NCBI GenBank assembly: GCA_963971285.1
Contig: OZ020254.1
Location: 14,662,932 to 14,726,931, forward strand
From: Astropecten irregularis
Taxonomy: Eukaryota > Echinodermata > Asteroidea > Paxillosida > Astropectinidae
Direction of reading: 5' to 3'
DNA length: 64,000 bases
Part shown: piece after piece, positions 1 to 64,000 of the stretch
Layout: every line of letters begins with the position of its first letter
Position numbering within the stretch: the stretch's first letter is position 1
Translations under genes and position numbers: made by a program
Notes under the pieces: generated by a model
The model's input: the letters and a program-made list of their open reading frames with translations, nothing else
The model's database searches: none
What the model was told of the DNA's origin: nothing

Positions 1-508
1 GAGGACACGCCCCCATACAGCTGACCGCAGAGTGAGCCGTTTGACGTCCACTACAGTGACCCATCCACAATTCGCTGATCATCGGCATCGTGAACCCGAA
101 TCCCGCCCCACAGGATATAACGGACTCTGCAGCATCCAGTTCTTCAGTTGCCTGATGAAGGGTAGCAGTTCCAGCAGCCGAAACATCGCTACCAGCAACA
201 CGACATCGCGTGACTTCTTATTAAACTGAAAAGATCCAGTATTTTCCCAATTTCAGCATTTTTTTTTAATAGCATTTTTTTTTGGGTGGGGAGGGGCTAG
301 ACAAAATTTTTGGGGGGCTACAGACCCCCCCTCCCCCCGAACCGCACCTGATTAGAGTGTAATTGCTATCTCAATGGGCATCAATTAAGTTAAGGAATGT
401 AAAGCAAACATTTGTACAAGTTGATGATGCACATGCTCAGATATGGAGTGGCTTCAAGTGCAAACAAATTGGCAATCTATTTTTGCCATTGAAAAAGAGA
501 ATACTTGT
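1..508. other. Intronic/intergenic sequence without recognised gene
   Basis: No exon or known domain is seen. The stretch holds T-rich runs (about 260-285) and a C-rich block near 325-340 ending in GCACCTG. Such a block resembles the terminal part of a degraded interspersed repeat. The 65-residue open frame at 32-229 matches no family I know and lacks exon-like context. Confidence 0.6.
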
Positions 509-620
509 AATAATAATAATAATAATGGACACTTATAATGCGCCGGTATCCGCCAAGCATGACGCTCATGGCGCAAATCAATTATTATCCCTGGTCATTG
601 GGCCATAATTATAAATTTAA
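509..620 (+). repeat. Dispersed ~100-bp repeat, copy 1
   Basis: A short TAA trinucleotide run leads into a segment centred on GCGCCGGTATCCGCCAAGCA and ending near TGGTCATTGGGCC. The same segment is present in inverted orientation at 37982-38086, inside the GC-rich composite element. Both copies even conserve a chance peptide (NAPV-AKH-AHG). The GCGCC and GGCGC at its edges can pair. The family is not identified. Confidence 0.75.
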
Positions 621-2149
621 ATGGAACATTTTTGATGTTCTACACGTTTTTTCTAGAAGCAATAAAGAGAAACAGAAGGTATGAAAATTGTCATATATGG
701 AACTTGTGTGATATACTTGGAGTTAGGAGGGCCTGACGTTTTGATACTTTTTTGTTTGATACTTTAATGGACATTCCACTTGGTGCAGAGCCAGGCAAAA
801 AAAAAAGTCATGGTGATGGATTTTTTGTGTTACCTGAAAGCAATTAAGTACATTCTTGCCAATAAACTCCACTATTTTTTAGATTTTCAACCCTTATTTC
901 AAATCCCCAAAATATAAATTACAAAAATTTGGTTAAAGGTAATATCATACTTTGGTTTTTATCAAAGAAATACAGATTCATGGGCATAAGGGAAGACATC
1001 GAAATCTAACCCGCGGTTGGATCATGTGGTGCGCGGGCCCATGCAGGCCCTTCCTTTTGGAAAGTAAGCAATTCATTATCTACAGGTCAGTGAACATGCC
1101 CGCTTTCGTCACCAGTATATTCATGATCTGAGCTTGAGTTGGATCATGCTGGCCGAACAATGAACCAATTTGCAGCTGTGTAATCCCCAGCTAATCTGCT
1201 GCAAGTGGACAAAAGGATTGTGTTTGGAGTTTAAGAAGGGTTGGGGCTTTGAACAAACTAGAACAGCGAAGCTGTCATGGCTCGCTGCAGCCTTACCTGC
1301 AGTTACAAACATGATAGCAAACACCCATTTATCACACACACACACACCCATCCAAATAAAAATTCAACATTTTAAAACAATAGACAAAACTTCAATATTT
1401 TGAAACAATAGAAAAAACTTCAACATTTTCCATTTACAATAATAACAACATTATTTTGGACAACGCACCCATCAAAAAAAAAAATAGGGGTTCAAGCACA
1501 TACTAAAAAACTTTTCAAGCGGACGGCCGAACGGACCGACGGACGGATGGGACGAACGGTACTACTACATAGGCTTCGCTTTGCTTCGCAGCTCGCCAAA
1601 AAGTGTACCATCAATTTGAAAAATATACTAGGTACTGTATGTTTGACTGTTGTACTGAATTTTCATCATTTGCTGTCAAACGTTTCTAAATATTATTGGT
1701 AGTTTCTTGTTTATTTTTATTTAGATGCACGTGACGGTCGGCAGTAGCAATGTTTCAGCTTGGAAGAGTTATTTAGTCATTTTATCTCAGAGAAGGAAAA
1801 AGACTATTGACTACCTGCTGGCATAATTTTCATGCCGTTATAAAAAAAAAAAAAATTAGTTAATCCCCGGCCTATATACAAGATGCAAAATATACTGAGA
1901 ATTTATGGCAACTTAAGCAAGGCTTTGGTTTCAATTTGTCAGAATTGTTTTATGTTGTCTTTATTATGTTTTTTCCTTCATTAAATATTGCAGGTCGCAG
2001 AGAAAAGGGTCGGCCAAGTCCCTGGAAAAAATATTTTTATTTTCTCGATTGGGAATTGATTTTTTCTCGACCGGGAATTGTTGAGTGAAGAAAATAAATA
2101 CAGATCGCAAAGAAAATGGTATCACGTCCCAGGCTCAAAAATAAAAAGC
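621..2149. other. AT-rich non-coding stretch with repeat fragments
   Basis: No exon is recognised. Visible items are GGTAATATCATACTTTGG at about 939 (also at 56152), a short (CA)n run at 1332-1350, a CGGACGG-rich patch near 1519-1545, and several GCAGGTCGCAGA-type fragments around 1990-2115. The latter also begin the repeats at 2640 and 23959. Confidence 0.6.
984..1041 (+). repeat. Inverted repeat arm (pairs with 3246-3293)
   Basis: AGGGAAGACATCGAAATCTA followed by a GC-rich CGCGGGCCC end recurs in reverse complement at 3246-3293. The reverse copy runs from GGGCCCGC to TTAGATTTCGATGTCTTCCC. The two arms bracket about 2.2 kb. They could be the ends of a larger decayed element or two independent insertions in opposite orientation. 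Confidence 0.6.
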
Positions 2150-2515
2150 CGACAAAATGACTGCATGCACTCGATTATGTAGGCGATAGGCTAGTATAAA
2201 AATGGTCTTCACGTACGTCAGCTTCATCGCCAAACTTATTTCGCCCGGTGAGTCTGTTTGTAGCCCTGAATTTGACTTTTATCTTGTGTCATGGATTCCT
2301 AAATATACCTGACAATGACTCAGAAATGTACATTGTAGGCCCAACGGCGCAAGTTCTAAAAAGTTTGAGTAGTACGTACTGATTAGTTAACAACTTGACA
2401 TCATGCAACATTTTCAATAAATCAGTTTGGATCGTACGGTATATATCCAATAAAATCAATACTAATGTATTTCATTGTTGTTTTATAATAACAGATGACA
2501 AGCCGAAGTTGTCAA
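2150..2515 (+). repeat. Fragment of the 19.7-22.9 kb Harbinger-like element family
   Basis: Diverged copy of about 20197-21160. Shared landmarks in the same order are CTCGATTATGTA, GGTGAGT-GTTTGTAG, TCATGGATTCCTAAATAT, CCTGACAATGAC, TGTACATTGTA, CATCATGCAA, and CAGATGACAAGCCGAAGTTG. Both copies keep a GGTGAGT and a later CAG|ATGACAAG, which look like splice donor and acceptor of a transposon-borne transcript. Confidence 0.65.
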
Positions 2516-2639
2516 TGCAAATTTATTTGCATTTTATTTTGATCAACCAATGTATATGGGCCTACGCAACAGTGACGATCTAAAGTGAAAAGAATAAATT
2601 ATTACTTGTATTGAAAAAATAATGCATGTAGATGTATTT

Positions 2640-3245
2640 TAGTGAAAAAAAAAAAAAAATTTTGAGGAAAGAAAATAATGCAGGTCGCAGAAAAAAAAAA
2701 ATAGTCGGCCAAGTCACCGAACTCTGAAACAAATATCTTCTCCGCCGTGGACTGAAACTTGACCGATCTACTTTGAAACATCTCTATACCAGTCCTATGT
2801 ACACTACGCCTATACCTTTAGACATGCCTTGTACATGTACATCAAACCGAAAAACTTGTGAGGCCTACTATTATCCCTGAAAACTTCCCGACCTCCTGAA
2901 AAAAAATACAATTCCAGAACAAATTCCTGTTAATCTAAGAAAAAAGTGTCTCATGAAAAAATCCAAATCCCACTGGAGAAAAGTCCCGATCCTCTCGTAA
3001 AAAAATTGTCCCCTGAAAAATCCTGATCCTCTCGTAAAAAATTGTCCCCTAAAAAATCAAATCCCAGAAAAAAATTCATGATCCTCTCGTAAAAAATTGT
3101 CCCTTGAAAAATTCAATCCCTGAAAAAAAATCCCGATCCTTTCGTTAAAAAAATTGTCCCCTGAAAATCCAATCACAGAAAAAAATCACGATCCATTTGT
3201 AATAAATCCAGAGATACAGGGTTCCAGAGACTGGCCAGCCATGTG
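2640..3245 (+). repeat. Dispersed repeat with CCCGATCC-type degenerate minisatellite, copy 1
   Basis: A leader (GCAGGTCGCAGA, GAAACAAATATCTTCTCCGC, AGTCCTATG-ACACTA, CTTGTACATGTACATCA) precedes a degenerate tandem array. The array alternates purine runs with GATCCTCTCGTAAAAAATTG and CCCCTGAAAAATCCAATCCC. The same leader plus array occurs at 23959-24515, so leader and minisatellite move together as one element. Confidence 0.75.
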
Positions 3246-3293
3246 GGCCCGCAAGGTGGTTCAACAGCGTATTAGATTTCGATGTCTTCCCTA
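3246..3293 (-). repeat. Inverted repeat arm (pairs with 984-1041)
   Basis: Reverse-oriented partner of the arm at 984-1041. It is followed by an AAAAGATC-rich region (3380-3430) that resembles 56320-56420, so this end probably belongs to a dispersed family with further copies. Confidence 0.6.
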
Positions 3294-3470
3294 AATATCA
3301 AGACAGATACAGTAGCAGTCATCTGTGAAAATTTCAGTCCCACTTTGTGAGAAAACAGTGAAAAACGGCCACAGTATTTCTTAAGTCTTTTCTCTTTTAT
3401 TTTTGATCTTTTAAAAGATCAAAAAGATTTTCATTTAAAAACACATTTCCTTCAACCAAAAATAATAATA

Positions 3471-4553
3471 ACTAGAGATTGTGTCTCTTGAAAACAGAAC
3501 ACAAGGCTTTTCCGTTTTATGATTTTCAAATAAATTGTCAAAACCTTTTACACACAAAGACATTTGATTAAGATATTAAGCCTACTTTAAATATACTTGG
3601 TCATGTTTGTGTCAAAAAGAAAGACCTTGCCTAATATTAACCTTTGGTGAAAGAATCCTGATCATAGCTCTTACCACTTTAAAATGAGGAGCTACTTCCT
3701 GTTTGACCGGAAGTAGAGGTCACAGAGGTCTAGCAATGTGACACAAATGAAAGACCTTGCCTAACATTGACCTTTGGTGAAAGAATCATGATCAAAGCTC
3801 TAAACACTTTTAAATTAGGATCTACTTCCTGTTTGACCAGAAGTAGAGGTCACAGGGGTCAACCAATGTATCACAAAGAAAGACCTTGCCTAACAATCAC
3901 GTTTGGTGAAAGAATCATGATCCTAGCTCTTACCACTTTTAAATGAGGAGCTACTTCCTGTTTGACCGGAAGTAGAGGTCACAGAGGTCAAGCAATGTGT
4001 CACAAAGAAAGACCTTGCCTAACATTCACTTTTGGTGAAAGAATCATGATCCTAGCTCTTACCACTTTTAAATGAGGATCTACTTCCTGTTTGACCGGAA
4101 GTAGAGGTCACAGAGGTCAAGCAATGTGTCACAAAGAAAGACCTTGCCTAACATTCACTTTTGGTGAAAGAATCATGATCCTAGCTCTTACCACTTTTAA
4201 ATGAGGAGCTACTTCCTGTTTGACCGGAAGTAGAGGTCACAGAGGTCAAGCAATGTGTCACAAAGAAAAAACCTGCCTAACAATCACTTTTGGTAAAAGA
4301 ATCAACTTTATATCTCAAACTGTTGAATTTTTGTTGATTTTTAAAGATTTTGATGATTAAATTCAAATCCCTTGTCACATGACCTCTGATGACGTCATGA
4401 TGATGAAAAGTTTCGGGAGACAACTACCCCATATGGACTTCCTTCAGACCAAGTTTGGTTAAAATCGGCTGCTAAAAAATGACCAAAGTGCCGCAGACAA
4501 AATTTGTGTACAAAGTCAATACAAATTGAGGAGAAGAAGAAGAAAAAAGAAAA
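3471..4553 (+). mobile_element. Helentron/HINE-like non-autonomous element, unit a
   Basis: Begins ACTAGAGATTGTGTC, then AACAGAACACAAGGCTTTTCCG. About five 129-bp monomers follow; GACCGGAAGTAG recurs at 3964, 4093 and 4222, exactly 129 bp apart. The tail runs through CTGATGACGTCATGATGA, CAGACCAAGTTTGGTTAAAA and a GAAGAAGAAG run. The 3' hairpin seen in sister units is absent, because unit b starts directly after the purine run. No coding capacity is seen. Assignment to Helentron-derived elements rests on architecture (5' subterminal motif, central tandem repeat, 3' hairpin in sisters), not on a database match. Confidence 0.6.
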
Positions 4554-5584
4554 ACTAGAAATTGTGTCTGTTGAAAACAGAACACAAGGCTTTTCCGTTT
4601 CCGCTTTTATTGGAAAAAAGTCATAACCTTATACACACAAAGACATTTGATTATGATCTAATGTTTTATACCTTTGAAGTGTGCACCTTTAATCATAAAC
4701 TCACGTGAATTGGTCATATTTGTGTCACAAAGAAAGACCTTGCCTAACATATTGACTTTTAGCAAAATAATCATGATCCAAGCTCTGACCACTTTTAAAT
4801 CAGAAGCTATTTCCAGTTTGACCGGAAGTAGAGGTTGCAAAGGTCAAATAATGCGTCACAATGAAAGACCCTGTCTTACATTGACTTTAGGTGAAAAAAT
4901 CATAATCCTAGCTCTTATTCCTTTTAAATGAGGAGCCACTTCCTGTTTGACCGGAAGTAGAGGTCACAGAGGTCAAGCAATGTAATACAAATGAAAGACC
5001 TAGCCTAACATTGACCTTTGCTGAAAGAATCATGATCATAGCTCTTACCACTTTTAAATGAGGACCTACTTCCTATTTGACCGGAAGTAGAGGTCACAGA
5101 GGTCAAGCAATGTAATACATATGAAAGACCTTGCCTAACATTGACCTTTGGTGAAAGAATCATGATCATAGCTCTTACCACTTTTAAATGAGGAGCTACT
5201 TCCTGTTTGACCGGAAGTAGAGGTCACAGAGGTCAAGCAATGTGTCACAAAGAAAGACCCTGCCTAACAATCACTTTTGGTGAAAGAATCAACTTAATAT
5301 CTCAAACCGTTGATTTTTTGTTGATTTTTAAAGATTTTGATTTTCAAATTTGAATTGCTTGTCACATGACACCTGATGACGTCATGACGACGAAAAGTTT
5401 CGGGAGACAACTTCCCTACATGGACTTCCTTCAGACCAACTTTGGTTAAAATCGGCTATTAAAAAATGACTGAAGTGCCGCAGACAAAATTCGTGTACAA
5501 AGTCAATACAAATTGAGGAGAAGAAGAAGAAAAAAAAAAAACAGAACAAAAACAATACCTTTTCCGTTGAACACGGAAAAGCCA
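4554..5584 (+). mobile_element. Helentron/HINE-like element, unit b
   Basis: Starts ACTAGAAATTGTGTCTG directly after unit a. It carries four 129-bp monomers (GGAAGTAG near 4824, 4954, 5083 and 5212) and the conserved tail. The 3' end has a hairpin, CTTTTCCGT-TGAAC-ACGGAAAAG, followed by CCA. The hairpin arm equals the GGCTTTTCCG motif near the 5' end of each unit. No protein is encoded. Confidence 0.65.
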
Positions 5585-7683
5585 ACTAGAGTTTATGGCT
5601 GTTTGAAACAGCACATAAGGCTTTTCCGCATATTGTGTCATTAGTAGGGCTGTGCATTCACGGGTAATTTTGGACCCGAGTACCCTTTGCCCAAACGGAA
5701 GGGTACCCGGGTACCCGCGATATAATATAAAACATAAGAAATTAAGAACTCGAAGTATGTTGCGTAATGGCCGTTGGTGAGTACCGTATCGGGGCTCCGA
5801 GCCAGGCGTGCTAAAAAATTACCAGACCTTCCCCAAAACACCCCGACCTTTAGCGGATTTCGGCTATTTTTAGGGGTGCCGAATTTTAGTTTACGCTATT
5901 TCTACTGACATGACAGGCCAAGCAAAAGTTAGCGTGATCTTTTTTCCGACATCGAACACCGACATCAAACACGATGTATGCATTGTCAAGGTTGTTATTT
6001 CGTTGCGTGTTCCCCGTAAAATATTCTGACCACCCCGTAAATCGCATTTTCCTGATCAGCTAAATCTTACTTGAATTTCAGTCGGTAATTTTGTCCAGTT
6101 GGCCAATTAGAAGAAACACACTTTTCACGTACATGTGCTAGATCTTAAGAAATAACGTGAAAAAAATTACTAGGGCGACAAACGCATTATTAAGACGAAA
6201 TCACGATGCATTGTGCACATGGTCAGCATGGTAATCCCGAATGTTCCATGACTGGTATCCGCCCCACACACGGCCACGCGTAATAGCCACGATGTCAAAA
6301 CAACGTGCACCAGTCTCGACCACGTGTGGGCAGGAAGACTACATACTGTATATACACCGTACGTACTGTGTGTGTGCACGGTGTGGGCTCGGTCGGTTCC
6401 AATGATCTGCCGTACGCGGTAGGATTTTTGGTCGGTACATGTAGGCCTACATCGCGGCCGGGGTGCGTCGCGTTGTCGGGTACCGTAGATCGCGGCCGGA
6501 CTGCGTCGATATTAATTGTGGCTCGCTGCCGGCTTCGGTACAGATTTGCGGTAAATAATCTGCTTTTGACATTGCAAAAAACTACCAATTTTGCAGGTCA
6601 GTGATGTATTATATGAAAAAGGGCATCATGGTTGTTATTTTTTTACGGGTAATAGAATCGAAAAAATGGAGCCGGGTACTCGATAGTTTCGGTCGGGTTT
6701 CAAGTACCCGGGTAGAACGCACAGCCCTAGTCATTAGAATTGTGTCATTAGAAAGAACTTCCATTACATTGACATTTGGCGAAAGAATCATGATCAAAGC
6801 TCTTACCACTTTAAAATGACAAGCTACTTCCTGTTTGACCGGAAGTAGAGGTCACAGAGGTCAAGCTATGTGTCACAAAGAAAGATCTTGCCTAACATTG
6901 ATATTATTTTAGTGAAAGAATCATGATTTTAGCTCTTACCACTTTTAAATGAGGAGCAACTTCCGGTTTGACCGGAAGTAAAGGTCACCGAGGTCAAGTT
7001 ATGTCTCACAAAGAAAGATCTTGCATAACATTGATACTTAGTGAAAGAATCATGATCCTAGCTCTAAACACTTTTAAATGAGGAGCAACTTCCGTTATAA
7101 CCGGAAGTAAAGGTCACCGAGGTCAACTTATGTATCACAATGAAAGACCTTGCCTAACATTGACTTTTGGTGAAAGAATCATGATCCTAGCTCTTACCAC
7201 TTTTAAATGAGGAGCTACTTCCTGTTTGACCGGAAGTAGAGGTCACAGGGGTCAACCAATGTGTCACAAAGAAAGACCTTACCTAACATTCACTTTTGGT
7301 GAAAGAATCATGATCCAAGCTCTTAACACTTTTAAATGAGGAGCTACTTCCTGTTTGACCGGAAGCAGAGGTCACAGAGGTCAACCAATGTGTCACATAG
7401 AAAGACCCTACCTAACATTGACATTTAGCGAAGGAATCAATCTAATATCTCAAACGGTTGATTTTTTGTTGATTTTTGAATATTTTGATTATTAAATTCA
7501 AATCGCTTGTCACGTGACACCTGATGACGTCATTATGATGAAAAGTTTCGGGAGACAACTACCCTATATGGACTTCCTTCAGACCAAGTTTGGTTAAGAT
7601 TGACTGTTTAAAAATTACAAAAGTGGCTCTGAGAATACCCCCGTGCTTTGTCTATGGGTTTTTGGCGACAAAAAGAAGAAGAA
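5585..7683 (+). mobile_element. Helentron/HINE-like element, unit c, split by a hAT insertion
   Basis: Starts ACTAGAGTTTATGGC with AACAGCACATAAGGCTTTTCCGCAT, the second head variant. It is interrupted at 5645-6729 by a hAT element flanked by GTCATTAG. It resumes at 6738 with about five monomers and the CTGATGACGTCA tail, ending in AAAAAGAAGAAGAA before ACTAGAG of unit d. The insertion postdates the element. Confidence 0.6.
5645..6729. mobile_element. Non-autonomous hAT transposon with 8-bp target duplication
   Basis: Ends are TAGGGCTGTGCATTC and GAACGCACAGCCCTA, an imperfect terminal inverted repeat extended by TACCCGGGTAC-rich sequence. It is flanked on both sides by GTCATTAG (5637-5644 and 6730-6737). 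An 8-bp duplication and a TAGGGCTGTGC terminus are hallmarks of the hAT superfamily. The 1085-bp interior has no transposase; open frames up to 99 residues are unremarkable. Positions 6010-6310 resemble 42664-42890, pointing to a related copy there. Confidence 0.88.
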
Positions 7684-8066
7684 ACTAGAGTTTATGGCTG
7701 TTGAAAACAGCACATATGGCTTTTCCGCATACGATAATTATTATAAATTAATATTATAAAATATTATACAAATAACTAGAAATGGATCCCTCATATGGAC
7801 AAATCATGATCCTAGCTCACATACACAGGTCAATTAATGTGTCACAAAGAAAGACCGTGCCTAATATTCACTTTTGGTGAAAGAATCAACTTTCTATTTC
7901 AAACCCTTGTTTGATTTTTGAAGAATTTGATTATTAAATTCAAATCGCTTGTAATTTGACACCTGATGACGTCATGATGACCCTAAAAGGACATACTTCA
8001 GACCAAGTTAAAATCGGCTGTTTAAATCTACGATTAAGTCTGTGGATCATTGCAATTGTTTGCATG
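7684..8066 (+). mobile_element. Helentron/HINE-like element, unit d (collapsed)
   Basis: Head ACTAGAGTTTATGGCTGTTG and GGCTTTTCCGCATACG are followed by a degenerate body. The 129-bp array is missing; only TGTGTCACAAAGAAAGACC and CACTTTTGGTGAAAGAATCA fragments remain. The CTGATGACGTCATGATGA tail is short. It abuts the 19-bp minisatellite at 8097. Confidence 0.55.
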
Positions 8067-8096
8067 CAATATAAATCATGCTCTCAAAAACCTTTT

Positions 8097-8665
8097 TTCG
8101 AAAACATTACGTCAACTCACAAACATTGCGTCAACTCGCAAACATTGCTTCAACTCGCAAACAATACGTTGACAACTCGGAAACATTGCGTCAACTAGCA
8201 AACATTACGTCAACTCGCAAACATTGCGTTAACTCGCAAACATTACGTCAACTCGCAAACATTTCATCAACTCGCAAACATTGCATCAACTCGCACACAT
8301 TATGTCAACTCGCAAACATTACGTCAACTCGCAAACATTACGTCAACTCGCAAGCATTACGTTAACTCGCAAACATTACGTCAACTGGCAAACATTACGT
8401 CAACTCGCAAACATTACGTCAACTTGCAAACATTACGTCAACTCGCAAACATTTTGTGAATAATTCTGAACGCACACACTCGCACACATCAACTCGCACA
8501 CATTGTGTCAACTCGCAAACATTACGTCAACTCGCAAACATTACGTCAACTGGCAAACATTACGTTAACTCGCAAACATTACGTCAACTGGCAAACATTA
8601 CGTCAACTCGCAAACCTTACGTCAACTTGCAAACATTACGTCAACTCGCAAACATTTTGTGAATA
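8097..8665 (+). repeat. 19-bp minisatellite (CATTACGTCAACTCGCAAA)n
   Basis: Roughly 28 copies of a 19-bp unit. A break at about 8455-8500 reads TTTTGTGAATAATTCTGAA and recurs at the array end (about 8652-8671), so a longer block was itself duplicated. Point variants (GCG/ACG, CTCG/CTGG) are scattered among units. Overlapping open frames of 60-95 residues arise only from the repeat and are not taken as genes. It lies in the large intron downstream of the last ferlin exon seen. Confidence 0.92.
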
Positions 8666-9439
8666 ATTCTGAAAAGTCAACACTCAACAGACATATGGAT
8701 TCGACAATGAACATGTAAGTTTTACATACTGTAAACAATGTTTTAAACATGTTTTGGGAAATTGAGTCAATCGAGCATCACATCGTATGTTTTACTATGA
8801 TCATTATTTTCATGTCAATCGGGTAGCGTGGGTAAGATTGAAAAATTTATAAAAGATTAAGTGATGAAGTTGTCATGACTTCTTTATTAATCGCCAACTT
8901 CTCTTTCCCAAACCTACTAATTTTCGAGGCGATCGGCCGTTCCTTCTATGTGTTATTACAATTGTTTGAAAATGATATAAAAAAGACGTACGTGCTTTGT
9001 CTATGAGGAAAAATATAGTTTTGAGTCAACGGTCAATCGGACATCACGTCCCGGCCCAAGGCCCAGTGCGTAGGCCACGCCATCGGGCCGCCAGCGGCTC
9101 AGCAGCGGCGCCCATCCACCGACCGTGGTCTGCCGGTGCATTGTGGTTGCCACTATGAAACGGCCGTGTAAATACCACCGCGTGCACAAACAATTGTCGT
9201 CCAGCCGAGGTCGGGCCGATGGGGGACCGACACTGACTGTATTTTGCCTATAAAAAGGCCTACTGAATAAAATATTTTTACAAAATTATATCAAGAACAT
9301 GAAATCACTCTGATGACAATTTAGTCTAGGGGAAATGGCGTGATATAATTCGATTTGTTCATGTGTAAAACATATCATTATTGCCACGTACAAAAAAAAC
9401 AAATTATGGATCATTGCACTTTTCCATACAACTCTTCCC
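8666..9439. other. Intronic sequence with weak repeat similarity
   Basis: The part at 8696-8880 (GGGAAATTGAGTCAATCGAGCA, then ATAAAAGATTAAGTGATG) is a diverged relative of 9705-9830 and 59670-59800. The remainder contains a GC-richer patch at 9035-9240 without an open frame or domain I recognise. Confidence 0.5.
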
Positions 9440-9816
9440 AAGTATTAACTTGTACATGTATAGCTAATATTAACGCGACCCATAAAATGACGTACAATAC
9501 GGCAACCTACATCGATAGCATTTCGATATTTGGTGCTGGTATTTAACGATATATAAAAAGTCTTACATGAAAATGTGTATGGGAAGATTATAAACGAAGT
9601 TTTGATCGAGTCACGCAATCCGCGGACATTACTGTATTGTGAATGCCATACACACACAGTGCAGTCAAATACGTACGTACAGTGTAGTGTTCGTGTATGA
9701 GGGAGAGTTGAGTCATTCGAGCATCATATGTTTTGTACATGACCCTATTGTCACGTAATATGTGTACAAAATTAACGGGCTGTGAGAAATATTTAAAAAT
9801 TCATATAAAATCAAGT
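9440..9816 (+). repeat. Dispersed repeat (second copy 59455-59800)
   Basis: Matches 59455-59800 through CAACCTACATCG-TAGCATTTCGAT, TTTGGTGCTGGTATT, GAGTCACGCAAT, and GAGAAATATTTAAAAATTCA followed by TATAAAATCAAG. Here it runs directly into the CRE-bearing tail of the Helentron-like family. At 59.5 kb it lies inside the second family, another hint that the two families share modules. Confidence 0.7.
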
Positions 9817-10117
9817 AATGACGTCATGATGATGAAAAGTTTCGGGAGACAACTACCCTATATGGACTTTCCTCAGACCAAGTTTGGTTGAAATCGGCTG
9901 TTTAAAAATGACAAAAGTGCCACCGAGAAAAAGTCTATGGTAACTCAAGCGACATGAAGAGGAAGAGGAAGAAGAAAGAAAAAAAAACAGAACAGAAATA
10001 AAGGCTTTTCGCTTCCGCGAAAAAGCCAAAAAATGAAAAAAACAGAACAAAAACAAAGGCTTTTCGCTTCCGCGAAAAAGCCAAAAAACAGAACAAAAGT
10101 AATACCTTTTAAAGCCA
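9817..10117 (+). mobile_element. Helentron/HINE-like element, unit e (3' part only)
   Basis: Contains only the tail (GACGTCATGATGATGAAAAG, CAGACCAAGTTTGG) and a duplicated 3' hairpin: GGCTTTTCGCTTCCGCGAAAAAGCC-type hairpins at about 10003 and 10060. Head and monomers are absent. Unit f follows immediately at ACTAG (10118). Confidence 0.6.
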
Positions 10118-11068
10118 ACTAGACATCTATGGCTGTTGCAAACAGCACATAGGGCTTTTCCGCATATGATATTATAAATTGAATTACAAATATAAACTAT
10201 TATACAAAGAAAGGGATCCCTTAATGGACAATTGAAAAAAAGAATCATGATCCTAGATCTTACCACTTTGGAATGAGGAGCTACATGTACTTCCTGTTTG
10301 ACCGGAAGTAGAGGTCACAGAGGTCAAGCATTGTGTCACAAAGAAAGACCTTGCCTAACATTCACTTTTGGTGAAAGAATCATAATCCAAGCTCTTACCA
10401 CTTTTAAATGAGGATCTACTTCCTGTTTGACCGGAAGTAGAGGTCACAGAGGTCAAGCAATGTGTCACAAAGAAAGACCTTGCCTAACAATTTCACTTTT
10501 GGTGAAAGAATCATGATCCTAGCTCTTACCACTTTTAAATGAGGAGCTACTTCCTGTTTGACCGGAAGTAGAGGTCACAGAGGTCAAGCAATGTGTCACA
10601 AAGAAAGACCTTGCCTAACATTCACTTTTGGTGAAAGAATCACGATCCTAGCTCTTACCACTTTTAAATGAGGAGCTACTTCCTGTTTGACCGGAAGTAG
10701 AGGTCACAGAGGTCAAGCAATGTGTCACAAAGAAAGACCCTGCCTAACAATCACTTTTGGTAAAAGAATCAACTTTATATCTCAAACTGTTGAATTTTTG
10801 TTGATTTTTAAAGATTTTGATGATTAAATTCAAATCCCTTGTCACATGACCTCTGATGACGTCATGATGATGAAAAAATCGGGAGACAACTACCCAATAT
10901 GGACTTCCTTCAGACCAAGTTTGGTTAAAATCGGCTGCTAAAAAATGACCAAAGTGCCGCAGACAAAATTTGTGTACAAAGTCAATACAAATTGAGGAGA
11001 AGAAGAAGAAAAAAGAAAAAAAAACAGAACAAAAGTAATACCTTTTCCGATCACAATCGGAAAAGCCA
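10118..11068 (+). mobile_element. Helentron/HINE-like element, unit f
   Basis: Head ACTAGACATCTATGGCTG with GGGCTTTTCCGCAT, AT-rich spacer, and AAAGGGATCCCTTAATGG. Four 129-bp monomers follow (GACCGGAAG near 10299, 10429, 10559 and 10688), then the tail and a 3' hairpin CTTTTCCGAT-CACA-ATCGGAAAAG followed by CCA. No coding frame is seen. Confidence 0.65.
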
Positions 11069-11834
11069 ACTAGACATTATAAATTGAATTACAAATATAA
11101 ACTATTATACAAAGAAAGGGATCCCTTAATGGACAATTGAAAAAAAGAATCATGATCCTAGATCTTACCACTTTTAAATGAGAAGCTACTTCCGGTTTGA
11201 CCGGAAGTAGAGGTCACAGAGGTCAAGCAATGTGTCTCAAAGAAAGGCCTTGCCTAACATTGATATTTGGTAAAAGAATCATGAGCCTAGCTCTTACCAC
11301 TTTTAAATGAGGAGCTACTTCCTGTTTGACTGGATGTAGAGGTCACAGAGGTCAAGCAATGTGTCACAAAGAAAGACCTTGCCTAACATTGATATTTGGT
11401 GAAAGAATCATGATCCTAGCTCTTACCACTTTTAAATAATGAGCTACTTCATGTTTGACCGGAAGTAGAGGTCACAGAGGTCAAGCAATGTGTCACAAAG
11501 AAAGACCCTGCCTAACAATCATTTTTAGTAAAAAAATCAAGTTAATATCTCAAACTGTTGATTTTTTGTTGATTTTTAAAGATTTTGATTATTAAATTCA
11601 AATCGCTTGTCACGTGACACCTGATGACGTCATGATGACGAAAAGTTTCGTGGCAAAAGTACCCTATATGGACTTCCTTCAGACCAAGTTTGGTTAAAAT
11701 CGATTGTTTAAAAGTGACCAAAGTGGCCCGTAGAATGCCCCTGTACAAAGTCTATACGAAATTTGGCTGAAGAAGAGGAAGAAGAAGAAGAAGAAAAAAA
11801 AAATAAAGGCTTTTCGCTTCCGCGAAAAAGCCAA
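11069..11834 (+). mobile_element. Helentron/HINE-like element, unit g
   Basis: Starts ACTAGACATTATAAATTG, lacking the GGCTTTTCC head motif; it shares the AT-rich spacer of unit f. It has three monomers, the tail, and a 3' hairpin GGCTTTTTCGC/GCGAAAAAGCC-like at 11808-11832. It closes the tandem run of units that began at 3471. Confidence 0.62.
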
Positions 11835-12382
11835 TAAAGACCTTTTGGCAATATTCTGATATCAAATGGAATTTTTGGTAGTAAAAACCTCTCCCACTAC
11901 ATCATGATCCCATTGTGACACACTTGTAAGTTAGTGGTAACATGCACTTGATTACAAACAGAAAAGGCAAATGGTAAGAAATGGTAGTATTATTACTGGT
12001 AACAACATCATTCATTTTTTAACTACCCTAGACCAAGTACTGATCTCCTCTAACAGTTGAAATAATGTGAAGAACTAGTATGCTGGATGATTTCAACTGA
12101 GAACCAGCAAATATGACAGATGAGGTAAAGAACCACTAGCACACTCAAACATTGTGCATGCCATATTCTTGTACATGTATCTCAATCCAAACCCTGAACA
12201 AAATGTTATTTTGAGAATTATATGAACCTTTCATTCAGTGAAGTGTTCATTCCATCCAAATTTCAGAAGTTTTGTTTTTGGTTTGAAGATTTATGCATGA
12301 ATCCATGTTAGAACTTAAATGTAGAGAGAATTAAGCTGTGTTAATACATGAAACTATATTATGACATGATAATTAAACTAAC
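11835..12382 (-). other. Ferlin intron, unique-looking sequence
   Basis: AT-rich sequence directly downstream (in transcript sense) of the last ferlin exon seen. It starts with the GTTAGT donor at 12382-12377 on the minus strand. No further exon of the C2F/C2G part is recognised between here and position 1, so this intron exceeds 12 kb. Confidence 0.7.
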
Positions 12383-12581
12383 CTCCATTGATAGATGGTT
12401 GTTCCCCCTGTGGTGGTGGTGGTGTACCGTTGCCATTTACTCCTTCTACAGTGGGCGTCACACGATACTCAGCTAGCTTTTTGATAACAGATATACCCAC
12501 TATGGGTTTGCGTCCAAAGGCACGATGATCACGAACTTTCAGGTTGATAGGAGGGGTGTACAGCTCTTCTTTAGGGAGGTC
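12383..12581 (-). CDS. MYOF/DYSF-like: Ferlin exon 17, last in window (C2E)
   Basis: Encodes [36 protein letters not shown] and a linker with [12 protein letters not shown]. [LPR]-EELY-PPI-[TN]-[LV]-KV-D-R-FGR-P-VG matches C2E of dysferlin; the Pro-rich tail begins the C2E-C2F linker. Donor GTTAGT, phase 1 exit; the coding sequence continues beyond the window's left edge. Confidence 0.96.
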
Positions 12582-15500
12582 CTAATGTAAATAAAAAAAA
12601 AAAACACAAATTAATAACAACAAATTTGACAGCTTCTAATCAATGTTGTTTATCATTCAAAACCAAGCAACCTTCAGAAAAAGTGCCAATATAGTAATAC
12701 CCTGATCATATACATTGCAAGCATTACAATTTTGATCCCTGCAGCCTCTATCCAAAATGTCTCTTGGAGAAATACAATCTCAATTTATAACAATATTATT
12801 TGACATTTTCTATGCAAACAGCATTATTATATCACAACTAACATGTGCACATAGCTTACCACTTCCATGAAGAGTAGTGGTGAGTCAAAGTTCGGATTCT
12901 TCTTGGTGTTTTTGATGACCTTGGAAGAGATGATTTTCCCTCCCACTTCAAACTCAATACATGGTGAAGTTACTGATGACAGCTGGAACTTCTTCATGTT
13001 GCGCACACCCCAACAAAGAAACTGCATGATAACAATCATATGTTAAACAATCACTGATTTACATTTGAATGGCTTAATCAAGTTCAGCCTTGGTCAAGGC
13101 ATTGATCGTATTCATACATCGATCATTTGCGTGTACAATAATATAATGCACTTTAGGCAAACAGTGACCTCTCATGGTCTGTGTGAAATATGCAAATTAG
13201 GAATAATGGTTTCAATGCCTTGTACCATTCGTCGACGAAAGCTTATGTGTTTCTTCACTTTTTCGTCGGATTTCCAGCGAAGCCCTCATATGCAATTGCA
13301 TATGATTTGAATACTTGTCAAGTGCTTGTGAAAATATCAATCCGAATAATAAGTAAAAAACATAATAAAATATAGCCATCAAAAGTCATTTAAATATTCA
13401 ATTTTTTCCAATCTGCATGTATTTTTGTCAACTGGAATTCCCACTGTCAAATGTGATGCATTAAACATGTCCAACATTCATTTTCCAGAAACCCCACGGA
13501 GATATATTTCAACAATCTATTGTATTCTACCAGGACACAGGTAAGCTTAATGCAGATCACTGTATTCACATTTATTCCACTGTGAATTTCAATTCAAACT
13601 TTTTTAATTATTTCATCTCAAGCTCAATAAACAATTAAATACACAAAATAATGATAATCCAAACTTTATTCAACATCAGGCATTAAACAAAGAAATATTA
13701 ATTCATTTATAATAGAAATAAGTTCCACTGAGTGGAATTATTATAACAACGCATTACCTGCATATTGATCATCAAAAGTTAAATGTCAAATCCATCCGAA
13801 ATACCAAAGCCACATGGCCACTAAAGGTCGTGATTTATTTCCATTTCTGGCATTTGCTGCCATGTCTTTACAAATGTTATAAAGTCACACTAGATGACAA
13901 GTAGAGGTGTCCGATGTGTCAGTCTGTTGTTACAGCTGGTATGGATTACATACAAATGAGTCACCGTCATATCATCCTGCAGTCGTACCACTGACATCAT
14001 ACAAAATGGTTAAAACTACAGTTACAACCATATTTAAAAGTCAGCTGCGGAAAGAAAGCATGTGTATTATATCATCATTACTTACCTCCACACCAGTTCT
14101 TTGCATGACAGGGCGAATGCCATTAGGAACCAAAAACAGGTCATCTCCTCGCTTTGGGGGCATGAAGGGCAGGTCAGATGTCTCTGACTGCAACATCATA
14201 AATAAGGAAATACGAAGCCATCAATTCATTATGTACACTAACAGGAAAATATAACAATACAGCAAAGAAGTAATCATAAACATTATGGTAGTTTTTCATA
14301 ATTACATGTACATGTACTCCGATTAATGATAAAATAGTACATGGTTAGTTCACTGTCAAGACAGTTCTTGCCAACAACTCCAATCAAACTTGGTTTGTGA
14401 TAATACAGATTAATGGATTATTGTCCAGACCCACTCCACACAATAACTTCTGCCATAGCTTCACACTGTGCTACAGCAAATCTATTATACTTATCGTTCC
14501 TTTTCAAATCTCTTATCATGAAAAAATGGAGTAATGCCTTCCATGAATCATTGATATGCCTTCACAATAATTTTCATGCAAGACTACATGTTAGCAATAT
14601 TCCATCCATTCAATGTTTTTCAGGCAGCAGAAGCTGTTTTCTTTGTCACATGTTGCTGTGCACAGTACTTAATTGTAAAGCAGACAACATTGGTTTTACC
14701 ATACCATCAAGAAGAGTTCAAATGAAGCTAATAGCTCTCCAGCAGTGTCTTCTCCTTCATACAAAGTGTACCATGCCAATCTAGCTACACGTTGATCAGC
14801 ACTGTCTAACTTCACCATTGGCTTCATGACAGCACGACCCATAAACTCATCACTGCCCTGTAACATTCAATAATCAAAAACATCCAACACATAACTTACA
14901 TTTTGAACCCTTTCTAATTATTTGGCTGGAAATGGAAGAAAATCCAGAGTAATCCACAATTTATGTTATTGACAATATATATCGAAGAGGAAAAAAAAAC
15001 ATTTCTGTTCTGTGCAAATCTAAATCCAACACTGGAATAGCCAACATATTTCTGATCATATAAAATTCAATTATACGTAATCATGAGAACATAAGCAAGC
15101 TTCAAGCAAAACTATAGGCACTAATCTACTTTTTTCAAAAGTAAATTACAAGAAGCTCACCATCCTTTAACAAAAAAAACAAGAAATACAAGATTTACAT
15201 TTACTGAAATTCTCTAAACCTGGCAGCTCTGAACTGAACAAAACAAACTGAATCAGTCATTTCAAAATGTTGGATGTAAACAATATCAGTAAAATCATTT
15301 AGCGTGTGAGAGAGTCTATTTTCAACAGTAAAAATGTTTGAAGCTTTCAAATTTTGCAGAGGTTCCTGTTCAATGTTTCAGCGAGCCAACCTGATCTAGA
15401 ATAGGCCTAATCAGTCTGACTTTTCAATTCTGCACTCTTGTGAGTTTATCATAAAAACAACAGATATGAGTCAAGCATCTTTTCATCTATTTCATGTTTA

Positions 15501-18500
15501 TAATCCTAAAAAGGCATGCCTGGCAAATTGATCTTTAATAACATTAAGACGTTTTTTAATTATTAATGCCAAACCTAAACTGATCTGCCTGATCTTCAGC
15601 ACTTTTTATATTTTGGAAACAACTACCCAATTCCTAAACCTATATATGTGTTGCCACTGTTTCAGCAATCAAACACAATTGTATACACTTTAAACATTCA
15701 AAATCTGAATACTAAAGTAAATAAAACAATACAAGTTTTTACTTACAAAAGTATCATCATCGAAGATTTCAATAACAATGTCTGGGGGGTTGGCAGCAAT
15801 GACAGCAGGATCACCTGGTATCTCTACCTCATCAAATATAAGTGTCTGGTCCCAGTGGGGGCATAGGGTTTTCTTCATTAGTTCAGTCTTCTGACTTCGA
15901 TTCAAGAAGCTCACATAGGCAAATGGATCTAAATACACAATCAAACATGGTTGGCATTATAAACAAAAAAACGAACAATTTGTAAATGCAAATGTGCAAA
16001 TGAGTGCAGGTAAAATATATGGATTTTCTTTTAAATATCCTGTACATTAAAAGTCATTCACAAGCACTCAAATGTAATTGGTATGAAGTAAATATGTCAT
16101 TTCTGCAAAGTTTACACTGTGCAATTATTTGCACCGATGAAAATATACCTTACATGATTAATAATGATTCCACCTAATATCCAGGATTCCAATATCCCAG
16201 TTGGTGAGCTAGCTAGAACTAGAAAATCCGGGGGCTAAAGGGAAATATCCCACTTGAGCAGCTGTGAAATTTGAGGACATTTTTTTATGCAACTGCTCAA
16301 TACTTGTTTCAATACTTAAAAAACAAAAAACAAATGAAGGTCTTCACTAACTTCCTTTGACAAACAGTTTCACAGTGAATTTTTGCAAATACAGTCGACT
16401 CCCGTTATTACGAGGTCCGTCGGACATTCACAATGTTGTCGTTATAACCGGAACCTCGTTACAACCGGAGCGTAGTTTTCCGCCATTTGTTGCACCCAAG
16501 TTACGTGCTATATGTACACGTGCGTCTTGTAATTGTGTAACGCAAGTGGGAACTCATGAAAACACGAACAAAATGCATGATTTCATGTTTGTATAATGTC
16601 ATTAATGTACATGTATATGATAATATAAATAATACCGCTTCAAGAGTATAATAATTGACGACCTGAAGTAGACGCGCGGCATCAACTACTGTGAAGAATC
16701 ACGGACGTACGTAAGTATGTAACTCGAACAAATCGTGCCGGGCGACTTCACTTCCGTTTTTAATTTGTTATAATAAGTCAAGAGAGGGCGCTATAATATT
16801 ACATTAAAAAGGGGAATATTATTTTTTACGCTTCTGATTATTTATCTTTATTTTTGGCGTCACATGATTTCTATGGGATAGTTCAATTATTTATTAAACC
16901 GTTTTTTTTTTACCACCATGGCACTGCTCTCCCTTACAAGCCATGGTTTTATCGGGGGTCAGACGATAAAACAGATCAGTTCCATCGGCGTTTAGTTTCA
17001 TCAAAAGACAGGGTGCGATTTTTTAAATATATTTTTAATAACCACAACGGACGACAATTTGGAGCAATTACATCCCACTGCCGCTGATGTTCCAGCGGCA
17101 ATGCTTTTTATATCTCTTCTTACAAAGCTAAGTTACGCTGATTATCTCCTGGGCGCCCCCATTGTCCGTTTACAATGCCTTCTCAGCAGCATGGTGTCGC
17201 AGTCATGAACCTAGTCAGGCTAAGGAAACCGCAGCGGGGGATTAGAGACTTGACACGCATGGCTCTGCGTTCCCTAATTCACGCCATCCTATTGAATAGA
17301 TTTAAGATCGGCACACTCGTAAAGCTATGTCGCCAGAATTGGAACTTGGAAGGTCGCCGACAAAAGGTTTGAAAAGATGTCGTTGTAAATGGATTGAGAA
17401 CAATGTTTTTGCTCGCATTTGGTCAGCCAAAGTCGTCGTTATACCCGGGAATCTCGTAATGCCCGTGCTCGTAATAACAAAATATTTCTACATAGTAATG
17501 TGCACAAATTGATCGGGACTGGGGAAATATGCTCGCTTAATCCGGGTTGTCGTTATTTCCGAGCTCGTAGTAACGGGAGTCGACTGTAACTGTCATTCCT
17601 TGATAAGCACCATATTGTCAACCAGCATTTCTGCTGAAATATATGCACTCAAGCAGGACATGACAGATATCTTTGCATAATAAGACTTGCCTTCTTGATA
17701 GATAGTAAATAAACAAACAATTAACATATTAATTCTATGTGCTCTATTATTTGTGGTTATAGTGTTATTTTTGTCACTTTTCAGCCGTGTGATTCATGGT
17801 TACAATCTGTCCACAAAAAGAGACATGCTGCCTTGGTCTTGTTTCCCATCTCCAATATAGTTAGAAACAAATAGTGTGAAACCCGCGTAAGAAATAAAAG
17901 AGGACACCAATGTGGCGCCAGGCGGGCATATGACAGGGAATTGTGGGTGCAGACATACATCTGTTCAATTACAGATAATCACGCATAAGATGCTTGGCAG
18001 TACAGGCTATGTGAGACTTATGACTAACCAATGTTAATCTCAAGAGGGCGCGCTTCACCAGTCTAGGAAAAAGTATGTCGATTTTGTTGTACCGGTAATT
18101 GCTTTTGTGCACGAATATTCGTTGTAAACACAACGGGCATAAAATAAGCGCATGAAAATGCCGGAGGACATGAGTTCCACCAAGAACAAAAAATGTGGAA
18201 TATGTGAAGATTGGCCATCAAAAGGGCGAGTTACAAACAATCATGGTGGCCGACGGCAAACAGCATAGTGTTTTGTGCACAAAGTTTTTACTTTGGCAAG
18301 CGAGACCTAGCACATTATTCCTCGCCAAACAAATGAATTTCACGTCACTTTGTGTTTTCGGGCATTAAAATTTGAGTGGGCAGCAATGTTTGGTCGGGGT
18401 GTAAATTGCCTAAATTTGATGTTCACAGCATTTTCTTGCGCCTTTTGGAGAATTTTTAGACAACCACCGTACTTAAGTGTGTAGAAAAGTTTTCAGGAAA

Positions 18501-21500
18501 CATGTTGTCTGCTGCCCTCTATTGACAACCCGCTCCAAAAGTCTCCCATTAGAAATGCAGGAATACATACCAGAGAAGCTATCTGAATCTGAAGGCATCA
18601 GATCTCTGGCTTGATAGATGTATGCACGTAGCTGGTACTTGTTGCTCACTGAAATATATAACAAAATTAAAATAGCAAGCAATACACTTTTTACTTTCAT
18701 TTTGTCAATATGTAATCAAATAGATGTATATGCATCTATTGTTCTATAGGTCTCCATAATTTAAAACTACATGTACTTACTGTGATAGTTGAGGAACATT
18801 CTTGGTACAGATAAGCTGGCTTTGCTGTCATCATCACCTCCTTCATCATCCTGGTCACAAGATATAACAAAAACACCAAGTCAAACATGCCATTTAATTT
18901 CAAGTTTGACCAAACCATTATGTCCTTTAAGATAATCTTTGAGCTGCAGCAACTTACTTAATAGTAATCATCGATGGTCCCCGGACATTATAACTGGCAC
19001 TCTGAAGTCAATTCATAGTCAATTCCTATACAAGACCAGTATTGCTTAAAGGTTACCTGAAATCAAAACTCATATGAAGTTAACTACATCTGTATTGTTG
19101 TAAAACCCAACTTGTCTATCATTGATTGTGCTAAAATAATATTGTACGTAAAAATTGAAGTATTTTAGACCCATAATTTAGCACCCCACTTTTTGCAACG
19201 AAAAACCTTGCTATGTCACCGGCAGAACGCCAGGCAGTGTACAAGTCGTAAACCTGCCGATATCACATTTTTTGTTCAAATCAAAGAGAAAAATCCTGCA
19301 TACAATGTGCATCAGCCAGCATGAGTTACTGAGTGTGGTGCAAGCCTACTTGTTCTGCCAGTGACTTCACACGCATTGTTGTGTGGATCGTTTCCCATCA
19401 TACATGTACTAATTTTGTAACTTTGGGGTCAAAATGAAGCACTTACATAAAAATTTGAATTTATATAGACATTAATTATGCATTGAGCAACAATCTGAAA
19501 GCACTTTCATCTCTTTCCCAAATTTGATTACAGGTAACCTTTAAGTTAATAATGTATGTCACAAGCTGAGTCAAATTTGTTTCACTCACACAATGTGATA
19601 ATAATCAATACTTAATTCATGTTACCATTCTCCAGAGAATGAATGTACGTAAATAACAGATAATCAAAATCACAAGACAGTACACACACTAAGCCTACAA
19701 ACATATGCTGCTTAGGGGAGACACGAAAAAGATTTTACTCGGTCCGCCGCGGCGCTTTGCTGCGCTTTTTGGCGCAAATTTCAAAGCTGCAATTTTCCCC
19801 TCAACCGCGGCGCAGTGCGGCGCCCAGACAAGACTCCAGCTCATTAACTTTGCCTATTGTGCCACCTCCGTTGTTATGTTAATACGTACGAAGAATGCCC
19901 CACTTCGCCTCTCACACACGAGGCGGGACGCGGTGAGCCGCATGTGTGTGTGAACTGAGGCGAGACCATGCCTTGGGATTCATGCCATTGTACACACAAA
20001 ATGCATGAGACGACTTGGAATTTCTGGAGATCTGACAAAGAATTCTTTATTCATGAATTTCTGACGATCGGGAAAAAATCAAAATGAAAACTGATTTCGT
20101 GATGTTTAACTAATTCGATTCAAGTGTCCTACCTTCACGTACGAAGTTATAACGATCGAGATTGTTCGCCGATTAATTTTGTTTTTAATCACGGCCGACA
20201 AATGACTTTGCTCGATTATGTAATCTAAACTAGTATTCATGTTGTATTCCGTTAGTAGATTCCTGATATTATTGTCTTCGTACCATTTTCAGGCCTCGGC
20301 AATTATTTCGGTTTTCATTTTACAAACGTCGTTCGCCGGTATCGTGGTTCAGAGTAAGACATAGGCTGACTAACCGTATCAACCAATGAGTAGCGTTTCT
20401 GTCTATGCAATGCTTCCGTTGATTGGTCAACACCCAAGACGAAGCGCAAGCAATTTTTCCATTGGCTCCCCGATCCCGTGAGTCATCGTGTGCAATTTGG
20501 GACTTCCCCGTGAGCACGCAATCTCTACGAGCGCGATGTCGTATTTTAGTCAGCTACAAGGGTTGTTGTTGCGATTATAGTGTTTGGTACAGTAATACTA
20601 ATGCCGGGAACACGACAGATAAAACTCTGTGGCAAGTGCACACAACGCAGCACGTGCAGTCAAGACTACCGGCGCGGTATGCTTCATACCGCGTGATAAA
20701 AACGAAATGAACAACCATTTATCTCATGGTTTAAAAGTAAATCTATCTTATAAGATGAGATAGCTAAATACCAGGGATGAATCTTCATTTCATCGGCGTG
20801 AACGGAAACTAATAATACGCACAACACATGCACATCTATCGGTATAGGGGGGAGGGAAATTCCTCCATGGGTATAGTAAGACTACATCGCCAAAAATATC
20901 TCGGGCCTCGGGGTGAGTGTTTGTAGACATGAATATCAATCTTCTCTTTTCTCATGGATTCCTAAATATTATGCCTGACAATGACCCAGTTATGTACATT
21001 GTAAAACTTTGATACTCGTACATATGACCTTTACTACAATACATGTACTACTAACTTTAGTCAACATCATGCAAACTTTTCAATAAACCGATTTGTAAAT
21101 AATTTTTTTATTTCATTGCTGTTTTCGGTTTTGCAGATGACAAGCCGAAGTTGACAAGGTAGCACCAGCGGAAGGGAAATGACATGAATCGATATCAATG
21201 ACTTTTATTTTTTGTGAAGTGAGACGCATCATTACCGTAGTTGGATACATGTATATGCTACGTGGATGACCATCCATCATAGAACAATATGTGAAAAGTA
21301 TGAACTTTGAAATGGTGTAATTTTTAAGCAGATATGTATTACTGTTAACATTTTTAAAATTTGAAACCAACTTATTCTGGATATCCCCTGGGCTCAGTTG
21401 GTATGACCTATTGTATTATCGAGTACCAGTAATTAAGGTATTTTGGAGGTCGCAGATTTGGATCCCGCTTGGCGGTAAAACCCCGTTGGTTTATTTCATG

Positions 21501-24500
21501 ATTTCATAATAATATTAAAAAGCCGTATCCTCTTTCATCCAAGATTTCTCACGTTTGCAGCATTACTCAGTTGCGTGCATCTTAAATGGCCCATTTTCAA
21601 AACACTTTCTTTGGTTTGATCGTTGTTGGTCCTGAAACAGCTCGGAGACAAAAAGAATACATTTTACATAGGTATGGTTTTACTGCAGTTTTAATTAATA
21701 TCAGTGCTGGTGAAAATAAAGCAGTGTCCACGGTGATCATTATTTATTTCTTACCTTTTTCCTATTTTTCTTGCTTTCAGTTTTAATTGTGGTTTCGGAT
21801 GATAAAGATGTTTAAAATTAATTATTATTAAGTAGGCCTACATGTAAAATAAACACACTTTGGCTACCTGCGTTCGCCGAATTGGTATGCTTCTACTAAC
21901 ACCATCATCTTCACATCATTCATATTTTCTTCATCATTTTGATGGACTGACACGGCTACCCACAAATTTCTTGAAAGTTGTAGGTAAGTATGTGAACATT
22001 TCCATTTGGGTATGTTACCAATCCTTTTTACTGTACCTTTAAACTCGTAATTATGATGTGTACCTCGACATTTCTCAATGGCAATTGCCGTCGATAAATA
22101 TCATTTCTGTTTTGTTGTTTTGGCAGTAATTCCATTTTGTAAAGATACGCGGGATGCTAGCAAAATTAGAGGGAAACACAAATAGGCCATTTAATTTTAT
22201 CGTCCGATGGACGCTGGAAAAATGCCCAATACCCGGACACGCTGCGATCACAGCTAGCTAGACAGGAAGTGTTATGTAGGCCACATAGATTCATATAACG
22301 CTCACACTGATTGGACAAAATAATCGTCGTAAGTTTGCTGCCAACAGTAATTTTCTGATTGGCTGAGATCAGACCACACCAAGCAACCCCATAAATACGT
22401 TTGCTTGACATACCTCAGAGATTGCGTGAATACTTTTTCAATGGTTCGTATCCGTACAAATAACATCCAAAGGGGAATTTTCTATACGTGGAAATTTAGC
22501 GAATCCTTGCGTGAATTAAGACTCAAACGAGTTTCCTAAACATCTGTGGGTTTTTTTTCTAATTGGGTACGGAAGATCGTCGCTCAATATTAGTTATTAT
22601 TGAAGTAGCCTACATTTCTTTTCCAAAGAATGTTTCTAAAAGATTCTTGTCCTGGGTTATACCTTATAGTTTTTAGCTGCTTTGTAAGTCTGTCGGCGCG
22701 CCGCGGCTGGCCGGAGTACTTGCCTATGCATTGAACCGTGTAGGGATTAGTGCAAATTTCACCTTTTGTTATGCAGGAATCTAATCCGCGCGGCGCACTG
22801 CGGGATCGGCGTATTGCGGCCCGCCGACCCGCGGCGCAGTGCGGCGGGCCGCGGCGCGCCGAGTAAAATATTTTTCGTGTCTCCCCTTACCTACCACATA
22901 GATGGATCAGGAGATAAGATCAATTCAGACATCTAGTGTTTATGTTGAGTATTTAGTTTTAACATGAATTTGTACAATTTCCTTGTGCTATAAATTGTTT
23001 GTTTTTTGTGAAGGATTTTTAGCAACTGCATAAAATATTACTCAATGAACTGAATTACCATTCTGAAAGAAAGTACTTAAACAGCCAACATTTGTCTCCT
23101 TAACCCTAACGTTACTGTACACCACAACATACCACACATCCAGGTTATGGTGTAACATGGTCTATTTGACTTATCTTGCCACACACAACACACGGCACAC
23201 ACAGTGTATGACCTTGTGTGTGTGTAGAGGAGTGTATACCATAACTAACCACTGTGTAAACCATGAGTGGTAAATCATGGTTTCAATGCCAATTGAAAAG
23301 AATTTGAATACAAAACAATCTTATTATAGCTACTGTCACATAAACTGATGCGATTTTCATTGTGAATTACTAAGGTTTTATACTAAAATCAACCAGAGCC
23401 TGTATTTCGCCAGGTACATCCAGCAACTCATTTTTGTCAAGATTTCTCATGACCCATAACACAACACCATCCATACATGTTGGTCACATTCATGCAACAA
23501 AAACTGCCCAACAAACACTGCCCAACAAAGTTCTGCAAATTCAATAGTACATGTATATAGATATCTGTGATGCAACAGGAATGGAATGGTTGTTTCTTGG
23601 GGGGGGGGGGGGGGAATAAGCGGAAGCAAGAGACACCTTTTTTTCTGAAACCAAGAGTGACACCACATTTGTGTACTATGTAGTTTTGGGAACACTCAAT
23701 AGCTATCCCATGCTGGCAGGCTCCAACAAAGAGCATTCCCATTCAAATTAGATAAACCTATTGTCACATTCCACAACAGAATCAAATCACTATGTGTTTC
23801 AATACTACCAGGATCTTGTAAGGTGTGCCACCAAAAATGTTTTGACCGTTCTCACGTGGGCAGACAGCCGGAACGCCCCTTTTGTTGTAAAGATCATAGC
23901 CAATCAACGGGATGACAGCAAAATCAGAAAACTGAGTCACAGGCAAGTCAAAATTCATTAATTTTTTTGGAAAAAAATAATGCAGGTCGCAGAAAAAAAC
24001 ATGGTCGACCAAGTCCGCTGGAACCCAGAAACAAATATCTTCTCCGCTGGGAATTAATTGTTGGTTATTTGAGCTTTGTTCCAGACTGAAACTTGACCAA
24101 TCTATTTTGAAACATCTTTACCGTACCAGTCCTATGCACACTAGGCCTATACCTTTAGACATACCTTGTACATGTACATCAGACCAAAATTCTTGTGAGG
24201 CCTACCATTATCCCCGAAAAATCCCAGTCTCCTGAAAAAAAAATCCAATCCCAGAAAAAAAATCCCGATCCTCTCGTAAAATAACTATCCATTGAAAATC
24301 CAATCCCAGAAATAAAACATTCCGATCCTCTCATAAAAAAAATTTTCCCCTAAAAATCCAATCCCAGAAGAAAAAATTTCCCGATCCTCTCATAAAAGAT
24401 TGTCCCCTGAAAAATCCAATCCCAGAAACCAAAATCCGATCCTCTAGTAAAAGAATTTTGGCCCAGAAAAAAATGTGACCTCTGATAATAAAAATCCCGA

Positions 24501-27500
24501 TCCTCCTGGTCAAAGAAAAATCACCCCCATACACACTTCGCTTTCCACAATTTTCTTCTCCAGATCTTTTTGGAGTCGTGCCCGTTCTTGAGCGTGATCG
24601 AGCGGCAATAACCATAACAATAATTGACCACAATGGAGTCTGGAAGGAACGCGGTCAAGCCCGTTCCTCAAGCTAGCGGATGGCCCCTATGGTTCAAAGT
24701 TAAGCACCCCGTGCGGAACGAGAGGAACGCGGCCGGGCGCGCGAGAACAGTCAAAACATTTTTGGTGGCTCGTCTAACTAATGGTTCACATTGTTAATGT
24801 TGTGGAATACAGAGAAATCCATATCATGTCTATTGGCCAAAATTATACCGAAAGTAACTTTATGTTCATACTAATTTCATGGTAAAATAATGTCTACTTT
24901 CTCAGTCTGATATAAACAAAGAATGGAAAACAATGTTGCCGAGGTACGTTATTGCTGAAAATGTTGTACACAGAGCAAATCACATTGCCCAACTGTCGCT
25001 CAGAATGGAAATGCATTCATTTCGCCGACATAATGCAGACATTAACCAATTAGGCTCTAGGTCACCTGACCTAGAGTAATCATGTCATTTGGATAAAATG
25101 ACAGCTACCATGGAGTGGTCTAAAGACAATGAGAACAGGCTAATCGAATTGTGGGTAGCGTGTACCCTCTGTGGGATGTCACATGCAAACAGTATAAGGC
25201 CAAAACCAAAAAGAAAACTGCAGTGCAAGATATTGCTACTAAATTGGAAAACTGGCCATCCAAATGCATATCCCCTCTCAGTGTTTCAACAACATCTCAG
25301 CAACATCCCAGCAACATCCCAGTAACATGTAAGCCAAATGTTGCTAGTGTACACAGGGTCCAAAGTCATGTGTTGCCCTACCTGGGCAACATGTTGCCTA
25401 GAATGTTACAAAAAATTGCTTTATTATAGTCTCCAATTACTCATAATAGCACTCCGCACTAATGACGTCACAGCGTGCGCATGTACTAAGTCCCCGAATG
25501 TCAGACAAACATTGACTCACACACGTAGTGTACACCATGCATGCACACAAGCACACCCACCACATGTTTGCATGCAATGTTTGTGCTATTTTTAGCGCAA
25601 GTGCGGAGTGCTATTGGCGTTCCATTGGGTAAGTTCATACACGAGGCTGGCTTCGGGACTACACCCGAAGTTGTTGTCGGGACACAATTTTTCCTTGGGT
25701 TTGAGGGTTTTAAATGGCCCCAAACTATTTTGAGGCATATTTCCAACAAACCTTATAGCATGATAGTTAGTAAAACACAATATGTAACAAGCGTCGTTGT
25801 AACTGGTGTACCTTGCCCATTGAGAAGACAGCCTTTGCTTTGGGAGAATCAGCAACCATCTTACGATGCCATCTACGGCGTCGCACCAAGTCCATCTTAC
25901 GTTCAGTTGCATGGAACTTCATGTTGAACAATGGTGCATATTCCCAACCTTCACCCAAGTCTTTCTTTTTCTTTTTCTGCATTGAAATAGACAAGAAAGA
26001 TTTCTATGGGTTTCAAAAATGAGATTTGAAATGAGATGGGCACTATTTAAACTGTGCAGAGTACATACATGAACAGAGCCCTTTAGGCAACCAAATAAAA
26101 CGAATGAAGTTGTTGTATTGCCATGAATCTGTCAATCTCTATGTAACAATAATTCATTTCATCTTAAATGGATACAAATATCCTACTTTTGTAGTATCCT
26201 ACTACTATTTCTAGAGGATACAGTATGTTTACCTCCAATGCTTTGGGATCTGCTACAAGTATGCGTGGACGCACCCACCGACGGCGACGACACAAGTGAT
26301 ATGTTTTTTCCACAGCTCCCCAGCTCCCAATGGTAGCCTCAACACAATACTCAAAGCCTACAAAAACAAAAAATAAATCAACTGTTAATAAGAGGAAAGA
26401 AAATCCTATACTGTATCCAAATCTATACCACCTACACATGTTAACACAACAAGATAATGGCAGTGAAATGATGCTCTATACACTCTAGAGACGTGCCTGC
26501 ACGTCTGGGGGAAAGGACACACTCAGGACTGGGATGGAGTCACGTGTGTCGCCAGAGGTTCACTGATTCACCATCAAGGGTTCACCATCAAAGAGGCCAT
26601 CCAGATCTGTCTCCACCCCAGCAACATCAACAGAGACAATGGCATCAAAATCGCTGTAGCGTTTTCACAAGTTGTGGAATTGTTTTGAAGGGTTTCTTTT
26701 TTATGAGTCCCATAAAAACTTCGAGGTAAGCGGCTGTAGGTGCATGGGTATTTCGAATTACGGAGATATTTTTGTACATAAAAGCCTATTCTTTCGGCGG
26801 AAATGAGTTCAATCTTTGAGATAGGCGAAGTTCGACCTAAGCGTTTTTTAGTTAACGAGCTTTTACTGTATGTGATATTCACCACGATGAATAACCTTTC
26901 AAATTTGTTCGCCTCTATACACACTGTTATGCACCAAAATAAGTGTATGAAAACAATGAATCCACAGTACTCTAACAGTATTATTTGACCACATTCATCT
27001 ATGCTATCTTTATTCATATTAATACACTTACCTTCTTCATCTACAGCTCTGTTGATATCAAGTTGCCATGCATCTTCCCACTGCCATCCCTCAGGTGGTT
27101 GGAATTCTTCCCGTGCTGCACAGGCATCTCCTTTCTACAAATAAATGGCAAGATTTCAAGTCCTACATGCCATGACACTACTTTTGTTTTCTTGGATGAG
27201 TCCCCCTGAGATACCATTTTAACCTTTGCTTCACCCAGAAGACAGCACATTTAGCTTAACATAACGCTCCTTGGAGAAATTTTTGAGGTAGTTTATTCAC
27301 TGTGCACTCCTTTGGAACAATATCTTTCTTTGTATTGTTATTGTTTTCAATCTCTGAACAAACTTTACGTGTTTTTAATACTGGGTTTTACGTTGTGTTC
27401 ATACTGAATGGTCTGGCTCGTGCTTAACAACTTGACGTGTACTAAAGATGCTGTTGAAGTTCATGTTCTCCGGGTTCACAATATGACTTACCACTGTTGT

Positions 27501-30500
27501 GTATGGCACAGAAGAAACACCCCATTGGCCACCAGGAATATTTCTTGATTCATGCTCATATACATCCTCCAAGAACTTGGTCATTCCAGCATCTGCATCA
27601 TACAACAAGCTGTCGGCAAAGAAATGAAAAAGATCATCTCAATGTCAGTTACATTGCCCTCCATGTTTTACATAACCATGTTATGTCAATTGTACAACAC
27701 AATGGGGAATTCACTTTCACAAAATTGAATGCAACCAAAGTGAAGACAAGATTTGCAATGCAAAGATCCTAGATGTTTTGTTAATCAGGGTTGATAAAAA
27801 TCATGATTTTTATAAAAAAAAAAAAGAAAATCGGATTTATTTGATTTAAATCAGATTCTTTTTTATTTAAATCCATTTTTTTGATTTAAATTAAAATCTT
27901 AATTGTTTTTACGTAATAACATCTTACTATCATAATATTTTGCTTTAAAAACCCCATAAATGCTGCCAAATTCTTCTTCTTGTCACTTTGGCATTGTGGT
28001 AATTAAAATGTAGCCAAAAAAAATCAAAGCAACAAAAAACAGAAAATGTTCCTGACTGCCACTACAGGCATACTTACTGCTTCCTTGCTGATGTTTAAGA
28101 CCACATTCAAAGATGTTTCATGGCTTGTATGTACCAGTGGTCCATTTGCATCTCAGTATATGTGTATTAGAGCTAATAATGGCAGTATTACTGTGCAAAG
28201 TCAAGATGTAGTTATGTACCAAATAAAACTTCTGTGCAGTTGCATACATGTACATGTATGAGTTACATAGTATGTACATATATGTACATACATGTATGTA
28301 TGTACTGTATGTATTATTATACTGTGTGTATAATTCTATTCATTGTACCTGATTACAAGTAATGCTGTACACATACTTCAGAATACTTAATCATTTTTCA
28401 TACACGAGTGTATATACGTGAATAGCTGAATGTGTATTTTGTACAATAAAAAACTCATTGTAAAAACACAACATAAACTGTTTTAAGACACCCTGTTATA
28501 GTGGAAAAATGAAGCCGAAAGTTAATGCAAGTCTTCTTTCAGTAAGATTTTCTGTTTTTCGTCAAAACATATCAAGAAATAATGAAAAAATCATGATTGA
28601 TTTTTTGGAGCAATTTTTTAAATTTTTTTCCATTGATTTAAATCATGATTTAAATCAACGATTTAAATCGAGTGACTTAAATCAAACAACCCTGGTTTGT
28701 TTGTTTGTAATTTCACTGGCATGATTTTCTTGTTCTAACATGTGTGACCTTAATCTTTAGGGCCCACTGAGCCTAAAGACTGGGCATAAATACCAGAAAT
28801 AAAAATCACCAAACAAAAGTAATCAACTTAACAAATTTCAATTTTACAAAAATGAATTTATGAAGATATTGTGTAACATGCACGCCCACGCATTATGGTC
28901 CGTCCCTGACATTATTAATTGCTTTATTGTTTCCACTAATAACACTTTCCGATAATAATACAGCAACAGCACTGGTGCATCACAAACATAATGAGACATG
29001 CTGCATGTTCAGTAGGTGTATATATATTGCGATTACACGTCTTTCCAATCATGTTTCCATTTCCTATATCACACACTGGTACTCACCATGGCAAAGGTAC
29101 TATAATAGACTAATAACTAGAGATCTATGTCTGTCTGCAACAGAACATAGGGCTTTTCCGCAATATGCTTTTTAAATTAATTTATGTATCCATGCAATAT
29201 TTGATCTAAATATGTATGTGTCACAAGGAAGACCATCCTTAATATGGACAATTGATAAAGGAATCATAGTCCTAGCTCTTAATACTTTTTAATGAGGAGC
29301 TACTTCCTGTTTGCCCGGAAGTAGAGGTCACAGAGGTCAAGCAATGTGTCAAAAAGAAAGGCCCTCCCTAACATTGATATTTTGTGAAGGAATCATGATC
29401 CTAGCTCTAAAAACTTTTTAATGAGGAGCTACTTCCTGTTTGACCAGAAGTTGAGGTCACAAAGGTCAAGCAATGTGTTGCAAAGAAAGACCTAACCTAA
29501 CATTGTATTTGGTGAAAGAATGAACTTAATATCTCAAACGGTTGATTTTTTGTTGATTTTTAAAGATTGTGATTATTAAATTCAAATAGCTTGTAATTTG
29601 ACACCTGATGATGTCATGATGACGTAATTCACCCAGACACATCTATGCAGTATAGACTGCCTATGCAAACTTTGAACGATGTGCAACAAAGTTTAATGAC
29701 CAAAATGGATGCCAGAACAAAGCGTGTGCAAAGTCTATGGGCTCTGGGAAGAAAAAGAAGAAGAAGACAGAATAAAAATCAGAACAAACAGTATAGCTTT
29801 TCCGCATACGCTATGCGGAAAAGCAAAAAAAGTGGAACCAGTGTAAAGACAAGTACAAGATGAATTTCTTGCTCCATCATTCTTTGCAGTCTTGCACATG
29901 ATATTTTGCTACCTGTAATCTTACGGAATATTCATGTCTGATTTCTTACAGCAAGATATAGCACTGAAGCCGGCCGTGACCCACAGTGTAAAGCGCGACT
30001 TGACTGCACCAAATACACACATAGTATGTAAAGACATGGTGGCTTGCACATGTGGCTACTCCAAATAAAGTTGTAAGGATATAATATGAAGCTCCTTCAG
30101 TCCCTCTCCTCTTAAATTTATTGCATATGTATAACTAGTCGTCATGTAGGCCTATAATAATTCCCCCATGAAAAAAAAGAAGAAGAAAATACGACAAGCA
30201 AGAAAAATCACGATCTTCTAAAAAATAAAAACAAGAAAAACAAAACAAAACAGAATCCCCTGAAATGAAGTCGGCTTCCCGATCCCAAATCTTCTGGATC
30301 CCAGCCAATCCCCGAGAGAAATAGAAGAAAAAGAAATAAATGTCACGACCTTCTGAAATTATTAATTAGTCAGGATTCCCTGATCCCCAACAGAAATATA
30401 TTCATATCGCTAGAAAGATAAATTCCGATTCCCGTGGGATAGATTCCTTTATACATGAAAAGAAAATCCGGAGCCCGTGAAACCGGAGACCCAATAAAAA

Positions 30501-33500
30501 AAAATCACACCACATCCCCGAAAAATAAAGTCTTCCCCTATTTCAATAATTATAAATCCGGCTTGATCCCCTTGAAAATGCTTGCCATTGGATAAAACAG
30601 TTTTTCTTTGTTCGCTTTCTTATGACCTAGGAAACAAATTAAATCCCGATCCCCTAAAACTGAATGTATCCCGCCCCTCTGAAAAAAAAAACGATCAATG
30701 GGAGAATAAATCCACTGCGATCCTCACTCAGATTGTAGAAACAAAACTTGGATTTCTTTCAAGCATGATTGACAGCACGATAAACCAGCCTGCAGCCATA
30801 TCAGATTTCAGAAAGGTACTTTTTGTTCTCCTCTCCAAATAAGGTTCGAGAATATATAAAGTGCTTTCAGCCCCTTCGCTGAAATGTTTTATTGTACCCA
30901 TGCAAGAAATAACTCCATATATTAATCCACCAAAAGACCCCCATGAAAAAAATCATGACAATGAAGAGAAACCACGATCATCCAAAAGAAAAAAACAACA
31001 CAGAAACAGATTTCATTTATTTCCCCAACGATCTTCAGAAATATATTCCATCCCCAGAAAAAAAAAAAACAAAGACAAAAATTTTCCCTGAATAAAATGC
31101 CGATCCCACTAGAAAAAAGATTGAAACAAATCACGACCAATAAAATGCACGCGATCCTTTGAAAGTAAAAATGAAAAGGAAATCTCAAGCCCCTGAAGAA
31201 AGACCCGTTGGGACTATTATTTTATACATAATGCTGAAGTCATCAAGGAAATGTTGCAAAGTTCCAGCATGGGGATGACTGTTGTCCACTGCTCAAGAGA
31301 CAAACCCGGCTGCAATGTCTGTACCCTCAAAGAAATTCCCCTAAATAGGTTGATGTCAAGTATGAATAGGGCAGGCACAATAGGACTCGATAATGAGCTA
31401 ATGCTTGGCTGAACTCCAGGCCAGCCATCCCCATAGATGGTGCAACTGTTCAGATTAACTGGGTCTCTTTTGTAGGGGGATTAGGGCACACAATGGACCA
31501 GCAAAATTTTGCAGGGCCCTGGCCTGGTGAAGACTCCTTTTGGGAAAGCCGAATCAATATTAACACCCTGCTCCCTAAAGGCCGCCGCACATGAGAGCTA
31601 TCTGCTAAGCAAAAAATCTCTCGAGGCCGTTAGCTCAGCACTTACCTCACGTGTGCGGTCGATTTTTGGTGAGATTTCTGCCTCTCGAGGCCGTGAGACC
31701 AAAATCTAACATGTTTGATTTTTTTGGCCTCGCGTGGATAAAAACTCACCGTGTGCGGTGACTTGAGCTACGTGCTGAGCAAAAAAAGGGCAACTGACCA
31801 ATGAAAGCGGATGCTCTGTGCCATGTGATTTCCAAAATGGCTGCGCCCATGGACAACGTTAGCAACGTTGTCACTGACTACATTTTGGAGAAGTCGGTCG
31901 ATTTGTGGCCGGACTATCCCTTTCTTTTATATAATGCACATTCGCCTGATTTTATGAATAAGGATATTATGGCAGATGTGGGTGGGGGGGGGGGGGGGGG
32001 TATAGCCGAACTTGTTCCCGACTCCCGTTTGAAAGACCAAATGAAAGACAGTCAATATTACTTGTTTCCTTGTTTTGCTAGATCCGCCCCTGTCCAGTTA
32101 AAGGGCATGTACAACACCATGGTAACAAACCAAAACATAAATGTTCACAGATGTACGTATAACTTCCAGGGTACTAAGATGGTGTTGGTAAAAACACCGT
32201 TACAAATTTTCGCCTGAAATGATGTAGCCTATTTATCCAGAAAGAGTTAAACCAAACTCCGAAAACATTTTTGATTTTCGCAAGATAAAAAATCCTTGTA
32301 TATGCTTTATAAGAACAATTGAGTCGGGTTTTGAGCTCAAAATTGTACAGGCTTAAAAATTCATGTACATGGTGGATTAGACAAAGTGTGAGTGCTGTTC
32401 TGTCTCCTTTACCAACGTTTTACTTATCCCTTTATACCATAGTGTTTACATGAAATCAGGTTCATTATAATATATTATTTTATTATAGGCTATTATAATT
32501 CATTTTGTGTACCCTAGTACCCAGTTTTTGTTTCAGCCGTTTATATATTTTCATATTCGTGATTTGTTTATTTCAGCTATTTATGTTTATTCCCATTCCT
32601 GTAATTGGCGGTCATTTCACTGTTGGATGTGATGACAAAATGGGCGCCGCTATTTTGGAAGTCACATGGCACAGAGCGTGCGCTTTCATTGGCCAGTTGC
32701 CCTTTTTTTGCTCAGCACGTAGCTCAAGTCACCGCACACGGTGAGTTTTTATCCACGCGAGGCAAAAAAAATCAAACATGTTAGATTTTGGTCTCACGGC
32801 CTCGAGAGGCAGAAATCTCACCAAAAATCGACCGCACACGTGAGGTTAGTGCTGAGCTAACGGCCTCGAGAGATTTTTTGCTCAGCAGATAGCTCTCGTG
32901 TGCGGCGGCCTTAAGGTTACACAATTTTAAAAACAGTAGGGCAAGGGAAAATACTTGAATAGGGCTCCGCGCTCGTGACGTCACATTCAGAGGTTCGGAC
33001 AAACAAGTCGCACGTGGCCCCATTAACTTACACGTAAAACGTTGTGATGTTTGTCCGAACATCCGGGTAACTATAGCTGTCGATATAAAGGGCGTATTCT
33101 ATAAAAAGCTCGAGCGCGGAGCCCTATTGATAAATTTTGGAATATCTAAACCTATCAAAATTCGATTGCTTGTAATGACACCCGATGATGTCATGATCAC
33201 ATCACTCTGGCAATAATTGGACATAGGATCTATGACTCCTCCAAGTTGTTGTTAAATCACCATAAAGCTGTACAGAAAAATCAAATACCGTAAAGATACA
33301 GCGCACCCTTGTATATAGCGCTCCCATATTACTATTTCTCTGTCCTTGTCCAATTGTTTACATGTTTGTTTTGAACATTTTATAAAAAGTACACAAAACA
33401 GCTCAGTGTTTGTTCACAAACACATTCCTAGTTTAAAAAAAAAGTTTTTCCCCTTAAAAAAACTAATTCCCCTGAATAATTTATCACTAGAAAAAAGAAA

Positions 33501-36500
33501 AAAGAAGATATTATTTCACAGTCTTGAAAATAACCAATCCCTGAAAGAAATCTTGCAGAAAAAAATCAAGATACAAAACAACCCACCCCTCGAAAAAAAA
33601 AAGCTCTGATTAATTACTTGAGTGGCGTATGAGTTGGTCGGCGTACGAGTTGGTAATTAGCATATGGGTTGGTCAGCGTATGAATTTGACGGTGAACGAA
33701 TTGAACAAACAGAGTACGAGTTGGTCGGCATATGCTTTGGTCAGCATACGAGTTGACCTTCTTCGGAGCCGACAATAGCTTGCTACAAATTCCCCCCCAC
33801 CTGTTGTGGGTTGAGTCTACTAGTTCATACCTACCCCAGACGGTTACTACTATATGCAAATTCCCCTGCGCCAATTTGCTGCTTTGCTGAAAAGACTTGA
33901 TCAACCGTGGTGCACCCTGACCTCCCACAATGCATACCGACATAGCCGCCATGATCGTCCTTCTTTTCGAAGCAAGGAGGCTCGAGGCCAGAAGTGGGGA
34001 GGACGGGCGGGACGCAACCGTCTGGGGTAGGTATGAACTAGTAGACTCAACCCACAACAGGTGGGGGGGAGTCTACTGCATTCAACCTACCCCAGACGGT
34101 TACTACTATATGCAGAGTGGCACCGAGTTACGTTGGTGGGCTGGCTACATGGAGAGCCAGGAAAGTTTGGTGGATATGAATCAGGTTAGCATAATGGGCA
34201 CAATGCCCATCGTGAGTTCGCCATGGGCAGAGCTTCCGTGGAGGTCTTGCCCATCTGTCAGCAGGCCTGAAGGAATCCTGGTTTCCAGGTCGGTGAAGCC
34301 AGGATTTTCCTGTCGTACATGAGTTAAGTCGCTCCGCAGGACGTCCCTCAGGTAGCAAGAGGAGAAAATGGAGGGGCATGCTGCCTCGTCCAAGTCTGAT
34401 GACAGAACTCAGAAATAGGACCAGGATGCGAGTACTGTTCTCGCATCTTGTATCAGTGGGTTTGCTGGCCCGGTTTAGATGGGCAGACTGGGCATGCAAA
34501 CTTGACAGTCGAGGCGATCCAGCAGATAAACGTGACTTTCGACGCTGGGCTTCGTGGTAGTGGCGAAGGGCTGAGAGGGGTTCCTTCTCAAGTCCTTAGA
34601 TTGGGCTAGGTACCAATGGTGTCTGGTGGCTCGAAGACAGGGCATCAGTTTTTGGTGAGGAAGCCTATGGTTGGAAGGAGTCGAGTGCTGTGTGGCATCC
34701 GGCGTATGTGGCATTCAGCTATCGATAGGGCCCTGATTTCACTGGTCCTCGTAGGCGTAACCACTGACAGGAGGAAGGTTAGTAGATGCACGGTATAGTG
34801 TGCTAGGGGCCATTCGGTAGAACGTGGCCCATAGGAGGTGTGTGCATTGGCCACATAGGTTGAGAGGGGAGGGCCATCCTCGAAAACATCGCATGTAGTC
34901 CAAGCAGACCTGTAGCTGCGGTTAGAAGAAACTTGGAGCCTGGTGTGGAGCTGGTGCGTAGGCAGAGGTCCGCCATAGCCGTTAGTGGTGTAATAGTAGG
35001 AGAAGGAGAGGGAGCATCTTCGTGGCACCACATCGGGGAAGGTATAAACAGTCACCGGGTAGCCATGACAGAGGCGTCGTTGTGAGGCCCCGCTGTGAGG
35101 GTCCTTGTATGGTGTCCAGCATGTTGGGTGTTGGTTTTGGGGGCTGTACGCCCCAAGCCAAGTGTAGTGGAGGGTGTCGGGCCCGGGTAGTATTGACTGG
35201 TCGTTGCGCGACTGGCCCGGGCCGAGCCCCTTAGTTTGTCTCTCGACAATGGTGAGAAGTTTCCTGCCCGTACGCACGACTATTGTAGGCGTGTGTCCAG
35301 TGCTTGGTGTAAGTCACTGCCAGTACTGTCCTATGTACATGCTATGTAGGAGGGCAGACGTGTGTCTCGGTCGCAGCGGCCACCTGTGGGGTCGTTATTG
35401 GCGGTCGAGAAGTGGAAGGTGGAGTGAGGTGTTGTCCTTGCCGGCGTCCCCTGGATGATCCAGGGCGGGGACGTAGATCAGAGGGGCACAACCCATCCGC
35501 TCTGAGTGACGGGTCAGGAGTAGGTGTGTAGATGTTCTTGCTTGCTCTCGGTATAAGTGAGAGTGCTGGCATATGTGTTGCAGGGCTACTAAAAATCTCA
35601 CAGTGATTGTGGTTCTGATGCTGGTACGGAGTGGCGGCCTACTCGTTGCGCCAGTCCGGACGACACGGGTTCAAACCTCACCAGGAACTATTCCAAGTTG
35701 ATCCTTGTAGTGGGGTTGGAGTTCTTGGAGTCGGAACTTCACGCCTATGCTGGGTATGTGACTGACGTCCAGCGTTCGTCATGTGGATGATGTCCAATGG
35801 TTGCTCCGAGTGGACCGTTTGAACAGGTAGTTCGGTCCTTCGCCGAAATCTGGGCCGAGAAGCCAGGCGTTTTGGGCGAGTTGACGTAAGCCAGGCGTTG
35901 TGGGCGAGTTGACGTATACCAGGAGAATGTGACCTGGTTGGATCAGGTCACTGCCATTCTCTACAAAGACCTGTGGGCCACGAGGCTCAGGATGCTAAGG
36001 GTATCCTGAGCGGGGTGTTTTTGACATCTTCCAGGGGTTTGTAGGAACCGGGAGTCGAAAACTCTGGACTGTGTCTTGTTGTGTGTGGCAGCAGGTGTAA
36101 GGTCATTGGCAGAGATGACCTACTCATCCAATGATGTGGAATGATAGCCAGACGTAAGGCGTCGGGATTCCCTGTGTGTTCCCCAAGTTTGCGATCTGCA
36201 GAAAGGAACTGGGGACCGTTGGGCTGGCCCGAGTCGACTTTGGTCCTGCTCGCAGAGGTTGTTTGATGCGGGGTACGTGTCGACGGGGTCCATACCCATT
36301 GGGTATAGGGCCAGCGTGTTGAGGGCTGGCATGAGCCGGCCATCCTGGTGGTTACGATTAGCTGGAAATGTTGACCTTCGTGGAAGGGACTGTGGCCACA
36401 GCTATTCAAGGTAATTCTTCAATGTCCTGGGTAGAGTCGATGGAGAAGAAAAATTGCCTTGTATTTTCCGCCGATGGGCGTTTTAAGGCCCCAAGGACGT

Positions 36501-39500
36501 CGAAAATCAGTCCCGCAGGTCCGAGAGGGGTGCTTCGGAGTTCTGCAATGTTGTTGCCAATCGTCAACGGGAGCTATTCCGCAACGAGCGGTGGGCTTGT
36601 GGAGTTGACGGTGGAGGTAGGCTGGGTTGACGCATGCCGGGTTCTTGCCTGCCTTGGCATGTAGTGACTCGGCACTGTATAAGTGCCGCCATGTAACTAG
36701 AATTTGACAGAAAGGAATGAGGAAAATTCCAATCCATACCATACTTTGTACAGTGTTTATCACTTTTCAAAGCATAAGAATGAGAGAAGGTGAGGAAGTC
36801 AGCTGATCCGAAGAGGTTGCAAGCGTGATAAGTAGTGATGGTTCATCTCAGACTATGTAACAACGTCAGGTCATGGAGGTAGAACAAGATCAGGTTGACT
36901 AGTCACCTCCCAGTACCCAATATATTTTGGGTCTCTATGTGGTGAGCAGTACATGTACAAGTATTATCACATGTATAAAACATGTACATGTATTATCACA
37001 TGTATGACCTTTGACCTCAGGATAACATGGATGGCGAGTGAGCTAGCCGAAGTTCGAGTCAATGCATGCTCGCATTTTAATCACCTTTATCACTCTATTC
37101 ATTATCCAGTGTCCAAACAGGATACATGAAGTACACTTATGACTGCCAGGGTCGCCGAGGTCACCGATGTGGAGCCACGGAGCGGTCTTGGCTGTAGTCA
37201 TTGTAGTAGTGTGCGAGCCGTAAATGACGGTTGTACAATGCGCCCGGAAGTGCATTGTGCGTGGTCGTTGAACAGTTACGTGCAGTGCGTGTAGACCCTC
37301 GTTCCGGTAGCGATAGTGAACGATGATTCAGTGTACGTGTCTCGGGTACATGTTACCGCTCCGTAGCGTCGAGCTAAGGTAGGACGCGTTATCGGCCCAT
37401 GGGCACTAGCCTGGACAACTCGACTGGGAACAACTCGCCATGAAGCAGGTCGACTGCAAGCGGCCGGAGAGGGCCGAGCCCGGAAACATAGTGCGGACCA
37501 GCGTGGCCATTGGGCGGTAAAAACTGCAAATGGGAATCCTGGCAGCTTTCCGCTCCGCGAGGAAGAAAGTATTATCCATCAATGCATCCGTGGAAGCATA
37601 GAGTTTAGCCTTAAGTCGTCCGCGGGCCAACTCGGCCCAAGGTGCGTCGACTGCAGTTGGGGCCGAGCCGGCGGCATCGTTTCCGCTCCAGTAGATGGGA
37701 TGGGATGGGATCCATGTACAGTACGAAGTGCGTGTACAGCGTATAGCAGATTCCAGTATGGATAGGACAGGACAAGTCGGCCATGGAAGTGGAATGACTC
37801 GACTTGAGACAGTCCGACCGCGGGTACAATCCGACTCTGAGGGTGACAGTCGGCTGGACCCGGCTGCGTAAAGGGCTATCGCGGCTGAGTTGGTGCAGGC
37901 GTTGAGGCTCTCCGCTTTCGTTGAGCGATGGTCGGAAAGACTCGTATAAAGTCCATCTCGAGCTAAAAATTACATGTATGCTGTAAATTGTGGCCCGATG
38001 ACCAAGGATAATAATAGATATGTGCCATGAGCTTCATGCTTGGCGAATACCGGCGCATTAAAAGAGTCCATTATTATTGTAATAAAGGTGACACTGCGCC
38101 ATGGAGCTTGGACTGGGCAGAGAGGGCCAGATAAGTGGGCGCGTCCAGGCGGCAATCGTCACTGGACGTCGGTGTAATACTGTAGTGGGTCCAACTGATT
38201 GTGACCGCCGATGCATCACGGGACAAAGCCGACGGTGTTGACCTGGCTTGTATGGACGATGGGCCGTGCAGCTGTGTATGTAGATATCTCCACATCTTTC
38301 CGCTTGGGGAGAGCCCAACAATGGCAATGATGTGCGTGTGACAATCCATGTATCAAATGAAGGGGGGCCTGGTAGCGCGGCTAACAAAGCCGTGCGTGAT
38401 GCCCCGTGTCCTTCGATCCCTTCGCATCAGAGGTGGCTGACAATAAAACATTGTACATGTAGGGGATGGATACGCATTCCCCGTACTAACGGGCTGTGAT
38501 AATAAGCCGGGCTGACGGGGCCTGTTGAGGGGTCTTTGTTGTGTGTGACCCCCTGAAGCTTTCAGCTCTATGCGGCTGGGCCACGCAGTAAAAGAGCGTC
38601 CCTTTGACGTCCGCAATCGTGCTCGCCAGACTGAGGGGTGGTAGGCATATCACTTCTCTCACCCCACAGCAATAGCACATGATCTTCGGCGAGGTGAGCC
38701 TTCATACCGTGCCATGTACATGTATAGGCGACTGGAGGCCGCTAATGGTAGCGGGTTGAAGTCGGTGGCATAGTGCGGGCTGGAGTAGCTGTCTGGCAGT
38801 TCAGCCGTGTATGGAACTCTCCATGGCTTTCCGTCTGGGTAGAGCCAGACAATGGACGTGGGGTCACGGTGCTCATTGGCTGCTCGAGCCTCTACACATC
38901 TCTCTGAGGTCCGCAGTGGTGTTCGCTCGGGCGTAGCGGTGGTACGATAGTAGCACTGCTCATATACACTGACGTCTGAGGCTTTGTACATCGGACAAAG
39001 GCGTAGTGTGCAGAATAATAGCTAGGACCACTGGAGGCTGCACGCACACAGGCCATCTCTCTGACGTCCGCAACAAAGCCCGGCAGACATGGGGAGCGAA
39101 AGCACGTCATCACGGCTCTTACCCGTAGACAGCTAGTATATCGGCTCGGGAGACCGGAAATCATAACCGGGGCGAGCCTCTGTTCAGCGGGTCGTAACAA
39201 TGTTTCCTAAACAAAAGGAGCATGTTACGCCCGGGCCAGTCATTCCGTTGTGGCGGCATCCTTCGTCGCCTCTGGTAGCGAGCGTTCTCCCTCCGCTCTG
39301 GTAGCGACCGTGGTATCGAGCTACCCCCGGCCGTAGGCCTCTTCGGGACGATTAGACACGTAGCCTTCAAGGCATGCCTAGTATCTAACCGCCCGGAATT
39401 CCTTCGGACTGGCAGTGGTAGCAGCAGTAGCCCGGAATGAGGGGACGAACCCAAACTCGGCCATTCCGACTTGCTGTACCGCGGAGGGAATGAGGTTAAA

Positions 39501-42500
39501 CTCTCATCCATCCCCCCCCGCATATAAGCCTTTCATCGGGTCGTAAGCACAGAGCCGGCTGTGCGTTACCCCGGCATCACGTAGAGGTGTATAGACTGCG
39601 ACAACGTAGGACCGCGGTACCTGTAGGATGCACAAAGAAAAAGAGAGAGAAAAATACCAAAAACAAACGCACAAGAGAACACTGTTTATTGGTAACGGTT
39701 AATCAGATAAGTAAAAAGGAAAAATATCAAGTCTATACAGTTTGGAAGAGCAGCGGGAAACGGAAACTCGAACATCGAAAGAGCCCACGAAGGGCACGTC
39801 CGTTTCATAGCGGCGCTGAGAAAAGAAGGACGATCATGGCGGCTATGTCGGTATGCATTGTGGGAGGTCAGGGTGCACCACGGTTGATCAAGTCTTTTCA
39901 GCGAAGCAGCAAATTGGCGCAGGGGAATTTGCATATAGTAGTAACCGTCTGGGGTAGGTTGAATGCAGTAGACTGAGTGATTGGCTCAATGTGCTTCAGA
40001 TTGTTATTCTGGCATCCGCAATAGCGCAAAACAAATTTTGTGATCGGCTAGACAATCCCACTGGGCTAATCTTACAATAAAGCAAATCAAAATGGCAGTC
40101 CACGTTGCAGCGGAATGCTGTCTCGAACTTGACGGTTTTAACCATGAGGATAAGGACATTTCCCAATGAAAACATGACTATTGCTGATAAAAATAATTAC
40201 TCCAGACACAGGTTTGATTGAACAATTATGACATTCTTAAATGAAATGTAAACGTCCGAACATGGTCCGACGGTACGACCATCAGTGAAAGTTTTCCTTG
40301 GCCTGTCGCAAGGATGGGAAATATTAGATTTTTTTTTTTTTTGGTATCTTTCATGAATCATTTGCTCACTTTTGAGTCAGACATCGCGCTAATTGGTTAC
40401 AGTTCCTGTCCATACAAACAATATTGCCTCACAAGCTTTTACAAGTTACAAGGCGCGGCGCAACCTACACTTAATACGAGACCGCCAGCGGACTGTACCC
40501 ATGTATACGGCGCACCCCAACTTTTGATTTTTGCTGAGGTGAAATTTTTTTTACGGTATTTGTTCTTTGAAAACGTTTACAAAATCACTGGGACTGATCA
40601 AATATTTCCAAAATTGTACAATAAATCACGTGATGATGTCAGCATGAAGACAAGTTTCAGCATACATCTATGAAGTCTATGCCAACTTTTAAATGATGTG
40701 TAATAGTAAAAGTGGCATGTAAAAAAAAAACATGTACAGTCTATGGGATTTTGTGCAAAAAAGAAGTGGAAGAATAAGAGGAAGACATAAAAAAAAATAG
40801 GCTTTTCCTCTCTCACTCTGAAAAGCAAAACAAAATCCCAATAACATAACAAAATCCGCTGTAATTGCTTACAAAATGCAATATGAAATTATTTGATATC
40901 AACATAGGTCCATGGCGTGTGGAGTGTGTGCAGAGACCGCTGCACAGCGTCATGGCACTTTACAGACTGACATTTGACCGGATGTTGGGCTTTACCAAAT
41001 GGCCTTTTCCCATGTTACATTTCTGCACTGCAACAATGTTCTCAGTTAGAGTGAAATGAAGAGTTTTACCAGGCTGAGGGTAGCCAGTAAAAGTAACCAT
41101 TGGACTCTGTTAAAGTAATAACTGAGAGTAACGTTTTTTAACTGAACTCAATTGGGTAAGTAACCATTGTCTCGGTGAGTTTTATTCCCCATAATCCAAT
41201 GGGAACAGGATTTATGACCCATTGGCTTTGCCAGGAAAGCAATCAAATGTTTGAGAAAGATGTCTTTACCTCAGTTCAGGACTGATGTGCCAATCAGCAT
41301 CCCATCTCCATCCCTCTGGTGTGTTGAAGCTCTCCTTCTTCAACTTGATCTATTTCATCATACAAGATAAAATGCTACTTCACATGAGTTCAAGTTATTA
41401 GTACCCTAGAAATAGTTTAAATAGAGATGTTAGCTCCGCATGCAACTTGAACAAAATGAGATGAGTGGGGGGACAAATTTATTCCAATTGACAATCTTTT
41501 ATGAACTGCACCAAAGCTCCTTGTCTTTGAAAATATTGTACGATGCAAATGTAACTTAAAAGTTATATAGTAGCTTCCACAAGTTTGTATTGTCAAGTAA
41601 TCATAGGAACTCATGAATTACATTTCAATGTTTTGCAGCAAAGATTATTGTACTTAATCTATAAGTTGCAATAACAATGACCTATAAAGAAACATTGATG
41701 TTTAAATATGTACTTGATTCCAATAATGCAACATGTATTGTTGCTTCACTCACTGATATATGAATTGAATCAATTGTCCAGGACAAAAAAAAGCATAACT
41801 ACATAACTTCACTATAATTCAGTCAAGAATTCATGCACGATCAACTACATTTGCATGTATTCTTAGTTGAAAGATGCAAGTTAGCAAGTCATCTAAAAAT
41901 ATGTAACTTTTACAACCTTAATGAAATCAAAAGCAATAAGATCTTACAAATAAAAAAATATACAAATATAAAACAATTATTATAAAAACAATGCTTGTCA
42001 TATTATATGGTGTATAAACATCATACCTTCCCAGTAGTATCAGAGAATTTGGGTCTTGGTAAGGCTTTGCTGGTCCAATTTCCCAAAATGCTCATTTGAT
42101 TCTCGTACTGTAATGAGAAGATTTAAACATGTTATTTTTATCTGGTATTTTGCTAGCGCTTTGTCTTTCAACAAGAAACCTATCAGTGTGCTATGAGTGA
42201 TAGAAAGTGCACATGTCTTACTGTATTGAATAAAAACATGTGGACTCCTGCAATATTCCTGTGGTATGGCTGGGATTTAATCCAGCTTTAAAAAAGCTTA
42301 GGGAGCATGGTTTCTTCAGAAGACCTAAGCAAAACCATGATTAAGCTTGTTCGATATCCAGTTTTGGGCATATCGAAATATCGTGAAGAAAATATCGTGA
42401 TATTCGATATATTTGTGGTGACGTCATCTTTTTCTTTTCTTAACTGTTTTATTATGTAAGCATGCACGGCAGTAGTGTAGACACGTCCTCAGACCTGGGG

Positions 42501-45500
42501 GGGTTGATCGTGTAGCTGGGTCGTACTCCCATATACGTTTGTGCACAAAATCATTTTTTATATGTTATATAGAAAGTGGTTGCAACCCCCCTAGCCCCCC
42601 GGGATCTACGCCCATGATGCACGGCGACCGCTCGAAACGTAATCTCTGAAAAAAATATCCTTCCAAAGTACCGTAAAATGCATTTTCCTGACCAACTAAA
42701 TCTTACTTAAATTTTGGCCGGTTATTTTGTCCATTTGGCAAAGTAGAAACACACTTTTCGAACTTCATCTGAAAATATATCGTGCAAAAACCTTCCGAAA
42801 GCGACGATCACTTTGAAGAAGACGTAAACAGTCAGCACGCTGTCTGTTATGCCCAACATAATAGCCACGATAATTAACGTGCACTTAGTGAAATACATAT
42901 CAGATCTTACTCCATGTAGTCTGGAATTATTGCGCTCACGGTACGCTGCTAGCTTCAGTCATGTTGGCCGGAAGAGGCAAGCATACATTGCACAATGCAA
43001 TTGTGGGCAACGCGGCATGCACATGCTCACAGCACAGTACGGCCAGCACATGTGTAGGCTTCAGTCATGAATGCCGGAAGTGCAGCGTACATAGGCTGGT
43101 ACAGTGAAGTAGCGCACACAGCGTCGTTCTGAATGATCATTACTATCCAATGGGTACATTGATTCTTCATCGATGCTGTATTCCTCCCAAGGATGGACGC
43201 TATTTGTATCATTTCAGCCATTTTACTTTTGAAATGATCGGAGTGCATGTATTGCGTGTGGGTATATAATATGCAACACACTGTGTATACAATTACATAT
43301 TCCTGAATATTAAATATGCCTGAAACAATAAATATATGTATTGTATAGTCAGAAATAAGATAGAAAAGAAAAAAGGTTGGAAAAATTTCCAATGAAAGAA
43401 CTCTCAAGCAATGAGGCAGAAGATTAAAAAAAAAAAATGACAGGATTTAATTTTCTGTTTGTTCCCAGGTTCTTGCACAATGCACATGAACCGAACAATG
43501 CAATACCTGGTAGATTGTTCACAAAAATTGCAGGAATAATGAGGATTTGAGGAAAATTTGACAAACTCTTTCAAAATCTACCAAAACATGAAGGAAGGAA
43601 GGACTTTTTTCTTGTTCCCTCCTTGTGATTTAGCTCACAACACAACACAAAAGGGCAAATGTGATAATGGCCATTTTTGATGGGTGCTTAAAATGCTAGC
43701 TTATTATATGCTTTACCAACAGTATTATATTAATGCGGGATTTGTTGTTGCATTTTGCGTGGGATTCCACGGTAGCGAGAGACCACCGGAAACCAGATTG
43801 AATTTGGTGATTTTGCATGGGTTTCGTGGTAGCATTGGTTGACAGGAAACCAAATAGATGATTTATAAATGTTGCATTGAACTAGTGATTGCGTGGGTTT
43901 TGCAGGTTGCAGAAGACCGGAAACCAGGGAGATGTTGTTGCGTTGAACTTGTGATTGCATGGGTTTTGCACGACTGGAAACCAGGGAGATGTTGTTGCGT
44001 TGAACTTGTGATTGCATGGGTTTTGCACGACTGGAAACCAGGGAGATGTTGTTGCGTTGAACTTGTGATTGCATGGGTTTTGCACGACTTGAAACCAGGG
44101 AGATGTTGTTGCATTGAACTAGTGATTGCGTGGGTTTTGCGGGTTGCAGACGACCGGAAACCAGGGAGATGTTGTTGCGTTGAACTTGTGATTGCATGGG
44201 TTTTGCACGACTGGAAACCAGGGAGAAGTTGTTGCGTTGAACATGTGATTGCATGGGTTTTGCACGACTGGAAACCAGGGAGATGTTGTTGCGTTGAACT
44301 TGTGATTGCATGGGTTTTGCACGACTGGAAACCAGGGAGATGTTGTTGCGTTGAACTTGTGATTGCATGGGTTTTGCACGACTGGAAACCAGGGAGATGT
44401 TGTTACGTTGAACTTGTGATTGCATGGGTTTTGCACGACTGGAAACCAGGGAGATGTTGTTGCGTTGAACTTGTGATTGCATGGGTTTTGCACGACTGGA
44501 AACCAGGGAGATGTTGTTGCGTTGAACTTGTGATTGCATGGGTTTTGCACGACTGGAAACCAGGGAGATGTTGTTGCGTTGAACTTGTGATTGCATGGGT
44601 TTTGCACGACTGGAAACCAGGGAGATGTTTTTGCATTGAACTTGTGATTGCGTGGGTTTCGCGGTAATGACTGAAAACCGGATAGGCCTATTATAAGGAA
44701 TTGGCCGATATTTATTACAGCTTAAGTTATTTGCGATATGCTTATGACCGAAAACAAATTTACAATGTTGATCATTATTGCTGCATTTGTGTTTCACGGA
44801 CCAAGACATTGTACTGTCCAAAAACATGGCCCACATATTGTGCCCTGATTTGAAAGTGAAAATAATGAAACTGCTCAGACCACTCATAACATAAATTTAC
44901 TAAAGTATTGTGACAATTTCTTGATTGTCGTTCTGTCGAATGGGGGAATAATGGACTCTGTACACTATACCATGGAACTATAATTTGTTTATACATGTAG
45001 CTCCATGATCATAAATACAGTACAGTACGTGAGTCAGGTACATGTATACTGTACAAGGTATACAGCATACTGTGTATGTACATGTACATTATGTGCACAT
45101 CTATACAGAGTGCGGTGCAGGCGAGAATTCGCCTCATGCATATAATAATTCACTATACATATAGGAAACCGCAGCCAATAGGCAATAGCAAGCGTTTATG
45201 TTAATTATGGCCTTTTCCATCCTGGGAAAAATAATTATGCTGCCATAACCACATCCATGAGTCTGATTCCATCAGTCAATGGCTCTACCAATAGGGATCT
45301 AGCACTTCATCTAATGACACAATGAAAAACACAATGCTTATTAAAAGGGAGCATATAGGATATGCACGGCCTCCAAAAACAAAATTATTGAGTTTGCGAC
45401 AGAAAATTGACTCAACAGTTCTTAAACAGTGACCATGGGAAATCGTCCGAACGATTTTTGGAACAAACATAAAAAGTAAACTATTCTTCATGTTTTATAA

Positions 45501-48500
45501 GAAAAATCGAGTCGGGTTTTCACTATTTTCTCGTGACTCAGATGTCCGATTGAGCTCAAATCTTTACAGGTTTATTATTTCATGTACATGTTTGATCAGA
45601 CAAAGTATGAGTGCAGTCCTGTGACCTTTACCAATCATGTAAATGTAATGTACCTTAAATAACACTCACTCACTCGAAATATGACATAAATCAACAGTGA
45701 TTTAAGAATGATTCTACATGTGTAAATGACTAATATTCACCAATAGGGAGAATTTATTGAAATGGCAACTTCAAATGGGGCCCTCTGTATGTTTCATAAG
45801 TAACAGTGATGAAACTCAAAATTTCCCAAATATCCTGAAATCCTAAGAACCATATCACGGTGATTGTAATAAAGCAAGCGTAACTACTGCCCGGCTGGCC
45901 GCAAAAATGGCTGGAATGGTAGGTGTACTGTTCTCTTAACGTGCACATTTTCCAATGTTTCTTTGACTTGGCATGGTTTTTCAAGTCCTTCTAACCGGAA
46001 GAGTCTGTCGTTACACCACAAGCATATCCCAGCTGGTCTATTTTCCGGATGTAATCCGACAAAAAGTCTCTGTTGCTATCCTTCTCCTCCAACCATTTCC
46101 AACTACAGACATTTCTGATGTTTTTGTTGACGTCCTTTATATTGTATGACCGATCTACCAATGTTGGATAAAAAGCAGATTATTTCGCTTGACAACGACA
46201 GCTTGACATGACAAGCGGCCCAAAACAGAACATGAGAAACGAGTAGCAACACGCATGCACATGAGAGATCCAGCCTCTAGACTTCGTTAGAGGCGTTATT
46301 CTACCCCAAATGGAAGAGGGCTTATTATTTTTTTCATTATCTTATTACGTAAATGTCCGTGTGTGATGTCTGTAGATGGATCTGTTCCATAGACTACACA
46401 TGTCAGCTCATTCTGCTCGCAATTTGCACATTATGAGACGGCACAAGATTAAGGCTAGGTACAACATACAAACATTTTCACCAGGCCAGGATGGAAAATC
46501 AATGAAAATCCGGGAAATATTTTTTCTACCTCGCCGATATCCGGATATCTGGATAAATCCGGGAAAGTTTCATCCCTGAAGTAAGGTGAAATAAGTGACA
46601 GCTTACTGTTTCAGCAAAGACAGCAATGGATGAAGATCCAAGTGCAGCTTGGAAGTTTCCAGATTCTGCTTCCAGACCAAGCCACAGCTTCATACGTAAC
46701 ATACCAGGGATCTTCTTGGCTCCAATATTCATTGAACTCTTACCCGCAAACTGGAAAGCAAAAGAAAATGCACAAAGCCGTATTAATTCAATTGTATGAA
46801 ATAAAAGCACACAATAAATATGAATTTGTATTCATACATCATACAAACACCACAATAATATGAATGAAAATTACTCTTTTCGGTGTCCTGTGTTGATGAG
46901 CTTTAAAATCAAACGGCAGTTTGTAGGACATCCTACAAAATGAGTGTGTGTAGTTTAATATTTTAAGATGTTTTGTCAGAAATTCTGATGACATGATTCA
47001 AGGTATCCAAGATTTATTTTGTTTAGGTTTAGTGCACCGTAAAACAAACCGAATGCGCATCTTTCACTCATGATCACGTTATAATAATAATGCTAAGAGA
47101 ATGTCAGGCTTGACCTTTCCATTGAAAATATTCATAACAATATTTTATTTCCGGATTGAAGTTTTTTATTTCATGAACATGATAAAAGCACTTTTAACTT
47201 GATGATCTTCATTCTTATTGGGAGATTAAATGGATGCATAAGCTTTTTTGATTATTATTTTAAAAATGCCATTGAAATTGTAAATTTTCTGCTAGAAGGT
47301 AACAAAGGAAGGTTGCATCTTTTTTCCTCAATTTACAATTTAGATTTGACAATTCAAAATATAATAAGTCTGTATAAAACATTTTGTGGAATAGAAATTA
47401 AGCATATTTAAGCGCAGCATTTACTTTTAAACATTTTTTAAAGAGTCCCATACTTTTTTATGAATTTAATAATTTTTGCACAGAATTAAGTATAAAGTTA
47501 TTAAATGTGAGGTGTGCGTGCAGTTTGTCACAGATGCCAAACCCTGCAAGTAATTTAAATGTAAGCAGAATATGGGGGGAGGGGGGGGGGATAATTCAAG
47601 CCAGAGAGAGAAGCATATTATCATGATCCAACAGGAAAGTAATGTTATCAAAGCTCAATGGAAACTATCAAGAGAATGATGTGAATTGCACCTATGAAAC
47701 CACAGACTGCAAGTATCCATATGCAAACAAATCATAATTGTAAAATCAAATCCCTCAACTGCAAAAAGCTTTATAGTTCATACATAGACACATGCATGAT
47801 ATAGTACAACGACTCAGGCAAGAATTCAAGCAAAAATGAAAAATGCATAAATGCAAAAATGAGGGCATGTTTTGACTGTGCAAATGTCTCTTTTTGTGAG
47901 AGGTACTGTGTAGACACATTTGGGACACACATAATGCTGTTTTCACCACACTTCAGTATACATATAAAGGCACCATACAAATATTGTGGACAGGCTTATT
48001 TATTCTCAGTGCAAGCCAAACTTGGACATACAATGGGCCGTATGCATAAAAAGTATCAATTGCTTGCAAGCAATTGCTTCAAGCACAAGCAATTGCTCGT
48101 CAGGCAAAATATTAAGCTCAAGCAATTGCTTAAATCCGTATGCATAAACTTTTGCTTTAGCTTAAACCTTTTGCTTGCTTTCAGTGAGCAATAGCTTGAG
48201 GTTTCAACAATAAGGATGCCACGCCGGCGTGAACACCATTCATGGGAGAGCAAGGAGAGTTACGTAATATGTGACGTTTGTGGGTAGATGATCAGTACAG
48301 GATGCAAAACACTCATACAAGCTCTACAGCAGGCAAAGACCACCATCATGACCAGTATTGGCAAAAGGATGGATGAAAAACAAATAATGAAAAAAATGCC
48401 AAGACAAGTGCGAAAACAAAACACAAACGGAATAATTTCCGATAGGTCACTGGAGCCATTTCTTCTCGATTTATTCTACTCCTGTACAACTTCGGGGTTT

Positions 48501-51500
48501 CTCTTACGATCATGAACATGATGACTAAACGCAAACATCATATTGGGCCGTATGCATAAAAAGTAGCAATTGCTTGCAAGCAATTGCTTCAAGTACAAGC
48601 AATTGCTTGTCAGGCAAAAGATCAAGCTTAAGCAATTGCTTAAATCCGTATGCATAAACTTTTGCTTCTGCTTAAACCTTTTGCAGGCAATTACTTGAGG
48701 TTTCAACAATAAGGACGCCACGCCAGTGCAAAAACCATTCATGGGAGTACAAAGGCGGATTACGTAATATGTAACGTGGGTGGGGAGGTGATCAGTACAC
48801 GATGCCTAACACTCATACGAGCTCTACAGCAGGCAAAGACCAAAAATCATGACCATTTTTTGGCAAAAGGATGGATGAAAAACAAATGAATACAAGAGCG
48901 AAAACAAAACACAAACATAATTATTTGCTGGAGCTATTTCTTCTCGATTTATTCTACCCCTGTACAACTTCGGGGTTTCTCTTACGATCATGAACACGAT
49001 GAATGAACGCAAACATCATGATTAAGCAAGAGCTCAAGCTGGTATGACGGAGCTTCAAAAAACGTAAGCAATTGCTCATAAGAGCAAGCAAAAGATTCAT
49101 TTTATGCATACGTTTTCTATAGCAATTGCTTATCTTTAAGCAATTGCTTGCTGTCCGCAAGTTATTGCTTGTGCTTGCTAGCAAAAGCTTTTGCTTGCAA
49201 GCAATGACTTATTTTTATGCATACGGATTCAAGTAAAAGGCTAGTACAAGCAATTGCTACTTTTTATGCATACGGCCCATTGAGTGTGTGGTTGTGTAAA
49301 GAAAAATGGGGATAGTTTTAGTCAGTGGGCCGTATGCATAAAAAGTAGCAATTGCTTTTGCTAGCAAGCACAAGCAATAGCTTGCAGGCAGCAACCAATT
49401 GCTTAAAGATAAGCAATTGCTTACAAAACGTATGCATAAAACAAACCTTTTGCTTGCTCTTATGAGCAATTTGATTACGTTTTTTGAAGCTCCATCATAC
49501 CAGCTTGAGCTCTTGCTTAATATGATGTTTGCGACTTTGCGTTCAGTCATCATGTTCATGATCGTAAGAGAAAGTTGTACAGGAGTAGAATAAATCAAGA
49601 AGAAATGGCTCCAGCGACCTATCGGAAATTACTCCGTTTGTGTTTTGTTTTCGCTCTTGCTCTGGCATTTTTTTCATTATTTGTTTTTCATCCATCTTTT
49701 TGCCAATACTGGTCATGATTGTGGTCTTTGCCTGCTGTAGAGCATGTATGAGTGTTTTGCATTCAGTAAAAGAGAATGGACGAGGAGTGTAGATTCGTGC
49801 AAAGAATGGGCGAGGCGAAGCCGAGCCCATTCATGCACGAATCTACAGTTCCGAGTCTATTCTCTGACTTAAACTATTCGACAACAAAGATTTATTTAAA
49901 TGAAGCTCCCACTTAGCCCATTTGCCAGGTTTTGTAAAGGTGTAGATTCGTAGGCCTCATTCATTTGACAAAAGCAGATATAAAAAGCTTAGGAATTGTT
50001 CTGAGGCTGTCATTTGGAGTACAGACCATTCAACGTTCATCATAATGAGCGACAGTAACAGCTCAAACGATCTCCCACTCACTCAGACAAGCTAAATATT
50101 AACATGCCCAAATAAATTCGTTCGCGGAGGTTTATACTTATGACAGTGGACTTTGATTTTTGTAACTGTAAGCAAATTATTTTGTCTGTATAGACGGGAA
50201 AATATTAATAATAGTGTGTTATTTGATTTTTGGTGTGTTATTTAATTTATCATTGACATGTACATTTTCTGTCGTATTTTGTTATTCCAACTGTTGCGTT
50301 AGAAAGTACTGTTTACATGGAAGCTGGATTTTGCCTAGTTAATATTTACTGTGTCTTATACTGGAAGTGGTGGATTTGCAATAAAAATAAATACTGTGAT
50401 GTTCAGAAATTAATCTACAGAAAACAGTCGATTCTTTAAAATAATCTACAGTAGCGTGTGCAAACTGTACATTCTTAAAAATTAACCTACAGCGTGAACA
50501 ATAGAATGACATCACAAGAATAGTTTAAGTACTTATCATCTCCCCACATGTTACATATTACGTAACCCGCCTTTGTACTACCATGAATGGTTTTTGTGAC
50601 GGAGTGGCGTCCTTATTGATGAAACCTCAAGCAATTGCCATGCTGAAAGCAAGCAAGAGGTTTAAGCAGAAGCAAAAGTTTATGCATACAGATTTAAGCA
50701 ATTGCTTCAGCTTGATCTTTTGCCCGACAAGCAATTGCTTGTGCTTGGAGCAATTTCTTGCAAGCAATTGCTACTTTGTATGCATACGGCCCATTGACAC
50801 ACAAAACACATGCATAATGTACCCTTCATAACGCTACTACTGTTGTGCTCAGAATCACACAAACTCAATGAAGCGACCATTACACAATGTCATCACAGAC
50901 TTTCCCTTATTCTACCTCATATCATGCAAAGCCCCCATTCACATAATGAAAGAATTTGAACCATGATATTTTTACATAAATCTTTCTTGTATGGGTGTTT
51001 TGTTTTAATAGGGTTCTTAATGTTCTTTTATTCACTAACCAGTATCTGTTCAGATTTTTTAGTCTTATCCTAAATTCAGCTTTTTATTATATTTATTCTA
51101 TTTCAAAGTTTATATAGGTTTCATTATAAAATTGCCGTGAGCGTCAATATTTAGTGGATTTTTGCACAACACAAACACTATATAATTACTGTATTCTTAT
51201 TATTTTGCAATCATGCTTTATATGTAAAGTTAAGTTAAAGTTTGTTTTGTAGACTTAAAAAGAGGTGGATAAAACAAACCTAAGTTACATATTTTCCTTC
51301 ACACGAAATAATTACATCCATATTGCATCATAAACCTGAACCATCATAATTATAAAATGATCCCTTAGATATGGCGGTGTGTGCGTGGTTTCGTGGCTTC
51401 CGACTGCCAAACGAACAAAGATAATTGACTAATAGAGACACCACCAACGTAGGGCTGGATAGCTCAGTTGGTAGAGCCAACATATTAATATTTACATTCA

Positions 51501-54500
51501 CGTCAGTCTTCAAAGATTCAAAGGGTTGTTAAGTCATCAAGCCTCCAGATACAATTCTCACAAACATTAACTGATTTTTTCTCAAAAGAAAAGATAGGTA
51601 GAACTGTAAAATGTTTTGAAAATGCTTGTAAAACCATTAATAGCGGTCCCAGCTGAGTCAATTCACTGACTGCAGGATGGACAACAGATCTCAAGTCAGC
51701 CTTGAAACTAACTTTGGTCAACTAAGGGTGTGATGCTCCCTACCATCTTTGTTTTCAGATTAGTATTCAGTACATTTGTTCACAACCAGGAAAACATATT
51801 TACATCATTTGTTATCAGCTTTCCATGTTTAATTATCATCAGTCATGCAGCGTAAAGCTTTGCTAGAGAAGGAACTTATTTAGTTTGGTATTTCACATTC
51901 TATACCACACCACATAATTATCAAATATTTTTTGGGGCAAGTTGAATTTAAATATTAAGTCCTATTTAAGAGGTAGATGTTTGAAAAAGCCAGCAGCAGT
52001 TCACTTGACGGTGTTGAAAAGACTAGTACACCTCCACCCAAAAAACAAAATGTTAACCATTTGTTGATTATTAGTCACACTGGATGTTAGAGATGCTATT
52101 ATGGCTGTACCCTAACATAATATCACCAGTCTTAAGATTAATTTGTTAACAATGTTTTCCCTTTATAGAAGCATGACCCTGTGTATTATATCATCTTACA
52201 GAATCATTTTCTCAACAACAAAAGTATTAAGGGACATCCACTGCCCACTTCAAATGTTTGAAGAGACTTAATCTCCAAATGTAAGTGCTCTTTACACAGG
52301 ATTTACAGCAGAGCTCCTTCAGAAACCAAATATCAAGCTTGTGTAGATGATACATCCATTAGCATGAAATTATGAAAAAGTGTGTTCCAATGCACTCAAG
52401 TATGTTAAACATTCTGTTGGTCTATGCGCATGAAGTAGAAATTCCATGGGTAGGCTGCATGTGGTGATATCCTTTGAAGAGGTACAGATTTATAACATGC
52501 TGACTGCCACTTTTATTGACAGAATGCTATCCTATCAGTGGCGTATCAGAGGCGGCAACAGGGGCATGTGCCCAGGGCGTCAGTTTTAAGGGGGTGCAAA
52601 ACTGCTGCAAAGGCCCCAAAAAAGGACCTGTTCTGTTTACGTTATTGGACATCTAATCCAATGAAGTTTGAACAAAGAAAGATTTCAATTTCAAATTGTC
52701 TGATTTTTTGCATTGGCATCTAAAGTTTGAAGTTAGGGGTGCCATTTAAGCACTTGCCCCGGGTGCCATTTTCCCTAGATATATTTGCCTTTGTCTCCTA
52801 TAAATGTAACACTATAGCCATATTTGGCCATTATGTTATTATTTCTATTTCTAATACAGGCAGCAGATTATTAGTTTGCATATATTGTGATTAAAAAGTA
52901 GTACTATTCAGTTGGCAGTCAACAGGTTTGATACAAAGTACCTTCCCATCAATTGAGGGTGAAAAAATGAGGGAAGAGAAGATGTTCCGTATATAAAGCT
53001 GGTGGTATAGAGACAGTGTACAGTGTACACACCAAAGCTATCCAAAATTACTAGAAAGCTACATGTAACTCCTCATTTTCACTATGAAAATAATCTGGAT
53101 GAATTAATTTCTATTTTCTAGATATATGACTGAGTTTATATCAAATAATGAGCTTTAAATTAATTTTGATTTACGTATCATGTGAACCTAAGGTTTGAGA
53201 AATTTGAAGAAGCAACCCCAAGAGACACAACATTTTTCAACTTCCTTAAAAAAAACTGATGGCTCTAAACAGGTTTACCCCTGGACATACCTGGAAGTTT
53301 ACCCCTGATCTGACTGTTGTCAAAGCACTAACAAGTTAAGCTTAGCAAGTATGTATTTTTATCTTGTCCTCATTTAGGTATTGTGCATTTCTATTTGTAT
53401 ATCACCTGAAGATAAACAAACTTGAATGGAAAAAAACACAGATGTGCAATAAAAAGTCTTAAAATCACTTCTACATTTCAAATATTCCAGAGGTTAGTAT
53501 GCAAAGATGAAAATACCCAGCAGGCTTTGATGCACACTGCTAGTAAGTGCTCTAGTAAATGATATAGCTTTCTGGTGCAGATATAAATGTATACATCAGA
53601 TGAATTTCATTATGTAAAGATGCAGGAGTGCATTCCTTTTGAGTAGCTTGCATGTCTTCGCCTACCGTAGCTGGGAGGTGTTCTGGTGCTCTTGGTTGAG
53701 ACTCTGGGGTTTCTGGTGTCTGTCATTTCATTGGAGAAAATTGGTTACAGGATTGCATTGCATGTATTATATAAATTGCCATTATCGTGTCCACGTGTCC
53801 AATGATAATATGCCATTATGTTCACACTGATCTGCCCAAAGTAATCTTTGTCCTGCTACCAATACTAACAATGTGAATAAAAACCTGAAGTACAATACAT
53901 CAAACAATAACAGAAGATTGTTTGTTTCATTCTGATTATCTGAGCATTGAACAGAGGTCTTATTGTCCAACCTGTTGCATTTCCTTACAATAAACTGTAG
54001 ACCTGATCTGATCTGTCTGTCGTTAAATTTTGCTAGAATGAAAGAGACAAATTGGGTAAAGGTAAATGCAGGCCTGTAATAAAATTCTGCAAATATAGGC
54101 CTACTGTTTTAGTTTAGATCAATATTCAACATGCCTTTGGTACCCGGTATGCATTCTGAATGGAAAAACAAGTTTCTTGCAATTCTACAGATACTTCACA
54201 TTTGTGAGACCAGTATATTCAACAGTGGGACCATGGAATTTTACAATCTTTGCCACATTTTACAGAAATATTCTACATTGTGAAATATTCTAGGTTTCGA
54301 CCAATCCAAGGCAGGGTCTTCTTTTGACGACTATTGCCACTGACTCCTGAAGCATCATTTTCCTGTAAAACTTGTTGGGTGTCTGGCAGAAGGATATCTT
54401 ATAGACTCTGCAAGATATTTTTGACCTAATGCCAATACCTTTGCCCTAGTAACCTTCTAGTGGCCACCAAATGAAGTAGCCATGTTTTTGTTCAAACTTT

Positions 54501-57500
54501 CATTTGTGAAATGAATCATAGGATCAATACACCCATACCAAGCAGGCTAGAAGTGCTTTCAATTCATTCATCACTAGGGGCGACGATCTGCCAGCCAAAC
54601 CAACATCAAAATTAATGTGTCAGTGTATACTACAGATCTATGGTAGTGATGGGTGCAATATGATGATCCAATATGCCCAAGTCAATAAGATTAAATACAT
54701 TTAGCTTTCCAGGCTCAAAGCAGTGGCTGGAAAGACTCTCAAACCATCTACATAAAGTGAGGGGTCAACAATGGCAAGAAATAGACATAAAAAGCCCCTA
54801 CAACATATTAGGAGGCAAGTCTTATTTTGTGCATTCATCTAGCATCTTTTTTGACAGATATTTTTCCACTCAGCACATAAATAAATAAGAAACCAATGGC
54901 AAATGTAAATAAATAAATTTGTAATGCACGGTAGAATATATTCATAATTATAGTAGCAATATAAATGACCTATACTATTATTCTTATTATTAATTCTTAT
55001 TATGCATACACAAATATTATAAATACATGTATATCAGACCAAAACAAATGATTCAGAAACCTTCTGACTGCAGCTAAAAACAAATTCTTTGTTCTTCCTT
55101 ATTTAACTAAAAGATACTTTTTCACAGAGATTCATACTGAAAGGTATTTCCTGTGTAAAAAAAGCATATTTACCTTGAGGAAGAGAGTATTCAACTTGCC
55201 ACAGAGTTTACCACAAGCATCAGGATGGAGACTAGAATACAGGAGATCATAGGCTGGGATGCGGTGGTATGCAATACGTTTACTGCCACTGATCATCCAT
55301 ACTATCACATCAGGCATGCTGTTTTGAGGCTGAAATTTACCATTCAAATAGGTTAATATGTACATTGCATTTTCACTTCTACTCAAGCAACACGTGAACC
55401 CAAACACATTTGAACAAATTCCCAAATAAAATGCTAATAAGTAACAGAAGGCATACTAAACCTTGGCAGCTAACCCACTGATAATTTCTATGTCATGCAA
55501 AAAGTATTTCTTTGATGATTCCCTATCATGATATTATCCAAGTCACTCTGTAATAGTGACTGAGTTAAAAAGGGTTAAACAGTTCATGGGGGATCACTCA
55601 AAGAGGATACGGCTTTTTATAATCATCAAATAGGGCTGGATTGCTCAGTTGGTAAGAGCACCGTTACAGTGTTCCTGAGGTTGCTGGTTTGAATCCCGCT
55701 CCAGTCAATTTTTCTTTGATCACTTTTCAATGCCAGAAAAAAAATAAATAAAAAAAAATGATCAATGAAATTGGCCTTAACAAACACTTTCTGCAGACAA
55801 TTTCTACATCAAAACTGACAAAAACAATGCACTTGAATTAAGTTCAAATCAAATTGATTGGTTTCAGATCAAAAGATAACAGTAAAATTGACAAACTTAC
55901 CTCTACCGCTAGTTCCTGCAATACATGTAGGTAACCTTGTATTTCCTCAATTGCCTCATTAACGTCTGTAGCATTCTCTCTTAGTTTGGTAGCTTCTTCC
56001 ACAATGGAAGCAAGACATGCAACCCGTGTATCATAGCGACGCTGATCTAGCACATTGGTCTTATCTTGAGTGGGATCAATAACTGGAAGTGGGTCCCTTT
56101 AAGAAATGCAAGTTACAAAGGAATACCTGCAATCAACTATGCACATATTAAGGTAATATCATACTTTGGTAGGAAACCAAAACAGAAATGTTCACAGAAT
56201 TACCTTTTGACTTACACGGAATAAAGATGGTGCTGGTAGAAACATACTGTTAATATTTTTTATGCCTGAAATTGCTTATTTATCAAGATATTAGTAAAAG
56301 CAACGACCGAATATCTTTGAACTTTAAAAGATCAAAAATCTTCTTTCTTTTTTATCAAAAATCTTTAAAAGATCAAAAAATCTTCAAAAGATAAAGAAAT
56401 AACGGTGAAAAGATTTTTTTAAAATTATGCGGGCGTTTTTCATTGTTTTCTCCAAAAGTCAGCACCGTATGAAACCGACCGAACGGTTCGGAATGCACAC
56501 CAATAAATTGCGCAAGTTCCAAAAAACGTGCAGCCAGAATAATTCTAGGTCAAGTATATGACACTCCTTCAAGTGAATTATTTACTACATTAGCTTGGAT
56601 GCCTTTACCAAAGCAATTCCTCTACCTGCGAGCAGTACTCATGTACAAGTGTCATCACAATCTTGCCCCTTCCTACCTACCTGAAAATATGACTAAATCA
56701 TCTGATATGCATCATTATTCTACTAGACAGACCACTGAAGATAGACTTGTTGTCCTCCTGTTCAAAACTGATTGCTTAAAACATTCTCCATTTGGGGTCA
56801 TGATATGGAACAATTTAAATATAAAGACTAGATCAGCCCTTTCCATTGCCTCATTTATGTGCATGGTTAAATATGATATTTTAAATTCTTAATTTCTTTT
56901 TCATTTTAAAGTAAAACTTGGCTCATTGAAATTTTACTGTAATTATTAACACTTTTCTACTTTCGTTTTCTCATGAAATATTAATATGTAATAATTTTGT
57001 TTTCAATTATTCTTTATCTGTATAGAGATTTTATTAAGTAATTTATATTTTAATGTAGCTGTAACGCATATAGTGTCCCGTGTATGTACGTCATCGTGAC
57101 GTCATCACGTGCACCATGACGTCATCATAAAAGTGCAAATTTTAGGGCTCTTTATCTCCAGAACGGCAAGTCTGATGCAACTCAAACTTGATATGTAAGT
57201 ATATATGGGGACATGTTATAGACAAAAGTTGCAGTCACGTGTTGATTACGTCATCGTGTGATTTTATACGAATTATTCAATTTTTGGACCTTTTCTTTTA
57301 TATCTCCTGAACGAAAAATCGTATTTTCAAAATTCTTTCGGCAAAATGTTTGTTAGGCTTAAGGCACATGCCTCAAAATACCAAAACGTTGTGACGTCAT
57401 CAATTGATTTGTTATTGATTTTTGAATAATTTATTTTGCCATTTTTTCCCAGAAACACAAATAAGTGAATATCCGAATATGAAACTTGGTGGATAGGCAG

Positions 57501-60500
57501 GAAATGGTACTAATATGCAAAATGTGAGTCAAATATAACACAAAACACAAACTTTGAAATTGTTTGGATATGGCTATCCATATTAGTGGGCCACATGAAC
57601 GGAGCACGACAAGCTAGGAAAATCAATCATTTTTCATTTGTCTAGTTTTAGTTGAGTGTGTTCCCTGTTTGTGTACTGCTAGTGTGATTTGTGCGGTCTT
57701 TTTTGAATAAACAGAGCCTTAGAGCTCCATGAGACACACACAAAAATAAATAAATAAATTGAAAAAAAATTTTTAAATAGGTATTGACACTCATGATAAA
57801 ACTGTTAATGATCTAAATTATGAATATCTCAAACCCTTTCTTAATCAAATGCTACATAGCATAGCATTGGAAGAATATTGGTGTTACCTTGACTCTACAA
57901 GGAGAAAATTACATAAGTATATAACATATGTTATCACTGACTAATCACTGACTAATCACTGACTAATCACTGACTAATTGCTATTTCCATCAATTATACA
58001 AAGAACTAGACATTGTGGTTGTGAACAACCACTAGGTGTTCAGGGTCTCATTTTGTATAGTGGAACGGTTATTAAAGTATGGAAAATGGCGTCACCTTTA
58101 AATATATACATGTATAACACTGTCTGGACAATAACTTCCGGTTAGTTCAGTAACTGAACATTTACAGAAGTCATTGAATGCATACGATGTAAATATTTTG
58201 CAATTTTCACTGATGTACGTCATATTTTATTTTTATTTTATTTTATTTCCTTTATTGCACGGAAACATTAATAAGACACACAGTGCAAGAGGGAAGCCCC
58301 GAACAGGCACACAGGCCCACAAATTACAGCATCAAAACTGAGAGACAGACTGACAGAGGACAGGCAAAATTAACAGGCAAACAACAGGCAATATAATTAC
58401 TGAGTAAACAGTATTTGAATAATTAGGCATACATATGTATGTCATTTTCCCTTTAAAAGAGCATAACTTCCGCTTGAATGACGTCAAAGATTTCAAACTT
58501 CACAAACATGTAAAGGTGCATTAGTGCTTTACACTCACCAAATTTGAAGGAAATATATTGTTTACTTTCGGATTACGTAATCACTGTATATCTTAAATCA
58601 ACCATAAAGGGGGCTATACAGCCCACATGACGTCATCATTTATATTTTCTGAAAGCCCAAGAACTACTCTATCATTGAGGTTTTATGTGCCCAAATCCTT
58701 CCATTTTTGAGTTATTTTGAGTCAAACTTCAACTTCCGGTAACCCCGGAAGTGAAGGTCATTTGTACACAACACTGAATATATTAATTGTTGACATTTAC
58801 GTGTTGAGTAACATATGTCAATATCAAAATTGTAGGTCATGTAGTTCTCAAGTTATAAAGCACCAAAGTTTTTCCTAAAAACGTGTGTAATTTGATACAC
58901 GATGACGTCATCATGACGTCGATCTTCTAAATACAACTTGACATCATGACCGAAGTTCCCACCAAGTTTCAAGTCACTATCTTGTAACTGTGATATAGAA
59001 GTCCTGCTGACAAGTTTGGGATGAAAAAAAATGGAAAAAAACTAGACATTGTGATTGTGGTAACAACCACTAGGTGTTCGGGGTCTCATTTCGTAGTGGA
59101 ACTGTTATATGAACGTATGTTGGAATATATGTGATCAATCATCCCTCATATGATGGCATATTGAAACACATACACATAAACTGCGTGACTGAACAAATAC
59201 TTTGATCATGTTGATTGCTTATTTGTACTGTACATTGACTGACTGATTATAGGAAATGGCGTCACCTTTAAATATATATAATATTGTCTCGACAATAATT
59301 TTAAATATGATGTAAATATGTTGCAGTTTTATTTTGTTTGATTAAGACATATGGATTAAATGTGACCATATCTCAACGTAAAAAAAACTTAAATTTAGCC
59401 CATAGATTTAGTTGCAGTGTTTATGGAACACATTGTCATTTGACAACATGATGTTTAATACTCCGCAACCTACATCGGTAGCATTTCGATTAAGATTTGG
59501 TGCTGGTATTCAATGATATATAATAAGATTTACGTGCAAATATCTATGGCAAGATGTAAACAACTATACAAAGTTTTGAGTCACGCAATTGGACATTACA
59601 TGTGCATGTACATGTACATATACATGTATGTTCTAAACAGTGAATTATGTAAGTATATATAGTGTATGGGAAATAGAGTCAATCGATCATCATATTTTTT
59701 TGTAAAATACCATATTTTCACGTAACACATGTACACGTTTGTGTACAAAGTTAACAGGCTAATGTGAGAAATATTTAAAAATTCATATAAAATCAAGAGA
59801 TGCCGTAAATGTTCACTTCACATCTACGATGTGGGAACTTTGTCTGGGCCTTTGTATGGTTAAAATTGACTGTTTAAAAGTGTATGAGGTGTATCAAACT
59901 CCTGTGTTGAGGCTATCATGTGTTTCCACTGAGACAACATAAATGAAGCACATTCCAATCACCTTGCAGTGACTGCCATCTGGTACTAATCGGAGTCTCT
60001 TGTAATCACATCAGCACTGAAGCAAGCAATTAGTTAATGATACTTTAAGAGGTTGAGTAAACAAATTGATTGAAAGATCTGATAAGAACTTCTATACCAT
60101 GGAGGTATATATACATGGCATCACCTTTAAATATATATAACATTGTCTGGACAATAACTTCCGGTTAATTCATCACAAGTAACTAAACATTTACAGATGT
60201 CATTGAATGCATGCAATGTAAATACTTTGCAGTTTTCACTGATGTACGTCATGTAATTACTGAGTAAACAGTATTTGAATTATTAAGTCATTTTCCCTTT
60301 AAAAGAGCATAACTTCCGGTTGAATGACGTCACCAATTTTAAACTTCACATACATGTCAAGGTGCATTTGTGCTTCACACTCACGAAATTTGGCAGAAAT
60401 CCAATGTTTACTTTCGGATTACGTAATCACTGTATATCTTTAACCAACCGTAGAGGGCGCTATATAGCTCGCATGACGTCATCGTTTATATTTTCTGAAA

Positions 60501-61756
60501 GCCCAAGACCTTCTCTATCTTTTAGCTAATTAAACTTTATGTGCCCAAATCCTTCCGTTTTCAAGTTATTTTGAGTCAAACTTCAACTTCCGGTAACACC
60601 GGAAGTGAAGGTCATTTGTACACAAGACTGAATATATTAATTGTTCAAATTTACGTGTTGAGTAACATATGTCAATATCAAAATCGTAGGTCATGTGGTT
60701 CTTAAGTTATAAAGCACCAAAGTTTTTCATAAAAACGCTTGTAATTTGATACCCGATGACGTCATCATGACGTCAATCTTTTAAATACAACTTGACATCA
60801 TGACCAAAGTTCCCACCAAGTTTCAGGTCAATATCTTATAACAGTCATATAGAAGTCCTGCTGACAAGTTTGGGAAGAAAAAAATGAAAAAAAAAAAAAA
60901 AAAAAAAAACTCTAACAATAACAATAGGTGTTCGGCTTGAACCCGAACACCTAAAAAAAACTCGAACAATAACAATAGGTGTTCAGCTTGAACCCAAACA
61001 CCTAAATATATTATACAAATATTGAATGCTTTGAGTGTGATGGTTAAATCTATACCCAAGGTGATCCCCTGTGCGTCCTATTTTCCCGAGGTGCAGCCAC
61101 AAGATTATAGAATGCCCTTGAGATCACTGAGCAGTCAATAATTGTTTTATAACACCCCATTTTCCGTACTCGCGTTACAAACTTAACGTTACTTTAATCA
61201 GTAGTAACAATGCATACTCCACGACTTTCATTGTCACACACGTTGTTGTGCGTGGTATAAAAGCAAGGATTATAATCTTTGGTTTGAAGTGAATTACCAC
61301 GTGCCGTGCACTGTACGCCACATCTGGCTGCCATGCAGCACGGGTTGTCATGGGCTAGTACGTTGGTTGCCATGGTGTAGTGCATGGCGCGTCTATGCGC
61401 CTTGTCCAGCAAAAATATATCATGTCATGTGACGTGCACTTACCCAATCACGAGATGGAATCCATACATGGGGTGTTATAAATCTTAATAGCAACAATAC
61501 ATTCAACAGTTTTCAATATTATAATAGAATAACCTACACCACTTAACGTCAAGAAATGACGTGTTTTCAAAATTCATTCTCTATTTTGTGCATGAATAAT
61601 GTTGTGGACTGAATTGTAGTGAATGCAACAGTTAGTGGTAACATCTTACCTGCAATCGGCAACTAATTGATCAATCATGCCAATCAGCTGGGCAGCTACT
61701 TCAGCCGGTGGAGCTCCTGCCTTCATACTAGTCTGTACCTTGGCCATGTTAGCACT
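12383..61756 (-). CDS. MYOF/DYSF-like: Type I ferlin (dysferlin/myoferlin-like), internal 17 exons
   Basis: Ferlins are tail-anchored multi-C2 proteins that act in calcium-triggered membrane fusion and repair at the plasma membrane. Exons in transcript order: 61756-61650, 56096-55901, 55329-55174, 46750-46607, 42107-42027, 41349-41270, 27609-27492, 27134-27032, 26357-26233, 25976-25812, 18850-18781, 18648-18571, 15928-15747, 14857-14705, 14187-14086, 13021-12860, 12581-12383. All introns are GT-AG, phases agree, and the 2221 nt stay open (740 codons). Domains by window residue: FerB and its C-terminal segment 1-153, linker 154-228, nested DysF 229-425, acidic linker 426-448, C2D about 450-585, C2E from about 610 and incomplete. 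The nested DysF domain marks the type I (dysferlin/myoferlin/Fer1L5) subgroup and excludes otoferlin. Start, C2A-C2C, C2F-C2G and the membrane anchor are outside the window. No frameshift or stop is seen, so the gene looks functional. Which vertebrate paralogue is closest cannot be decided here. Confidence 0.95.
12860..13021 (-). CDS. MYOF/DYSF-like: Ferlin exon 16 (C2E)
   Basis: Encodes [28 protein letters not shown] and [20 protein letters not shown]-[LV]-RNMK-[SKF]-[YF]-QL ... KNPNFD ... LFMEV is the hallmark C2E block of ferlins. Acceptor TGCAG, donor GTAAGC, phase 0. Confidence 0.97.
14086..14187 (-). CDS. MYOF/DYSF-like: Ferlin exon 15 (C2D-C2E linker)
   Basis: Encodes [20 protein letters not shown] and [17 protein letters not shown]-[YF]-PP ... 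[YF]-[ML]-VP-[QN]-[NG]-I-[KR]-P-[AV]-[LM]-QRT is the segment leading into C2E. Exon 14 joins it directly, so the linker is about 25 residues shorter than in vertebrate dysferlin. Acceptor TTGCAG, donor GTAAGT. Confidence 0.95.
14705..14857 (-). CDS. MYOF/DYSF-like: Ferlin exon 14 (end of C2D)
   Basis: Residues 536-586: [37 protein letters not shown] and ELFLM. DEFMGR and GELLASFEL are the canonical last strands of C2D in dysferlin/myoferlin. Donor GTATGG, phase 0. Confidence 0.96.
15747..15928 (-). CDS. MYOF/DYSF-like: Ferlin exon 13 (C2D core)
   Basis: Encodes [37 protein letters not shown] and the loop [11 protein letters not shown]-[YF] and [FL]-DDDT supply predicted Ca2+-ligand Asp residues of C2D loops 1 and 3, so this C2 domain retains a calcium-binding set. 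Acceptor TTTAG, donor GTAAGT, phase 0. Confidence 0.97.
16392..17586. mobile_element. Tigger/pogo-like Tc1-mariner MITE, TA target
   Basis: Termini CAGTCGACTCCCGTTATTAC and, at the other end, GTAGTAACGGGAGTCGACTG form inverted repeats of about 22 bp, extended by scattered GTCGTTAT-type repeats. Both ends are flanked by TA (16390-16391 and 17587-17588). CAGTCGAC-C-CGTTA is the known terminal signature of Tigger/pogo elements. No transposase frame survives in 1195 bp. It lies in the ferlin intron between exons 12 and 13. Confidence 0.85.
17587..18570 (-). other. Ferlin intron 12-13, upstream part
   Basis: No gene is seen. AGAGGGCGCGC at about 18043 and GCTGCCCTCT near 18511 are opposed and may be remnants of MITE ends, but they share too few bases to define an element. 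Confidence 0.5.
18571..18648 (-). CDS. MYOF/DYSF-like: Ferlin exon 12 (C2D, first strands)
   Basis: Encodes [20 protein letters not shown] and SDSFS; the YQLR-Y-YQARDL block opens C2D. The Asp residues in PSDSDSFS|D form the first calcium-binding loop typical of C2 domains. Acceptor TTTCAG, donor GTATGT, phase 1. Confidence 0.96.
18781..18850 (-). CDS. MYOF/DYSF-like: Ferlin exon 11 (acidic linker to C2D)
   Basis: Short 70-bp exon encoding [20 protein letters not shown] and NYH, an acidic linker comparable in position to the D/E/S-rich stretch before C2D in dysferlin. Acceptor ACCAG, donor GTAAGT, phase 1. Sequence conservation is weak here; the call rests on frame continuity and splice sites. 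Confidence 0.85.
18851..19714 (-). other. Ferlin intron 10-11, downstream part
   Basis: No exon is recognised. TTAAAGGTTACCTGAAATCA near 19047 and TTACAGGTAACCTTTAAGTT near 19529 are near-inverted, about 480 bp apart, suggesting a degraded short MITE. The target TTA of the next element is at 19712-19714. Confidence 0.5.
19715..22886. mobile_element. PIF/Harbinger-like transposon, 3.17 kb, TTA target duplication
   Basis: Left end GGGGAGACACGAAAAAGATT, right end (reverse complement) GGGGAGACACGAAAAATATT. The match continues through TTTACTCGG into very GC-rich CGCCGCGGC sequence. Both ends are flanked by TTA (19712-19714 and 22887-22889). A 3-bp TWA duplication is characteristic of PIF/Harbinger. 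The interior is AT-rich with no transposase recognised; frames of up to 95 residues (20423-20710) match nothing I know. A related fragment lies at 2150-2515. A tRNA-like segment sits inside at about 21383-21475. Confidence 0.78.
21383..21475 (+). repeat. tRNA-like SINE head inside Harbinger-like element
   Basis: GGGCTCAGTTGGTATGACC resembles a pol III A box and GATTTGGATCCC a B box, 60-odd bases apart. The sequence between does not fold as a tRNA. It is followed by an AT-rich stretch and GCCGTATCCTCTTT (about 21524). The reverse complement of that motif precedes the tRNA-like segment at 55634. Confidence 0.55.
22890..23958 (-). other. Ferlin intron 10-11, central part
   Basis: No exon is seen. 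Contains CA/TG-rich patches (23190-23230) and a run of 16 G at 23599-23614. The 101- and 82-residue minus frames over this stretch read through the homopolymer (PPPPP) and are not taken as genes. Confidence 0.55.
23959..24515 (+). repeat. Dispersed repeat with CCCGATCC minisatellite, copy 2
   Basis: Second copy of the leader-plus-array element at 2640-3245. It shares ATAATGCAGGTCGCAGAAAA, GAAACAAATATCTTCTCCGC, GACTGAAACTTGACC, CCTTGTACATGTACATCA and the CCAATCCCAGAA / GATCCTCTCGTAAAA array. The two arrays differ in unit number. Confidence 0.78.
24516..25054. other. Non-coding stretch with a GC-richer core
   Basis: Positions 24540-24760 are less AT-rich (GGAACGCGG repeated at 24648 and 24725) and could be part of the element that carried the MADF-like frame to the right. 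No domain or terminal repeat is identified. Confidence 0.45.
25055..25076. promoter_or_regulatory. Perfect palindrome with inverted AGGTCA half-sites (IR2)
   Basis: CTCTAGGTCA-CC-TGACCTAGAG: ten paired bases around a 2-nt spacer, containing AGGTCA and TGACCT. This is the arrangement of a nuclear-receptor IR2 element. It lies about 35 bp upstream of the MADF-like pseudogene. A regulatory role is only inferred from the motif. Confidence 0.4.
25107..25262 (+). pseudogene. Frameshifted MADF-domain-like fragment
   Basis: The first frame reads [15 protein letters not shown]. After a small frame change it continues as [20 protein letters not shown] and [10 protein letters not shown]. Together they reproduce the MADF pattern: acidic start, LIEL, LWD, a Y-K-x-K basic helix, and an IA-L end. 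MADF/Myb-like proteins are encoded by PIF/Harbinger transposons as the DNA-binding partner of the transposase, and also by host genes. The break and lack of flanking exons point to a transposon remnant. It stands about 550 bp from ferlin exon 10. Confidence 0.65.
25445..25615. mobile_element. 171-bp MITE (AATAGCACTCCGCACT inverted ends)
   Basis: Perfect 16-bp inverted repeat AATAGCACTCCGCACT / AGTGCGGAGTGCTATT at 25445-25460 and 25600-25615, with TGACGTCA just inside the left end. Inner arms ACAAACATTG and CAATGTTTGTG can also pair. Same length and plan as the element at 32958-33128. The TA within AATAG/CTATT could be a mariner-type target duplication; this is an inference. Confidence 0.78.
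25812..25976 (-). CDS. MYOF/DYSF-like: Ferlin exon 10 (DysF, outer C-terminal part)
   Basis: Residues 371-425: a lysine run KKKKKD, then [20 protein letters not shown] and [19 protein letters not shown] ... RRRRW-R-M is the outer DysFC motif. Acceptor TGCAG, donor GTACAC. A decayed MADF-like transposon gene and a MITE lie within 700 bp downstream in transcript sense. Confidence 0.97.
26233..26357 (-). CDS. MYOF/DYSF-like: Ferlin exon 9 (DysF, inner C-terminal part)
   Basis: Encodes [33 protein letters not shown] and ADPKALE. G-[FW]-EY ... RRRRWVR is the inner DysFC signature; it carries the aromatic and arginine residues that stack in the DysF fold. Donor GTAAAC, phase 0. Confidence 0.97.
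27032..27134 (-). CDS. MYOF/DYSF-like: Ferlin exon 8 (DysF, inner N-terminal part)
   Basis: Residues 295-328: [20 protein letters not shown], then [15 protein letters not shown]. This second P-x-GW-x-WED module is the inner DysFN repeat, followed by the conserved D-x-NRAVDE-[EQ]-G. Donor GTAAGT after GAAG, phase 1. Confidence 0.97.
27492..27609 (-). CDS. MYOF/DYSF-like: Ferlin exon 7 (DysF)
   Basis: Encodes [29 protein letters not shown] and [11 protein letters not shown]-[HY]-DADAG ... [VF]-[YF]-E-[HN]-[EQ]-[ST]-R-x-PGGQW is diagnostic of the dysferlin/myoferlin DysF region. Acceptor GACAG, donor GTAAGT, phase 0 exit. Confidence 0.97.
27786..28694. mobile_element. hAT-like MITE with ATTTAAATCATGATTTAAATC ends
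   Basis: Termini CAGGGTTGATAAAAATCATG and AAATCAAACAACCCTG are inverted, with many TGATTTAAATCA copies just inside both ends (27835-27890, 28628-28685). CAGGG termini and such subterminal repeats fit hAT elements. I could not find a clean 8-bp duplication. The interior has no transposase. It lies in the ferlin intron between exons 6 and 7. Confidence 0.68.
28695..29115 (-). other. Ferlin intron 6-7, unremarkable stretch
   Basis: AT-rich, no exon, no repeat identified beyond a short TATATAT run. It ends at the ACTAG start of the next Helentron-like element. Confidence 0.5.
29116..29835 (+). mobile_element. Helentron/HINE-like element, isolated copy
   Basis: The clearest single copy. Head ACTAGAGATCTATGTCTG with GGGCTTTTCCGCAAT, two 129-bp monomers (GGAAGTAGAGGTCACAGAGG at 29318, a variant at 29447), the CTGATGATGTCATGATGACG tail and a GAAGAAGAAG run. 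The terminal hairpin at 29796-29824 has a 13-bp perfect stem GCTTTTCCGCATA and a 3-nt loop. The hairpin arm repeats the 5' motif GCTTTTCCGCA. No long coding frame. Confidence 0.68.
29836..30165 (-). other. Ferlin intron 6-7, no feature seen
   Basis: Mixed sequence without a recognised exon, hairpin or repeat copy. Confidence 0.45.
30166..31200 (+). repeat. Purine-rich degenerate repeat tract (CCCGATCCC / CCCTGAAAA type)
   Basis: About 1 kb of A-rich blocks punctuated by CCCGATCC, CCCCTGAAA, GATTCCC and GATCTTC. It resembles the arrays at 2900-3215 and 24220-24515 but is far more diverged. Frames here (86 and 76 residues on plus) are Lys/Arg/Ser/Pro-rich by-products. Confidence 0.6.
31201..31578 (-). 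other. Ferlin intron 6-7, no feature seen
   Basis: Less AT-rich sequence without recognised exon or repeat. Its last three bases TAA (31576-31578) are the target copy of the next element. Confidence 0.45.
31579..32911. mobile_element. PIF/Harbinger-like element with ~230-bp terminal inverted repeats, TAA target
   Basis: Left end AGGCCGCCGCACATGAGAGC and right end GCTCTCGTGTGCGGCGGCCT. Near-identical inversion extends through CTCGAGGCCGTTAGCTCAGC, GAGATTTCTGCCTCTCGAGG and GGATAAAAACTCACCGTGTG to GGGCAACTG. Both sides carry TAA (31576-31578 and 32912-32914), the TWA duplication of PIF/Harbinger. The interior holds an open frame with MADF similarity and a run of 17 G. Around 32300-32400 it resembles 45490-45630. 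Confidence 0.85.
31801..32217 (+). pseudogene. MADF-like reading frame inside Harbinger-like element
   Basis: 138 residues. [36 protein letters not shown] and IAELV match the pattern of a MADF domain (hydrophobic helix, P-x-L, H-x-D-[FY]-x-NKD, IAEL). The stretch between is replaced by GGGGGGG encoded by a 17-G run (31984-32000), which likely destroyed the domain. The rest is unrecognised. Such proteins are the second gene of PIF/Harbinger transposons, agreeing with the TAA target and termini. Probably no longer functional. Confidence 0.55.
32958..33128. mobile_element. 171-bp MITE (AATAGGGCTCCGCGCTCG inverted ends)
   Basis: Perfect 18-bp inverted repeat at 32958-32975 and 33111-33128, with GTGACGTCAC just inside the left end and inner arms GTTCGGACAAAC / GTTTGTCCGAAC. 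It has the same length and layout as 25445-25615, with related termini (AATAG-GCTCCGC-CT). It sits 43 bp from the end of the Harbinger-like element. Confidence 0.8.
33129..33791 (-). other. Repeat fragments next to the composite element
   Basis: 33150-33210 is a fragment of the Helentron-like tail (TCGATTGCTTGTAATGACAC, GATGATGTCATGATCAC). 33425-33605 is another A-rich tract with CCCTGAATAA/CCCTGAAAGA units. 33620-33770 contains short repeats of GAGTTGGTC and GCATA(C/T)G. Confidence 0.55.
33614..33952 (-). CDS. Outward-facing short reading frame in left inverted end
   Basis: From ATG at 33952 it reads [20 protein letters not shown] then [16 protein letters not shown], continuing past the repeat to a stop near 33614. 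The first about 41 codons equal those at 39836-39976 except Gln for Arg. The start sits in GATCATGGCGGC, resembling a YY1-type initiator ATG. The N-terminus is basic and amphipathic like a mitochondrial targeting peptide. Function unknown; it could be a captured first exon or chance. Confidence 0.3.
   Translation of the reverse strand: MAAMSVCIVGGQGAPRLIKSFQQSSKLAQGNLHIVVTVWGRYELVDSTHNRWGGICSKLLSAPKKVNSYADQSICRPTRTLFVQFVHRQIHTLTNPYANYQLVRRPTHTPLK
33792..34069. repeat. Left-end hairpin: 54-bp perfect inverted repeat
   Basis: Arms 33792-33845 (CCCCCCCACCTGTTGTGGGT ... CCAGACGGTT) and 34016-34069 are perfect reverse complements around a 170-bp spacer holding the ATGGCGGC open-frame start. The arm includes AGTCTACT, the first bases of the element terminus. 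Confidence 0.9.
34070..34114 (+). repeat. 45-bp terminal repeat, left copy (right copy 39930-39974)
   Basis: AGTCTACTGCATTCAACCTA through CTACTATATGCA is the exact reverse complement of 39930-39974. After 34114 the left side diverges from the right end, whereas the copy starting near 33846 continues to match. The left end is therefore rearranged. Confidence 0.88.
37982..38086 (-). repeat. Dispersed ~100-bp repeat, copy 2 (inverted)
   Basis: Reverse-oriented match to 509-620, including GCGCCGGTATTCGCCAAGCA, TTATTATCC and TTGGTCATCGGGCC. Its presence inside the GC-rich composite element shows that this element has acquired sequence from the surrounding repeat pool. Confidence 0.75.
38288..39100. 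repeat. Degenerate internal repeats of the composite element
   Basis: CTCCACATCTTTCCGCTTGG...GAGCCCAACAATGG (38288) and CTCCATGGCTTTCCGTCTGG...GAGCCAGACAATGG (38818) are about 530 bp apart. The phrase TGACGTCCGCAA or TGAGGTCCGCAG occurs near 38605, 38906 and 39061. Units are too diverged to give a clean period. Confidence 0.5.
39836..39976 (+). CDS. Outward-facing short reading frame in right inverted end
   Basis: 46 codons: [46 protein letters not shown], with the stop TGA spanning the element edge. It is the mirror partner of the frame in the left end. Upstream GAAAAGAAGGACGATC is also shared. No domain is recognised; the protein is too short for assignment. Confidence 0.3.
   Translation: MAAMSVCIVGGQGAPRLIKSFQRSSKLAQGNLHIVVTVWGRLNAVD
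39977..40599 (-). other. Ferlin intron 6-7, upstream part
   Basis: No exon is recognised. A T-run lies at about 40328-40341. The 119-residue plus frame (40314-40673) starts through this T-run and has no recognisable domain. Confidence 0.5.
40600..40830 (+). repeat. Diverged Helentron-like tail fragment
   Basis: CACGTGATGATGTCAGCATG, AAGTCTATG, TTTTAAATGATG, AAGTGGAAGAATAAGAGGAA and a final AGGCTTTTCC...GAAAAGCA hairpin (40799-40826) parallel the 3' part of the 129-bp family. It has no monomers. Confidence 0.5.
41270..41349 (-). CDS. MYOF/DYSF-like: Ferlin exon 6 (DysF, outer N-terminal part)
   Basis: Encodes [20 protein letters not shown] and HISPEL. P-x-GW-x-W-x-x-DW is the DysFN signature. 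Donor GTAAAG with phase 2; the split Ser is completed 13.7 kb away. The following intron holds two Harbinger/hAT elements and the 6.2-kb composite element. Confidence 0.95.
42027..42107 (-). CDS. MYOF/DYSF-like: Ferlin exon 5
   Basis: 27 codons, [20 protein letters not shown] to FSDTTGK. The split FAET|YENQ and the GNW ... PKFSD-TGK pattern are those of dysferlin at this junction. Acceptor TTACAG, donor GTATGA, phase 0. The upstream intron (42108-46606) holds the 57-bp minisatellite. Confidence 0.95.
42337..42900 (+). repeat. Diverged hAT-type element remnant
   Basis: Positions 42664-42770 match 6025-6130 (GCATTTTCCTGA, CTAAATCTTACTT, ATTTTGTCC, AGAAACACACTTTTC). ATAGCCACGAT...ACGTGCAC at 42859 matches 6281. 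A TATCG-rich palindromic start (42350-42415) is a plausible end. 42480-42625 holds an embedded CCCCCCTAGCCCCCCGGGAT-type repeat fragment. Right end not found. Confidence 0.5.
42901..43861 (-). other. Ferlin intron 4-5, no feature seen
   Basis: AT-rich except a mixed patch around 42950-43080. No exon recognised. A 126-residue minus frame at 43027-43407 has no recognisable domain and no splice context. Confidence 0.5.
43862..44665. repeat. 57-bp minisatellite, about 14 units
   Basis: The unit starts GGAAACCAGGGAGATGTTGT and ends TTTTGCACGACT, 57 bp long. Most units are nearly identical; two (about 43903 and 44143) carry the variant GGGTTGCAGA-GACC. Because 57 is divisible by 3 and no stop falls in most frames, long repetitive frames exist on both strands: 269 residues plus, and 385, 162 and 83 residues minus. 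They encode 19-residue repeats. Openness in several frames at once argues against coding. It lies in ferlin intron 4-5. Confidence 0.93.
44666..46606 (-). other. Ferlin intron 4-5, upstream part
   Basis: No exon. TACATGTA-type palindromes at 45040-45090. 45490-45640 (GAGTCGGGTTTT, TTCATGTACATG, GACAAAGT-TGAGTGC) resembles 32305-32410 of the Harbinger-like element. GGGAAAGTTTCATCCCTG at 46562-46579 looks like one end of a hAT-type element without visible partner. Confidence 0.5.
46607..46750 (-). CDS. MYOF/DYSF-like: Ferlin exon 4 (between FerB and DysF)
   Basis: Residues 154-201, with [20 protein letters not shown] and SIAVFAET. This matches the KLW-[FL]-GL ... FAE-T block preceding the DysF domain in type I ferlins. 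Acceptor TTCCAG, donor GTAAGC. It is separated from exon 3 by an 8.4-kb intron containing the AAGCAATTGCTT palindromic elements. Confidence 0.94.
46751..48030 (-). other. Ferlin intron 3-4, upstream of palindromic elements
   Basis: AT-rich, no exon. Contains a G-rich run at 47574-47591 (GGGGGGA then ten G). No repeat copy identified. Confidence 0.5.
48031..48543 (+). mobile_element. AAGCAATTGCTT-palindrome element, copy 1 (left part)
   Basis: Starts CAATGGGCCGTATGCATAAA, then many AGCAATTGC palindromes, then a unique body with the frame containing [19 protein letters not shown] and [16 protein letters not shown] (48288-48515). It is cut by copy 2 beginning at 48544; no right half is found. 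Confidence 0.7.
48544..49282 (+). mobile_element. AAGCAATTGCTT-palindrome element, copy 2 (complete)
   Basis: Left end TGGGCCGTATGCATAAAAAG and right end CTTTTTATGCATACGGCCCA are perfect inverted repeats. Both flanks are packed with AAGCAATTGCTT and a second TATGCATA. The body is a diverged copy of that in copy 1, with its frame broken. The element is non-autonomous and its superfamily is not determined. Confidence 0.75.
49324..50796 (-). mobile_element. AAGCAATTGCTT-palindrome element, copy 3, inverted and interrupted
   Basis: Starts CAGTGGGCCGTATGCATAAA and ends GTATGCATACGGCCCATTG. The body is reverse-oriented relative to copies 1 and 2. Its minus frame (49543-49830) again reads [19 protein letters not shown] and [20 protein letters not shown] foreign segment (about 49768-50522) splits it. 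Confidence 0.75.
49768..50522. mobile_element. Insertion with strong hairpin, nested in copy 3
   Basis: Comparison with copies 1 and 2 shows extra sequence between GAGTGTTTTGCATTC and ACTTATCATC, apparently flanked by AGTA. Near its left end is a hairpin at 49789-49846: GTAGATTCGTGC pairs with GCACGAATCTAC, and GAATGGGC with GCCCATTC. ACTTAAACTATTC (49868) and GAATAGTTTAAGT (50520) are inverted. A TATAAAA box (49979-49985) precedes a 16-codon frame (50045-50095, [16 protein letters not shown]). Family unknown. Confidence 0.55.
50797..55173 (-). other. Ferlin intron 3-4, long stretch without exon
   Basis: AT-rich and mostly unique-looking. Recognised fragments: a 5' half of a tRNA-like sequence (GGCTGGATAGCTCAGTTGGT, 51453-51472), and a GGGGCATGTGCCCAGGGCGT-type interspersed repeat (52538-52790) ending near CACTTGCCCCGGGTGCCATT. 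No coding exon was recognised despite small open frames. Confidence 0.6.
55174..55329 (-). CDS. MYOF/DYSF-like: Ferlin exon 3 (FerB core)
   Basis: Residues 102-153, with [32 protein letters not shown] and [14 protein letters not shown]. These are signature blocks of ferlins: the W-[ML]-x-x-KR-[VI]-AY-x-RIPA motif and the CGK-x-x-T-[IL]-FLK block. Acceptor TTTCAG, donor GTAAAT, phase 0 on both sides. Confidence 0.95.
55634..55706 (+). repeat. 73-nt tRNA-like sequence (SINE head or tRNA pseudogene)
   Basis: The acceptor strand GGCTGGA pairs with TCCAGTC (one G-T). The D arm GCTC-AGTTGGTAA-GAGC is perfect. The T arm GCTGG-TTTGAAT-CCCGC has one mismatch. Total length is exactly 73. The anticodon stem does not pair (CCGTT against TCCTG), so it is unlikely to be a working tRNA. 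GATACGGCTTTTT just upstream also accompanies the tRNA-like segment at 21383, in opposite orientation, which favours a SINE family. Confidence 0.6.
55901..56096 (-). CDS. MYOF/DYSF-like: Ferlin exon 2 (FerB)
   Basis: Residues 36-101: [20 protein letters not shown], then a helical segment ending [10 protein letters not shown]. It follows the ADC(R)-x-PLP pattern at this point in dysferlin. Acceptor TTAAAG, donor GTAAGT, phase 0 exit. Confidence 0.92.
56151..56470 (+). repeat. Dispersed repeat (GGTAATATCATACTTTGG family)
   Basis: GGTAATATCATACTTTGGT also occurs at about 939. AACCAAAACAGAAATGTTCA and AAAGATGGTGCTGGTAGAAA parallel 32129-32200 of the Harbinger-like element. The AAAAGATCAAAAA-rich part (56325-56420) parallels 3410-3440. 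The family is not named. Confidence 0.55.
56498..56892 (+). pseudogene. 3' end of a non-LTR retrotransposon reverse-transcriptase ORF
   Basis: Reads NKLRKFQ, then after a one-base slip in an A6 run [57 protein letters not shown] and [13 protein letters not shown]. This follows the C-terminal tail typical of Jockey/CR1/L2-type ORF2 proteins (LQKRAARI-G, L-W-P-x-x-R, LAP-YL, LWN-LP, S-SFK). The catalytic domain is absent; the copy is 5'-truncated and frameshifted. Such elements insert by target-primed reverse transcription. Confidence 0.8.
56893..58004 (-). other. Ferlin intron 1-2, repeat-like stretch
   Basis: 57060-57620 has repeated GACGTCATC, CATATCTCCTGAACG-like phrases and GAAACTTGGTGGATAGG, resembling the style of the 58-61 kb family without clear ends. 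A 12-bp tandem repeat CTGACTAATCA occurs about four times at 57934-57979. No exon. Confidence 0.5.
58005..59040 (+). mobile_element. Second Helentron-like family, copy 1
   Basis: Head ACTAGACATTGTGGTTGTGA with hairpin TGGTTGT-GA-ACAACCA, then AGGTGTTCAGGGTCTC. The body has AACTTCCGGTAACCCCGGAA and GAAGGTCATTTG, the tail ACGATGACGTCATCATGACG, and AAGTCCTGCTGACAAGTTTG before an A-rich end. Copy 2 begins immediately at ACTAG. A 170-bp retroposon piece interrupts it at 58224-58393. No coding frame. Confidence 0.62.
58224..58393 (-). mobile_element. Retroposon 3' end inserted into Helentron-like copy
   Basis: Compared with the uninterrupted copy (TGATGTACGTCAT|GTAATTACTGAG at about 60240-60263), 170 bp are extra here. 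On the minus strand it ends GTGCAATAAAGGAAATAAAA followed by AT-rich tail repeats: a polyadenylation signal and tail, as left by a 5'-truncated LINE or SINE. No clear target duplication. Confidence 0.7.
59041..61003 (+). mobile_element. Second Helentron-like family, copy 2, with 3' hairpins
   Basis: Head ACTAGACATTGTGATTGTGG and AGGTGTTCGGGGTCTC. 59455-59800 holds the repeat shared with 9440-9816. 60110-60880 repeats copy 1 (ACAATAACTTCCGGTTAATT, ACTTCCGGTAACACCGGAAG). After a run of about 22 A comes a hairpin at 60926-60952, stem AGGTGTTCGG/CCGAACACCT, and a diverged second copy of it ending at 61003. The hairpin arm equals the 5' motif, the same logic as in the first family. Confidence 0.62.
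61004..61649 (-). other. Ferlin intron 1-2, upstream part
   Basis: No exon other than the one beginning at 61650. A short less AT-rich patch at 61230-61420 (CACGTGCCGTGCACTG, GCATGGCGCGTC) has a 72-residue minus frame without recognisable domain. Confidence 0.5.
61650..61756 (-). CDS. MYOF/DYSF-like: Ferlin exon 1 of 17 in window (FerB start)
   Basis: Encodes window residues 1-35, including [15 protein letters not shown], which fits the helical FerB region of dysferlin/myoferlin. Acceptor TTATAG, donor GTAAGA, phase 2 exit; the split Arg is completed in the next exon. At 107 bp it is too short to be found as an open frame with a start codon; it is recognised by family match and splice sites. 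Confidence 0.85.
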
Positions 61757-62378
61757 CTATAATAAATCATCATTTTAACCATATCACTATAACACAATCT
61801 TAACAATATCTTAAGTTAGTCAATAACAAAATGAAAATCTAAATAAGTAATTTATATTACATTTTCTTCCTTTATAAATTGGCAGTCATTTGTTAAACAA
61901 AATGCACTGAATAAGCCATTTGTGGGTTCAATCTGAAAAGTATCAGGTACACCGACTTCTTTCATTGCATAGAAACATCCTAATTTGAATTTCCCAGACT
62001 AAGGACTCTGTTGCTATGGCACATGATTTGGGGCAAGCTTTTGCATAGCGATACCCATCTCTGGAATGGACTGGTTACTTTGTACCATTCTTATCCATCA
62101 TGAACAGTGCATTAGTGCAAGACATCTGTAATGTAACTAAGCAAGAGCTTGCCCGAATCATGTGATATAGCAACAGTGTCTAATTTATTCTGGAGAATTC
62201 AGGTTTTGATGTTTAAGTAAATACTCTTTTATACAAATGGATTTAGTTATCTGTAAATTTACTTGTTCGTCTGTTGGCTGTGGGAGTGTTTGTTTGTATG
62301 TTTGTGCTTGTTTGTGTATTATGTTAATAACCATCCTGTAATTGGCGATTTGTATTGCTGTTGGTCTTGGTTGGTTAA

Positions 62379-62409
<31 letters not shown>

Positions 62410-62862
62410 ATACATAAATAAATAAATAACCGCCATCTTGAATCTTGAAGATTCTATAGCTGGTATCCATGGGACGGGCACAATTTCAGCAACTGTGGAC
62501 CAGCAAAGTCAAGTCTCAATCACATGTAGGCAGCTTAGCAAGCGTACAATAAACAAGTACACGTTCCCAAAATGATTAACTGTTCAAAGACGCCGACATT
62601 CTGCGGATTCTGCCAAGGAACGCACACCTGTGCCGAACAAAAGATGCCTTAGTGACCCAGCCAGTCCACGGACTACCGGCGCTATGCACAGATTATGTAA
62701 ATTGGCACTTCATGAATGCGGCCGACATTCTGCGGATTATTCGCTGGCTGGTGTGCCCGCTTGCCATGATAGTTTGGAAGAGAAAAAATAATGCAGGTCG
62801 TGCAGAAAATGGTCCCTGAAAAACGTATTTTCAGCTGGGGGAAATAACAGTTTGGAAGAGAA
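61757..62862 (-). other. Intron upstream of ferlin exon 1 (window numbering)
   Basis: No earlier ferlin exon is recognised here. Contains an (AAAT)n microsatellite at about 62379-62428. Near 62790 is ATAATGCAGGTCGTGCAGAA, a fragment of the 2640/23959 repeat leader, and two near-copies of GACATTCTGCGGATT (62596 and 62724). Confidence 0.6.
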
Positions 62863-63833
62863 ACTAGAGATTGTGTCTGTTGAAAACAGAACACAAGGCT
62901 TTTCCGTTTCTGATTTTATTGAAAAAATTTTCATAACGATATATACACACAAATACAGTTGATTATGATTTTATGTTTATACATTTGAAGTGTGCACCTT
63001 TAATCATAAACTCACATGAATTGGCCATATTTGTGTCACAAAGAAAGACCTTGCCTAACATCGACTTTTGACGAAAGAATCATGATCCTAGCTCTTACCA
63101 CTTTTCAATCAGAAGCTACTTCCTGTTTGACTGGAAGTAGAGGTCACAGGGGTCAAGAAATGTGTCACAAATGAAAGACATTGTCTAACGTTGTCTATTG
63201 GTGAAAGAATCATGATCATAGCTCAATACCACTTTTAAATGAGCTACTTCCTGCTTGACCGGAAGTAGAGGTCACAGAGGTCAAGTAATGTGTCATAATG
63301 AAAGACCTTGCCTAATATTCACTTTTGGTGAAAGAATCATGATCCTAGCTCTTACCACTTTTAAATGAGGAGCTACTTCCTGCTTGACCGGAAGTAGAGG
63401 TCACAGAGGTCAAGTAATGTGTCACAATGAAAGACCTTGCCTAACATTCACTTTTGGTGAAAGAATCATGATCCTAGCTCTTATCACTTTTAAATGAGGA
63501 GCTACTTCCTGTTTGACCGGAAGTAGAGGTCACAGAGGTCAAGCAATGTGTCACAATGAAAGACCTTGCCCAACAATCACTTTTGGTGAAAGAATCAACT
63601 TAATATCTCAAACCGTTGATTTTTAAAGATTTTGATCATTAAATTCAAATTGCTTGTCACATGACACCTGATGACGTCATGATGACGAAGAGTTTCGGGA
63701 GACAACTACCCTATATGTACTATCTTCAGACCAAGTTTGGTTAAAATCGGCTGTTTAAAAGTGACCAAAGTGCCGCCGACAAAAAGTCTATGGTAACTCA
63801 AACAACAAGAAGAAACTGTAGAAGAAAAAGAAG
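62863..63833 (+). mobile_element. Helentron/HINE-like element with four 129-bp monomers
   Basis: Head ACTAGAGATTGTGTCTGTTG and AAGGCTTTTCCGTTT, as in unit a. Monomers have GGAAGTAGAGGTCACAGAGG at 63263, 63392 and 63522 and a variant at 63135. The tail CTGATGACGTCATGATGACG ends in GAAGAAAAAGAAG, again without the hairpin, directly before ACTAGAG of the next unit. Confidence 0.65.
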
Positions 63834-64000
63834 ACTAGAGTTTATGGCTGTTGAAAACAGCACATAAGGCTTTTCCGCATATGGTATTTTAAATGATTTC
63901 AAATGATTTCTTAAAGATGATATCATTTGAAAATATAAAATCATTTGCGAATATGAAATCATTTTGTGAATATTGAACTTCAGTCTTATACTTATACAAG
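63834..64000 (+). mobile_element. Helentron/HINE-like element, 5' end only (runs off window)
   Basis: ACTAGAGTTTATGGCTGTTG, AACAGCACATAAGGCTTTTC and CGCATATGG, identical in type to the heads at 5585 and 7684. It then continues in AT-rich sequence with repeated AAATGATTTC / ATCATTTG to the window edge. Confidence 0.6.

Follow-up and report, generated by a model that had tools for sequence, protein, structure and literature searches.

The 6183-bp stretch at positions 33792–39974 of the window (the whole 64 000-nt length of Astropecten irregularis DNA under analysis) is a bounded mobile element, and is very probably derived from a DIRS1-like tyrosine-recombinase retrotransposon, as a non-autonomous element that a coding partner mobilizes in trans. 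It is young and multi-copy, with DIRS-type ends and almost no DIRS genes, and the missing functions seem to be borrowed from intact relatives within the same genome. Since it has no frame for reverse transcriptase (RT), RNase H or methylase and no working one for recombinase, it is classed as a non-autonomous derivative and not as a DIRS1-like element proper.

Ends of the element and the internal complementary region

The element sense is the minus strand. The features are as follows.

33792–39974, minus strand: whole element, classed as non-autonomous DIRS1-like; bounds taken from fixed ends in fetched copies, near-identical ends genome-wide and the internal junction copy
39960–39974, minus strand: 5′ terminus, formed by the 15-nt divergent part of the left inverted terminal repeat and starting AGTCTACT
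39820–39959, minus strand: 140-nt conserved part of the left inverted terminal repeat, with one mismatch to the right one
39836–39973, plus strand: mirror copy (46 codons) of the outward peptide frame, located in the left repeat and regarded as incidental
39175–39974, minus strand: 5′ region common to the coding partner (88.5% identity to L041; 91–94% to L042, in which 39541–39717 is missing)
35911–39174, minus strand: GC-rich non-coding filler, ∼3.3 kb
35692–35910, minus strand: relic of ∼75 codons, interrupted by a stop, of the frame that precedes RT in the partner (tblastn)
34250–35200, minus strand: frameshifted tyrosine recombinase relic (tblastn E 3e-25 and 2e-15; 63–71% by sensitive blastn)
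34016–34114, plus strand: internal complementary region (ICR; rICR 34016–34069, lICR 34070–34114)
34070–34072: junction trinucleotide AGT within the ICR
33829–33968, minus strand: right inverted terminal repeat, conserved part
33830–33952, minus strand: outward peptide frame of the preliminary description (the 41 codons common to both ends), located in the right repeat and regarded as incidental
33814–33828, minus strand: right inverted terminal repeat, divergent part
33792–33813, minus strand: right extension (22 nt) with the 3′ terminus CAACCCACAACAGGTGGGGGGG; its sole match is the ICR
33789–33791: trinucleotide ATT adjoining the 3′ end

The inverted arms extend over 160 nt (33814–33973 against 39815–39974) and are 94% complementary. 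Their inner 140 nt contain a single mismatch and are followed by the 15-nt divergent part, so that the mirror-image ends reported in the preliminary description are confirmed. A CCCAC...GTGGG hairpin can be seen by eye within the right extension. The ICR corresponds to the 3′ end joined to the 5′ end at 99 of 99 aligned positions, with one extra A at the boundary; the alignment scores 95, against a maximum of 14 among 100 shuffles. The preliminary description overlooked this internal copy of both ends, the 22-nt extension and the coding relics.

The ICR and the 3′ end carry the same lineage-specific variants, namely ACCTGTTG, ACCTCTTG (L041–L044), ACCGGTTG (L047) and TCTCCCCC (L028). They differ by one base or in the length of the C-tract in L012, L014, L018, L023, L024, L040 and L041. 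Two ICRs of the ACCTGTTG type (C20:8471949 and C25:3379193) adjoin P0001 matches (77% and 96%), and this type is not restricted to non-coding copies.

The anatomy is that of the DIRS1-like elements Dictyostelium DIRS-1 and SkoDIRS2, with inverted repeats made of conserved and divergent parts, a right extension, paired ICRs that match the joined ends and overlap at a 3-nt circular junction, and an NTT-type target that is not duplicated; the likeness, drawn from the parts of the source available, is one of anatomy only (PMC3266345). SkoDIRS2 is given there as 6283 bp with divergent and conserved repeats of 15 and 142 nt, an extension of 27 and ICRs of 63–65. The corresponding sizes here (6183 bp, 15 and 140 nt, 22, and an ICR of 54 + 45) match the table of DIRS1-like elements in that source (PMC3266345). 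The circular junction, AGT/ACT, differs from theirs, the comparison again being by anatomy and not by sequence. Unlike DIRS1-like elements, the window element lacks the enzyme frames listed above and contains the ∼3.3 kb of filler.

The 41 shared outward codons noted at each end, starting from ATGs at 33952 (minus) and 39836 (plus) and differing by one residue (Q/R), are indeed present. The peptide is not conserved and looks incidental; in two coding relatives, L041 and L042, a stop follows 26 codons at either end. Strong bidirectional promoters are reported for the Dictyostelium DIRS-1 repeats in the part of the source available (PMC4482531). The GC-rich interior is likewise borne out, with values of 0.50–0.56 in the six kilobase bins of 34001–40000 against 0.315–0.449 in the other bins of the window.

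Copies in the genome and their insertion sites

The 28-nt end motif has 535 matches in the genome at ≤2 mismatches, and a control has none. The best 40 of 591 first-look candidate matches to the 309-nt left end (the window copy among them) cover at least 307 of the 309 bases at 99–100% identity, and the best 40 of 588 matches to the 475-nt right end are 97–100% identical. Because the 40 near-identical left ends lie at separate places, a local assembly artefact as the source of the mirror ends is excluded. Among the 100 listed matches to the 28-nt motif, 27 repeat–ICR–repeat triads account for 81. Sixteen aligned copies are 96.6–99.7% identical. Of the 20 copies fetched (window copy counted), 17 keep both ends; the 5′ end is missing from L010, L015 and L022, and reaches the last T in 12 of the 17 copies that have it.

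The trinucleotide A[TC]T immediately precedes the left end in 15 of the 20 copies, or in 17 if extra C residues are allowed. Among the 17 two-ended copies, 15 have no flanking match of ≥3 nt, so that the target-site duplication of terminal-inverted-repeat DNA transposons is largely lacking. Shuffled pairs would give 0.7 duplication-like matches, fewer than the two observed, a point against the preferred explanation. When the joined flanks are compared with related unoccupied repeats, L017 is clean, L025 has one extra T or a 3-nt gap, L018 has mismatches close to the joint, and the alignments of L013 and L014 are unclean. The further copies that the preliminary description suggested looking for exist; a target duplication is scarcely seen, and a trinucleotide shared with the junction is found, as in DIRS1-like elements, with empty-site alignments that are partly unclean.

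Coding partner and interior of the element

The same genome contains a coding partner (L041 and L042) whose ends are almost those of the window element. In L041, an open frame of 1094 aa matches RT (E 1e-23) and a SAM-like domain (E 4e-4) and, below threshold, a recombinase; RNase H (E 9e-5) and, weakly, Dam are matched in an overlapping frame. In L042 (GC 0.58), one frame matches RT (E 7e-25) and another, of 622 aa, matches SAM-like and recombinase domains. The two RVT_1 matches lie above the cut-off; RNase H (E 9e-5), Dam (E 0.026), SAM-like (E 1e-4) and Phage_integrase (E 0.0029 in L042, 0.089 in L041) lie below the curated cut-offs. The partner therefore has the RT, RNase H, methylase and tyrosine recombinase coding of a DIRS1-like element, methylase and recombinase being weak, and the window element has a recombinase relic only. 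Six more places match both halves of the 622-aa frame without a stop at 96–98%, and of the 19 exact ACCTCTTG-type ICRs, 18 have such a match no more than ∼310 nt away. Of the partner copy on C24, the stretch covered (L045) does not extend to the 5′ end.

The partner and the window element share the ICR layout, the 5′ 800 nt (88–94%) and a GC-rich composition, and differ in the RT, RNase H and recombinase frames of the partner. The right repeat of the window element is identical to that of L041 or L042 at 172 of 179 positions; the extension reads TCTCCCCACCTCTTG in the partner and TCCCCCCCACCTGTTG in the window element. As the 3′ ∼1 kb is only 71–78% like the partner, the direct donor of the window element may be a lineage other than the partner. 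Two relatives of the partner, L046 and L047 (77–78% by protein), were considered as closer donors and rejected, being no closer than the partner. Searching for the recombinase family PF00589 yielded 108 matches, of which many are in open frames; by eye none lies within 10 kb of the element copies known at that stage. One such locus that was fetched (L039) belongs to a different DIRS family, which combines RT and recombinase with a 77-nt inverted repeat and has only 34 nt in common with the window element.

The relic at 35692–35910 matches the partner frame by tblastn with 40% identity (E 2.5e-5 with L041; E 1.8e-6 with L042); the reversed-sequence control gave matches in other frames only (E 0.81 and 1.0, L041) or nothing at 0.1 (L042). 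It is gag-like by position only, with no Pfam match. The terminal part of the RNase H/methylase frame may also survive in the recombinase relic (E 0.004). The filler (GC 0.53) has no counterpart in L041 or L042 apart from a 96-nt patch at 38594–38689 (68%, E 8e-7). Two segments resemble DNA outside the element: 37986–38078 is 89% identical to window positions 518–610, and 36513–36661 is 70% identical to the flank of L025.

The longest open reading frame of the window element is 222 aa, a length attained by 5.5% of 200 surrogates, and none exceeds 346 aa in the 20 fetched stretches. Pfam comparison of 15 open reading frames (11 of the 59 in the window and four from other copies) gave no match above cut-off (best E 0.015). 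In line with non-coding DNA, 15 comparisons with L018 show 170 indels of ≤12 nt, of which 22 are multiples of 3.

Alternative explanations, mechanism and significance

The preliminary description proposed either a non-autonomous giant element, which stands, or a DNA transposon carrying captured promoter and first-exon copies, which is at odds with the DIRS-type ends and the ICR. A cut-and-paste transposon would have long inverted ends, and the interior is GC-rich without a recognized transposase; against this, target duplication is scarcely seen, the mechanism gives no role to an internal copy of the joined ends, a partner whose ends are almost identical codes for RT and recombinase, and the peptide frame stops in that partner. 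We regard it as extremely unlikely. It is very unlikely that the copies are autonomous DIRS elements that decayed individually, and not a lineage spreading while non-coding. The recombinase and gag-like relics would fit such decay, but the closeness of the 16 aligned copies, the lack of an open reading frame >346 aa in the 20 stretches and a filler without counterpart in the partner, save the one patch, do not.

The element could also be read as two, a 278-bp inverted-repeat MITE (33792–34069) beside or inside a 5.9-kb element (34070–39974), each part being flanked by perfect inverted repeats (55 and 45 nt). The best 40 of 591 left-end matches nevertheless cross the joint, each starting at query base 1 or 3 and ending at 309, in a ranking by a score that favours full matches, and the arrangement is both that predicted for an ICR and shared by the coding relatives, leaving this reading a negligible probability. 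A Helitron or Helentron-like rolling-circle element would agree with the lack of clear duplication, the 22-nt asymmetry of the ends and the extension hairpin, but RT, RNase H and tyrosine recombinase domains are found in the partner, and Helitron ends are not known to carry a copy of the joined ends; there is next to no chance that this is correct.

For the preferred reading, a non-autonomous DIRS1-like derivative, we infer trans-mobilization by the enzymes of the partner from the sequences. Minus-strand RNA of the window element would be reverse transcribed by the partner's RT, and the incomplete cDNA ends rebuilt and joined with the ICR as template. The predicted product is a circle with the joint ...GTAG-ACT-CCCC... 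(plus-strand reading). The partner's recombinase would then recombine the ACT of the joint with a chromosomal AYT, an exchange that leaves no target duplication.

TOC1 of Chlamydomonas is likewise a kilobase-size non-coding element ascribed to tyrosine-recombinase retroelements, but has split direct repeats where the window element has inverted repeats with an ICR. LARD-type non-autonomous LTR elements (Dasheng/RIRE2) also depend on the enzymes of a different element to mobilize a long non-coding interior; unlike the window element they are LTR retrotransposons, with a DDE integrase and target duplication.

SIRE of Trypanosoma cruzi, a truncated non-autonomous VIPER, is a tyrosine-recombinase retroelement that keeps its partner's ends, as here; according to the part of the source available it comprises 185 + ∼30 + 220 bp, against 6 kb with filler, and its partner VIPER has split direct repeats (PMC6681497). 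SIRE is the only non-autonomous recombinase retroelement named in the parts of the literature covered, and these contain no mention of a non-autonomous DIRS with inverted terminal repeats, which may be on record elsewhere, for example in Repbase.

Window-type left ends that are near-identical number at least 40, against ∼20 partner-type ICRs. We see an even chance that these copies represent a non-coding DIRS1-like parasite lineage of about the partner's length which outnumbers the partner, with the junction copy and terminus changing together between lineages. If this is true, that joint change would be natural evidence that DIRS ends are rebuilt from an internal template, matched variants of ICR and terminus across lineages supporting the template model from natural data. 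A family that is gene-less and still mobile would moreover reveal the sequences needed in cis; the retained ends, the ICR, ∼800 nt at the 5′ side and ∼1 kb at the 3′ side would delimit the cis requirements of the retrotransposon.

Anatomy of the element

The element of the window is located as follows (window coordinates):
33792–39974, minus strand: non-autonomous DIRS1-like element
33814–33973 and 39815–39974: terminal repeats, reverse complements over 160 nt (94%)
34016–34114: internal complementary region (ICR)

Both the mirror-image ends and the GC-rich interior reported in the preliminary description are borne out. The inner 140 nt of the terminal inverted repeats contain one mismatch between the arms, and the interior has a GC content of 0.50–0.56 per kilobase bin, against 0.315–0.449 in the other bins. 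The segment 34016–34114 is the reverse complement of the outer end of the right repeat, followed by that of the left repeat. An alignment to the 3′ and 5′ ends in joined form shows identity at 99 of 99 aligned positions and a single additional A at their boundary; it scores 95, and the best among 100 shuffles is 14. This is the ICR that defines DIRS1-like elements. It sits at their 3′ end, so that the element is read in the sense of the minus strand. The DIRS1-like layout, with a 3-nt circular junction, no duplications and NTT-type termini, is described together with element sizes in the available text of PMC3266345. SkoDIRS2, from the same text, is 6283 bp long (divergent 15, conserved 142, extension 27, ICR 63–65). 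The window element is close to it in anatomy (6183 bp; 15, 140, 22, ICR 54 + 45), where measures and not sequences are compared.

Several other repeats are present in the window. A 57-bp minisatellite (43813–44685, ∼13 copies) can be read through in long frames on either strand, over 388 aa on the minus and 269 aa on the plus strand, because 57 is a multiple of 3. An inverted repeat at 31574–32916, with 277-nt arms that are 96% complementary and 789 nt apart, is possibly another mobile element. Nested inverted repeats cluster at 48026–50796 (longest with 197- and 154-nt arms), and 40-nt inverted repeats (93%) lying 3.1 kb apart at 19714–22887 resemble DNA transposon ends. Direct repeats (58438–58981 and 60284–60835) are 88–94% alike and ∼1850 bp apart. 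A 129-bp tandem repeat family forms arrays at 3593–5453, 6786–7472, 10245–11701, 29129–29557 and 63021–63759, and also occurs in or near the flanks of three genomic copies of the element (L010, L013 and L014).

Copies, termini and target sites

In the 475.7-Mb assembly 40 matches to the 309-nt left end were scored (the best 40 of 591 candidates), each covering at least 307 bases at 99–100%; for the 475-nt right end the 40 scored (of 588 candidates) are at 97–100%. Allowing two mismatches at most, a 28-nt end motif matches 535 times (246 + 289), its reversed control not at all. Among the 100 motif matches listed, all are mismatch-free and on contigs C1 and C8 to C11, and 81 form 27 triads in the expected orientation. 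Full elements of all kinds thus number at most about 178 (535/3); scaling by triads extrapolates to ∼145. The motif listing is biased against the coding relatives with nearly the same ends (L041–L044), since two of their four 3′ ends read (L043, L044) mismatch the motif. Motif matches cluster at C8:30222837–30336864, C1:25068388–25114691 and C1:6136772–6513104; a coding relative lies ∼127 kb from the copy at C1:6136772.

Twenty copies were fetched, including that of the window (L009), and both ends were found in 17 (the far end is missing in L010, L015 and L022). Sixteen of the 17, leaving out L014, were aligned; they are 6.07–6.93 kb long and 96.6–99.7% identical, gaps excluded. At the left end a C tract comes first (CTCCCCC in L028) and ACCTGTTGTGGG next. 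The right end reads ...GAATGCAGTAGAC, with T next in 12 of 17. A[TC]T immediately precedes the left end in 15 of 20 copies. L014 and L018 also have A[TC]T, but with two extra C intervening; L012 has CTT with one extra C, L011 has TAT and L013 TTT. Duplication-like matches of at least 3 nt occur in 2 of 17 copies, compared with 0.7 expected from shuffled pairs, a test in which the three extra-C copies could hardly score. Joined flanks were also aligned to related unoccupied repeats among the sequences analysed. Those of L017 align cleanly across the joint, and those of L025 have one extra T relative to one relative and a 3-nt gap relative to another. The flanks of L018 align with mismatches near the joint, and those of L013 and L014 align though with differences.

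The coding partner and what the element retains

One coding relative is located as follows:
C8:26662900–26669000: L041, with repeats and ICR as in the window element

In L041 an uninterrupted 1094-aa frame contains reverse transcriptase (RT; E 1e-23) and a SAM-like domain and gives a recombinase match below threshold; a frame overlapping it has RNase H (E 9e-5) and weakly matches Dam. L042 is 97% identical to L041 across 4.2 kb. Its first ORF, of 449 aa, is without a Pfam match; it also has an RT frame and a recombinase frame of 622 aa. A genome search with the L041 frame (42 of 2529 candidates scored) gave 59 matches, several containing stops. At least six further places have both halves of the frame open (777 and 1001 aa) at 96–98%, and their ICR carries ACCTCTTG. 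Coding matches are found at three of the 27 listed triads (C1:6264201, C8:26635005 and C8:26663440). L039 (C8:25880000–25889000) belongs to another DIRS family, in which the RT frame overlaps a 345-aa recombinase frame; it has a perfect 77-nt inverted repeat on the 3′ side and only 34 nt in common with the window element. Matches to tyrosine recombinase (PF00589) number 108 in the genome, and many of them lie in open frames; the top seven, on contigs C66, C72, C76 and C161, are perhaps bacterial sequence.

The window element shares with L041 and L042 its 5′ 800 nt (88–94%) and 3′ 1 kb (71–78%, by stretch). A recombinase relic with frameshifts lies in the 3′ part (tblastn E 3e-25), and immediately upstream of it, in the sense of the element, are the remains of a frame that in the partner comes before RT (E 2.5e-5 to 1.8e-6); one reversed control gave E 0.81 and 1.0 in other frames only, and a second gave nothing. 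Comparison with L041 and L042 revealed neither RT nor the greater part of RNase H in the window element. The filler (35911–39174) has no similarity to the partner except a 96-nt patch (68%, E 8e-7). Because two stretches of it (37986–38078 and 36513–36661) have relatives outside the element, it may in part consist of old repeats that were acquired. At 0.53 the filler is poorer in GC than L042 (0.58), so that the GC content needs no separate explanation. The longest ORF of the window element is at chance level, and short indels disregard codon length: among 170 measuring 12 nt or less, 22 are multiples of 3, with 30 longer indels excluded from the count. The longest ORFs of L024 (344 aa) and L028 (346 aa) have no Pfam match above cut-off.

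The ATGGCGGCTATG frame is present at each end as described earlier, and lies within both terminal repeats. Its proposed role as a captured gene start is not supported: the frame carries three replacements in L041 and L042 and is closed there by a stop after 26 codons, at either end of each, and in the non-coding copy L040 it stops early at one end. From these sequences there is no reason to think it a conserved gene start. The DIRS-1 repeats of Dictyostelium have strong promoter activity and bidirectional expression (available text of PMC4482531), and by analogy outward RNA from the repeats of the window element is plausible.

The element would work like a DIRS1-like retrotransposon and, judged by sequence, descends from one at least in its ends. 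It is filed as a non-autonomous derivative because the coding content expected of such retrotransposons is lacking. From the shared ends, and the youth of an element without genes, we infer that the partner moves it in trans.

Co-variation of the ICR and the 3′ end

Lineage-specific bases agree between the 3′-end extension and the copy of it within the ICR. ACCTGTTG is found at both places in all 21 non-coding copies read (L009–L028 and L040) and in L046, a relative of the partner; ACCTCTTG at both in L041–L044; and ACCGGTTG at both in L047, another relative. In L028 TCTCCCCC replaces TCCCCCCC in extension and ICR alike. The exceptions are a single-base change confined to the ICR (L023, L024 and L041), one C fewer at the end (L040) and extra C there (L012, L014 and L018). 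Genome-wide the ICR pattern has 54 matches. Nineteen exact ones are of the ACCTCTTG type, 18 of these within ∼310 nt of a coding match. A further 13 exact ones carry ACCTGTTG, and two of these adjoin coding matches (77% and 96%), so this type alone is not a mark of non-coding copies.

The agreement fits a cycle in which the ICR would serve as template for the end of the element; the exceptions would be explained by mutations that arose once a copy had inserted. Non-autonomous recombinase retroelements are already known, as SIRE in the available text of PMC6681497. What may be new is the form, with terminal inverted repeats, ∼6 kb of length and filler, and the natural support for the template model.
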